Shown here one piece after another: positions 1 to 64,000 of a DNA stretch of 64,000 nt (within the stretch, counting starts at the first letter, position 1; the number at the start of each line of letters is the position of its first letter). The stretch comes from Protonemura montana (taxonomy: Eukaryota > Arthropoda > Insecta > Plecoptera > Nemouridae), in the NCBI GenBank assembly GCA_947568835.1, contig OX387603.1, forward strand, positions 26,746,651-26,810,650. Direction: 5' to 3'. The position numbers were made by a program, and so were the translations under genes. Below the pieces are notes generated by a model, which searched no databases, was not told the DNA's origin, and saw nothing but the letters and a program-made list of their open reading frames with translations.

Positions 1-3000
1 CCGCCAACGCTGTCGCCAGCGCCGTTGCCGCGTCGGCCAGGTTCACGCTTCGTGCGCAGGATGCGCAACGTACGGCCGCTGGAGGGGGCAACGGCTGCAC
101 CAGGATGCCCAAGCAACCCGCGCTGGGACACCTGCGCGCCCACACCGGCGAGTTAGGCATGGCGTGGGAAATTATTTGCTCGCATCTCATTCTCGATACC
201 AACTTGACCATGCACTTTCAAAGCTGGCCAAGTAACGGAATGATTATGTCATGATCATGGCGGCTTTGCTTTGGTTCCAGGGACTTCCTGCGACCGATGA
301 AGGAAAGAAAACTCATCATCCAATCAGGCTTTGTGCTTATTCCAGCCCAGACAAGACTCGTAGTACCAAAATGACACAGTATCAGTGGAGCCACCGTACG
401 GGTTGGTGCAAACGCCGATCCCTCCGCCCTTTTTCCCAGAAAGAAGCCAGCCATCGACTGCACTTACCGGAAACGGAAGAGCTTTCCGCCAAGCTTGTCT
501 ACAGTGGGCCAATCGTTGCGACATGCACAGCACTCGCACCGGAACCAGTACCGCGACAGCAGCGCGCGTCGACGCAATGCGAGCGGAAGTCGAGCGAACG
601 TCGGCCCGTAGTTCTCGGTAACCGCCGCACCGTGCGCCACTGGTCGCAGCATGCGCAGAATCATGCGGCTGCCCACGAAGAGCCTGCGCAGAAGCATAAG
701 AATTGTCCTTGTCCCGTCCTTGCCCCTTTGTCCGCGTGCCGCCCGATCGAAGCGTACCTGGCCACGGCTGGGTGACAGTCGTGGTTGAACAACGAGGCGG
801 TGGGGTAGATACCGACGCCGACGCTGCGGTAGCGCGCCGCGAGACCAGACTTCGACGTCGTCGTCTCGGCCACCTCGTGGGCGTTGAACTGAAGCAGCTG
901 CAGATGTCGCAGCAACAGCGCCCCGATCAGCTTCTCGTCGTCGTGTAAAGTCGCTGCAATCGCACCCAGCACAGGGATCAACATGACCATGCAGCCCGTA
1001 CCCAGCACAGGGATCAACATGACCATGCAGCCCGTATCCAGCACAGGGATCAACATGACCATGCACAGTAGTTGGTAGACGGATCAGGTCAGGAATCAGG
1101 TCGGTGACCACACCCCATTTACCATCGGGGTTACCTCGCACCACAACCTATGAGGAGAGAGGTTATCCACCCCTCAGACAGACTGTCCAAAATGATCATA
1201 GGACCCTTTGTATTTCAGGTCATCAAACGAGTTCGTCATTTAATACCATTAGCAAGACACTGATGAAAGACGGGATTGGCACGGCCTCTTCGGGCTACTG
1301 ACCTGCATCGTCCGCGCTGGGCTCTGGGAAGTATCTTGCTCGCTGAAGGATCCGTAGCAGAAACAGCGCCATGATGGTGCGCTGCAGGAAATCGTCGACG
1401 CTCCTGCGCGCGGCATGCGTTCCCAGGGCATGCACGCGCAGGTAGGGCTCAGGTTCGTCGGCCACCGCGTGGTCTGAAGGGCACAACCATGCGCTTACAA
1501 ACACTAAAAAGGGCTTCGAAGTCAGGCGCATTTAAACCGTGGCTTTGACGTTCAAATTCTAATAGTGCTATGCACACATCGATTTAGAGGTTTTTTGTTC
1601 CACATAAACCTCTCGACTCTGCCTGACCTGCCATCTTGTTGCGCAGTCCGAGGAAGAAGGACAGCGGGTGCTGCGTGATCATGCGCAGTGCCAGTCGACA
1701 GAGCGCGCTGGCTCCCGAGCCGATCAACAGGTCGTGGTAGCTGCATTCCAGTGCGTGGTAGTCGTTGGCCAACGTCCGGCAGCGCTCAGAGCAGAACGCC
1801 AACGCACTGCAGCGATAGCACGCCACCGCCGCCTCTAGTCTACAGGGAAAACAGTCACTATATACTGCTGTTTCTCTCAACCGTATCTTGACGGCAGAGT
1901 CAATTTGAAGAAACATGCGTCTTGAAAGTATCAATCTCCACAGCGCCGTGACGTGGGAGGTGAGGGTATCAAATAGGCTGTGTACATTCAAAAGTGAAAT
2001 ACGAAACCCTTTTTTCTCTTTTGTCTGGTGTTTTCTCTTTCTCTCAAGTTTCGCCATTATTGCCAAAGCACCGGGCAAAGAAGATGAACACATCGATTGT
2101 TTGTTACCTGACAAGACAGTGGTGACAGTGGCTGGCGTCGGCCTCGGTGAAAGTCACAGCGGCGTACGGCGACTGCACCAGCAACGTGTCGCCAGTGGCG
2201 AGCGGCTCGGCGGCGACCACGAAGCGTCCCAACGCTGGCGTCTCGGCTAACGTCAGCCTGGCGCTTGCGTCGTGGAGTTGGTCGTGAGCGCCGCCTGCCA
2301 ACGTGATGGCTGCCGGCATGGACATTCATAGCATAGTGGTGCTGCTCTCTCGAGTTCTTTAAAATGGGGTGTAAGCCCCACGCACTCACCTGGCAGCAGT
2401 CTCGGTTCCCTTACGTGCGCGGCGCGCGCAGCTCGGTCAGCCACGAGTTGCGCATCCGCGTGACCTTGGACGCGTGCGCAGTCCATGGCAAGGTCGGCAA
2501 AGCCCAGCGCACGGCAGCTGGTGGCTAGGCGCTGGCACAGCACGGCCCTGCAAATACGCGTTAGTGGTCAACGCCCCTGTTGGCCCCGTGCCGACCCTGG
2601 GGGCGATCGCCTACCTCTGTTCGGCCGGTGCGCCCAGCGCCAACGCAGCACGCACGTCCAATACGCACAGCTGGTGCTTGCCCAGCGCTGCCAGCGCCGC
2701 TGACCGACCGGCCAGCGCCTCACACAAGCAGCGCTCTCCAGGATCGTCATCAGCTGCAGGCGTTGGCGTGGCTTGCGGTGTTGCCGATGTAGGCGACGTT
2801 GCCGATGGTTTCTCAGCACCCTTCTTTCTTCGTCGCCTCCGTCGTCTTCCTTTCTCAGCGCCCACCCCACTCCCCTCACACTCGACGCCCTCCTGCGCAG
2901 ACACGTCCCGTACCACCAACGGTTCCTCTTTGACTCCGGATAACTTTGTAGGACCAGCAACTCCACTCCCAGTCTTGGCTACGACCACGCGATCCAGGTG

Positions 3001-3744
3001 GAGCTTACCGGGATCGCTGTCGCCCTCACCCCCTAGAGCGGTCCACATGGACGCCGACTGCGCCGGCGCGCGAACCACGGCTTGCGAGTACAGCGCCAAC
3101 GCCGCCTCCAACGCACCGTCGGCCAGCGCACGGTTGGCGGCCACCCTCCGCTGCTGGGACACGACGGGGTCCTTGCCTCGGAACACGGGGGAGGCGTTTG
3201 CCAGCGCAGCGCGCACCTGACAGGCAGCAAGGCGATTAGGACAGCGCGACAAACTCCAAGGGGCCGCCTTTATTCGCTTTACTGGAGTTGACATTTGGTT
3301 CCATTTTCTTCTCACCACTTGCAACTTACGAAAGTTTTTTGAACCAAACTTAGGACTTTGGCGGTGAACATTCCTCGTTCCTATTTGAGCCTATGGATAG
3401 TTTTTACCTTTTGTGAGTCTCGAGACACAAGACCACTCGTATTCCTGTCGAATCTAGCTCATTTCGAGTCATGCTAATCTTGAGAAATCGCTCGCAATAA
3501 TAGCCCCCATCACCTCTCGTGTACCAACCTGTGGCATGGCATAGACGGCTTCTACCCGCGCCTCATCGCTAGGGGACGCCGCGAACGCCTCCATCTTGGC
3601 GTCGGTGTCGGCATCGGCGTCGGCGTCTGTGACGAGCGCCGCGAGTTGCGCGAAGAAGCCTCGCTGTTCTGTGGCTAGGGTGCGTGCGCTGCACAAATCC
3701 CGGTAGAACGGGTCGCCACCAGCCTGCGAGTCCTGGTCGGTCAT
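1..3744 (-). CDS. SMYD4: SMYD4-like TPR/MYND/SET-domain protein, 3' end cut by window edge
   Basis: Probable lysine methyltransferase of the SMYD4 class (TPR, then SET split by a MYND zinc finger). Exons in transcript order: 3514-3744, 2615-3216, 2390-2547, 2108-2309, 1628-1839, 1303-1473, 758-953, 468-683, 1-131 (continues left). All junctions are GT-AG and phase is kept throughout, giving about 705 residues so far. The N-terminal half carries helical TPR-like repeats interrupted by a basic, low-complexity RRRRRRRKK stretch. The SET part starts near GRFVVAAEPLATGDTLLVQ. The MYND finger shows CHHC, CYRC, CSERC and HALEC. The catalytic core shows FNHDCHP and ENYGP, followed by a post-SET CECCAC and a further Cys pair near the left edge. 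Intron 7 is only 74 bp. The exon 4 acceptor has two in-frame options (2309 or about 13 bases inward). Family assignment is firm; substrate is unknown. Confidence 0.9.
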
Positions 3745-5752
3745 CCTCTGACTGCGATCTTCCGTGATCGCTGACCTTCCAAGACTCTCAGCTAACCTTG
3801 CTCGGCACCGACTGGCCTCATAACGGCGTCCCTGTGCGTCTGCCGCAAGTGCCTACGGAGGCTCGCCTGACTCCGGGAATAGCCGGCACGGGACGCTATT
3901 TGCGTCCCAATGCAGTCGGGAGGTGGCAGGGAAGTCAACGACACGTGCTATATGAGGTATTTTTTTATCTCTTTTATTCTCTCCCACCGAGGAATGTTTA
4001 CAATGTAACAACAAGGCACAAACGCCTCAACAAACAAGCAATTAATGCGTCACGGCGGGGTCGCTATCTCGACCAAATCTCGGTCTTCTCCTTGCAATTA
4101 TTGCTGCGTCAAGTCACACAATTGTAAAAAACAAAGACTCAAACGTTGGTTCTGGATCGAAACTGGAGAGCATTAAAGTGGCCCATGAGTAGCTTTCCAA
4201 AAAAATGGTTATAACCTCAAACCGGTCAATGGGTAGCTCTCTAAACAATGGCTGTTCCCTTAAAAGTGACCAATAGGTTTTCCAAAAAAGTGGTACCCTC
4301 AAAGTGGTCGGCCCACGGACAATTTTATAAAACTACACAAGTTGGAAGCCTATCACTTGAGAATAGGAACCGTATCTTTACCCTCCAATGGCATTTTTAT
4401 CATAAGAGCAATGCCAGTATTTTCATGACAAAAACCACTGCCTACAAACAGCCTCCTTGCAACAATGGGTAAGAGTTTTTTTTTCTGGCTTGTAATTGTT
4501 ACCCAGAGAATGCTGCATGATCTTGGTATGGTACTTAATCTAACGGGCTACACTGCGAACACAGCATCGATCGCCCTTACTAGCAGTATTACAAATTACA
4601 AACAAATTACGAACATCATTAATGAATGTTTTGATTCAAGACACAGTGGTTGGGTACTTAGGCACGTCGCTAAGTGCATGTATATTGCATCACAACTATA
4701 ACGACTCGAATGGAATCGCGCTATCAGTAAAACAACATCAATTATGACACACTCTGTACCGGAGTTGTGTCAGAAAACTCAAGACTGCAACGGATTGCTC
4801 ATCTCCCGGTAGCTGGACCGACGCGACGCTGTCACGCACACGCACTCGTGCGTACGCACCGACGTGCGTGTCGGAGCTCTGGTCGCGTCAAAAGATCGGC
4901 TAGTCCTTTAGACGGATATTCGGCGAAGTAATCACAATTCACTATGATTTATATTGGTAATCACGGCAATATTATCATTATTATTATCATTATTATTATG
5001 GGGTTATTGCACTCGTGTTTGAGCAATGACAGTCCCTGGTCTGCTAATGATATTCGGTCGCTAATCTGGACATGCCAGTTCCTAATCGTCTAGCTAACGG
5101 CTACCAGGTATGTACACCTATCAGTAGGGCGCTTATTGCATCTAGGGGTGCGCAGCGACCTCTGTAAGTCGGGTCCGCCGCGCACTGTGGACGGGTTTCT
5201 GACAACGGGCACGCCAAAGCGATGCTCCTCCTCTACTCTAAAAGTCTGGCCGTCGCCCCCACCAAGTCGTAACCTGCCAAGGGTCCCGGCCAGGCAAAGG
5301 ACTTATAGTCATAAAGACTTAGGCTAAGTACAAACAAGCTCGTCGCCGCAAACAATGGCTGGGACGCCATCAACTCCAATCACGTTCATTATCTCGACTT
5401 GCGCGGTGACACAATATCACGGCTGACGTGAGACATGGGCACATGCATCGCATATTGTTTCCCGGTCGCGCCAAGGAAGGCGGAAGTCTCAAAACATAGG
5501 TGATTAAAAGAATCAACAGCGATAAGGTCGCCGTACACCCGCGCCGAGTGGGATACGACTTGCCATGCATGGATGGAGTGTTAAACCAGTGCCAGGCCAC
5601 GCTTTGAGTCCGCTATGATGCACACATTCGAACGTCCAGTGTGAAGACAGCTATCACAAAGTATATATAATGCTTGCTAAAAAATGCCTTTGTACAAAAT
5701 TCGACCTCTCCAAATATCCATTGTAACTCGCAGGTCTAGGGTCTTGCTGGGG
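3745..5752. other. Gap between SMYD4 and the Grindelwald-like gene
   Basis: No coding exon recognised. The first ~200 bases are probably the SMYD4 promoter and 5' leader. A short ATT/ATC-rich microsatellite lies near 4970-5000. Short open frames here lack the GC-ending codon bias of the real exons. Confidence 0.5.
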
Positions 5753-8304
5753 CTAGAACGAGCTCTCTCTCTTGCCTGCAACCACTAGGTTGGTCACGTG
5801 ACCCACAGACATGGTCTTGTCGAGCACTGGGCTAGGTGTCAACGCTGGGTTGTCGTAGCAACACGGACCGCCGAGCGCCGTGTCCTCGGAAGGGAAGCGT
5901 CGCTGCGCCGGCGTCGACGCGAAGGCGGCGCGTTGCGTGGCCACGTCGATGTCCAACTCGCGCGCAGGACCCGGCGCCGGGGTCACCGTCGACACGGCCT
6001 GGAACGAGTGGGAGGCGTTGAAGGTTTGAAAAGCGACGTGCCGCTCTCTGAGTTGATGATTAGCACATCAATTAGATATGCACGCGTGTCGATTTGCAGA
6101 TGATTATGAAACTGCATGAGTCATCCACTGGTCGGTTACCTGAGCTACCAGTGGAACAACAATAATCTTCAATCGCGTATTCCTCGCATGCGGTCTCTGC
6201 TTGCTTGGACGCGATGATTGGTCGAGAGTACCTGCTTCGACTCTGGGCTCCTCCGGCTTGCGCCATGGGGCAGCGTGGTTCCCGAGCCGCTATTTCCCGA
6301 ACCCACGAGAAGAAACACAAGCACCTCGTACATCGAACCATAGAACGCAGGCGCAATTCAATCTGCTTTCTCATGTAAATTAATCCGCGTGTTGTTCGAT
6401 TTAACAAGCCGGTCGTCTTGGCAACGTGAACCACGCACTATCGACCCTGGACGGCGGGTCACTGGCTGGTGAGGTCCGCGGTTCGGCCCCAGGCGAGATG
6501 ACTCATGGGTCCGAGAGGGGGGAAGGGGGAACATTCCTGCACGCCACCCTACGACACGCGCATTCACGAAGGAAATTCCCGTGGAAAGTCGGCCTTGGTG
6601 CTGACAGATGACAGCTAGCAATCCATAAAATCAAATATTTACCCCCTTTCCCCGAACTGGTCTTCGCTGATTTATTGATAAGGGGTGTTAAGCGACGCAC
6701 TGTTCAACAACGGGCCCTGTGGCACTGGTTCAATGGCGTCGGTCGTAAGTGCGTGATGGTCAAATATTGGATGCGTAACCTGACTCAACGCAGTGTTGCT
6801 TAACTTCAGTGATCTAACGAAACCGGTGTTTCCAACATGACAAACCGTTCGGTGGTCATCTATCCAATACTTGACCCAGCGCTATGTTGCTTAACTTCGG
6901 TGATCTCACGAAACCGGTGTTTCCAACACGCCTAACCACGCTCGGTGGTCACCCCTCCAATACCTGGCCAAGCGGATTGTTGCTTAACTTCAGCGATTTC
7001 ACAAGGACCGGTATACAGTGTCTACTGCACGTACGGCAAACGATTTCGGGCACCAAGTTGCACCACACGGCTGCCAATAGCTCGGCTTGAAAGTCTGCAT
7101 AAAAATGTATTCGACTCACGTTGATGGCTGCGAGCTTCTTGCGCAGGCGCACTCGGACGCCCGCCTCGTGGTGTCTCGCCTTCAGCCAAGTGAAGAGCGG
7201 CAAGGCGACCAGTGCCACTAGGACCAGCACCAGCAAGACCAGCACTGCCACCCCGAGTCGATACAGCTTATCCACGCTCTCTGCGGACAAAGATACCTTG
7301 GTCATCGATGCTTCAATGGGGCCAAGCAATTCCGTGCTATACCGTTAGCCGACATGGACCTACTTAGCCCATCTTGGCACCTAGTAAAACAACGTGTTCT
7401 GCCTACAACTCACCGATCAGGGCGTCCAGGTCTCCAGCACCGCGCTTCGCGTACAGTCGGTCGTGCAGATAATCTGCAACAGAGGGAGGCGTTTGTCAGG
7501 CTTGGAGACATTTTGGACTTCCTGGTTCCTGTCTCGTCCTGTCGAAGCGCTGCGGACACCACGTGACACGGAAGCTAGTCGTGCGTGACCGCGCGTCTCG
7601 GTCTCTGGGGCCGTGACCACGGCTCTACGCAGCAGTTTGGCAGCGCGGCCTTCTGGCTGGATGGGCTGGGCCAAAGACGGCTGGGCTGTCATGTTCACCG
7701 CCACGGCATGCTAGAGCCACGGATATTCACAGGTGGCCAGGCATACGGGGCTCTCAGATAGAGATGGCATATTTTGGAGCAAAGGAATTCAAGGGGCTTT
7801 CCGTGTCAATCTAATGGAATAAAACCTGTGAATTTGCTTCCTATATGAGTGAGAAACTTTAACTTGTATTCACTCAGCCAGGCTAAAAAGTGTGTGCAGT
7901 GCCAGACCATGGTAACAGTACATTAGTACGTACTCTAGTTTCACTCACACATTTCGATAACATTAGTTTTTGTCGAGCCTTCTATGGGGATCTGTAAAGT
8001 TTCAGTGAGTGACTTGTACTCTGGGTGCTGACATGACAGGGTGGTACGGAGAACTCTTGTCCTTGTCTGGAAAAACCCGATCTCGCCACTCACCCTGGCA
8101 ATCCTTCTGGCACTGTGCCTCCTGGTAGTTGTGTGAGCCCAGCTCGCACACATCGTTGCATGGCCGACATGCCAAGTCGAACTCTGAACAAAACTCGTGC
8201 TCTGCACACGTCTTCTGTCCACAACGCTTGCTCAGTGTCAGCCCAGCCGTCGCAACGCCCCACAGCGACGCCGTCAGAAGCGTCGCGGCCAACAGGTGGC
8301 GCAT
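5753..8304 (-). CDS. grnd: Grindelwald-like single-CRD TNF receptor
   Basis: Predicted type I membrane receptor of about 240 residues. Exons: 8094-8304, 7414-7473, 7120-7280, 5753-6043. From the Met at 8304 there is a signal peptide (MRHLLAATLLTASLWGVATA), then one cysteine-rich domain beginning KRCGQKTC and including FCSEFDLAC, CRPCNDVC and CQKDCQ. The 60-bp second exon adds DYLHDRLYAKRG. Exon 3 holds a long Leu/Val transmembrane helix followed by a basic stop (WLKARHH). The cytoplasmic tail contains NASHSFQ and CCYDNPAL. The layout and the HNY...CQDYLHD part resemble fly Grindelwald, the Eiger/TNF receptor that signals to JNK; that is recall, not a search. An upstream in-frame Met at 8346 would add 14 basic residues and hide the signal peptide. 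The acceptor of exon 4 is weak, chosen because it keeps phase, so a missed small exon in the 1.1-kb intron is possible. Confidence 0.65.
6680..7035 (-). mobile_element. 5S-rRNA-derived SINE fragment with three 5S-like heads
   Basis: Read on the minus strand, this carries three successive copies of the 5S-like head (GAAACACCGGT, AAGTTAAGCAAC, GGATGGGTGACC-type boxes, degenerate) followed by the SINE tail with GACGCCATTAGACC-like and CGTCGTTAAACA-like segments. The middle body is missing. It lies in intron 3 of the Grindelwald-like gene. Confidence 0.75.
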
Positions 8305-9325
8305 GGCGTCGGGACGCACCCGGATGCGGCGACGGCGTGACGTCAACGCGATGAGTCACGGAGGATGGCGTTTGCCGTGGTTGTTGGTCGATCGGTCACT
8401 CTCGCGGCACTGGCTTGGCGGCTGGAGAGAGCAAGTGTTGCCAGCCAGTCAGCCGCAGGCAGGTAGTCAAGGTGACGGTGGCACAACACATACCTGAGCT
8501 CCCCTCCGTCGCCTCTGCGTCGGCGCCGTGGTGGGGTCTGGACGATGGAGGGGGGGGCGGCAGGTGGCTGGTGGGTGCATTCTTCTTTGGTCTGCGCGCG
8601 ATGGCAAGTGTCGGACGGCTAGACAATGGTCGAGGTGGGTCGGGCTGTCGACTGGTTCCAGGGGTGTTTGCTACCCACACAGGCCAGCGGCAGAAGTTAG
8701 GTTCCTGGAGAATCGGTTGTCCCATGGCACACACGCTAAGCATTCCTTTCTCTAAGCGCTCCAACTCAAATGTCTTCTCGAGATCGTATGTCTTATAATT
8801 TTTGCCTGAGCTTTACCGACAGGCAGTTCCCCTGTGAATCCCCTCTCGATAGACTGGCGACAAGACCTCCTTCTTTATAGACTAACTAGCCTGCACTCAC
8901 TTACATTACGCGGTATTATTTTCCAATTAGGTAACTGGGTTTTTTAATTTAGCCAATATGAAAAACACCAGCGCTACCTAGTGGAGTGGGTTCTTACCAA
9001 AAGACAATTCAAGCATTCACGAATTGGGATCTGGAAAAAATGGTTGCAAATAATTAAAACTTATGCTCTAGGTTTGGGTCATAACTTTTATTCTCTTGGT
9101 CGTTTTAACCTGCCTTCATACCATTTAAAACAAAAAATTATAAGCAAATGACAAATATCTTTATAACAAAAGATTATAAGCAAATGACACATGAGTTCAG
9201 CAAGATACCTTAACTCGATCTTGGGTCTCGCAAACAATTAGAAAGGGCTAAAGACCATCTTTATAAACACTCGCAAGATCAAAGTCAGATGTTCTCACAC
9301 TTTGCCATGCACAGCTAGAATAGGG
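8305..9325. other. Gap upstream of the Grindelwald-like gene
   Basis: Probable promoter and leader of the minus-strand receptor gene next to 8304-8350. The open frame at 8415-8798 (+) is Gly/Trp-rich with no recognisable domain and I do not call it a gene. The right part is AT-rich and includes the 3' end of the LYAR-like gene. Confidence 0.45.
9087..9092 (-). terminator. Candidate poly(A) signal of LYAR-like copy 1
   Basis: AATAAA on the minus strand, 234 bases past the stop codon at 9326. Position is reasonable but the hexamer is common in AT-rich DNA. Confidence 0.35.
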
Positions 9326-11289
9326 CTAAATCTCTGCCTCGACTGCCTTGCTTCTCTTCTTATCCTTCTTATGCTTCTTAAATTCCTTGGCCTCTTCCTC
9401 ACACTTGTGCTTTTTCTTTTTGTTCTTTTGATGTGGGACATCCAGCGGGGTACCTGCATTGTCGTCATCCTCCTTTACTTCCGACGGCACCTCCTCTTCA
9501 CCTTCCCTTCGCTTTTTGTGCTTCTTAATTTTCTTGCTGACAACGTGCTCAGAAACGTCTTCAGCACATCCATTTCCTATTTCTGCATCCGTAACCTTTT
9601 CTTGCTTCCTCTTCTTTTCTTTTTTACTTTTTTTCGTAGGGGTGTCTTCCTCGGCATTTGTTGGACTCTCAGCCAACAATTCGTCATTTTGGCCCTCTCC
9701 TTTGTGCTTTCTTTTCTTGCTCTGTTTGCTAGAATTGTCTATTGCCAAGTCACTTATTTTTTGTACTCCCCCAATTTCATTCTCTAACGTTTCTCCATCC
9801 ATTTGCTTCTTCCGTCTCTCTTGCTTTCTCTCAACTTTAGTTTCGACGTCTTTTTCGCCATTTATGTGTTGTTTTTCCTCAGACCTATTTGCACTTCCTT
9901 CTGTACTTTTATCAACCTTCTTTTGCTTTTTATTCTTCTCTTGTAGTATGTCAGCTGGATCTATGCCTTGCATTTTCAGAAACTCAGCCTCAAACTTTTT
10001 GAATGCCTGACTGGCCAAAAATTCTACTCGGTGCTGACTTATGCCCCACGTGATACGAGTATAGTCCTGGAAAAAATTGCAGATGATAAGTATCATTTAT
10101 GGCAGAGTTGAGGAGTCATATTGAAGGAAGTCCTGGAACTTACCTGCAGCAAACGAGTCTTTTTTGCCTCGTCTTCTTCTAGGGAAGCTAAAAGTGATTT
10201 CTGGTGTGGGTTGAGACCTGGAGCCTCTGATGCAGAGAGGATGGAGCCAATCAACTGCTGGTTTGAAGTTAGGGTGGAAGCATCTTTGTTCAGCGATCCA
10301 TTGATATTCTTGAATTCTAACTCAATCATTTGGAGTACCTCACGAACCAATTCCGCTATACAGAATGAATTCATCGCCTTCTTGTTAGAACAAATAAGGG
10401 CCTGAAACAACAAGTATAAAATAAAATACAGAAATTCATTTGCTGCTGCTAGAAGTTCATTGCTAAAACTTACCTTCTTCACAGTTCTGTTGCTGATCCA
10501 TTGTGGAGCCTGATGTTTGCATGTGTTCACCAGCAAGAACTTCTGTTGTGCCGTGAGGCTTGGGTCTTGGGACACAAGAAATCCAGCTTGTTTCCACTGT
10601 TCCTGCAACACCTTTGGGTCGCGGGTGGTGGCTGCAGTACCGTTAACACCTTTTTTAGCTCCCTTCCCTGGTTTTTTTTTTGGAATCTTCGGTTTTTTTG
10701 TCCCATTTGACATTTTCTTTGTTGTCTCAGGCACCTTGGAGAATTCTCCTGCCCTCTGAGGCACCTTGGAGTATTCTCCTGCCCTTTGAGGCACCTTGTT
10801 GAATTCTATGCTTTCCGGCACCTTCGGGAATTCTCCTGCCCTTGGTGCAGAGCACCTGGTGTGCATCTCGTACTGTTGGCCGCTAAAATAAATTAGCACT
10901 AGAATTAAAAACAGATACACAAGTACACATTGCATTTCAAACAGATTTTTACATTTTGCACCGTGTCTGAGTAACATCCCATCATTTAAAACAAAGCATT
11001 TCTTATACTATTTACATTTATCGCTTGTGCATTCATTGCATTTATCTGATTATAACCTTACATAACTCTGAAATTTCCTGAATAGCATTGCTTACACTCG
11101 CCTCCTAAAATTAGAATGTAACTGCAAAGCGTGCGCTATGAGGAATGGGGCAAAGGAAGGGACTTACAAGAAATCATTGCTGCAGTCAACGCATTTTAGT
11201 GCCAAGGGTCCAGAACACTTCCCCACGTGTTTATCGACATCTCTGTGCATGATAGAAGCCGCACATGTCTTACATTTAAATAACACCAT
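9326..11289 (-). CDS. LYAR-like nucleolar zinc-finger protein, copy 1
   Basis: Exons: 11168-11289, 10474-10882, 10144-10401, 9326-10066; about 509 residues, all phases consistent. The N-terminus MVLFKCKTCAASI with HVGKC makes the first LYAR finger, and CVDCSNDFFGQQYEMHTRC the second; intron 1 splits the second finger at the same place as in copy 2. LYAR proteins are nucleolar, bind nucleic acid and help pre-rRNA processing and ribosome production. Between the fingers and the conserved QEQWKQAGFLVSQDP region lies a short repeat (RAGEFSKVP-like, four to five units) and a KKPKIPKKKPGKG basic run. Exon 3 repeats the same helical fold theme (LIGSILSASEAPGLN). The last exon starts DYTRITWGISQHRVEF and turns into a long Lys/Glu tail suited to nucleolar retention. 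Longer than human LYAR (about 380 residues). Confidence 0.82.
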
Positions 11290-12013
11290 TTTTTTTATCA
11301 ATAGTTTAATGCGGGTGTGCTAGGTCTGAAACACGATTGCCTTGCTTGCTTTTAGTACCGAACTTCACAATGCGTATTTACTATTTATTCACGATATTTA
11401 ACGCAACACGTCGAGAACATTGGGGGCAGCCATAATGCTTTGACGGGGAATCGAACGGTGTTGGAGAGCCTGAGCGCTATCTAGCGATGGCCCTACAAAC
11501 CATATTCCAAATTCAATGGCGATAATTTGGATTTTGGAAACGATCCACGAGCCCCTAAAACTAATGGAATTAATTCCGGTCGATAGATATCATATTGTCT
11601 ATTACTGGAAAAAAAATAAGCTGTAATGGTTTACTCGAGCTTAACAATTAATATTATGTTCAAATATACGAGTGGATTTTAGATATTAATGAATAACCTT
11701 GGATCAAATCCATCAAGCAGAACCTCGGTATCTCTGATCAGATGACTCCAGATTTTCAGATGGTGTTACCAGAGTGATGACAAATGTATATCCTAATGTA
11801 TGAGGGTTAAGCACAGGTTACACTTAAATTCTGTTTTTCTTAGGATCTGGCCCCAGGAACTTGGGATGGTAAAGAAACTCGTGGTTCAGCATAGCAGCTA
11901 TGGACAATGGTCAATATGTTTATTTGTATATCCTTTTTCAGCCAATCATGTGTCCGAACAAAAGCTCCCTTTGGATAAGGAGGTTCGTAGGTAGTGAATG
12001 TCAAAGTTCTGGG
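11290..12013. other. Gap between the two LYAR-like copies
   Basis: AT-rich spacer holding the promoter of copy 1 and the 3' end of copy 2. No coding exon or recognisable repeat seen. Confidence 0.5.
11919..11924 (-). terminator. Candidate poly(A) signal of LYAR-like copy 2
   Basis: AATAAA on the minus strand, 90 bases past the stop codon at 12014. Confidence 0.4.
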
Positions 12014-13777
12014 CTAACAACTGTGGATTTTGTTCCGTTTTTTCTTTTTCTTGCTTTTTTCCTTAGCAGCATCAACTGGTGATTCCTCCAAACTTACTGT
12101 TGCCTCTTTATAGTTCTCCTCACACTTTTTCTGCTTCTTCTTCTTACTCTTTTTAGGGAAATCTTCTACCATTTGAACTGAGCCATTCTGATCTACTTCT
12201 ACAAGCTGCTTTTTACTTTTAACCTTCACGCTATTAGTGCCTTCTGTATTGACACTTGCTTCTACAGTCCCATTTGCATTCTTTATCATATCTTCCTCTT
12301 CTTGAGCGTCTTTTCGTTTGCGCTTCTTTTTCTTACTTTTTGTGCTAGCGGGGTCTTCTGCATTGACACACTCTCCAGCTATCCCATTTCCATTCTCTGT
12401 GATCTCTTCCTCAATTTGTTTCTTGCGCTTCTTTCTTTTTGTGCTAGTGGGGTCTTCTATGTTGACACAATCTCCAGCTATCCCATTTCCGTTCTCTGTG
12501 ATCTCTTCCTCAATTTTTTTCTTGCGCTTCTTAATTTTCTTGCTTTCGGTATCATTTTCAGCAGTTACCGATTTCTGGTCACCTGTCAGCTCTTTCATAT
12601 TGTCACATATCTCTTCCTTGTGCTTCTTTTTACTTTTCTTCGGTTTAGGGGAAGAATCTATAATCAATGAATCACCTAGCGTTTTATCGTTACTTTCGTT
12701 TGCCTTCTTTCCAGTAGAATTGCCTACGTCTGACTCAGTAGCTTTGTCCTCAGCTTTTTCTTCAATATCTGTGTTACCATTGGCCTTGGTATTGGAAGAG
12801 TCATTCTCTTTTGTGAGGCCTTTGATTTTCTTCAGCTCTGACTCGAGCATTTCGTAAACCGTTTCCACTACATCAATCTGCCGGACCGAGTCTCTCCACA
12901 CGCTTTTTGCAAAGTTCTGGAAAATTAATGCAAGACTTAGTTGTGCAGGGCGCAAGAATTCTTCATTGAAGAATTCTAGACAATTTTAAAAACATTACTT
13001 ATTAAAAAATTTGATTATGGAACAGCAAGGGAATTTGCTTGCTAGCATGACAAGTTTGTATAGATCCTACAAGCATTTTTAGAGGCAAAAATAAAAACTA
13101 ATCATTTCCTGAAGAATTTTATTGTGTGTCAATTAACTGATCATCGGTAGATAACTTGGTTGTAATCGTTTACCTGGAATTGCTTCTTCTTTCTTGGAAC
13201 ATTTCCATGTCGAGTCAGAATCCCAATGAAATATTTCTGAGAAGATGTTAGTTCAGAGGTTTTGAGTGATGCTGACAATACAGCTTGTATCCATTCCCCC
13301 TGTTTGGCCAAACCAGCAGTTGATGGAGCGGGAGACCTAAAACCCTTCACTCCGTATTTCTCGGCTTCAGTCACACAAGATATGTGAGCCATAAATTGGT
13401 CTCCACTGCAAATAAAAGCACTTACAATTATGTTTGGGAAGACAGGGGGATACATTTTAATGGTCACCTCAAAGATTATATTATAGTTTAGTTAGCCAGA
13501 AAATGGTAAGTACTAGTTCAAGAGATTGTCGTTGAGATTCCCGAGCGTATAATTTGGGCATAGGATGACCAACACGAACGAAAATTCTAGCAGGTACAGA
13601 AGTCAATGTTTTTATTGTCAAACAGCAATGTATCTTTGCAAGTAGTGTGCAAACTTACAAAAAATCTTTGTGGCAGTCTACGCAGGTTAGTGCCAGAGGA
13701 CGACATTTCCCTGCGTGGTTGGCGCAATCTTTTTTCTTCAAGGAGTCCCCACAATTGTTGCAGGTAAAGAATACCAT
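12014..13777 (-). CDS. LYAR-like nucleolar zinc-finger protein, copy 2
   Basis: Exons: 13659-13777, 13174-13405, 12014-12916; about 417 residues. It is closer to canonical LYAR than copy 1: MVFFTCNNCGDSLKKKDC, HAGKC, CVDCHKDFFGDQFMAHISC and then EAEKYGVKGF, which matches the family's K-Y-G-x-K-G-[YF] element. The second exon ends in QEW-like helices (GEWIQAVLSASLKTSELTSS). The third exon begins NFAKSVWRDSVRQIDVVE and continues as a Lys-rich tail with an internal duplication of about 35 residues (EEEITENGNGIAG appears twice). Intron 1 is in the same place and phase as in copy 1, so the pair arose by tandem gene duplication. Copy 2 lacks the extra exon that copy 1 has. Role by family: nucleolar, ribosome biogenesis. 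Confidence 0.88.
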
Positions 13778-14363
13778 ACTTAGGTGCAGCCAATCGCAAG
13801 GGTCAGTAGAATTTATCACAAGAAATACAAATCGGAACTGATAACCTACAAATTCGACTACAACGACGACCACGCTGCTTGTCCCCCACCAACCTATTCA
13901 GAAGAAACATGGAGGATATATTAGTACCCTTGAAGAGACTACAAGAATAACAATAAAATCGTGCCCAAATAAAAAATCTTGTAAAATTATTAGAACACCT
14001 ATTACTTATTACCTTGAGGTAAAAGGAAAACTTGTACTGTATTTTCTAAATGGGTTTTTCTAAAGAGATAAGCTACGTTTGCCTTACCAACCAAAACTGT
14101 CAACCACTAAGACTTGCTGTCAAAGCCGAATCTAAGCAAGATTGCATTTCAAGTAATTGTTGCCTTTATAAATCTCTACAATAAATATTCCATGAATAAT
14201 CCGCGTATTTTCAGCAAGTGGACGTTAGACACTGTTTATGACACTGTTGGCTACAATTGTGGTGTGTTCGTTATATTATTATGGATAATGTCCAATTTTC
14301 CAATGCACCGACCAATACAAACAACATACGGCTCTAAGCATACGGCATGGTTGATGTTGAACG

Positions 14364-14785
14364 GTTTGGCGTGTCGGGAACACAGGTTCTCGTGAGATCA
14401 CTGAAGTTAAGTAACACTTCGCTGAGTCAGGTATTGGATGGGTGACCATCATGCATGACCAGTTATGTTCGAGAGAGAGGTTGGAGGGATGAAAGTTAGT
14501 ACAGCAACTTCACCCGCTTTGCTTATCAACCTCTCGACAGCATGGATTTGTGGAGGAATCCTGTTGTTCGAGTTGTAACGGCCTTCGGAAGGGACGTTAA
14601 GCTGGTGGTCCCATTAGTGCTATTCGACAGGGGTAGGCTACGTGCCGGCACCGGATTTCCCCTCCACCCTTGTACGCTAGGCTAGGTTCATCATCATCAT
14701 CCTCAACAGCCACTCTTTCACCGACACCATTAGACCAGTGCGACAGGGCCCGTTGAGAAAATAGCGCGTCGTTAAACACAATGAT
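14364..14785 (+). mobile_element. 5S-rRNA-derived SINE, near full length
   Basis: Starts in a 5S-like head (GTTTGGCGTG, then GATCACTGAAGTTAAG and GGATGGGTGACC), then a body with CTCTCGACAGCATGGATTTG and GGAAGGGACGTTAAGC, a CATCATCATC stretch, and a tail ending CGTCGTTAAACAC. The 5S internal promoter boxes are still readable. Confidence 0.85.
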
Positions 14786-15169
14786 CATATGTACAGGCCA
14801 CTTGCCAGGCCACTCTGTCTGTTTTGTTGAACGAGTCCGGTGGAATATCGCCACATTATTTTTGACTTCTCAGCACTGGATTATCGACACATCGAGTGTG
14901 ACGATAATCTAGTAGGGCATATGTGACGATATTCAGGCATGGAGATGGTGCAAACCCGTTGGAGAGCATATTATGTCGTCACCGCCGAAGTTTTGCTGAA
15001 ACCAGTGCATGTAAAGTGATTTCAAAGGTGGGATCTTGGACTTAACGACATGTGGACAAAACACTGGCTGGAAAAATAACTTACTTGCCGACGACACCGC
15101 GAACGTGGGTACGTCATGGGGTACCTGAGTCGGTAGTAAAGACCGGAGTAATTACCTAAGAATTACCTA

Positions 15170-15284
15170 GATATCATCACGGGCCCTCGGGCCTCGGGCC
15201 CCGCGGGCCTCGGGCCCCGCGGGCCTCGGGCCCCGCGGGCCTCGGGCCCCTCGGGCCTCGGGCCCCTCGGGCTGTGATGATATC
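15170..15284. repeat. GC-rich tandem array inside an inverted-repeat frame
   Basis: Units of about 15 bases (GGGCCTCGGGCCCCGC type) fill 15181-15273. The flanks GATATCATCAC (15170-15180) and GTGATGATATC (15274-15284) are exact inverted copies, so the whole block can fold into one hairpin. The units are themselves near-palindromic. Confidence 0.8.
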
Positions 15285-15771
15285 GAAAGTAGAGCGGGCA
15301 CCACAACAATTCTCACTTTTCAATCTCAATCTCAATCTCAATCTCAATCTTAATATTTAATCTCTCTGTTAAAGAAGATAGCCGGGGAAAATTGTCCTGA
15401 TATCTTTGTTTGTTTGTTTGTTTGTTTATTTTCCTATAGACATGGTATCTTAACAGTCTTTATGGTATTAACAACTCACAAGGTTTGGTCTAAGGTTTGG
15501 TCTATGGTTTGGTCTTCATTTCTGCGTATGGTCTGTGATGTACAAAAAGTGCGGTTTTGCTAGGCATGTAGCCTCTTTAAAGGGTGCTTACATATCCGCC
15601 GTGTTTCAACTGAATCAGGTTGGGGTCCGGTGACCACGCTGTCCAAATGATGAAGGTCATTGATGAATGGAGGAGAGCCGAAGGGCGTGTTTTGATCAGA
15701 GTTGTTGCTGTCACAAATGAAGCCGAAACTAGAAATTTAAGCAATATAATAGAGGGCAATTTTTTGATACC

Positions 15772-18700
15772 ATGTTGGGCGTAAGAATTAGTTCGTTTGG
15801 TGAAACAGGTCTGGGTGAACCGGAACAGGATGCTAATTCAGCTTTAACAGAGCTAGACAAAGGTAAAGACTTACGTTTGATTACATACATTTCCTATAAC
15901 CTCACTTATCCCTGTAACTCTTAACCCCACTTATTTACCGGCAATTACAAACACTCTCTTTATTTCATGTAGCATTGCGGTCGGAAAAAATTGGAGAGCA
16001 ATGCGAGGCTATTGTCAGATTTCCAAGACTCTTTGAGAAGTATCCGTTCCCAATTCTGATCAATTCGTCGCTTTTAAAGCTAGCCGATGTTTTCCGTGTT
16101 GGGTAGGTCTTTGCTCTACAACTATCAACAGTGCATAATTTACTGTCTATTTTTTTTATTCCCTGATGCTCTACTATTTCAGAAACAATTTCCTGCGCTT
16201 GTGGGTCTTACGAGTGTGCCAGCAGAGTGAAAAGCACTTGGATAAGATAATCAACGTGGACGAATTTGTGCGACGTATATTTAGTGTGATACATTCTAAC
16301 GATCCCGTAAGTTTTTGTGCATTAAACGACCTTAGTGCCTCTTGTGCACGGTTGATCCAATTTCCCTGTGCAGCTATGGTTTATATCTAGGTTGCCAGGG
16401 CGCTGACCCTCCGCACATTGGGCAGCGTTGCGGGTATAATACCCGAGCGGCAGCAGGTCCACCACAGCATTCGTCGCAGCTTGGACTCACACGACATGGT
16501 CGAAGTGGAGGCCGCTACGTACGCTGCTATGCAGTTTGCTGCACAGTCCAAGTAGGGCATGGTGACAACGCTTTCATTTTCGTTTTTTTTTTAGTTCTTC
16601 TACAGCCACCCCAATCTATGGTTTCATACTGAAAGATAGACTGGGCTAGCACCTTGTTGATTGAAATCTTAAAAGGGAGCCTTATATTGTGCCACAGCTG
16701 CAAAAATTGTGCATTTTACACCACATTTTATTTAGCTAACTATCTGTACTCCTTTTATAAAAAGCTCACGAGACAATTTCTGCAAATCTGCTCAGGACGT
16801 TTGCGGTGAGCATGTGCTCGAAGATCTCTGACATGATCCGCGGACTTTCCACGCCCGCCCACATGAAGCTGCAGTTGATCCCGATCCTCCAACACATGCA
16901 CCACGACATCGGCACTGCCGCCATGGTCCGGCAACTCTGTGCCGACTTGCTGCCCAGCTATCCGGCAGAAGAGTTTGTGTTGGTCACCCTGAACACGCTC
17001 ACTCAGCTGGCTGCCGCCACCCTTGTCGACATCCCCAGTCAGGTGGCCTTGCTGTTGGGATATCTGCGTTCTGACCCGCGGTGGACAGTCCAAGGTACCA
17101 CAAGCATTTTGCACGTTATGTTTCACAATGGGCTCTTAGCGATCACCCGCCATTTATTAAAATAATGATAATAATAAATCTTTTTATTCTTAAAAAAAAA
17201 ACACGTTGCACTCTAGAAAGGTCCACACTGTTTCAGTTCACATTTCAACCTTAATGTACATAGGTACTTCAGTAAATCAACATTGTGGTCAGGTAATTAA
17301 AAATACTTTCACTGAATAAAACTAGCAGTTAATTCAAAAATTTAAACTGTGTGTTAAACTGTTTTAACATTAAAGCCATTTAACTGGTTGTTAAACTGTT
17401 TCAACATTAAAGCCATTTAACTGGTTGTGAAACATCTCCTGAAGCAATGAGTTGGAAATGAGTTAAATAATAAAAATCCTGCATAAGTATTCCCTTTTTT
17501 GAGCGCATCACGAATCTGCTTCTAATAAATATAGGTTTTTTGTCTTGTAAAATGATTGAAAGCCTTGTCTCTGTTTGCAGCCCAGTGTCTAAGGAATCTG
17601 CATCGGCTCGCAACTCATGGATCCCACCTGTGGCCGCTCGACGCTGTCGACGAAATCGTAGCTGTCGCCGAGGACCCGCCCAACGACCAGGTAAACCAAC
17701 CTTGGAACTTAAACCATGCTGAGAAGTCTGCAGGCATGATCGCCACTTTCCTCTTCAAGCTGTTTCACTGTTGAGTGTAGGTTATAGGTAGAGTTTCAAC
17801 GTCAATGTTACAGTCTCTGCGTGAAAGATGACTACCTTACCGACAAAAATGCAGAGTACCGGAACATCACGTTAAGTGGAGCCACTGTCGTATGAAATTT
17901 AATTTTGATATTTCTCGTAGGTTAACTCGCTTTTTAATATCGTTACGTGTATATCAATCGTTGAGATGAACATCGATGATTATTTTTTAAGCATGAAAAG
18001 TCTTAAAAGCGAGTTAACCTACGAGAAATATTGAAATTAAAATTCAGACGACAGTGGCTCCACTAAACGTGATGTTTCGGTACTCTGCATTTTTGTCGGT
18101 AAGGTAGTCATTTGGCGGCCATCTTTCACGCAGAGACTGTAACATTGACGTTGAAACTCTACCTATAACCTACACTCAACGGTTTCACTGTTGATCTTAT
18201 ATTCAGGTCACTGGGTCGAAATAGATGTGCGTCAAAGTGCGCCGCTCCAGAGTCAGTCTACACTACATATACAAGGCTGTGTGTGGACCTGGTGGTCAAA
18301 TATGTAGAAACTCACTGGCAAGGCAGTGGTTTGGGGTGATAACGGACATAAACTATTTTTGAAGTTCTACCGTACAAACATAGGACGCCTCTCACTCCTT
18401 GGCAGAGGAACTAGACTATGGAATAGCCGGCCATTCAATGAACTTGCCAAAAATATATTTTCAGGTATAAAATAATTCCTTGTATCAGAATCATGTACAA
18501 AATGTACGTATTAGATTGTAAAACTGTATAGTAAGTAACCACCGGACAATGCAATTCACTTATTGTGTATCATTCTAAGTTGCTAATAAAAAAAACCATT
18601 ATTATTATTATTATTAGATCTTGGAAATAGCTTGGTATAAAACGGAATGAAAGCTTTTCAAACCAAGCGTTGCTATGGCAAAAGCTAACCTAAACTGACG

Positions 18701-21700
18701 CAAGCTTACGTCTTTTCTGTTCCTGTTTGCCTGCCAGGTACTGGGCTGGGCTCTCGACACACTGCTTGCAGTCGCCAAGTCTGCAGCTGCGGTGGAAACG
18801 CAAGTCCGTGCAGATTCACGGCTGTTTCGACTTTGTGCCGATGTCAGCCTCTCAGCTGCGCCGCATATCGCCAGCAAGGCGGTGCAAGTCGTGACCAGGC
18901 TTGTGTGTCATGGGTTAGTGCCAGTCACACGCCTCGAATTCACCCGGAATTGGGCCGATCTGTAGCCTACCTTGACCTTTCTGTTCTGTGGCAGAACCGA
19001 AAGGTTTGGCATGTTGGAAACACCGGTTCTCGTAAGATCACCGAAGATAAGCAACACTGCGCTGAGTCAGGTATTGGATGGGTGACCATCATGCACATGA
19101 CCAGTTCTGTTCGGGAGAGAGATTGGAGGGATGAAAGTTAAGCAACAGTGTGCTGAGTCAGGTATTGGATGGGTGACCATCATATACATGACCAGTTCTG
19201 TTCGGGAGAGAGGTAAGAGGGATAAAAGTTAGTACAGCAACTTCATTCGCCTTGCTTATCAACCTCTCGACAGCATGGATTTGTGGAGGAATCCTGTTGT
19301 TCGCGTTGTACCGTCCTTCGGAAGGGACGTTAAGCCGGTGGTCCCCTTGGTGCTCTTCGACAGGAGTAGGGTACGTGCCGGCACCGGGTTTCCCCTCCTC
19401 CCTTTTAGACTAGGTTAGATTTATCATCATCCACTCATTCACCGACGCCATTAGACCAGTGGCTCATGGCCAGATGTCAGAACAGTGCGTCATTAAACAC
19501 CACAAATAAATAAATAATGTTCTGTGGCAGAACCGGGACCGAGGATCCTGACCGTCTTTCCAACGCCGTGGACTTGGTGGAGTCGCTGCTGTTGCTGGTG
19601 ACGACTGGGACAGCTCGTGGGGAGCTCCGAGCTTGTCTGCATTGCGCTGTGTCCCTGTGCGGTGCTCACGCGCAGCTCTGTCCACGAGTCATTGCGATGG
19701 TATGTGCATACAGGGACCCGGACCTTGACAAAAACTATTTAGACTGGGTTTCGTAACTTGTGCCTGTTACTTTGTCAAGGGTGAAAGCTGCCCTGGAAAA
19801 ATTAGTTGTTCGTTACTTAGCATTCAAAACTCAGTTTAAATAGTTTTGTCAAAACTAGTGCTAAGGTTAGAAAAAGTAGACAAGAGTCAAAAAACCATAA
19901 GGACCCCAAGTCGGTAATTGGAGGGGACAAGAATCGGGTCATTACGATTTGAACTTCGTTCAAATCCCACTGGTTTGAAAAAAATATTGTACTTTTCCAC
20001 AAAAGATGTAGATTTGTTATTCTGCTTTACTTTGACAGATTTACTGGATTGCACACAATGGACTCATAAGATCTGTTCTTAGAAACTGCTATTGAAACCT
20101 TTACTTTTATTAGAACCAAAGTGTTGAACCCAGAACAGGAATCTTAATCAATCATTTTCGAGAACCAGATCAGGAACTGGATCCAATATTTTTAAAGTAA
20201 AGAACCAGAAGGGAGCCAGAGGTGTTATCGTTATTGGTTTATATCCCCGGTTCCAAAGTGCTCCGGCTCCCAATCCATGTTGCCCCGAGCTTGTCACCGA
20301 ACTCGTCTCTCCGCGGCAGGTTTCGTCAGCTCTGCATCGTGCACAGGACCCAGCGCTGCTGCCTCCGCTCTGCGAGACGTTGGCTGCGGTGGCCGACCGC
20401 GGACCCCGAGGCTCGTTGCTTCCTGCGTTGCCTGCGTTGTTGGACACCCTGGGACGCGCAGAAGCCGGCACTGAGCACTCCCAGGCTACGGTAGGACCAC
20501 AATCATGGCATTTTAAACAAATCGGACATGGACTTAAGTTTTCTTTATTGATCTAATTCCCCTTTTGATAAATTTTCTATAGTTTTTAGTTGACGTATTA
20601 ACTTTCAACAGCGACAAAATTGACAAATTTCCTTAAATTATGCTATTTTTAGTCATCTCTCAGTTCATTACTATCAATTACAGGGAAACATATTTGGCAT
20701 TAGCATTTTCTATGAAAAATTTTGCAATTTAAGGTGCTATAATTGACATATACTATTTTAAGTAGGTTTTGAATAATTTGGAAAATTTGGTTTTGTCAAG
20801 ACTAGTGCTAAGGTTACATCAAGTAGACATGAGTCTAAACACAATCATAAGGTGCTGTAATATTTCCTACAAATTTGTTCTGCTTGTTATGGGTAATTTC
20901 ACTGAACCTTGCCCTGGCTTCGCCATGTGTTCGATCTTTCCTATGACTTCTTACACCACATTAATCGGCAAGGAGTGTGCAGTGCCTTCTTTACAAGAGG
21001 TTGCAGGTTTCTTGACTTAAACAGTAAGAAATAACAAGCAAGGAGGTTGTCAGTAAGATCCTGTCTACAGCAAATATTTTGATCGGCAGGTGATGCTCTG
21101 CACACTGGTGTTCCAAACAATGACTGGCTTCCGCTGGGCAGTGCAGCCGGGTTGCCCGGGCGACCAGCCTAGCGCCCGGCAGGCCATTGAACGAGTTGTT
21201 GCCGGTAACAACCTTTGGGAAAACTACCGCATCGCGCGATCGGCAGCTCGGTACGTCTGTTGCCGTCAACAACTGCGCAAGCTTACAGCTACAAAATTAG
21301 ATTTCCTAAAATCACTGGCATTGTGCTTGGGTGTAAAGGTTATGTCATAAATGCCAGCGCTCATGTTTACCTGTCTTTGCAAAAATTTAATTGAAGAACT
21401 CGATGGCAATATGTACCACATCTTTGTGGTACTCCATAGTTTCAAATAAGAGATATAATCGGTCGAAGCATTAAAGTGGGTTTCTTTTTGTAACCCCCTC
21501 GTGGGGAATGAAACGGGAATCATCTTCAAGTCAAAACTAAATAGGACTTAACTTCTAGGACTAAACTTCAACTCAAATAGGAGGAACTAAATATTGTTTT
21601 CCTCAAAGTGTGAAAGAGCAAATTGTATCTTTCAATACTCGTATAGACTGAAATCACTGTTACTTGTTTCAAATTTTTTGTCAACTTTGGCTTTTGCAAT

Positions 21701-24700
21701 AATTGTGATTTCAACCTGAAATCAACAAGTAATTCAATTTGATAAAAATGGATGTGATTTGCTCCATGTCGCAGGTACGGCCGGCACGGCGTGAGTGCTG
21801 ACGTCTTGAGACGCCTGCTTGCCCACGTCTCGTCAGAGCACCTGCACTTCTGGTTGGCTGGCTTGCGTGAGCTTAGCGACGGGGAGGCAGCATTGGCCGA
21901 CCGGCTTCAAAGGCCCGGCCTCGCAGACCGGCTGGCACACACTATGACCCATTACTGCAGGGCCGTAGCCGCCCTTAAGGTAAAGAACAAACTTAACACT
22001 TGACCGATTTGTCTGGTCCATTTAACATGGCCTTATAAAGAGTTGGGTAGGTCCATTACTTAAATTATTTACCTTGGTTTTTTATTAAGATGTAATTAGG
22101 TTCCTTTGATCTTCCTAACAGACAGGCTTCCTCTAAGCAGGATAACACGGTGTGGTAAAGAAGAATTAGGTCCAGTAAACCCCAGTTAATTTAGTTGCTG
22201 TTGCAAAGCTTTGTTAACTTTATACACGTTGTTGTGGTTATGGAATCGAACAATACAATTTGTTTACTGTCCCAGCAGACCCAGTTTGTGTCCCTGTGCT
22301 GGGCTGTTAGCATTTTGCAATGTGGTGCATGTAAATAACACTGTCTTAGCTTTAAATACTCAGTTTGTAAACGGTTCGTTCAAAGCCTCTCCTTTCCTCC
22401 TTGCATTGTGGTTGTTAACTGAGTGTTGCCATGGTCCCAGGCCGGCAGCTCTCCGGCAGGCAGCCTGCAGTTCCAGACTGAGTACGCCCGGCTTCGGGGA
22501 GAATTCCTGCAGAGCCTGACGCAGTTGGTGCACACCTGTCACTCTCTGTGCACCACGCCCCCTCCAGCCGTCGCCACGGCCGTGCCTGAGAGCAATCTGC
22601 AGCGGTACGGGCATGTCACTGACCAGGCAAGTGTGCAAGTGTGTAATGAAAGGACTCTGTGGTGTTTTATTATTAGAAACATTACTACCCTCTTAAAAAT
22701 TAATGCCCAAACGGGGTCTCGAACCCCGATCTCCACCTATCGCGGATATTGCTCTAACCAAATGAGCTAATACAACATTTTTGAGAGGTTAGTAGTGTTC
22801 CTAAAAATAAAATATACCTCTCATTTCATATTAGCTCTGTGGTTATCTCGGGTTGTAACGTTGGTCTGCCTGCAGCTGCGCAAGTGCGTCAAGGAGTTCC
22901 GAGTGTGTGGGGATCTCTACTGGAAGCTCTACCAGACGGCCTTTGATGCAGATCCAGCGTCACTGGCACACATACAAATGTATCCTTTGCCCGGCTTACG
23001 AAGACAACATGGGCTTTGTCGCAATGTTACGTACCATGCAATGGAAAGTCATTGTTTTGGACAGCAAACCTTTAAATTATTGCTGCAAGGGTACACAAAC
23101 ACGGCCATGTCATGTTTCCAAATTTCAATCCCTACCATCGTACAGGATGGGGCATCTGTGTATGCTATTTCTGTGATAGCCTTTCCCCTTCAGGATGGAA
23201 TATCTGTGCATGCTTTGTCCATGGTAGCCTTTGCCCCAAAAGGATGGAATATCTGTGCAAGCTTTATCTGTGCTAGCCTTTGCCTCATAAGGATGGAATA
23301 TTAGTGGTAGTGTTTGCCCCATGGGCATGAATTATCTGAGCTATGAATGTTTGGCTATGTTTTGTGCCTGTCCCGAGAGCTTGTTCCTTGACTCTTCGAT
23401 GCAGACTTCAGCAGATGTGTGTGTTGATGGCTCACAGCGTGGAGAGAGTTGCCCAGGCCAACTACCAGGACGATGTTGTGCTTGACTTCAGGTAAGTCAC
23501 TTACACCAATACAAAGTCCTGAACAAGGCAATGTGCAGCAGATAGTTGCTTAGTTTGTATCTTTACAAACCTAAAGAGTGACAGCTGGAGAGATTTTATG
23601 GTGCCAGGATTTATATATTTATTTATATATTTATTTACTTATTTTATTTTTATGTTTCATTCGTTATTCTAGAAAATGTTCTTATAATTGTGGATTGGTA
23701 ACTTTCTTTTTTGGGTGATATTCTTCAGAGCTGTATCCAGGGAATGTTTCAACAACAATTCCCCAACAATCAATCTTTAGAACAAGATTGTTATGTCTCC
23801 TAAACTGCTAAGATCGCAACCTCGTAGGTTTCTGACTGCATTTGTTCTATCGCAGCTGTGATCATGCTGGCCTGGAAGCGACCTACATGATTCGCTGCTG
23901 TCAGGAAGCAGCAGCGGTGGCTCAGCAGATGGTCTGGGCAGAGGATCAGAAGACCATCACACACCAGGTAGGTTAGATTAGGTTAGGTTAGGTTAGGTTA
24001 GGTGAATCGGAGGAGATAGACTGCTGTATGGTCTCTCAGTTCATGTTATCCATATCTGTTACCAGTGCCACCTCCCTCCAAAGTTGATTGACCACCTTCT
24101 ATTACAGCACATCGAGTGTCTGCTCAAGCAGGTCGAGATCCTGGCCGACACCTCGCTCTGTCTGCCGAGGTACTTCTTCCAAGTGCTGCAGTCCACCACG
24201 CTCACGGTAAGTGAATCGGTCCCAAGTGCAATATCGCTACGATAGGAAGACGCAGGGTGCTAAGATCCCTTGCCTTGTTTTTCCAGCTCATGGTGACTCC
24301 CAAGCCTCGAGTGCTGGGCGAGTCTATCAGTGTGAGCAGTAGCGCCCAGCTGGCCATCAAGGTGGAGGGAGTCATCCAGCACGGGAAGCGTCCGGGACTG
24401 TTCCGCAGGATCGGGGGCGTCCGAGTGACCGTCTCATCGCAGCTGCAGAAGCAGCACTCGCAGGATTCAAAGGTCAGCACAGTTTGGAGCTACCAGCCAA
24501 TCACAGGCCCCCCAAGCTTGTTAAACAGCATACATTCACTCACATGGTCTTGTTGGGAAACTTGGCTATTGGTGATTTCATTTGGGTTTCAAGCAAGCTT
24601 TATCCTTTTAATGAAAACAGTTTTAATCAATCTTATCAAAGCATTGGGAATCAAAATGTATCCTTCACAAAAGAAAGAACTTACAAAGAACAGTACATTC

Positions 24701-25512
24701 TTTTAGTTTAACAAATAAAAGTGAAAAAAATAACTAATAACAACAGTGTAATAAAGAACTTGTAATAATGTTCTGGCACCTGGTTTCGAGTTAGAGCAAC
24801 AAGCTCTTGCTGCCGTGTTTGTCAACTGAAATTCCTATGCTGATTCTACACACGCACCTCACTTTACAATCCTATTTTAGCACCATTACATTTATAAACA
24901 AAAACATCATACTCTGTTGATCATAAAGTTTAAACTTATATTCCTTGTAGGTTAAAATTGCTCAGGGGAAGGGAGCTTTCACAACATTCCCCTCATCTAA
25001 GAGTTCAATAGTTTCAATCTCTTCTAATTAATAGTGTCATTTGTAACTTCCTCTTGACCTACTAGCACCGCTGATCAACTAAACAAATTCCTTCGTCGTA
25101 ACCTTTTCTCTATTTTGAGGCCAATTTTTTCCATTGTTAGTGGTTTCTTTCACTTGGCCAATCCCCCAGTAAAATGAAATATCTGTGTAAATCATATATT
25201 CTTGGTTAAATCAATAGTTTTGTATATCCTTGCCTCTTGTCAAAACGAATCGATTGCCTGCAGCTACGCCCCGAGGGAGACTCGGTGCTGGCGCAGACGG
25301 TGGCCCCCCACCGAGACTTCTTTGCCGCTGCGTTCCTGCTGGCGTTCCCGCTGGGTGGCCAGTACGTGCTTGCGGTGGAGGCTGCGGTGGTCGACGTAGC
25401 AGGCAACGTGTGGCGTACGGGTCCACGCACCAGTCTGGCCGTCAAGTCCGTGGAGGATGGGAAGACGGCCTCACAACCGGGAAGCTCCAAGTTCTCCTCG
25501 CCACGCTTTTAG
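15772..25512 (+). CDS. INTS7: Integrator complex subunit 7
   Basis: Subunit of the nuclear Integrator complex, which cleaves snRNA and promoter-proximal transcripts with RNA polymerase II. Exons: 15772-15862, 15973-16102, 16183-16306, 16391-16551, 16796-17094, 17581-17690, 18738-18913, 19531-19699, 20320-20490, 21090-21250, 21775-21979, 22441-22626, 22876-22979, 23405-23491, 23856-23967, 24108-24206, 24287-24472, 25264-25512. Phase carries through all junctions to TAG, giving 939 residues (human about 962). Strong matches are EQDANSALTELDKALRSEKI, GEQCEAIVRFPRLFEKYPFP, NVDEFVRRIFSVIHSNDP, ILQHMHHD, NYRIAR, SSEHLHFWL and the C-terminal KVEGVIQHGKRPGLFR and WRTGPRT, ending SPRF. Most of the protein is alpha-helical HEAT-like repeat. 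Intron 12 is GC-AG. A SINE sits at the exon 8 acceptor. It converges with MOCS1, stops 197 bp apart. Confidence 0.95.
17771..18181. mobile_element. Foldback element with ~170-bp inverted arms (Mutator-like non-autonomous candidate)
   Basis: The left arm from 17771 (TTGAGTGTAGGTTATAGG) returns inverted at the right end (CCTATAACCTACACTCAA). The arms run about 170 bases with few differences and leave a central spacer of roughly 70 bases. The 9-bp flank GTTTCACTG occurs at 17762-17770 and 18182-18190. Long arms with a 9-bp target duplication fit Mutator-like elements. It lies in INTS7 intron 6 and has no coding capacity. Confidence 0.8.
19000..19518 (+). mobile_element. 5S-derived SINE inserted at the INTS7 exon 8 acceptor
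   Basis: Full SINE with a duplicated head region: the segment GAGTCAGGTATTGGATGGG occurs twice within the first 200 bases. It is flanked by perfect 17-bp target duplications, GTTCTGTGGCAGAACCG, at 18983-18999 and 19519-19535. The duplicated target contains the splice acceptor CAG and the first bases of exon 8. The 3' end is CACAAATAAATAAATAAT. Confidence 0.9.
19725..19905 (+). mobile_element. Inverted-repeat element copy (family with AAAACCCAGTT arms)
   Basis: Shares with 32037-32290, 37797-37955, 47040-47125, 49140-49260 and part of 20775-20850 a segment with CTTGTACCTGTTAC, TTACTTAGCATTCAAAAC and GTCAAAACTAGTGCTAAG. The left arm (GACAAAAACTATTT) is the inverse of the right. No coding capacity. 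Confidence 0.6.
22678..22799 (-). mobile_element. tRNA-like element with inverted arms, copy 1
   Basis: On the minus strand, a tRNA-like core (A box near TAGCTCATTTGG, B box GGTTCGAGACC) lies between arms of about 23 bases that pair with few mismatches. It lies in the GC-AG intron 12 of INTS7. The core is degenerate, so not a working tRNA gene. Confidence 0.7.
23130..23335 (-). repeat. 49-bp minisatellite, short degenerate array
   Basis: About four units containing GGATGGAATATCTGTGCA and TAGCCTTTGCC. It is the inverse complement of the larger array at 41866-42415 in NRDE2. In INTS7 intron 13. Confidence 0.75.
23968..24003 (+). repeat. Interstitial telomere-like (TTAGG)n beside a splice donor
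   Basis: Starts directly at the donor GT after INTS7 exon 15: GTAGGTTAGATTAGG, then four more TTAGG units. TTAGG is the common arthropod telomere unit. Confidence 0.8.
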
Positions 25513-25708
25513 CACTCTCTTTTCAAGGTCAGGAAAGCCAGGTTTCTACCAGAGTTTTAGCCGTTAGTTAACTTGTTGGATTGTCAAGCTCCCAGAAGCA
25601 ACACAATTCACAGTGATACTTTTGGCTGTTCTGTTACCTAGCCAGGTAACTTAACTCCTATAGCTCTCAGGGTTGCAAACCTTGTAGGCTTAGCCCCTTC
25701 ATTCAAGC

Positions 25709-28700
25709 TCACGCTACCCCCCTGCGATACTCGCCTCTGGCTCCTCCCACCTTGTGCTCTAGCCGCACCTCTTCGATGACCATCTCGTGGCTGACTGCCT
25801 TGCACATGTCGTAGACCGTGAGTGCAGCCACGGCAGCCGCAGTCAGAGCCTCCATCTCGACCCCAGTCTGTCCTCGAGTCCTCGCTGTCGCCGTGACAAC
25901 AACGTGGTCTCCGTCCAAGGCCGCGATGACGGCCACGCTGGACAGCTGAAGGGTGTGACAGAGAGGGACGAGGTCAGGCGTACGCTTGGCGGCCATGATG
26001 CCCGCCAGCTCGGCCACGCGGAGCACATCGCCTTTCTTCAGCGCGTTCTCCGCGATCAGGGCTGCCACGACGGGGCCCACGCGGACACGAGCGGAGGCGG
26101 TCGCAGAACGCGACGTCACTTGCTTCGCGCCTACGTCGACCATCGCGGCGCGACCGGTGCTGTCCACGTGGGTCAAGCGGCCAGTGCACAGGGCACGCGA
26201 CATGGCTCGGAGTGGGCTGCGTTGCGGGGTCAGAAACTCGGGGCTCACGTTGACCATCGCGGCGCGACTGAATATGTCCACTTCCGGCAAGCGGCCAGTG
26301 CCTAGGGTACACGGCACGGTACGGAATGGCAACGTAAGCACTGAAATTTGAAGAGAAAGGTCAAGGGTCAAAGCCGCAAAGGTTCAACCTATCACAACTG
26401 AGCCCAAAGTTTGGCAGCACAGGTTTGAAAACCAAACTGGCAATAGCAAAACAGGCCCTCTTGGTTATGCTGGTATCGTTGAGTAATGTTGTAACTGATC
26501 AATGCAATGAAGCTTGATTATGAAAGAAATAAATTTGCAAAGTTGTAAGTATTTTTGGTCGTGCAGTTTGTGTGAAGGCATGAGAGGTTGGCCTGTTACC
26601 CTTTCAATCTGGCATTGGCCAATGGCTTTATTTGTAGAGGTTTGTAAGCGTAGGCCATAGTTATTATTTGTGGTGTTTAACGACGCACTGTTTTGACAAC
26701 TTGCCCTGCGGCACTGGTCTAATGGCGTCGGTGAATGAGTGGATGATGATGATGATGATGATGAACCTAACCTAGCCTCGAAGGGAGGAGGGAAAACTCG
26801 GTGCCGGCACGTAGCCTACTCCTGTCAAAGAGCACCGAGGGGACCACCGGCTTCACGTCCCTTCCGAAGGACGGTACAACTCGAACAGCAGGATTCCTCC
26901 ACAAATCCATGCTGCGAGAGGTTGATAAGCAAGGCGAATGAAGTTGCTGAACTAACTTTCATCCTTCCAACCTCTCTCCCGAACAGAACTGGTCATGTGT
27001 ATAATGGTCACCCATTCAATACCTGACTCAGCGCAGTGTTGCTTAACTTCGGTGATCTAACGAGTACAGTGTTTCCAACACGACAAACCGTTCGATGTAG
27101 GCCATAGCAAGCTTTCAAGCTGTGTTAGGTAAATATGACTGCAGTCTAGAGCAATACTTATCAGTTATCATGGTCCTAGTTACATTTGTGTCATCCACCA
27201 ATTAGAATCATTGGTCGGTTTTCCATCTGTGAAAGGTTCATCATGCCTGTAACAAGCAAGGGCTGTCAATCTTGTTGCAAAGCTCTTGTTGTCGGTGGAA
27301 ATGCAGCTAGCTGATCGGTCACTCACCGGCGTGCTGCTTCTTCTTTCGACCAACGGCAACGGCAATCATCGTTTGCAGGTCATCCTCACTACATCCGCTG
27401 CGCAACGCATCCCTGGGCAGTTAACAGACAGTTAACCTAACGATTTGTCAGTTAGTCAATTCATTTCGGGATTATCTGGGGCAAGTATATATTTTACAAG
27501 GAACGTTCACTAAAAGATAGAAGCTGTGGAAGATAGAAACTTTTAATACCATGATTTTTTGTTCCTTGAAGCTGCCTATGGGCAAGATCCTTTCCATCCT
27601 ACGTGGCCTTGGTGTTTGTGAATGGTACGGACAGAGTTTGATGCTTGGCGTACCTGAGAGAGACTTCCGTGTTTCCGAAAAGACAGACTTTGAGGTTGCC
27701 GTCAGCTGTGATTCGAAGACGGTTGCATGAGCCGCAGAAATGTTCGCTCATGGAGGAGATGAATCCCACCTGCCCTTTGAAGCCAGGCACCTTGTACGCC
27801 TGGCAAAGCACACACACATAATGAATGCTTAGAAGACTTTGGACCAGACCAAATGGTAGTCATTTTCCTAATTTGACTGGTCAGTTTTTTATTTTGACAG
27901 TTTTTGTCGGCAATATTTGCTTTCTAAGAGGGTAACAAACACTTGAAAAAGTTCAAGTGCCGAAAAGGTTGTAAGGGCATTTTAACAAAATGGGTAGAGT
28001 ATTACAGGTTGGTTTCTCGTGCATTCATATTTTATTTATATAATTATATTCACTTGTTTATTTAATTTCATAAGTATTCCTTTATGGAACTTTTAGGACC
28101 TTCAACCAACACAAAACAAGTCTGTAACATTTGGAATCCTATCAAAGTCGTTGATGCCTGACTGGTACCTTCGAGGTGTCGTTAGGCCCGTCGTTGAGTC
28201 GCTGGAATTGAGGCCAGCGCTCGCGAATACTCTGCACCATTTCAGCGTAGGGCACCATCTTGTCCCCTTCCCACTTGTTGCCGCTGAAGGGCATGTACTC
28301 GATGAACCGCACGTCAATGGCACGCTTCTCCGAGAATGCCACAAAGTCGCAGACCTCATCGTCGTTGAAGCCACGCATCACCACCACATTCAGCTGAAAA
28401 AAAATCACTAAGCTTGCACCCGAAAAACTACACTGCTTAACGATAAAGTTTCTATTACGACTTAAAGGTGTTGCTCTATTTCGTATCAAAGTGAGACCAA
28501 AAACTAGACGTGTGAATGTTAATATTAAAATGATAATAGCTCTGCTATAACTTTTAACTGTAGTCCTTCAAACAGTAATGTTAAGCAATGTGGTTTTTTT
28601 TTACCTTGACTGTGCCGATGCCCAGCTGCAGGGCCAGGTCTATGCCGGCCACGACTCGTTCCCATCCTTTGCGCCGCGTGATACGTTCAAACCGTTCCGC

Positions 28701-30275
28701 TCGCAGCGAATCTAAGCTCACGTTGACCACGTCCAGGCCCGCCCGCTGCAGGGGCACCAACTGCCGCACCAAGGCCAGCCCGTTGGTGGTCACAGCAACA
28801 GTTTCTAGGCCCGGCAACTTCTTCAGGCTAGCTGACAAAATACAAAGCAACATCGAAACAGTTTTCCAGAGCCAGCTTTGAGTTGCCTCTCGTTTGGTCA
28901 CGGCATAGGGCTTGCTCCTGGAGGAAAGGACAAAGAGACTAACGCTCTTTAAAGCCATGTTAGACGATGTGTTCGACTAGAGCTACAGGGCCTGTTGTCA
29001 AAGCTGAGCATTGTTAAGACACCAGAAACCAAGCTATCAGTCAATCTACAACAGGATTACTGAAGGCTTCTTGATCTCAATCTTGATTCCATTCTTTAAC
29101 GTTGCATTGCTTATCGCCAATATATATAACTGGGTGAGGAATAGGAGATATCTCTCACAAGCAACTTGGTTGGCAAGGCTAAGTACTAAGCTAGCTTGGT
29201 GCCAGCCATTTCTAAGAAAGTGTCGTATCGTTTAGGCAGGAATTGGTGTAATTCGGCTTGGATTTGAATGCATGGCTACCCCATGCCCTGTACTCGTCTG
29301 AGGTCTCACCGATGATGTGAACGAGATCTTTGCGCACCGTTGGTTCGCCACCTGTGAGCCGGATCTTTGTCACGCCTTCCTTGACAAATAATTCCGCTAA
29401 GCGGATTATTTCGTCGGTGCGGAGAATGTCATCTCTCGGTGTCAGCTTGACTCCTTCCGATGGCATGCAGTACTGGCCTGAAACGCGGTGAATTTTGATT
29501 ATTTTTTCTGATATTTCTGTTTATTTTGCGATTGTTTGACAAACTTGGATAAAAGTCAAACGAACATTTGCAAAATTAGTTTGTTATCTTATTTGTTTTG
29601 TAGATAGCACTATCTTTGTATTAACAGCCATAAAATATATTTTTGTTGCAAAATATGAGCTGGGACTTGTACTTGTGCGTCCCCTAAATTTTAATGCCGT
29701 GAATCGACTAGAATGCTTGCCAAGTGCAGCTCTGGATGCTGAGAGACCAGATTTACAGCAGCGTTCATAAACTAGCTGGCACTGGCACATTGATGCCTAA
29801 TCCCTGTTAGTTATTACTTGCAGGGTTCTAATATTTTATTAGATTGCTGCTGACTAGCAGCAGGTCTTTTAGCAGGTCTTTACATCTGAGGTTGCATCGT
29901 TCCGTCAGCGATATTCGCAGATATGTGTGGTGCCTGTTGAAAGTGTCCGTCAACATATTTGGTGGATTATGCAAACTCGTTTCAGGTTTCTTTGGCACTT
30001 GATGGGGCATTGAAGATTCGTTCGTCTGAAAATTGTTTGAAAAGGTCATGATGATAGTCAGAAATAATCAAAATATCATCATGTGAACAGCAAATTATGG
30101 AATCACAGAGAAACGGAAGGTTCCAATTTTTTTCGAATTGAATGTACTTTTTGTATGAATTTCTGTTGTGACATACCTTGGCGCCCGGAATAGGTGATGC
30201 AGCAAATTCTCTTGCAGATACGCATCTTTTTGATTGTAATGCCACTCGCAACCCGAATGTTGCGGCCTTTTTCAT
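25709..30275 (-). CDS. MOCS1: MOCS1, fused MoaA/MoaC molybdenum-cofactor protein
   Basis: Mitochondrial enzyme for the first step of molybdenum cofactor synthesis: the MoaA part turns GTP into 3',8-cyclo-GTP and the MoaC part makes cyclic pyranopterin monophosphate. Exons: 30177-30275, 29884-30025, 29310-29477, 28605-28831, 28169-28393, 27654-27799, 27327-27412, 25709-26340; 574 residues (human 636). The start [17 protein letters not shown] looks like a mitochondrial presequence. The radical-SAM cluster is CNLRCQYC, formed across an intron. Then come [16 protein letters not shown] and the second cluster [18 protein letters not shown]. MoaC shows [50 protein letters not shown] and TVYDMCKAV. 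The MoaA part ends GRKKKQHAG and splices straight to MoaC; the usual C-terminal Gly-Gly tail exon of the MoaA-only form was not found. The junction holds an internal duplication. Confidence 0.94.
26661..27096 (-). mobile_element. 5S-derived SINE with 11-bp target duplication
   Basis: Complete copy on the minus strand, flanked by GTAGGCCATAG at 26650-26660 and 27097-27107. It contains a (GAT)n run near 26740-26762. In the last intron of MOCS1. Confidence 0.88.
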
Positions 30276-30480
30276 TTTAATGAGTTAAACGATTAGACGG
30301 ATTAGACTATAGATTGATTAGGCCAAGTTCGATATGTCAAGGCATGTAACAAGTGTGACTGAAGTGAAGGGGACCTTGGACATCGTCGTGTGAAGTAACG
30401 GACGGAAACAAACGTGATGGGATTATACAAGTTCTGGCGCTGTGATATAAAATATTAGCCACACAGATTATTTATCAAAA
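30276..30480. promoter_or_regulatory. Shared divergent promoter of MOCS1 and NRDE2
   Basis: Only 205 bases separate the two start codons on opposite strands, so the two leaders and core promoters must lie here or overlap. No TATA box is obvious at a clear position. Confidence 0.65.
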
Positions 30481-33400
30481 ATGTCTCTATTTCCGGCATA
30501 TTCCAGCAATTTGAATGATGACACTCACTCTCGCGCTAGTCCAACTATTGCTGTCAGTGAATCGATAAAGTGTGGTTAGTTTTAAAAAAAATGTTTGCTT
30601 ACTTTATTTTTAATATTTTACACATGAAGTAACAACAAATAACACGCACATTTTTTTTAGAATCTTCCAAAGATAGCTGGCTGGAAAACCCTAGCTTTAC
30701 CCTCGAGATTGCTGAAATACCATTGCCATCTGGGAACTCTGCATTGCAGCATGAGAATGAGCCGTCACCCAAGACCGCCGCTTCACAAAATCAAACCTCT
30801 ACTTCTGTTCCTGACACTGATATCAAAAAGTCCATAACACAGTCACTAGTCAAACCTGTCGCTAAGAAACGATCAAAAGATGACGTAGATAATGATAAGC
30901 ACCCCAGAAGAAAGAAGAGCAAACGAAGCAAATCCCACAAACATGTTCACCGTCACAAAAGGTAAAGGGTAGTTAATAATTCTGGCTAACATTTTTCAAA
31001 ATAATTACATTTAATATTATTTTATCAGTTCCAGATCAGAAAGTGTTCCAGAAGTTGCTTCATTGCCCGAAGAAAACAAATGTTTTTACACCGACAAAAA
31101 GTCTGAAAGGGGCAATCTAAATGTTGTAAAGCTCCACAGGCCAGCTACTCCAATGTAAATCTCATTACTTTGTTTTCCTCAAACCTGCTGTTCATTAAGA
31201 GAGTTAGAAGCTAACAAAAACCAATTAACTTCAATAAATGAATGTTTTATTACAGATATAAAGCACCATATTATTTTGTGCTAGGTTTAGTGCCTTATTC
31301 GTATCAGTATGCAGATAGACAACGAAAGAAGAAAAATAAGAAGAGAAACAGGAGAGAAAGATATTTTGATAGCCGTGCAATTTACGAAGCAGAAGAAGGT
31401 GAATTGAGCACAACTGTTGGAGAAACCACTCACGAGACGACAATGGAAGGGAGTTTAACTAAACAAACTGCCGTTTTCAATAAGACTTTAGGCGAAGATA
31501 AGCACAATGTCGAGATGTGGCTGAAATACTCGGCTTTCCAGGTATGCAGGAACTTCCATCTTTCTTTCTTCAGAGCTGTGGAGATTCTGATTTTGTGGTC
31601 AGTTTATGAAAAAAACTTTCGTACTATAAGAATGCTCGGTTATATTCATCATTGCTTAACTTACGAGTTCTAGTATAGGGCACAAACAAAAATGTTCATC
31701 CATTCAATGCGACACAATGTGTTCACAATAAGACCTTGATTGCATGGTGCTAAGGTTGAATCTTCCTCCTGCCCGGCAGGACTTGGTATGTGAATTCGAG
31801 CACACATACCGCCGCGGCGGAGTTGGAGGCGGTGGAAGACGGGCAACGGCACAGCGCCAGCTCGCCATCGTGGACAAAGCACTGACCCACAATCCTGACT
31901 CAGAGCCGTTGCTATGGGAGCGATGCCGCCTCGTCAGCGAGAGTTTCCCCGGAGATGAGGCCGCAGCACAGTTCCGTGCTTTGCTGGACAAGCGGCCGCA
32001 AAGCATGGCTTTATGGCAGGTAGCCACAACGAGCAGTTTTATAGACAATTTTTAGACTCATGTCTACTTGATGTAAACTTAGCACTAGTTTTGACAAAAA
32101 CTATTTCAACTGGGTTTTGAATGCTAAGTAAAGAACAACTAAATTTTCCAACGTTTCGTTACTTGTACCTGTTACTTTATCAAGGGTAAGAGCAGTCCTG
32201 ACAATATTTCAATAATTTGTTATCGGAAATTAAGTTGTTCTTCACTTAGCATTCAAAACCCAGTTCAAATGGTTTTTGTCAATTTCATAGACCATTTTTG
32301 CTGGTCTAATAGCACTCGGGGCTAATCCAGTAAAACTATTAACAAATGTTAAAATAAAAATGAGCTGAGGGAAATGGCTCAGGCCAATTTGTACCTCTCC
32401 GCATGCCAACGTGTCCAGCATCTCATGAGATATTTTGGGACAAAACACAAGTCTTAGAAAGATCAGAGCGGCACTTGCATAAGTTGTTACTCACTTTTCT
32501 TCAACCTTCTGGTTCGAGTGCCGTTGATATTTTTTTGGGTTCAGTGGACTTGTGGTGATGTGGCAAATTATCACGAAGAGATAAGTGAAAATTATAATAT
32601 TGTGTTTTGCCACTATATTCCATCATACTAAAATCAGCAAAATTGAACACCACCATCGCAAGTTGACCAAATAAAAACAATGCGAGAGCAAACTTTTCCC
32701 CTTTGGTTATTTCAGGATTGTAATAATGATACGGATTTCACAATGACTTACTTGCCTTTGGTAGGGCTACGTCGGAGCCACCCAGTTTGCGCTGTCCTCG
32801 TGCTCCGTTGACAAGGTGTTGAGACTGTACCAGGAGGCCATGGACCGATTCCACCAGGTGCGGCGGGTGGCTGCAGCGGAAACAAGTCACTGCGAGGAAC
32901 GCATTCTCGGTTTGTGATTCTTCATTTACCTGCAGCCAATAGACCAGTGTCACAGAGACAGCCAATAGACCAGTGCCACAGAGATAGCCAATAGACCAGT
33001 GTTACAGAGACAGTCAATAGACCAGTGTCACAGAGACAGTCAATAGACCAGTGTCACAGAGGCAGCCAATAGACCAGTGTCACAGAGACAGTCAATAGAC
33101 CAGTGTCACAGAGACAGCCAATAGACCAGTGCCACAGAGATAGCCAATAGACTAGTGCCACAGAGACAGCCAATAGACCAGTGTCACAGAGACAGTCAAT
33201 AGACCAGTGTCACAGAGACAGCCAATAGACCAGTGTTACAGAGACAGCCAATAGACCAGTGTCACAGGGACAGCCAATAGACCAGTGTCACAGAGACAGT
33301 CAATAGACCAGTGTCACAGGGACAGCCAATAGACCAGTGTCACAGAGACAGTCAATAGACCAGTGTCACAGAGACAGTCAATAGACCAGTGTCATAGAGA

Positions 33401-36400
33401 CAGCCAATAATAGACCAGTGTTACAGAGACAGCCAATATACCAGTGTCACAGAGACAGTCAATAGACCAGTGTCACAGAGGCAGCCAATAGACCAGTGTC
33501 ACAGAGACAGCCAATAGACCAGTGCCACAGAGACAGCCAATAGACCAGTGTCACAGAGACAGTCAATATACCAGTGTCACAGAGACAGTCAATAGACCAG
33601 TGTCACAGAGACAGCCAATAGACCAGTGTTACAGAGACAGCCAATAGACCAGTGTCACAGGGACAGCCAATAGACCAGTGCCACAGAGACAGCCAATAGA
33701 CCAGTGTCACAGAGACAGCCAATAGACCAGTGTCACAGAGACAGCCAATAGACCAGTGTCACAGAGACAGCCAATAGACCAGTGTTACAGAGACAGTCAA
33801 TAGACCAGTGTCACAGAGACAGCCAATAGACCAGTGTCACAGGGTCAGCGCCGACACAGTGTGTCAAAGGGACAAGGCTAATCGGTGGCCGGTCCTTGGT
33901 GCTGTTGGACAGGAGCAGCCAATACAGTGTGTCAAAGGGACAAGGCTAATCGGTGGCCGGTCCTTGGTGCTGTTGGACAGGAGCAGCCAACACAGTGTGT
34001 CAAAGTGACAAGGCTAAGCGGTGACTGGTCCTTGGTGCTGTTGGACAGGAGCAGCCAATACAGTGTGTCAAAGTGACAAGGCTAAGCGGTGGCCGGTCCT
34101 TGGTGCTGTTGGACAGGAGCAGCCAACACAGTGTGTCAAAGGGACAAGGCTAATCGGTGGCCGGTCCTTGATGCTGTTGGACAGGAGCAGCCGACACAGT
34201 GTGTCAAAGGGACAAGGCTAAGCGGTGGCTGGTCCTTGGTGCTGTTGGACAGGAGCAGCCAACACAGTGTGTCAAAGTGACAAGGCTAATCGGTGGCCGG
34301 TCCTTGATGCTGTTGGACAGGAGCAGCCAACACAGTGTGTCAAAGGGGCAAGGCTAATCGGTGGCCGGTCCTTGATGCTGTTGGACAGGAGCAGCCGACA
34401 CAGTGTGTCAAAGGGACAAGGCTAAGCGGTGGGTGGTCCTTGGTGCTGTTGGACAGGAGCAGCCAACACAGTGTGTCAAAGTGACAAGGCTAATCGGTGG
34501 CCGGTCCTTGATGCTGTTGGACAGGAGCAGCCGACACAGTGTGTCAAAGGGACAAGGCTAAGCGGTGGCTGGTCCTTGGTGCTGTTGGACAGGAGCAGCC
34601 AATACAGTGTGTCAAAGTGACAAGGCTAAGCGGTGGCCGGTCCTTGGTGCTGTTGGACAAGAGCAGCCAACACAGTGTGTCAAAGTGACAAGGCTAAGCG
34701 GTGGCCGGTCCTTGGTGCTGTTGGACAGGAGCAGCCAACACAGTGTGTCAAAGTGACAAGGCTAAGCGGTGGCCGGTCCTTGGTACTGTAGGACAAAAGC
34801 TGGCTGCCAACACTGGGTTCACCATCGGCTTCCTGCCAGACCAGTTCGGATGCCAGTCGAGAGAGCTAACTGATCCCGTTCCCCAGACATGCTGCTACGG
34901 AGTGCCTTGTTCCTGCGGCAGGCTGGACTGCACGAGTTAATGTGGACGCTATTGAAGCACTACCTAGAGCTTACGTTGGGCATGGAAACCATCTCTGTGG
35001 CCAAGGGGTTCTCTGAGCGGCAAGTCATCGAGGTTGAGGAGCCGATGCTGCTGTCGAACCTTCCGCTGCCAGAGATATGGGTCCGAGTGGAAACGGTACG
35101 ATGCCCTCTGTTAAAGCGTCATCTTGGCAGAATCCTGGAGGAGGTTTCTTTTCTAGTTTTCTTTCTGGTAGGGTGCACTATTCTGTCAGAATGTTGGATT
35201 GCTTTTTGGAACATTAGAAACAGAAAACAGCAGAAAATTGTCTGTTTTTGCAAATCCCATTCAAGTCACATTATATCTTGTCGAATATCACATGAATATC
35301 AACTTTTCAAGATAGATGGTATTAAAGTCTTAAGTGTTGTAAGGAACGTACATGCTCCTGCAAAGTTTAACTTGGTACTCTTTACAGAAGACAATCACTA
35401 TTAGTTGGTATCAAAATATTTCAAAGATAATTAACTTGAACTTTCCCACTTGGAAATACTTTCTTTTTGTTATACTAAAGAAATTTAAAATCTTTGGAAC
35501 CCTTAAGAATGGGTGTTCTCTCAGAACCAAAATGTCTGGAACACTAAAACCAGAGCTGAAATCCTTTGAATGCAAATGCATTCAACCATACCTTGAACCT
35601 AAATAATTTAACCTCCAAAATCCCCGGTACAATTGACATTGACATAGACATACAATTGACATTGAAGCAATGTCAGTAGAGTTGCATGCTCAATTCCATC
35701 ACCAAATGACAGCAGTTGGGTGAATTTCAAATTGATGAAAAAATCGAGTATATTCATGAACTGGTCATGGAAATGTCAATTTGTGTTGATGTTTATATCA
35801 GAAATGTTCGTATCAATGCTACCTGACAAATGATGGGGGATTTACATGACAGAGATTGAGATGATTTCTCTGTAACAGGTTCGTGAGAGCTTTCACTGGC
35901 TGCCCTGGGATGAGGACGGAGACTGCGTGGACCCCCAGAGAGTTGTGTTTGCAGAGGACGTAGCCGAGATGATACATCCAATCACGAGCCGCCATCTCAG
36001 TTTCCGTCTTGTAGCCATCGTCATGGCAGCCTTCAAGGTGAGCTTTTGTGCTGTGTTTTTTTATTTCAATTTCAGTTTTATTTTCAGTTGTATTTCAGCG
36101 CATTCTTTGAGTTTTAAAATTTTTTGGGAACTGGGATTGAAACCATTGGTATTTTACGGCCAGTCCACCCGTGCTGCCATGGGTGTGACACCATTTGTAT
36201 TTGTATTTATTATTTTCCCGTTAACTAGTACATTATACAGAGTATGGGTATCGTTAGATTATTATTAGGTGCTATTATTAGAATAATGCCATATAATGCT
36301 ATTGTACATAATGATAAGTAATAAATGATAAATGATAATAAAATAATAATGACGGTGAAGTTATAGTGATTGATACAGATATGATAGAAGGTTAGATGTA

Positions 36401-39400
36401 AAGTGGTTGAACATAAGGTCCAGGTACTGTAAGGGGTTGGTGCAGGGATGGAGGCTTATAGGAGGTATCATGATTGAGGTTAGGAAGGAAAGGACTTGCT
36501 AATGAAGTCCGCTCTAAACCGTCTTCGTTAACTCAGAAGGCGTTGGCAGGTTAATGAACGACACTTTTCTGTGACTCTACAGGTGCCCGCGCTGCCATGC
36601 AGAGACTCAGCTGCGCGGTGGACCGGCTTGTCTGATATCGCGTGGGCAATGGACTCGGCTGAGACTCTCCTAACCGCACTTTACCCGCTGGACTTGGTCG
36701 GCGACTGTGGGATGGCGACGCTACTTTCCGAGGCTGCAGACCTTGCCACAGGACCCACGTTCCTTGCCGTCAACGCCAAGGTAACTGATGTCTGCAATCT
36801 CTGGAGCTTTGATAGAAACTATCTTTGCAGCAAAAATGTACTCTTTGTTTTGTGTTGAAGCTTTATACTTGCCCAAGATCCTCTTCGGCAACTGTAATGT
36901 TAACCTTTCATTGGTTTACTTAATCGTTATTCAATTAAAAGGTATTTTATTTTAACATATTTGGCTTTATAACCGTCAGACAAAGAGCTGTCAGTTGCCA
37001 AAATAATTTAGAAAAAATACACTAAAATCGTCTCAAAAAGCAAGTGTCCAAGTAGCTCAATGGGTTATAGCAACACCCGCGATGGGTGAAGATCGGGGTT
37101 CGATTCCCCGTTTGGGTATCAATTTTTGAGACGGTTATAGTGTTCATAATAATAAAATACCCCGCGCATTGCAAGCGTTTGCAATTTAAATAAGATTTCA
37201 TCTAAATGCCAGTCGTCTATTTCCCTGCCACTCAGAGCGGCGTTCTCGGAGAGCAGCTCTACTCTGCGTTTGTCACCAAGGTCATGCACCTCAGCGCTGA
37301 CAAGCTCGGTGAGCGCCAACGCACGGCGCTGCTCGTCTGGTGGCTGCGCTTTGAGCGCTTCCAGCTCGTGCTGGCGGAGAAAGGAGTTTGCAAAGCTCTC
37401 ACCACGAAGAAGAGGGTCAAGACCACCGTCAAACAGTTCCTCAAGATCGAACGTAACCGGCTCAACCTTCTCTTCTACCGAGAATACGCTCTCCTCGAGA
37501 GAGACTGCGGCAATCTACAGGTAGCCGACCAACACTTGAGCAAAATCATAGCCGTTATTTACAACAAACGATTAGAATCTCCAAGCCTTTGATTCGATGT
37601 TCAAACCAACTTTCAAACAATTATCACCAATTTTTATTATTAGAAACGCTCATAGCCTCTCGAAATTGATGCCCAAACAGGGACTCGAACCCAGATCTCC
37701 ACCTTTGGCGGGGTTTGCTCTAACCAACTGAGCTACTTGGTCATATAATTTTTGAGTGGATCCTAATGCATTTGATAGAATTTTTGAGAGGTTAACAACT
37801 CAATATCCCACCTTTTTGTTACTTGTACCTGTTACGAAACGTTGGGAAATTTAGTTGTTCTTTACTTAGCATTCAAAACCCAGTTGAAATAGTTTTTGTC
37901 AAAACTAGTGCTAAGAATAAATCAAGCAGACATGAGTCTAAAAACAATCATTTTGAGAGGTTATTAATGTTCCTTTAACAGAGTTTATGTTCCTTAAAAT
38001 ACTTTGCGTTTTGGAAGCATTTGCAGTTTAAATCACATTTCACGTTGTGTGTGAATGAAATTGAAATGTAATGCAACAATGAGATGCAAGCTGGATTCAT
38101 CTGTTTGATGGGAATGCTCTGCGCAGGGTGGAGTGGATTGTCTCCGCCTGGCCTTGTCAGCTGACGGGTGTGGCGTGCCCGTGTCGGGCTTGACGTGCCA
38201 AGATACGCGATCGGATCGCGCCGCGACGTTCCGCACGCTGGTCGAGCTGCTCCTGTCCGCCGGTCGCGTGGAAGCCGCCGGGAACGTCCTGGCAGCCATG
38301 GCAACCGGTCGGCCGATGGACTTGGACGCCCGGCTCGGGGCAGATCAAGTTACCGGAGACGTGTTCAGACATGTTGCTAGCGAGATACTCAGGTAGGCGG
38401 TGGGATTCAATTTCAAATTATTTGCCGTAGGATCATTTACATTGATATTGACATTGACATTGTCAAGTTTAAAAATATTAAACATTAAGAACATTTACAC
38501 AGAACTATAGCTAGAGTAATTTACAGAACTCGTTTACTAAATAAAAACATGCATAAACACATTCCCATCGAAGTGTTTCATCCTTGCTGGATCTAGAGAA
38601 GAGATGCTTTGCAAACTGTCAGTTTTGTCACCGTGAACAATGACCCTCTCCAGGATGCAATCATGGATTTGAATCCCAGTCTCCACCTGACATAAGTTTT
38701 GTTCTAACCAACTGTTATTAATGGCAGCTACGTTGTTGAGAGGATCTGAGTGCTTTGCTGAGTCAGTTTCACGTCCAAGGAGCGGAATAACGAGGGTGTT
38801 GCATGAAAGCCACTCTGTTTCCAGTGAATTTAATTTTAAGCACAAATAATGTGACAAATAATGAACAGATTGCGAGCCGATTTCATCTAGATGGCCGCAT
38901 GGGTCATTGCATTGCCCCTTGAAACATTTCTAGTGCGTCTAGGCGTCCTTGGAAGTCTTGTTTGTTTTCTGTTTGTAAAAACCGTATGGTTTGTCGTGTT
39001 GGAAACACCGGTTCTCAGATCACCGAAGTTAAGCAACACTGAGCTGAGTCAGGTATTGGATGAGTGACTATCATACACATGATTAGTTATGTTTGGGAGA
39101 GAGGTTGGAGGGATGAAAGTTAGTACAGCAACTTCACTCGCCTTGCTTATCAACCTCTCGACAGCATGGATTTGTAGAGGAATCCAGCTGTTCGAGTTGT
39201 ACCGTCCTTCGGAAGGGACGTTAAGCCGGTGGTCCCTTTGGTGCTCTTCGACAGGAGTAGGCTACGTGCCTGCACCGAGTTTCCTCTTCTCACTTCTAAG
39301 CTAGGTTAGGTTCATCATCATCCACTCATTCACCGACGCCATTAGACCAGTGCCGCAGGGCCAGTTGTCAAGACAGTGCGTCGTTAAACACCACAAATCA

Positions 39401-42400
39401 AACAATGTTTGTAAAAGCGTTTGTCTAGTTCATTCAGGTGTTCAACTTTGAGCAACTGCTCAACGGCTTTCTCATAAACGATATGGAAGCCACTGGGAAT
39501 GATATCAGTGTAGTCTCATTGCAGTGTTTCCCCTCCACAGCGAGCTGGACCAATCAGAGGCCAGCAATGGTCAGGAGCACTTGTTGCCGGACTTCACGGT
39601 GGACTGGATTGTGTGCACTGCGTGGTGCATTCTACTCGTACAATCTGTCTGGGAGGCGAGCGCTTTCCTCGAAGAGGCTCTCGTCAAGTTGGCGGTACCA
39701 ACCTCACGGCTTCCAACCTCAAAGTAAGTACCAACCTCTAAATTCAATAAATAGCATACTTAGATGAAATCTTATTGAAATTGCCAACACTTGCAATGAA
39801 CGGGATATTTTATTATTATAAACACTTATTCACAGCCACTTGGTTAGGTTGGAGATCCGTCATTCTCATCAAATACACTATAATCGTCTCAAAAAGCCAG
39901 TGTCCAAGTAGCTCAATGGGCTAGAGCAACACCTGGGATAGGTAGAGATCGGAGTTCGAGTCCCCGTTTGGGTATCAATTTTTGAGACGGTTTTAGTGTT
40001 GATAATAATAAAATAGCATACTCTTGCAAATCTTGTCAACAATGCTGGCAGCTGTACCAACCCTAGTTTAACTTCGATTGTTGATAACCTCAAAGTTTGC
40101 TCTTTCCAAGCACGGGCAATATCATTTAAAAAGGCCGCCTAATTTCCGTGATTTCAACGTCCATACTTCCTGCTGATACAGAGCGTGCTGCTGTCGTGAG
40201 GCGCTGTTTGAGAGCTACGTGACACTGATGTTGTGGCACTGCCGGCGCTCACCAGGCGCTTACTCCGTGCTGCACGAGTTGCTGGCGCGGGCGCTCACAG
40301 AGTTCCCCGGGAACACGGCGCTTCTTGCGATTGCAGCGCACACCGAGGTACCACCCAGTTTGAAAAGTCACTTAACTTTGCCAATGTTGTCTCGTTATCA
40401 CGGTATTTATGGTAGCAGAATAATAAGGTTTTGTGGACAATTGATAGAAACTTCTTACAACTTTTTCAAGGGCTTGGATCATAACCCTAAATTTACAAAA
40501 ACCTATGCAACCTCAACAAACCTATGCTCAACTGGCAGGGGTTGAATGAAAATAAGCAAAAATTGGGTTTCTTGGGAACTGAGATTGTCATACTAGTTTA
40601 ATAACACAGCTATGCTAAAAACATTTTGGTAAATTCAACAGTTAAGTACATAATTATTCAATTGCACACTCTTTAAATGATCCCACATCCAAAAATGTTT
40701 CAACATAAGAGAGTCAGATTCCTTGGAGCTATCATCGAGAGCAAAGTCTGGTTTCCGTCCCACAGAACTCGGAGCTGCGTCCCTGGTGGGGTCTGCGCAG
40801 GATGCTGGATGGCGCTGGCTCGACACTGGCGCAGGTCTTGCTTATCTTCCTGGCGCAGCACAAGCCAGTGCAAGCTCAGACTCAGGACTCTCTAGGCTGG
40901 CTGGAATCATGTAAGCATTGCTACTTACCCGTTAATAACTTTTTTTTTATTCAGCAAAGTATACAGGTACTTGGGATCCTGGTATTTCAGGGTGTTTGAA
41001 ATACAGTTTTGTTTTATAAAATAGGTAATTGCACTTCAGACCAGGGCTGTTAATCAACGACAGTGTCGGAATCAGAACTGTTCTTGTGACAGAAACATAA
41101 GAAAACATTCTTGGATATAAAACCTGGATTTCTGTCCTACTTTTGTAAACGTTGATCTCTGCTATTTGTTTTTTATTGTAAGCAAATACAAGCATATATC
41201 AGGCTTGTCAACTTTGATAAAAGAAAATGTTACACTTAATTAGTATCTACATTTTTTTGGAGACTGGCAGAAATGTACAAACTTGACAATGCTATAAAAT
41301 TAAAAATTAATTAGTACATTAATTCTACACCTAGTTTTAAGTTAACGTGCTGTCATTTTTAATAATTGCCATGACAGCGTTTTACCAACAGCTTAGATGT
41401 CAAACAGGGTTCGCAGCACTAAACAAAAAGCTGCCAAAAAAATACTTAATATTTATTTTCTCTGTCGTACTGTCATGATGGCATCTGTTGCTTTGACAAG
41501 GATGAAAGACACTAGATGTCTAAAGCTTGAGGTAAATGATCATTGAAACGATTCCTGTTATGTAAGCTTGCAATGACAATGCACAATCTAATTTGAAACG
41601 TTACGTTCCCACCGTTTCAGCGCCCGATTCATCGTCCCTGGCCGCAGCAAGCTTCTACAACCGCGGGCAAGCTCTGTTTGTCCGCCTGGCCAAACTGCCC
41701 GCCACGAGACAATGTCCACTTGTCCGACGACTTCACCTGCGCTTCCTATTCCAACATGCTGGGGTGGAGGCGTGTCGTTCCGTTTTCTACCAAGCAGTGG
41801 AACACCTACCCTGGGTCAAGGTGAGAGCAAGCTGCTAGAAATCACTATTACAGTCATGGCTTGCACAGATAGTCCATCCTTTATGAGGCAAAGGCTACCA
41901 CAGACAAAGCTTGCACAGATATTCTATCCTTATTAGGTAAAGACTACCACAGATAAAGCTTGCACAGATATTCCATCCTTATGAGGCAAAGACTACCACA
42001 GATAAAGCTTGCACAGATATTCCATCCTTATGAGGCAAAGACTACCACAGATAAAGCTTGCACAGATATCCCATCCTTGTGGGGCAAAGACTACCACAGA
42101 CAAAGCTTACACAGATATTCCATCCTCATGGGGCAAAGACTACCACAGAGAAAGCTTGCACAGATATTCAATCCTTATGGGGCAAAGACTACCACAGATA
42201 AAGCTTACACAGATATTCCATCCTTATGAGGCAAAGACTACCACAGATAAAGCTTGCATAGATATTCCATCCTTATGTGGCAAAGACTACCACAGACAAA
42301 GCTTAGACAGATATTCAATCATTATGGGGCAGAGACTACCACAGAGAAAGCTTACACAGATATTCTATCCTTATGAGGTAAAGACTACCACAGATAAAGC

Positions 42401-42567
42401 ATACAAGGATTTAGTGACCAATCAACGTCTTACAGGCGCTGTACCTGGACGGCGCCAAGATGCTGCCGGCAGATATCGGGCACGTGCAGGACCTCGTCAT
42501 CGAGAAGGAGTTGCGTCTGCACGTCACTCCTGAAGAGCTGGAGGTCTTGAGGAGCACAGACCCCTGA
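30481..42567 (+). CDS. NRDE2: NRDE2, nuclear exosome regulator / RNAi factor
   Basis: Nuclear protein with HAT-type helical repeats that binds the exosome helicase MTR4 in animals and is needed for nuclear RNAi in worms. Exons: 30481-30574, 30661-30961, 31029-31154, 31256-31541, 31780-32019, 32765-32909, 34887-35095, 35879-36037, 36583-36780, 37236-37520, 38127-38392, 39541-39723, 40182-40347, 40766-40910, 41621-41820, 42436-42567; 1044 residues, phase kept throughout. The start MSLFPAYSSN and SWLENPSF match the family, as do a basic RRKKSKRSKSHKHVHRHKR stretch, AIYEAEEGELS, VEMWLKYSAFQ, FHWLPWDED, LERDCGNLQ, CPLVRRLHLRFLFQHAG, VFYQAVEHLPWVK and the C-terminal EKELRLHVTPEELEVL. Introns 6 and 15 carry large minisatellites. 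The middle exons are less conserved, so small boundary errors are possible. Confidence 0.92.
32037..32290. mobile_element. Inverted-repeat element, fullest copy
   Basis: Left arm ACTATTTCAACTGGGTTTTG and right arm CAAAACCCAGTTCAAATGGT are inverse copies about 55 bases long, around a spacer with CTTGTACCTGTTAC. In NRDE2 intron 5. Looks like a MITE; flanking duplications not clear. Confidence 0.65.
32933..33853 (+). repeat. 26-bp minisatellite, about 35 units
   Basis: Unit GCCAATAGACCAGTGTCACAGAGACA with small changes (GTCAAT, GTTACAG, GCCACAG). In NRDE2 intron 6, starting 24 bases after exon 6. It runs directly into the 68-bp array. Confidence 0.95.
33854..34800 (+). repeat. 68-bp minisatellite, about 14 units
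   Basis: Unit begins CACAGTGTGTCAAAGGGACA and ends TTGGACAGGAGCAGCCAA. Because 68 is not a multiple of three, the array keeps short open frames in every phase, which produce repetitive peptide-like translations; these are not genes. It ends about 85 bases before NRDE2 exon 7. Confidence 0.95.
37018..37143 (+). mobile_element. tRNA-like element with inverted arms, copy 2
   Basis: Arms ACACTAAAATCGTCTCAAAA and TTTTGAGACGGTTATAGTGT pair; the core at 37044-37118 has TAGCTCAATGGGTTATAGC and GGGGTTCGATTCCCC. In NRDE2 intron 9. Confidence 0.8.
37645..37768 (-). mobile_element. tRNA-like element with inverted arms, copy 3
   Basis: Minus-strand core at 37670-37741 with TAGCTCAGTTGGTTAGAGC and a B box; arms around it are more divergent. 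In NRDE2 intron 10. Confidence 0.65.
37797..37955 (+). mobile_element. Inverted-repeat element fragment
   Basis: Carries CTTGTACCTGTTACG, TTACTTAGCATTCAAAACCC and CAAAACTAGTGCTAAG, the shared segment of the family. In NRDE2 intron 10. Confidence 0.6.
38981..39405 (+). mobile_element. 5S-derived SINE with 11-bp target duplication
   Basis: Complete copy flanked by TGTTTGTAAAA at 38970-38980 and 39406-39416. Head GTTGGAAACACCGGTTCTC, tail ending CGTCGTTAAACACC. In NRDE2 intron 11. Confidence 0.88.
39875..39999 (+). mobile_element. tRNA-like element with inverted arms, copy 4
   Basis: Arms ACACTATAATCGTCTCAAAA and TTTTGAGACGGTTTTAGTGT; core 39900-39974 with TAGCTCAATGGGCTAGAGC and GAGTTCGAGTCCCC. 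In NRDE2 intron 12. Confidence 0.8.
41866..42415 (+). repeat. 49-bp minisatellite, about 11 units
   Basis: Unit contains AAGCTTGCACAGATATTCC, ATCCTTATGAGGCAAAG and ACTACCACAGA. In NRDE2 intron 15. An inverted, decayed copy of the same array sits in INTS7 intron 13. Confidence 0.93.
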
Positions 42568-43702
42568 AGACAACCTAGTCTCTTGTTTGTTCTTCAAATT
42601 ATATTTATTTACTTCAGTAACTACTCTGTAAACAACAAGAGGGCTGATCCAAACCCATAAATCTTTTCACTGTTGAATTTTCTACTGAAATTGTTATTTT
42701 CTGAGACTTTTTTTTATGTAGCTACTTTGTAAAACAAGGTGTCATATGGTGCAGATGGCGCAGGAATGCAAGAGAGTGATTTGGATCGTAGATTCGTTCC
42801 AGATAAGTGATAGTTTTAATATAGTTCGTTCCAGGGTAAGTTTTATAGCGAATGTGTCTAAGTGTGTAGCTAATACCTGGATGCTTTGAAAGGAAACGTG
42901 GCGCGTGGTGTTCCATTCTCCGATCTCTATCCGAGGTGCATCCCTCCTGATGCATCTTCATTTCGGCCAGCTTCGGAAGACGTTCACTTGTTTTACTAGT
43001 TTTATTTGGCTTACAACTATCGTTATGATTTTAGAAGTCACAATTCTTTATCATTTTTGTCACTGGACTTTTTGACTTGAGATGACATGACAAAAATTCT
43101 TTCAAATTTTTAGGCAAACTATTACAAACGACGTCAACAATATCTTTTGGTATTAAGTTCAATGTGATTTATCCTGATTGTTACCTTTGTATTAAATTGG
43201 TTCTCACCAGATCCCCAATTCGTGTGTGGCAAGTCAGTCCAGCTATGAAGCAAAGCAATGCATTCATTTGAACTGGGATCTGATCTCTTAATTGTTCAAG
43301 ACACCTGGAAGATGCTGGCTTCTGCGAGGTTTTATTACGGTCTGGCCGTCACTGACAATGTCAATCGCTGGTAAATGCAGCGTGCGCAAGGGACAGAGAG
43401 TTCAGGAGCAGACTGTGGTACCCAAAAGCAAGTTTTTAATTGGAGGCGCTAATCGCTATCAAAGATATGCAGATAAGTTGCTTTAGTGCTGCTGCCCCCG
43501 GGAATTTTTGTTTCTCATTTTGTAAGTAGGAAAGATAAATACTCTAGAGGGAAAAATAACAAAATGATTGATAAGTTATTTTATTATACAAAAATTAGTC
43601 TTGCAGTTGATCAACAGCCAGCAAAGTTGGCATTTGTTCAGCAAGGTCAGTTATCCTATAAAATCACAATGAATACTTTTAAGTGTCAGCCATTCTAGGC
43701 CA
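42568..43702. other. Convergent gap between NRDE2 and NDUFAF7
   Basis: 3' flanks of both genes. No exon recognised. The only clear element is the NDUFAF7 poly(A) candidate listed next. Confidence 0.5.
43580..43585 (-). terminator. Candidate poly(A) signal of NDUFAF7
   Basis: AATAAA on the minus strand, 118 bases past the stop codon. Confidence 0.45.
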
Positions 43703-45807
43703 TCACGGCTTAGTCTGCTCCTCCTCTGCAAACCCCGCTACAGGGAATCGCTGCAAATGCTCCTCGAGTACTTGTGGGAAGATGGCAAAGACCTTGAACC
43801 GTTCCCCCATTTCGGTGACTAGCATGCGGTGGCCGCTTCGTAGCCCATCTTGCAGCTCTTCGGGGCAGGAGTCCAGCAACACTCGCAGCCGTTCATCAAC
43901 GCCCATCTGCCGTAGGAAAGCTCTCTGTGTGATTGGTCCGAACGTGATGGCCCCGCCCCCTGCACTGGCCGCGGAACGCAAAGCAGAGAAGTCCACATCA
44001 GCCGTCAAGTCAGCCGAGCCGGGTTCCAGAAGCGGGTCGTGTTGGCGATGCGATCGAAAAGCCTGGGAACACACCGTGGCAGTTGGTAATACTAGGACCC
44101 TAAGAAGAACTAGGTATTTCCTGGCTTGTCAAAACAAACGGCACAAACATGCACTAACTGGATTTAGTTTCGTAACGGATAATTCAATTAGCACAATTTT
44201 TACTACCGACCGATTTGACAACCGATTTGTTCAGAAATGGCACCTCTGCAAACAGTTCTTCAGCTGGAGAACTGCCATTCATCGGTTGTCAATCTCACGT
44301 AAACGAGGCTTCAGATGAAACGGTGTACCATGATTTAGACTTCTGATCCAAAATTCTATGGTCTAACAAAGAGATGCATTACTTCCAATCTTTTCCTAAT
44401 TGTATAAAGTACTACACCTGATGCAATCAACTTTTCCGCATTAGTAAATTTAATTTCCTTTTCTCCTCTTCCCCCGAATGATTCATGGTAGTGTTCCAAC
44501 TCCTGACTCTAATTTATCGTGCATACCTTCAGTGAAAATCTAAGAAAGTTGATATTATTCTGACGTTTCCACCCACTTCCCCTCCAAGCGATCGCAGTCT
44601 CACCCTGAACGTATCCGACTCGGTGCCGTCGTGGCCGTAGTCCACAAGAAGCGCAAATCCTCCGTCCTCTTCTATCCTCTCAGCGAGATGCCTTACGATC
44701 AGCGCCGCTTGTACGCTGATCTCCAGCTCTGGCCTAGTCTCCCCGGCGCCCACATAAGCCAGCGCAGCTGGCGTCGCTGCCCTCGACATCACGTAGCGGA
44801 ATTTGTCACCGGAGTCCATGTCCACGAGCACCTCGCGCCACCCATCGTCTGTGTTGCGCAGTTTGTGGATTGGCAACGCGTCGAAGAACTCGTGCGCGAG
44901 GTAGACAGAGAATGCACGTGGTACGTCCTCCACGTGAGAGTACCAAGAGACCGGGACTCCGGTAGCGGTGAAGCCGCAACGGTGGGCATGTTTCGACGGG
45001 TCCACAGTAGAGTCGAGGACGCCCAAGCTCTCGGCCTGTAGGTCGCACATTCGTGGGCTGATCTCGACTAGGTGCAGACTCACTCCGTCTAGAGCTCCCA
45101 GGCCGAACTTGGCAAACACCTGCAAGGGTTGGTGATCAGTGACTGTCGCCGGTTGGTTAACGATGCCGTATACGTACCCTGAGTATGTCCTGAGATAATG
45201 TTCCACGGCCCGGACCAAACTCCACGAACTGAAGCGGTTTGGGAGAACCAATTTTCTTCCATTCGGTGAGAAACCAAATCGCCAGCATCTAAAAATTGTG
45301 TGACAATAGCATATCTACGATCTCATTTACACCATGGCTCGCCCATGCGGTTAAGCAAAATGCATTACATACCTCTCCAAACAGCTGACTTATTTCTGGA
45401 GAAGTAATAAAATCTCCTTTTTCTCCAAATACATCATTGTACATGTAGTAACCAGCAATAGGATTTGTCAGGACCTCACGCATGTAATCAGAAATAGTGA
45501 TGGGACCTGTTGCCTTGATTCGAGCTTGCAGTTGACGCGTAAGTCGGAGAGGGTCCGGTTGCTGCACTGTTTTATCGGCTGTAATGTTAATTGTAGAGTA
45601 GTGTTCCTCATACCCTGAGAAAGAGGAAATCAGTGTTTACAATATTTAATCAAATGGCAATAGTTAGGTACACCTTACATATATTAGAACGTCGATAAAG
45701 GAATAGTACGATTCGAAGGTACCTCCGAAAGCATATTGAGTGACGAAAATCTTCTTTCTATTTATACAGCAGTTTGATCTAGACAGCCTTCTTATAACTT
45801 GAAACAT
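43703..45807 (-). CDS. NDUFAF7: NDUFAF7, mitochondrial protein arginine methyltransferase
   Basis: Assembly factor that symmetrically dimethylates an arginine of complex I subunit NDUFS2 in the mitochondrial matrix. Exons: 45723-45807, 45373-45614, 45178-45288, 44604-45119, 43703-44062; 437 residues (human 441). Exon 1 encodes [19 protein letters not shown], a basic presequence typical of mitochondrial import. Then [38 protein letters not shown], the SAM-binding loop [58 protein letters not shown] and MGERFKVFA follow in family order. All junctions are GT-AG and in phase. It faces CFAP298 head to head. Confidence 0.94.
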
Positions 45808-46069
45808 GTCTAGTAATTTCTCCTTTTTCCTTATTCAAGCGTACGTATGACCATAGATGACGTTCAGTTGATGGCTACACCAGCCATATTGTCATGTGTT
45901 CTTTATAGGTTAGGTTAGGACTTCGGGTGTTTACTAGGGCTTCGTCTGGAAGCGTGATGATCGCTGAAAGACAAATCTCCGGTCACCATGGCAACGATCT
46001 AAACGACGCGGCATTAGTAACATTTCGCGATTATTTTGTTTAACGGTTCGTGTTAAATTTCAGATTAAA
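45808..46069. promoter_or_regulatory. Shared divergent promoter of NDUFAF7 and CFAP298
   Basis: 262 bases separate the two opposite start codons. It contains GGTTAGGTTAGG near 45908 and no obvious TATA box. Confidence 0.6.
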
Positions 46070-47542
46070 ATGGTTATTTTACACGTAAAGAAAGGTGATG
46101 AGAGCCAGTTTCTCTTTGATACAACAGTGGCGTGTGCTGTAGATGAACTTGTAATTGAGGTAACATCCATTTACAATGGGAGACTCAAGATCAGTCGCAT
46201 TTGCAGTGGTAAGTTATGCCACGGCAATGTCCCAGCCAAGTATTCTTAACCATAGTCCTCACCAATGCTTCCCGACTAATCACAAATTGCAGGCAGTAAA
46301 CCATTGAATAAGTACCCACTGAAAACAAAATTTTTTTTTTGCAGAAATGGAAGAGCTCTCTAAGTATGGTACACTTTTACCTCATGACATCATGGGCTTA
46401 ACAGACGAGCAAGTCGAGGAGCTGAAGTTGGTTGACGAATGGGGTGATAAGTGTGTTCCCAGCGGTGGCTGGACGCTAAACAAAGACCCCATCGGCCGTC
46501 GTAATGGCAAGCAGCCCAATGAAAAGATGCAAGAAGTAATTGCAAAGACAGTTGCTGAAGCCAAAGCAGCAGTCTCTAAGGTGATTTAATATTCTGTCTT
46601 AGTTTATTGACTACCCACATCTACCCACAACTTCATTTGAATATCAAACTTTTAACTCGTTTTACCGTCGTTTAGAAGTCATCGAGTTTCCCTCCCTACC
46701 ATTCTAGGCCTGCTTGATGATCGCTCTTTTACTGATGCTACTTGACCAGTGCCACAAGACCTTTTGTCAATGCTGTGGGCTAGAAAGGAGCAAATCGATG
46801 CTAATTTCAATCCATTTTTAATATTTTCTATCAGTTTTATAAGAAAATTGGTTAAGAACATAGATGAATAATAAATTAGGCTGGATATTCAGGCTGAATA
46901 TTAAGGATACTTCCTGTGCTATGCACTATGTTATATTTACCATCGACGTGTCTCTTAAATGAACTTAAAATGCCGGTTTTGCAAGCTACGCCACGTCAAA
47001 CTATTAAAGCAAACGTATGGTTACCATAAGACAAATAGTTCCACTTCTCTTGGTTTTCAAATCCCAGTTAGGCAATTATTATTTTGAAAACCAGCGCTAA
47101 GGTTACCTCAAGCAGACACGTAAGCCCTAGCGATGACGCTTTCCTTCTCTTGCAGACCCTGGCAACTAATGGCACGTGCCTGAAACCGAAGGCGGTCCAA
47201 GAGGCTCTAGACATCCTCCGTGGGGCCATGATGATCGTCTACCCGATGAATTTACCGCCGCACGATGTGATTCGCCACGAGCTAGAAAACTCGGAAGATT
47301 TGTCGGGAACGCAGGCCTCGCTGGAGGTGATATCGGCAAGCGACGCCACGCTCTGGTTCTCCGGCCGCGAACTGCTGCCCGGCAAGCGGCTGGCGGACTA
47401 CGCGGGAAGCAACGAGAAGTCCAAGCTCATCGTCAAGATACAGAAGCGCGGGCAAGGAGCTCCCGGTCGAGAGCCGGTCATGTCCGAGGAAGATCGCAAG
47501 CAGATGATGATGCACGCTTATCGCAGACAGGAGGATATGAAG
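46070..47542 (+). CDS. CFAP298: CFAP298 (C21orf59/Kurly), last exon not located
   Basis: Cytoplasmic factor for motile cilia, needed for dynein arm assembly and planar polarity. Exons found: 46070-46208, 46345-46580, 47156-47542, giving 254 residues and ending at a good donor in phase 0. Matches: MVILHVKKGDESQFLF, YNGRLKISRICSEMEEL, LTDEQVEELKLVDEWGDKC, IGRRNGKQPNEKM, LRGAMMIVYPMNLPP, ENSEDLSGTQASLEV, KIQKRGQGAPGREP and YRRQEDMK. Human CFAP298 has 290 residues, so about 35 C-terminal residues (the conserved SPWAD...WRP end) are missing. I scanned to about 51 kb and did not see them; the exon may be beyond a long intron or too diverged. As a cilia gene in an arthropod it would be expected to act in sensory neurons or sperm. 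Confidence 0.9.
46685..46785 (+). mobile_element. Decayed tail of a 5S-derived SINE
   Basis: Shows CCCTCCCTACCATTCTAGGC, TACTTGACCAGTGCCACAAG and TTTTGTCAATGCTGTG, degraded forms of the SINE tail. In CFAP298 intron 2. Confidence 0.5.
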
Positions 47543-47660
47543 GTAGGCCTGCAGTGATACCGTTAACTCTACCTATCAAACAACATTTCAGGGGCTTCTT
47601 AGATGAAATCTTATTTAAATTGCAAACGCTTGCAATGCGCGGGGTATTTTAGTATTATGA

Positions 47661-47784
47661 ACACTATAACCATCTCAAAAATTTATGCCCAAACGGGGAC
47701 TCGAACCCCGATCTCCACCTATCGCAGGTGTTGCTCTAACCCATTGAGCTACTTGGACACTGGTTTTTTAAGACGATTTTAGTG
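47661..47784 (-). mobile_element. tRNA-like element with inverted arms, copy 5
   Basis: Minus-strand core 47686-47760 with TAGCTCAATGGGTTAGAGC and GGGGTTCGAGTCCCC; arms ACACTATAACCATCTCAAAA and TTTTAAGACGATTTTAGTGT. Downstream flank GCGCATTGCAAGCGTTTGCA is shared with copy 2. Confidence 0.8.
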
Positions 47785-48544
47785 TATTTGATGAGAATGA
47801 CGGATCTTCAAGGAGTAGAACCACAAGGCTGTGAATACTCACAGTCACTCTGATTCTAGTGACGCTATATCACGTCACAACCTGTCAATCTCAAGTAACT
47901 CCAATTTGACTTTGGATTCGTTTTTCGTCCCCTTTTCAGCCAACAACCAAGTGGTTCAGCCAGCTTCTTGTCCTGTCTTTAGGGCAACTTTCCCACATCC
48001 GTCGTTCCTGTGCAGGGAATCGTATCGTTGTGTTTTGTTCCCTGTTGCTTCTCTAAACTTTCACAGGCAATCGAGAACGTGTCCAAATATCTTGCTTTGT
48101 TGCTCGCGCGATTGGCCACGTTTAAAATACTGTTTATCAAACGATGACCGCAATGCAGACTTCTCAATTATGTTAATTACCAACCAATCACCATCTGGTC
48201 ATGAGCTGGGCCAGATTAAAATAAATACTTTGAGTAGGTACTCGTTAATTGATTAAATTAATACACTCTACTCATTAATTACGCTTTACGACTGAGACTG
48301 CTGCCAGTCAATGTGCATAAAGTAAGGCAATGTGACTGAAGATTGAATCCAATGCCAAGATAACTTCTTGAGGCAGATCGAGAATTTTATGTTGATCAGT
48401 ATCGAAGAGTTACTTGTCAACATCTGAAAGTTGCCCATCGATTTCAATTTATTATGATGCCGATGACGGTTGATTTTTCCGACAATTTAACCCTGGCACT
48501 CGCTGTGCTCAAAAGTTTTCTGACAGGCTGTCACTGCGTAAGTT

Positions 48545-49035
48545 TGGTTTGCAGTGTTTAACAGCGCACTGTTTTGACAACTGGCCTCGTAAAACTTGTC
48601 TAATGACGTTCGTTAATGAGAAGGTGATGTTGAGGATGCAGATGAACCGAACAAAGCCTAGAAGGGAGAATGGACAAACCGATAGCGGCATGCAAAGCCT
48701 ACTTTCGAAGAGCACAGTGGGGCTACTGGCCTCAACTTCTCTTCTTTGGGGCAGTACTTCTCGAACAACAGGATTCCTCCACACTTCCATGCTGTCGAGA
48801 GGTTGATAAGCAAGGCGAGCAACGCTTTATTTCCTTCAACCTCTCTCCCGAACATGATGGTAACCCATCCAATACCTGACCCAGCGTAGTGTTGCTTAAC
48901 TTCGATAATCTCACGAGGATCGGTGTTTCCAACACGCCAAACCGTTCGGTGGTCACCCATCCAATACCTGACCCAGCACAGTGTTGCTTAACTTCGGTGA
49001 TATCACGGGACCTGTGTTTTCAACTCGCCAAACCG
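48545..49035 (-). mobile_element. 5S-derived SINE with two 5S heads
   Basis: Minus-strand copy with tail, body and two successive 5S-like heads (each with AAGTTAAGCAACACT-like and GGATGGGT-like boxes). No clear target duplication seen. Confidence 0.82.
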
Positions 49036-49139
49036 ATGTGTGATTGGGTGCTTTCTGATATACTTTCTCGGCGAGGGTTGAAAACTGGGGATAAGTGAAG
49101 TGCGAATGAAACTATAATGTTGGCAAGTGTTGGCAAGTG

Positions 49140-49260
49140 TTGGCAAGTCGGGAAATTTAGTTGCCCTTTACTTAGCATTCAAAACCTAGTTCAAATAGTT
49201 TTTCTTAAAACTAGTGCTAAGGATAAATCAAGTAGACACGAGTCTAAAAACCATCCAACG
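49140..49260 (+). mobile_element. Inverted-repeat element fragment
   Basis: Contains TTACTTAGCATTCAAAACC, AACTAGTGCTAAGG and AAGTAGACACGAGTC, the right end of the shared family. Confidence 0.55.
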
Positions 49261-51920
49261 CCCGAGCTCCAAACCTCCACACTCCATGACATGCCTCTGA
49301 CGCCGACCCGGCATCAGTCCCGCGGCCGGCTAGGAACAGGACGTCGCCGAGGCGAGGCAGGGGGATGAGCACCGAGCGCTCGGCATCGATCGATTGGCCG
49401 CCTCTCAGTAACAACAACGTCACCGTCATCGATGCAACAGCCGTGCGATATGCCCTTTGCCGGGGCCGACACATGGGTCTTTCTTTGTAACGGTGCAGGG
49501 AATGTCCGAGGTAGGGTTCCCCGAGGTCGCTGCTCAGGGTGAAAGGAGTCTCTGCAGCTTTTGTCAAGACAGTCTGGACCATGGCGTGCTGTCCTGTGTT
49601 CGGTGTCCTGCGACCGGGACCCGGAAGGTTGACCGTTTAGCGGACTTTGATAAATGGTACGCCACTGAGTGCACGCGCACCAAGGCTGTGATCGATTGTG
49701 CTGAAAATGGGTGCATCGATGCACATGCACCCCGCCAGGTGCAATGCGATCACGCACGCCTTGCAAAGCATCTGACGATTCTTTATATGGACCATAGATG
49801 ACCATTTGCCATCTAGCTGTTGTATCTCTCGATGCCTCCTGGTAGGCTGGGAAACCCACAGATTGCACCTACCCCACGTTTCAGATGCCTTCAAGTCGTC
49901 GGCCAGCTTTGAACAAGGATTACCTGGAATTTGATATCGTGGATTTGATCGACAGCGGGACGTTGTAGGTGACGGGTTCAATAAGGTGTACATGGTATCC
50001 GTTGTACATTATTTTATGTATAGAATTTCCAATGTCATAATACTCGATAATAATATAGATTGTGATTTTATATTTATTAATTTATTTATTTATTGTGTAT
50101 ATGAAATATTATCAATAAAGGTTCAACAACGTGAAGTCGAATTGGTGTAGGAATCGCAGACAAGTCAGGTGGTGGTTCTATAGGGGGTTACCGACGGTTT
50201 AAGGGAAAGGGGAGACAGTGGGTTGGATGGATTACCGAACGGCTTGTCTAATATGGACCAAGTAATGATGGGGCGCGAGGAGGTAGAGAGAGATAGATAG
50301 ATAGAGAGATGGAGAGAATAAGGAAGGTATTTCGATGGATTGATAAATGACTCTAATGGCAAGTGTTTGTATAATGTCTATGATGTACCCAGCTAAGATT
50401 TGCCCAAGTAGCACTCACGAGCGTCTGCCTAGTGCCATGCTAATTCCGAGTGTTTCTCAGCTCGTGAGCACTTTGTATAAATATTCTCACGTTTGATATA
50501 GGTACGTATAGCCTAGAGGGTTGTATAATTCGCTACCAATTAATAAGCATTCGTCTTTGGCCCGGTTTTACAAAATTCTTACAACTCTGAGTTGAGCTTT
50601 TAGCTCTGACAGAGACAGTTTCATGAATGTCACTGCTTTTGATAGGAAGTAGCCATGACAACTGTGTTAACGCCCCTGTTTATAACTGGTAGTTGCGAAC
50701 GATGTAAGCCCGGGCCCGAAGTATTCGGCCGTTAGTGATACATTTGTAATTAAAATTCGTTTGCTGTCATGAGATTTTGATTCAGTCGTATAGTGGTCGA
50801 CAACGCAGAGATTGTTTTTGCACTAAATTATTCCCCTTCCCCTAGATAAAATGACTTAGAAAATATCAAGCTATATAGATACCTGCTATATAAGAGACTT
50901 GTTAATGGATGTATAGGTTCTAATCAATATCATGTTAAAACTGTGAATATATATATATATATATATATATCTATATCAATCAAATACGTGCCATATTGTG
51001 CCGTGCAATAAACGCTACTATATGACTAGTCCAGATAATAACAATCATTATATCTATATATACTTTTATCTGTCGCTATCTTAAAGTGTTCCAATCACAT
51101 GGATGGAACCGAAATGGCTTTTTCCAAGTGAACAATTCAGTCGTCTGCGATGAAATCTTGATCCTTGCGTAGAAAATATAACACGTCCACCTATCCTTGC
51201 GTCTCCTAGCAGAAAGGGAGATGAGGATGATGTGCCTGCCAGAGGTTAGGTGATGGATTCGGTGCAGAGAAGCTGAACATTTTAGTTTGGTCCACGTCAC
51301 CATGAGGCCGTCGACCCAGCAAGCCGGTCATCCAGCAGGGAAATCAGAGGCGGGTGTCCGGTGTAACCGGAGAGGTTTTCTGTTACGAAGTGTGGATTCT
51401 TCAAAGAAGGTCGTGAGGCTACTGGGTTGCAGATGATAATCCCGTCCGGTTGATTCAAATCGTTGTGAATGACTCACGCGGAAAACGGGGACGGCTTCGG
51501 ATTCGTTTGCAGCGAGCACGTGGATTGCGTTGGAAACCTGAGTAGAAAACGTGTGGTTCCATTGTGTGATTCCATGGTTACAACGTGTGGATCCGGCTAG
51601 GAGCCTGTTCGATGTCATAATTATGATCGTGTCGATGGCGTCTTGGCCCGTGAATTTGTGAGTGAAATGAGTGAAGTGAATCTATGAATGTGTTAACGAG
51701 CAACTCGCTAATGGAACTGGATGAGTTAAGTGTCCAAACGGCAACGTTCTCCGTCGTCATAGGGCTCTCACGTTGAAGAAAGAGAATTACGTCACTCGAG
51801 TTTTTAGAACGTCGCACCCGATTGGACCGACGCCGGCGTCGGGGTGTGACGTCCCGCACTTCCACATACGAGGAAGTTCCCTTTCCTACCGACCAGGGGC
51901 GTCGGCCGAGGGTCTGTCGC
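49261..51920. other. Gap between CFAP298 region and the Teh3/4-like gene
   Basis: The 49.3-49.9 kb part is GC-rich with overlapping open frames on both strands but no domain or splice structure I trust. A (GATA)n-like tract lies near 50285-50310 and an (AT)n tract near 50946-50970. The right part is the 3' flank of the minus-strand gene. Confidence 0.4.
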
Positions 51921-54900
51921 CTAGCGCTGCTCGATACTGGACGTCGCGTGGGCGCCGTCGCGTGCTGTCGGCGTGAGCTCGTCGGCCTCGTCTTCCTCGG
52001 CGTCCTCCATGTCGGCCGTACAGTACTTGCAGCGCATCTTGGCGTCATCTCCCACCTTGACAGACCGCGTGATGATGCACAGAGTGGCACACGAGAGCAG
52101 GAATAGCACGCACGGAACGATCACTGCGATCATCAGCTCGATCCACGTCTTGCGCAGGTCGAACTTTGCCACCACGAAGAACGAGTTCACCTGCAAAGAG
52201 TGCATCAGAGTCAGCCTTGGTCAACCACCACGAGGTGCCAGAGCGAATGCTGACAGCATTGCCAACCCTAGCACGTAGCCACGTCAATGTGTTACGATTA
52301 ATCGCGTTAAGTTTTGCGGCTCGTCCGCAGATCGGCACTTGACTCCACCTGCTCGAGGACCGGAACACTCGACGAGAAGGGCGCGTTGGGTGCACCTCTT
52401 AAAAGGCGCACTCTCCAAGCCACGAGGGACAGCCGACGTCGCACATTTCCACCAGCGGGCCGTGCTTGAGTGCCTAGCACAACCTCTTGGCCTGTCTAGA
52501 GGTTTCTACGCAGTTTTACTATCATCAATCGATATGTATTAGTTCACCATTCCAAGTGTCTAAATTATGGATGGCCGTACCCTGACGTGTGCGCCGTTTA
52601 CACTAGTAATGACACGTCGCCAGTACTTGGAATGACATTATGTCTCAGACCCCGAGCTTTTTAGCTCCGTTCCATTCAAGTGGGACATACAGAGCCCACC
52701 AAGCCGTGAGGTCCCTCCTTAAAGGAGTTAATGTCCTGTTGCTTAGTAGGCGAGGTAGGGTACATGACGTACCTTGTCGTAGTAGCAAGCGAAGCGTGAC
52801 TGCGCCGTCTGGTTGTCCCCGTCGCGTCCGTTTGAGGCCAGAAACTCCTTGCACTCGCCTTGCAGCGTGTTCACGCACGCCTCCAGGTTAATGTAGAGTC
52901 GACTCAGGTTGTAGATGGTCAGCTCGGACTGCATGGGCACGAATCCTTGGGACGGGTCGAGCACGCGCGTACTGTTACTGTACAGCGCCCAGAAGGTGGT
53001 GAAGTTGATGAACGGCTTGGGGATGCGCTCCTCTTCTAGCACCGTGCCGTTCAGGCAGTCGGTGGCCCTGCAGAAACAACCAATAGTGAAACTAGGCTAC
53101 AACACGTCGCTATAATCGGGGACTAGTGTCCATTATTCTCTGCTGTTGGCACCATCCATCGTTCCTGGAACAGCACTCGTCCTTCTGCCCCGTTCAGCGC
53201 GAATTTTCTTAGCAATCTGTTAGCAGCCGACGTTATGGAATCAATTATGCATTACCAGGGAGACAACTAACTGATCGATACTAAAGTTTGAAACAGCGGA
53301 TGATGAATTCGTTCTTCCGTGTCTTGCTTAAAGGTTACTAAGTGATGGGAATGTTTGCATGCGGTGCATATGTGCATGGCAGGCCAACCTTGCAACGGAT
53401 TATCCCCAAGTGACTGGCTGGTCATCCCTAGTACCGACTGAAGCGGGGGACGTGCGTCGCCGTACCGGCTAATGGATATGTGTTGTCGTTGTGCGTGGAT
53501 CGATGGGAAACGCAATGACTCTGATGAAGCTTGCTGGTGACACGCCTAACCTCTGAACGCCTCGTGTCGGTTTCTGTCTGCTCCCTAACAAACCGTACAA
53601 GTCCCTCGCGTGTCGCCTTGCCGCTTGGAGCTCTCGTTCGGGGGGAAACCTGGCCTGAGTACGCCGGCTAATTACCAGCCGAGCTTTCGCATCTCTAGAC
53701 AAGTGCCGATCGTCTTGCCAGCCTCTCAAGACGCCGCTAATCGATGTGCCTTTGTTTCATCGTTACACCGCGTTCCCTCCGCCTAGTGCGAGGTCATCGA
53801 TAATGGAGTCGTCACTCGTTTTGAGTCCGTACGTTCCGAGTCTCGGCACGAAGCTATCAGTGTCTTGCTTGCCTGACTCGTAACCTGGATCGGTTGAGAG
53901 CGGGGCGAGGCACACAACTCTTCGAATGAGAGCGAGGCGGTGCGGTGATGGGCACGTATTGCTGGGGCGAGAGATTGATGCGGCCAGGAGAGCTGTCAGC
54001 TAGCAAGACGCGATTCTACGTTATTTGCTCGGTGAAAGAGATGAGAATTGAGTGGCTCTCCGACAATTGCGACCCTCAACGAGTCCAACGTTGCCGGTCA
54101 AACGACACGAGTGGGCTACGTGTCCCGGGGAAGTTAAGTCACGCATAAACATTTAAATTTGTGTCTGGGCAGAACATACACAGAACCTGGCAAGAACAGT
54201 TGGAAGGTCAGCACCACTCGGAGCTCGCAAGCACCAAGTTGGGACAAAGTGTCCCGTGTACCCACCTTAGGCCGCTGACGGAGTCGTCCTTGAGAACGGT
54301 GTGGCAGGACATGAGCAGTACCCCGCCCTCGTGGTCGTCTCGACGCCACACCTCAACGGCCTCCTCCAGCTTCGTAGCGTCTCCGGTGCCGTTGGCCCGG
54401 ACGGTGGCCGTCACGCTCTGGCACTGAGCCGTGTATAGGCTGTCCTCGAACATGACGTACACGTTCACGCCACTGGTTGTGATCTTCTGGCAGTAGCGGT
54501 CGCACGAGAACGCAGCCTTGATCTTGACACAGCGCGACTTGTGGCACTCGAAGAAGCCGTTCAGCTTCATGTTGTCCTTCTCCGAGTCGACCAGGATGCC
54601 GTCAGCTTTGTGGTGACACTGGTAGAGCTCGGACATGTTGGCACAATGCCCCAGCGAGCAGTTGAACACGCCGTTCAACGCACCGCACTCAGTACCGTTG
54701 TTGCAGTTGAAGCGTTTCAACGCCGCGGTGTTAGCCTGCAACACAGATGCTGTTGATGTGATGCCGGCTCGAGGTCACCGAGACCTTCGCCTTGGCCTTG
54801 GCCTTAGCCTTGGCCAGCCGGGCCAATAGGAATGCAGCGCATACCAGCCAGCCGTGGCCAGCGGCTCAGTATCCTAAGGAAATTCAGGGAACCGGGAACC

Positions 54901-57756
54901 GGTTCCAGGAAAATGGGAACCGGCTCTTGAGCAGACATCCGGAGGGGCTCGAGCCCCCTCTGACCTGTTAAATGAGAGACTTAACGATCGAGTTTCGGAC
55001 AAACATGAGTCTATTCGGACATGAGTGCTACTTTCGGTCGACCTAGGGATATCAACTTTGTTGATTTTGAGCACGGAACGCGATGTTGTCTCCCCCTCCC
55101 CCCACTTGGAGGCTCCGAGCTCTGTATTTGTTCTGCTCTGCGTCATCTGGGACAGGTTAATACCGAACCCCCAACCCTCTCATCTAGTTGCCCTACGAGG
55201 TGCTTCGAACGTTTGACCGTCCAGGGTCTTAGAAATGCTTACACCCTACTGCATCGCAAGCCTCGTCAGACTTTATAATCCATGGGATTGTTTAGTCGCA
55301 AAGAGAATTGTCCAACCCTCGGCCTCGAGAGGTATTTGCACCGGACCTCCTAGAGGCATCTTGAAGCCCTTGCTTTAGATCCTTGAGTCGTTCGCACCCA
55401 AGTGCCGTGATCGATGTCCCACGACGCCCGTCGCGACGCCGAGTCACGTGCCCGATAATATGCTAACAACGCACGTCGATAACGACACTACAATAGCGCC
55501 GCCGTGCGGTACATTCGCCGCCGCGACGCTGATTGATGTGACGGTGTCGATGTGTCACAGCGACGCCCGACGCCGACGCCCGACGTTTTCAGGGTCAGAG
55601 CGTCGTCTGGACAAGTGTGGGATTCGATGGAAGGTTCCAAGAATCTTCAAGTGGCCAGCGGGGCGTCGGGACTGACTAATACCTCGTACAAAGTGTGTAG
55701 GGATGATAGGCGACCGCGACGAACTGACTATTCCAGATAGATTACAGGACTACTTTAAACCCCAAGCAATGTGAACCTAAGAGACATCGGCGTGGCGTGT
55801 GTGTCACAAAGCTATCGAGCTTTCAAAATGAGTTTCATGTATTTATAAGTAATCTTTTGCTAAAGATTGTACGATAGTTATCTACCGATTCCAGGCTGTA
55901 CGGACAGCAACAGAGCGTGCTTCGGAGCTATGTCGCTCGTTCGCGGATAATGAATTAGTCCGGCATTCGTCTTTCAAGCTCAAAACAAGTTTGCCCGAGT
56001 CACGTGACCTAGATTTCCGGCTGCCCCGATCGGAGCGTGCCAGGCTGCTATGTTTGGTGGAGGCGCCATACTCTCAGTTGTGTTCGATATTCACCCCACC
56101 GCGCTTTGACTCGCGTGCTCCATGTGCTCGGAGTGGACAGATTAACGCGGGGTCCGGCTTCGACGCTTGTTTTATGAATGTGTTCGCCGACTCGCACGCC
56201 AAACCTCGTCGTTACCTTCGTGTGTACGAAACACACGCCACCCTCGGCGCATTCCTCCGTGCTGGCTTTGGCACGAAACCGCGGGCTTCGCAAGTTCGAA
56301 ACTATCCCCGAACCGGGCTTAGTACGTCCGGAAACTTTTCGTAAAATTATGGCTTGGCATCGCTAAGATTGGGCCAAACTCTTTGGCGGGCAATTGGAGT
56401 GCGGCCAACGCCGCAAAACACGTTACCGGTTGGTTGGACGCAGGCCGACGTAGTTATTTAGCGGCGCTGTGTCGGCGTCGGCGTCGCTGCGTGCCGCGAG
56501 TATATCGATCCCGGCCGACCGACCGACCGACCGGCCTCTGTCCCTCCCCCTGCACACGGCAACGAGTTCAACCAACCTGCCAGAGCTGTACACATGACAA
56601 CAACCACCTGCCCGTGTGCACCTCGTTGATGATCTGCGGGGTTTAACATACCACTTTTTTGACAACGGTCTTTGCGGCACTGGTCTAATGGCGTCGGTGA
56701 ATGAACGTATCATAATTTACCTAACCTACCCTAGAAGGGAGGAGGGGAAACACGGTGCTGGCAGTTAGCCTACTCCTGTTGAAGACCAAGGGGACCACCG
56801 GCTTAACGTCCCTTCTGAAGGACGGTACAACGCGAACAGCAAGATTCCTCCACAAATCCATGCTGCCGAGGTTGATAACCAAGGCAAATGCAGTTGCTGT
56901 ACTAAATTTCATCCCTCCAACCACTTTCCCTAACAGAACTGGTCATGTGTATGATGGTCACCCATCCAATACCTGACTCAGCGCAGTGTTGCTTAGATCA
57001 TGAGAACCGGTGTTTCGAACACGCCAAACGGTTCGTTATGTGCACCTCGTCCTCTCTTGGATTCCCATCGAAGGACGCCTCACCGGACAACCAACCTGCC
57101 CTACACAACCACCGACTCGAGTGCACCTCTCAGTTCTCTTTAAGTGCTGTCCATTGACGCTCTCCAAAGTGCACACGCCTTTCACAAAGAGCTGTTAAAA
57201 CGTTTGTTAGCCTGCCATGCCGGCAACACCTGAGTCTCTACGTATGTCTAGGTCTTGTTTGCCATCGAAACCTGCTTGAAATCATCGCTTGAAGCCACGT
57301 GCTGGCCCGAAGTTGTTCAAACCGTAACCTAGCGGGGTCGCCTCGTAGTCCTTCCCCCTCTCTTTCTACGGTACCCACCTGGGGACACGAGACAGCCACC
57401 GCGCGCGTGCAGTTGTGGAAACGCAGATCGGTGCCGTTCCTTCGTACGGCCACGTGTATCTGCGGGCAGAACCCTGACGTCTTCGTGAGGCACCACTCGC
57501 CGCACGACGCCCAGTCGCAGTAGTTAGTCTGCATGGTGGTATTCACGGTCTGGCACATGACTGGAGTTGTCTCCAGACCAGACTTGAAGGCGCGGTGGGA
57601 CGGCATGTAGATCGCCACTGTCAGGTAGACCAACGCCACGCAGCTCATCACCACGGTCAGTTGGCACATGCAGATCGAGCCACAGATGCGGCGATCTTGC
57701 TCGGGGATCAGCCGCTCTTTGTACTTCTTACCCATCTCTTCTTCGGTCACTATCAT
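51921..57756 (-). CDS. TipE homologue of the Teh3/Teh4 type, sodium-channel auxiliary subunit
   Basis: Two-pass membrane protein of the arthropod TipE family, which modulates voltage-gated sodium channels of the Para type. Exons: 57379-57756, 54266-54735, 52773-53067, 51921-52190; 470 residues, in phase. First membrane helix near residues 32-54 (VVMSCVALVYLTVAIYMP). The large Cys-rich extracellular loop has CDWASCGEWCLTKTSGFCPQ, RFNCNNGTECGALNGVFNC, HCANMSELYQCHHKADG, CHKSRC, CDRYCQK, TDCLNGT and CVNTLQGEC, with several N-x-S/T sites. Exon 4 starts VNSFFVVAKFDLRK, then the second helix (ELMIAVIVPCVLFLLSCATL) and RSVKVGDDAKMRCKYC, ending in an acidic tail. Assignment to Teh3/Teh4 rather than TipE/Teh1/Teh2 rests on recalled family motifs. 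Confidence 0.85.
56627..57038 (-). mobile_element. 5S-derived SINE with 12-bp target duplication
   Basis: Minus-strand copy flanked by TGTGCACCTCGT at 56615-56626 and 57039-57050. In intron 1 of the Teh3/4-like gene. Confidence 0.85.
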
Positions 57757-59677
57757 TGGAGTGGTCACAATCAACAAGAACGGGATGCAATCACGCTCTC
57801 ATGTCTGCGCCCTGTGTTTCGACGTGCCACTTTGGTAGACTCGGGCAAGTCATCGCAGTCACGTAGCACTTTATCGACGTTCCGAACGAAGCGGCAAAAG
57901 ACGCACTGCGTGGATCACAGCGGCATCGGTGCGTGGGGCGCGTGAGGCGCGACCCGGGTTCTCGGCGTCGCGGCGCTTGCACCTGTTCGTACGGCCGACG
58001 TCGACGCTGTGCAGCGCTGTTGTGTTCCCGGGACGCCGTCGGTCTGTCGGTCTGTCGGTCGGTCGTAGCCGGGGGCAGCGCGCGCAACGTAGCCTCTGGG
58101 GAGCGTGGCGGGGGGCGGCAATGTTTACAAACATCGTCCCTCGCGCGGCGGTCGCTTCTTGTTGCTGGCGCCAGTGGGCAGACGCCAGAGAACAGGCGAC
58201 GTCGACGTAGTTCGCCGAGGTAGCGTCGGGCGTCGCTGCCTGAGCGGCGGGAAGTTTTCAGTCGTGCTTGAAGTGAGGTTAAATCGCCGACCAACTGGTA
58301 TCTTCTCAGCATACAGATTGTAAATCCCACATAACGTAACAGTCGCGATCAGCCGTTATCCCAAAGTCTTTCTTACAGTTGGCGTGTCAGTCTTGACTAT
58401 GAAAATATTCTTACATCGCTTCAGATGCACTCGGCGCTCCGTAAAAAGTTAGGTCGGGACGGAACTGGAAAACCGGGGAAACGTGGTTCAATTCCAAATA
58501 AGACAACGCCATGTAGCACAAGGTTGCAGACGCTTTATTTTCAAAATATAACACGTTATGTCATGCTTCATAATAATAATTATGATGACGATAATAATAA
58601 TTGTAATAGTAATTGCGTTATAATAATAACATGCACCATCCGTCCGACAAACGTGGCGGTCAACAAAGCTGGGTCAACCAGGACAACAGAAGTGTTTTAG
58701 TGTCTTCAAAGCAGTCTAAACCTAGGCATGCGAAGTAGACCTTATTGTCCGGTATCATTGCTCTCATTCTCTCGACGAGAATCCGGAAGAGCGCTAGGTC
58801 ACTAATTCAACTCAAAGTATTGTTTAGAAGTTCGGATTGCTATGTCGAAGATATGTTGCCACGCTTTATTCAACGCTATCTTTTGAAATCGCTCGAGTGA
58901 CTGAAAAAACTATCACTTATTTGTGAAACGAATTGTGATTCGGTGTTTCTTTAAAGCTAATGTTCGGTACGTAACTAGAGAGTCGATAAGTTTATTTGTA
59001 ACTGTAATTGTTCTAGTAAATCGTAACGCTTAGAGTAATTTAGAGAAGTTGGAAGTGCACCGTAGGAGCGGGTGGGTTCTTAGGAGATCGCAGTGCTTCG
59101 AGTGCGATCTCTTTCACTAGTGTTGAGCAAATTGGAAATTAAGCCTTCTATCGAGGTAATAACGACATGAAAATACTTTCCTAACTTCTTCATCGATACA
59201 CTTGAAGGTGCATTTGAAACTATCTTCTACTGGGACGACTCGCTCGTTCGTTAGGTTTAAACGGTTTGTTAGTATTAATTAGTCAAACGGTGCAATTATT
59301 TGCAAAGATTATGGAAAAATCGAAGGCTTTCGCGAATCCTGCTGCTACGAAATTGCTTTCCTGCCACGCAGCTTGGCACCTCTGTCTTTCACAATGCCAC
59401 AGCATTTTATTGACTCTCTTAACAAAGCGATAATCGATTATTATTAGTTATTCTATTGAATGAAGAATTAGTAAATTCTTGATTGGCAAAGCGATGCGGG
59501 ATCCTTTATAAAAGGACAGCATTTATTTCGCCCAATTCCTTCACAACCAGTCTAGATGATTCGCAGCAAGATACGAGTATTTGTAACCATTTTTGTGGCC
59601 ATTTTACCAGCAAAACCTATACAATGTTAATCATAATATATCGATTTAATATATATATATTTATATGTATATTTGCA

Positions 59678-59712
<35 letters not shown>

Positions 59713-60528
59713 ATTATTATAGACACACTATAGTATAGGCAACTTTTCTTAGATTACTTCGAGAGTATTGGGAGTAGGTATAATGTACAGTGCTAAGTAC
59801 CTGCACGGACACGACCTGCCAATCGTTGCAGGTTGCCCGGAGAGCAAGAAATAGAGACACAGAGAGCGCCTGGGAAGGGGCAAGGGATCACGGTCAAGGT
59901 GCTGATGAGTATTGAGTGAAGTGCGCTCAGGCAGGCTGGGTGGTGGTCAGTGACTTCGACAGATGCAGACATGGCAGCAGTGGGGTTGGCACTTAATGAG
60001 TATTGGGGGCACCCTTCGCGGGGCACCCTCTACAAGACGAGGTGCCCTCCGAATGCAAAGGTCGCACGAGCCTGCCTCAGCGTCTCAAACTGACACTGAC
60101 CGAAGCACGATCAAGTGAATTCGTCTTAATGCCAGCACTAGGCACACAGTCGAGATGGTGGCTCGTTGGTAAAATAGTCTTCAAGTTTTCCTACTAATTA
60201 CGAGGATTCCAAATAAGCCTCCTTGTGTGTAGAATATATTTTGTTAAAAATTGGAAGAATCGATAGAGAGATTTGAAACAGCCAGAGGTTACAGCAGGTG
60301 AAGCAAGGTCTCTGGCTCCCTGTCGAGAACAACCTTCAGCCTCGATCTCCTGCCCGTCAACGCGTGATGGCCTAAGACAAGCCCCCGGTACGCAGGGGCT
60401 GAGGTTTCAGTCCCTGCGTACCAAGAGCCTTCAGTCGCGTCCTCATACCCGTCGATCTCAAGACGTCCGAAGACCACCCCCCCAGCATAGCCCTGGACTT
60501 AGGCCGATGGAGTTTGAAGTGGCAGTAA
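57757..60528. other. Upstream flank of the Teh3/4-like gene
   Basis: CpG-rich from about 57930 to 58260, probably promoter and leader. The open frames there run in many phases because stops are rare in GC-rich DNA. An AT-rich stretch with a (TTA)n tract near 59678-59712 follows. Nothing else recognised. Confidence 0.45.
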
Positions 60529-60684
60529 TCAGGTGGACTGCAGCAGCTGGTAGTTGTTGTAGTAGATGTGTTCGTCGACATCATCCTCGGCGAAGGTCAA
60601 CTCCTCCAACTGCAGTTCGCTCCTCGACCGGCGCTTGTTCTTGTCCCCCGCGCCGCCTCCGCCGGCCCCGTCGCCACCGGCCCC
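60529..60684 (-). CDS. Unassigned terminal coding exon
   Basis: A minus-strand frame ending at TGA (60529-60531) with a plausible acceptor at 60685. The 51 residues start Gly-rich, then KNKRRSRSELQLEEL and TFAEDDVDEHIYYNNY, ending LLQST. Nearly every codon ends in G or C, like the other exons here. An adjacent, alternative short frame upstream ends DYFEPEQY. I do not recognise the protein. It could be the last exon of a gene starting right of the window or an alternative end of the TipE-family gene. Confidence 0.35.
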   Translation of the reverse strand, partial: GAGGDGAGGGGAGDKNKRRSRSELQLEELTFAEDDVDEHIYYNNYQLLQST

Positions 60685-61176
60685 CTGGCGTCAATACTGC
60701 TCTGGTTCGAAGTAGTCGTCGTCGTCGTCACGGTCACTGGGGACAAGACCACATTGATGTCACGACTTGCCCCCCAGGTGGGGTGCCTCTACCTGTCTGC
60801 AACCCTAGGGGCTGTCAGGGTGTTGACCGCCCTATATGACGTGAATTGAGTCATGCTATTGGAGTCGGCGCTATCCTTTGCGTGCATTTTGCGGTCGCAT
60901 GCTCGGAAATCTGATCGATTCGACGCTTGGCAAACAAACTTTTCCTCTGCATCATTCATGAGCCTTTCACTTATCTGCAAGCCAAATCGCGACTCAGCTA
61001 ATTACCCTCGCGGCTTGCACAGGACAGCCGTTGTCTGGGCAAGCTTTTAGCTAGGCCTTGAGCGACCAACACAGCATGAGAATCCTCATCAGCTTTGAAA
61101 CCTCCCAAAAGCCCAATATGGTGCTTGCAATAAGTCAACTAGACCCAAGTCAGCTCCTTTAATTTGGTCGCAACGT

Positions 61177-61182
61177 TTTATT
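61177..61182 (-). terminator. Candidate poly(A) signal of the intronless TipE homologue
   Basis: AATAAA on the minus strand, 165 bases past the stop codon at 61347. Confidence 0.4.
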
Positions 61183-61346
61183 AATAGCTTTATCAAAATG
61201 TGTACAGAATTTTAGCACAAGCATGTAGCAAAAGCGATGTAGACGAGTAAAAGAGCAGCCCCGTGCGCGCCGACCTGCGCTTCCCGCCGATTGGCAGGTA
61301 GACGGAAAGCGCAGACCTCCGCGCCAAGGCTGCTCGTGGAGGCCTC

Positions 61347-62054
61347 TTACTCCTCCTTGGACGGGTACTTCTCGGCGTAGGCCTTCTTGTTGCACGCCCG
61401 GTTGCAGCTTGGGCAGTACCAGTAGCTAAGCACACCGATGGAGATGCCGAAGAGCACGTTGGGGACGATCAGCGACAGAATCAGATGGCGCAGGTTCGCG
61501 TCCCAGCTATAGCGGGCTACCACCATCTCGGGGTAGGTGCGGCTATAGTAACACGGAAACACGGAGAACAGGTTCTTGTGGCCGTACTGCTTCGCGAACA
61601 CCGAGCAGTTCACCTTGGGCGGGTACCCGCAACCCTCGGTGTTGATGTAGAACTTAGTGTCGGCCACGTCCCAGACCACGCCGTTGGTGGGTCGACCGTG
61701 CCATTCGCTAAACGGCACCGTGCTGTAGTTGACCAGAATCTGGTGGCAGCGCAGTGCAGCTGTAGTGCATCCCTCGCGGCAGGAAGCCCAAGAGCAGTTG
61801 GTCAAACCCTCGGCGTACACGTGCTCGACACTCATACACGTGACGGGGATGGCGTCGTAGTCGGCCATGATGGTGGAGATAGCGGGATCGACGACGAACG
61901 GTATCAGGAAGAGGAAGGCGAATACGGAGACTATGGCAGTCGTGCCTAGACACAAGGAGGTGTAGAACTTGGCCTTCTCGACGAGAGTTGGGCCCTGGTC
62001 CACCAGCTCGCCGCCCTCGGCGCCCATGATCACCGTCGACTCGTCGGGGTCCAT
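61347..62054 (-). CDS. Intronless TipE homologue (Teh1/Teh2 type)
   Basis: One uninterrupted frame of 235 residues from MDPDESTVIMGAEGG to YPSKEE. Helix 1: FLFLIPFVVDPAISTIMADY, the TipE family signature. The loop has NCSWASCREGC, EGCGYPPKVNCSVFAKQYG and PCYYSRTYPEMVVARYSWD. Helix 2 is LILSLIVPNVLFGISIGVL, then YWYCPSCNRAC and a basic tail. Auxiliary subunit of voltage-gated sodium channels, raising surface expression or changing gating. The neighbouring Teh3/4-like gene on the same strand fits the clustering of this family known in flies. Which orthologue it is I cannot settle without an alignment. Confidence 0.9.
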   Translation of the reverse strand: MDPDESTVIMGAEGGELVDQGPTLVEKAKFYTSLCLGTTAIVSVFAFLFLIPFVVDPAISTIMADYDAIPVTCMSVEHVYAEGLTNCSWASCREGCTTAALRCHQILVNYSTVPFSEWHGRPTNGVVWDVADTKFYINTEGCGYPPKVNCSVFAKQYGHKNLFSVFPCYYSRTYPEMVVARYSWDANLRHLILSLIVPNVLFGISIGVLSYWYCPSCNRACNKKAYAEKYPSKEE

Positions 62055-64000
62055 GCCGGAGGACGACGTGGTCGGGCTGCGAAGGCGGCGGCGAAGCGCC
62101 CGCTGACTCGTTGTGTGTGGTGCGATTGGAGGGACGGCGTCCGTGCTGGTGTGGGGTCGGATAATTGCTAAAATTGAGCGAGGTGCTAATTTTTAACTAA
62201 CGCTAGTATCACGAGAAGCGGCGCCTCGGTTTGGAAGCTTGCAAAGCGGTTCGGCCGGTGCGTTCGGTTGGTGCCTGCAGTGCAGACCGGCCGGGGCAAA
62301 GGCGGCAGCCGAAAACACACCCTAAGCGCCGACTTTCAAACTACTCACTCGGCAGCGAACTTTGCCGGGGTTCGCGGAAACTACGAGGGGCGAACGGGGA
62401 ATACTTCACATTTGCAATTTACACAAAATACGACTTAATATAGGAATTTGTCTTCCGATTGTTGGTTGCGCTTGGTTTGTCCACAACAATGGAAAAAGTG
62501 CCACCTCACGGTTTGTCCGCGGGTCGAGTCCAGCGCACGGACTCGACGGTAGCGCGGCGAGGCTCGAAAAGTGTCTCTGTGTATCAAAGTCGGTTCGTTG
62601 ACGCGTTCCCCTTAGCGCGTGCGTAGCCCAGTGGTGCAGAAGGATGGTGTCGGCGGCTGCGTGCTGCGCTCAGTGTTCCTGAAGAGGAAACACGTGGTGC
62701 TGCGGGCTCTCGTGCAGAAGGGGAATGCCTGCAACAGAAGAAGAGGTTGCAGTTAGACATCTGTTAACATAGTATACAAGTAACTAGGGACCAATTGTCC
62801 CTCAGCTTGGACCTGCTAGGAGCATAGCTATGGTTATAGCAACGGAATGTTGGCCAGATTTCGGGCATTTGGCGGGTTGCTGGTAACAATCGCCAGGACG
62901 GCGTCGTACAGGGGGGTGGGGGGGAGGCAGCAGCCTATTACAGCTTTCGATCGATTTCGATGGAAATGCCATGATTAGCCTGCGTACCGCGTTCGTGGCT
63001 GAGATGCTTTCAAACATTGTAGAAAACAGTTTCCCTGCGTGAAGGAAGTGAACCGCGTTATAAATCCCCTCCCCTTTAGTAACAGCGTTGCCCAACGCGC
63101 GTTGTGAATTGATTTGACCCAGTTAGAGATGCAAGCGCAGGTGGTCGGCAAGGTATGCTCACTGAACCAGCCGAGTTGCCGAGCAAGGCCGGGCCCAGGC
63201 CGCGGCGAGCTCGTCGCAGTGTGCGAGGTCAGCCTTTAAACCAGCCTGGCGTGCAGGTCTTGCTTATTGGGGTTGACCTTTCTACTGCCAGGCGGGGACT
63301 GTGCCCTGCTCGCTGGGACCAAGTCTAAGTGAGCTCGTCACGCTAAACCTAGGCGCTGCAAGTTTGGGCCGCGGCTCTTTGTTTCGGCGAAGAGAGCAAA
63401 GTTTCGGCAGTAAATCGCATCCCGAAGTGGAAACTTCTTGTGGGTGGATGTGGGTTGGGGCTAGATTTGATTTTCCCAGCGTGGCAACTTGTTCGGGGAA
63501 AGTTTACTTCTCGTGGTTCTTACCCGGGGGAGTCCGACAGGCCGAGAGGATTTTAATTGAATTGCTGATTGCCGAACGTGGTTCTAGGCGACATAAATCA
63601 CCCGTTGGACTCACGTGCTTTGCCGGGGACTTAAGCCTGGGTGATTACACACATCCTATAACGGCAAGGTCCAGCGGTCGGCGCTTTTCAAACATGTCAG
63701 CATTTCATAGCGATTCCTTCGCAGACGATTGTCTGCCAGAAGTGTCGGCTAACCAGCGTCGTGTAGCAGTGATTGGGCGCCGGGCGTCGGGCTGAGGCAG
63801 GTCGCGGCGTGCGGCCCGGAGCCCGTTCTGCGCTATGCGGCAGTCGCATCGATCGCCCCCCCCCCCCCCCCTTTACCGCCTCGCCCCGGCGGTAGACGGC
63901 GGGTTCAGAGCCATGTGAAACACGTTGCGTACGTTGCGTGGTCCGGGCCCTCGGCCAAGCCGCGTTACCTAAGCCCTGTCGGAGCGGTAACTTCTCACCA
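62055..64000. other. Upstream flank of the intronless TipE homologue
   Basis: CpG-rich near 62050-62650 (promoter/leader likely). A poly(C) run lies at about 63857-63871. The 164-codon frame at 63301-63795 (+) has no domain and codon use unlike the exons; not called. Confidence 0.4.

Follow-up and report, generated by a model that had tools for sequence, protein, structure and literature searches.

How might a gene continue to yield a normal mRNA when a retrotransposon has landed at the very edge of one of its exons? This question is raised by a 64,000-nt stretch of the Protonemura montana genome (hereafter the window), in which a SINE with a head derived from 5S rRNA lies one base inside exon 8 of INTS7. 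We assign a probability of about 0.72 to the reading that the SINE copied the exon 8 splice acceptor by target priming, and that the downstream acceptor makes normal INTS7 while the upstream one competes with it.

The joined exons match human INTS7 (7cun_G; E = 2.7e-119, residues 31-481), and a spliced alignment of the interval from 15.8 to 25.0 kb with segments of human INTS7 selected an exon 8 acceptor ending at 19530. The same alignment split exon 7 wrongly, taking a donor at 18905 (GTGTCA) instead of 18914 (GTTAGT). The latter was assigned by frame and donor quality, and scores 3.24 bits; on a leave-one-out scale, 11 of the other 12 donors of INTS7 score higher. Exon 8 has a length (169 nt) that is not a multiple of 3. 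The intron before it measured 81 nt prior to the insertion, compared with 80, 84 and 80 nt for other INTS7 introns, and now measures 617 nt if exon 8 begins at 19531. Exon 8, searched as its 56-aa translation, and exon 7 with its intron each have a single match in the genome, and these searches revealed neither an intact second INTS7 copy nor an empty allele in this assembly. The assembly represents one haplotype only, and the individual sequenced could be heterozygous for the insertion.

Table 1. Features of the INTS7 exon 7-exon 8 region, in window coordinates.
Feature	Position	Strand	Basis
INTS7 exon 7 (numbering of the original prediction), 176 nt	18738..18913	+	Frame, human INTS7 homology; ends set by hand
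Inferred pre-insertion intron 7, 81 nt: donor TGG/GTTAGT, branch-like CCTTGAC (A at 18975), old acceptor GGCAG	18914..18994	+	Sequence, scores
Target-site duplication proper, upstream copy, 13-14 bp; acceptor AG 18993-18994	18982/18983..18995	+	Direct repeat; boundary from family copies
5S-derived SINE, sense: two 91-bp head monomers, body, A/T-rich tail; first 4 bases match exon 8	18996..~19517	+	Rfam, repeats, consensus
Weak donor-like GT, GGATGG/GTGACC; would close an open 87-nt SINE exon, in frame, immediately before the TGA	19082..19083	+	Sequence scan
In-frame TGA reached from the upstream acceptor when the element is retained	19083..19085	+	Frame reading
Donor-like GAG/GTAAGA, two substitutions from family GTTGGA; would close a 218-nt exon (18995-19212) with frameshift and stop	19213..19218	+	Consensus, scores
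Donor-like AGG/GTACGT, one substitution (C to G at 19371)	19371..19376	+	Consensus, scores
Branch-like CATTAAA/ATTAAAC in SINE tail, 33-34 nt before the downstream acceptor	19496..19497	+	Branch-point matrix from general knowledge
Target-site duplication, downstream copy; acceptor AG 19529-19530 and first base of exon 8	19518..19531	+	Direct repeat
INTS7 exon 8, 169 nt, donor ATG/GTATGT at 19700	19531..19699	+	7cun_G homology, spliced alignment, single genome match

The element is bounded by a perfect 18-bp direct repeat, TGTTCTGTGGCAGAACCG, at 18982-18999 and 19518-19535, with 536 bp from start to start. When up to three mismatches are allowed, this 18-mer has exactly two matches in the window, compared with a mean of 0.02 after shuffling. 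The repeat and the 5S-headed element between its copies bear out the original prediction of a SINE insertion with a target-site duplication, including the 536-bp spacing and the exon starts at 18995 and 19531, as GGCAG ends at 18994 and again at 19530. The predicted repeat length of 17 bp must give way to 18 bp. Similarly, the proposal that the duplication carries the acceptor and the first bases of exon 8 was half right: the acceptor AG is inside it, accompanied by one exon base only.

The true extent of the duplication depends on where the element begins. A search of the genome (258 Mb, 34 contigs) gave 45 matches and 40 scored candidates, the best of which are 90-95% identical to the window copy. 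We fetched 39 related loci and built a consensus from 33 near-full-length copies, which were picked as the best matches to the window copy; six others were omitted as 5'-incomplete. The consensus opens with ACCGAACGG, its start also being given as ACCGAACGGTTTGG, and 23 of the 33 copies begin exactly at ACCG, preceded by A in 6, C in 10, G in 5 and T in 2. Because most family copies start in this way, the ACCG at 18996-18999 is best assigned to the SINE itself, as its 5' end, and its match to the ACCG of exon 8 at 19532-19535 would be either a coincidence or a microhomology join. With the family boundary at ACCG, a 17-bp target duplication was rejected in favor of a duplication proper of 13-14 bp, where the range reflects that its first T may belong to the SINE tail. 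The element is therefore placed after the first base of exon 8.

We also tried two further readings of the repeat and rejected both. Joining through 5' microhomology as a property of the whole family is not borne out, as the repeat enters the element by at least one base at 5 of 16 loci when about 4 are expected by chance (our own expectation). The four bases at the window copy are the longest such run among these 16 loci with a repeat, out of 40 examined. The identity of the two duplication copies is not informative either, as 28 unchanged bases would be expected in about four of ten cases at ~3% private divergence (our own arithmetic).

The 5S origin of the head is evident from a match to Rfam RF00001 (5S rRNA) at 18996-19116 (121 bases; 59.2 bits, gathering threshold 38), and the two head monomers occupy 19044-19134 and 19135-19225. 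Repeats of 9-20 bp at the family boundary accompany 15 of the 39 other fetched copies as well as the window copy (16 of 40 loci), and those of the other copies stop at or near the family 5' boundary; at the threshold used, no flanking repeat was detected in the remaining 24 of 39. The family thus combines a 5S-derived 5' head with dispersed copies that carry target-site duplications of variable length, as do the SINE3 elements, which are 5S-derived SINEs such as HaSE3 of the insect Helicoverpa armigera (PMC3272025). This likeness is one of architecture (5S rRNA-derived head, body and target-site duplications). In contrast to HaSE3, the head of the present family is a 91-bp unit in variable number, and the words 'tandem' and 'monomer' are absent from the main text of PMC3272025.

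The window copy differs from the family consensus at 23 of 514 columns, and 16 of these 23 differences are shared with at most two of the 33 other copies. This divergence suggests that the insertion is not recent but of some age. A 27-mer from the family body occurs exactly 2,472 times in the genome, and we calculate that about a dozen acceptor-duplicating insertions would be expected before selection, assuming ~100,000 acceptors (our own arithmetic). Against this estimate, the window insertion serves well to illustrate an event that was to be expected. At another copy of the family (L031; G000 C14:9481267-9482194), the target duplication ends in TTTTCAG; no clear gene was seen there that would make it a second acceptor duplication.

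Several observations concern the family more broadly. Six more copies or fragments reside in the window, at 6684-7012, 14359-14779, 26664-27094, 38981-39398, 48548-49035 and 56632-57035. Among the fetched copies, the 91-bp head unit is present from one to at least five times. A head 23-mer containing GTTGGA has 17,521 exact occurrences in the genome, and 33 among the matches listed fall within 3.8 kb at G000 C1:990133-993885, mostly 91 bp or a multiple thereof apart. In unit number and spacing, the SINE head is thus also satellite-like in behavior.

Two acceptors now precede exon 8, and we compared them using acceptor and donor matrices built from 12 other introns of this one gene, with leave-one-out scores for those 12. 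From the 18 introns of the spliced alignment, 11 were used unchanged and seven were dropped (the target intron, three of the misplaced exon 7, and three in the poorly aligned segment 23448-24012), and one more (17691-18737) was delimited manually. For canonical donors and for branch points, the matrices derive from general knowledge. The upstream acceptor scores 8.96 bits and the downstream acceptor 7.42 bits, where the leave-one-out maximum of the 12 others is 6.5; among the 3,924 AGs in the window, they rank in the top 1.1% and top 2.2%, respectively. The best branch-like score is 5.31 upstream (19 nt before the AG) and 3.09 downstream (34 nt before it, in the SINE tail), compared with 1.18-6.11 for the 12 introns. 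Pyrimidines number 12 upstream and 8 downstream at positions -20 to -5 (8 to 14 in the other introns), and the AG-free stretch before the acceptor spans 29 nt upstream and 45 nt downstream. Only about 13 bp of the acceptor region was copied, and the upstream copy retains the original branch point and the greater part of the pyrimidine tract. Both acceptors look usable, with the upstream one appearing the better of the two. Use of the downstream acceptor is plausible because its score is not below the range set by the other 12 acceptors of INTS7, and it seems a credible site built from the target duplication and the SINE tail.

Reading frames narrow the possible products considerably. When donor 18914 is paired with each AG from 45 bases downstream to 19620, only 19530 leaves the frame of exon 8 open; 15 additional pairs, whose donors are weaker or odd, likewise preserve the frame, two of them via 19530. 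The expectation that the downstream copy would give normal INTS7 therefore agrees with the frame scan, in that with donor 18914 only 19530 is predicted to rebuild INTS7 without element sequence. The expected truncation from the upstream acceptor likewise holds if the element is kept, the frame running for 29 codons before the TGA. That prediction overlooked donor-like GTs inside the element at 19082, 19213 and 19371, because of which a SINE-derived exon is possible. Stops are present in the exons 18995-19212 and 18995-19370. GTs at 19004 and 19013 would close open exons of 9 and 18 nt, which are too short to be likely. The 23-mer carrying GTAAGA, as found at 19213, has 27 exact copies in the genome, versus 17,521 for the GTTGGA form.

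Insertions of this kind are already in print for a human Alu, and 5S-derived SINEs are known in insects. In NF1 patient UAB-R10408, a sense AluY lies at c.1642-1_1642; its target duplication, AAAAAATTCAG, measures 11 bp and includes CAG, and exon 15 is skipped (PMC3219598). The INTS7 locus is an acceptor-duplicating insertion of the same type: a sense SINE sits at a 3' splice site, with the acceptor AG inside a short target duplication. The two differ in that the NF1 duplication holds no exon base and the outcome is skipping and disease, whereas the INTS7 duplication includes part of the pyrimidine tract. Because the NF1 insertion still causes exon skipping despite a copied CAG, copying the acceptor AG is insufficient in itself.

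A second precedent is offered by Introners, which recruit splice sites from their own target-site duplications and so resemble the present case in how a splice site is supplied (PMC9860276). Introners generate introns de novo within exons and are for the most part interpreted as DNA elements, whereas the INTS7 SINE lengthened an existing intron from 81 to 617 nt. We did not classify the element as an Introner, as donor 18914, the branch-like site and the old acceptor all lie outside it, so that the 81-nt intron predates the insertion.

What is shown here, namely the SINE and its flanking repeat, the family boundary, the reading frames and the single gene copy found, can be joined in one account. 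Target-primed reverse transcription would have placed the sense SINE one base into exon 8, and a staggered cut would have doubled 13-14 bp that include the acceptor AG, with the 5' end of the element matching by chance, or being joined through, the four further bases ACCG. Normal INTS7 mRNA would then most likely come from the acceptor at 19531, with the AG and the final ~11 bases of the intron provided by the duplication, and a branch-like site and a spacer by the SINE tail. The original upstream acceptor, with the old branch point and pyrimidine tract, probably stays as a competitor, and its products, whether the element is retained or a SINE exon is closed at 19213 or 19371, would mostly carry a stop.

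Integrator is generally needed, and INTS7 is needed in animals. Given this need, the lack of a second gene in our searches and an insertion of some age, some normal splicing of INTS7 is likely, in whatever share. It is plausible that the insertion was tolerated because the acceptor was copied.

The allele might instead be damaging, with the upstream acceptor winning or exon 8 being skipped, most transcripts being non-productive, and survival depending on heterozygosity or a low need for INTS7. The greater strength of the upstream acceptor, the rather weak exon 7 donor (3.24 bits) and the NF1 precedent of exon skipping are consistent with this outcome, which we nonetheless consider unlikely: the divergence of the element counts against an insertion that is both very recent and still rare, unless the source copy already had those changes, and no second INTS7 locus was found in the genome. 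An origin of the repeat by chance or as an assembly effect, or entry of the element by another route, is scarcely credible. Although the end of the element itself accounts for 4 of the 18 repeat bases, the other 14 bp adjoin the family-defined ends exactly, 15 of 39 other copies have repeats of 9-20 bp at the same boundary, and shuffling gives an expectation of only 0.02 for matches to the 18-mer in the window.

Use of a SINE exon, either as a poison exon (18995-19212 or 18995-19370, both with stops) or as an in-frame insertion of 87 nt (29 codons), strikes us as improbable. The GAG/GTAAGA site at 19213 has a canonical score of 10.27, close to the 10.33 of the top-scoring donor among the other 12 in INTS7, and it and the site at 19371 both arose by substitution from the family sequence. 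Furthermore, the 87-nt form is open, and by best donor site the window copy comes first among 34 when scored canonically. This argument is post hoc, however, and the rank drops to fifth of 34 with the INTS7 matrix; moreover, two above-threshold sites also occur in 2 of 33 other copies on the canonical scale and in 1 of 33 on the INTS7 scale. With a rank of 1 or 5 depending on the matrix, we make no claim of selection for donors in the element. It is highly doubtful that the old acceptor and the new donor at 19213 (GTTGGA to GTAAGA) form a poison exon that is in use and controls INTS7 levels. Integrator processes spliceosomal snRNAs, and if such an exon were real, it could link INTS7 and the supply of snRNAs in a feedback loop.

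The preferred reading, in which a copied acceptor makes normal INTS7, concerns an insertion that is real but of an ordinary kind, and it leaves knowledge of retrotransposition or splicing unchanged. Its value lies in bearing, as a natural test, on how large a part of a 3' splice site needs to be duplicated before an insertion at an exon edge can be survived: at INTS7, about 13 bp was copied and joined by branch-like sequence from the SINE tail, versus 11 bp in the NF1 case, where splicing failed (PMC3219598).

Other repeats and genes were noted in and around INTS7. Intron 6 contains a near-perfect palindrome at 17767-18183, whose arms measure 107 nt (94%) and 64 nt (98%); it is perhaps a MITE-like element. 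Seven copies of a TAGGT unit, which we take to be the insect telomere motif TTAGG, lie inside the gene at 23969-24003. Beside INTS7 are MOCS1-like exons at 25709-29520 on the minus strand, with MoaC and radical SAM matches above cut-off and a Mob_synth_C match below its cut-off, and an NRDE-2-like exon at 31732-32055 on the plus strand, with a match below its cut-off. Two adjoining tandem arrays, one of 35 units of 26 bp and the other of 14 units of 68 bp, occupy 32933-34795, and arrays with a 49-bp unit, possibly related to each other, are present at 23154-23301 and 41859-42400.
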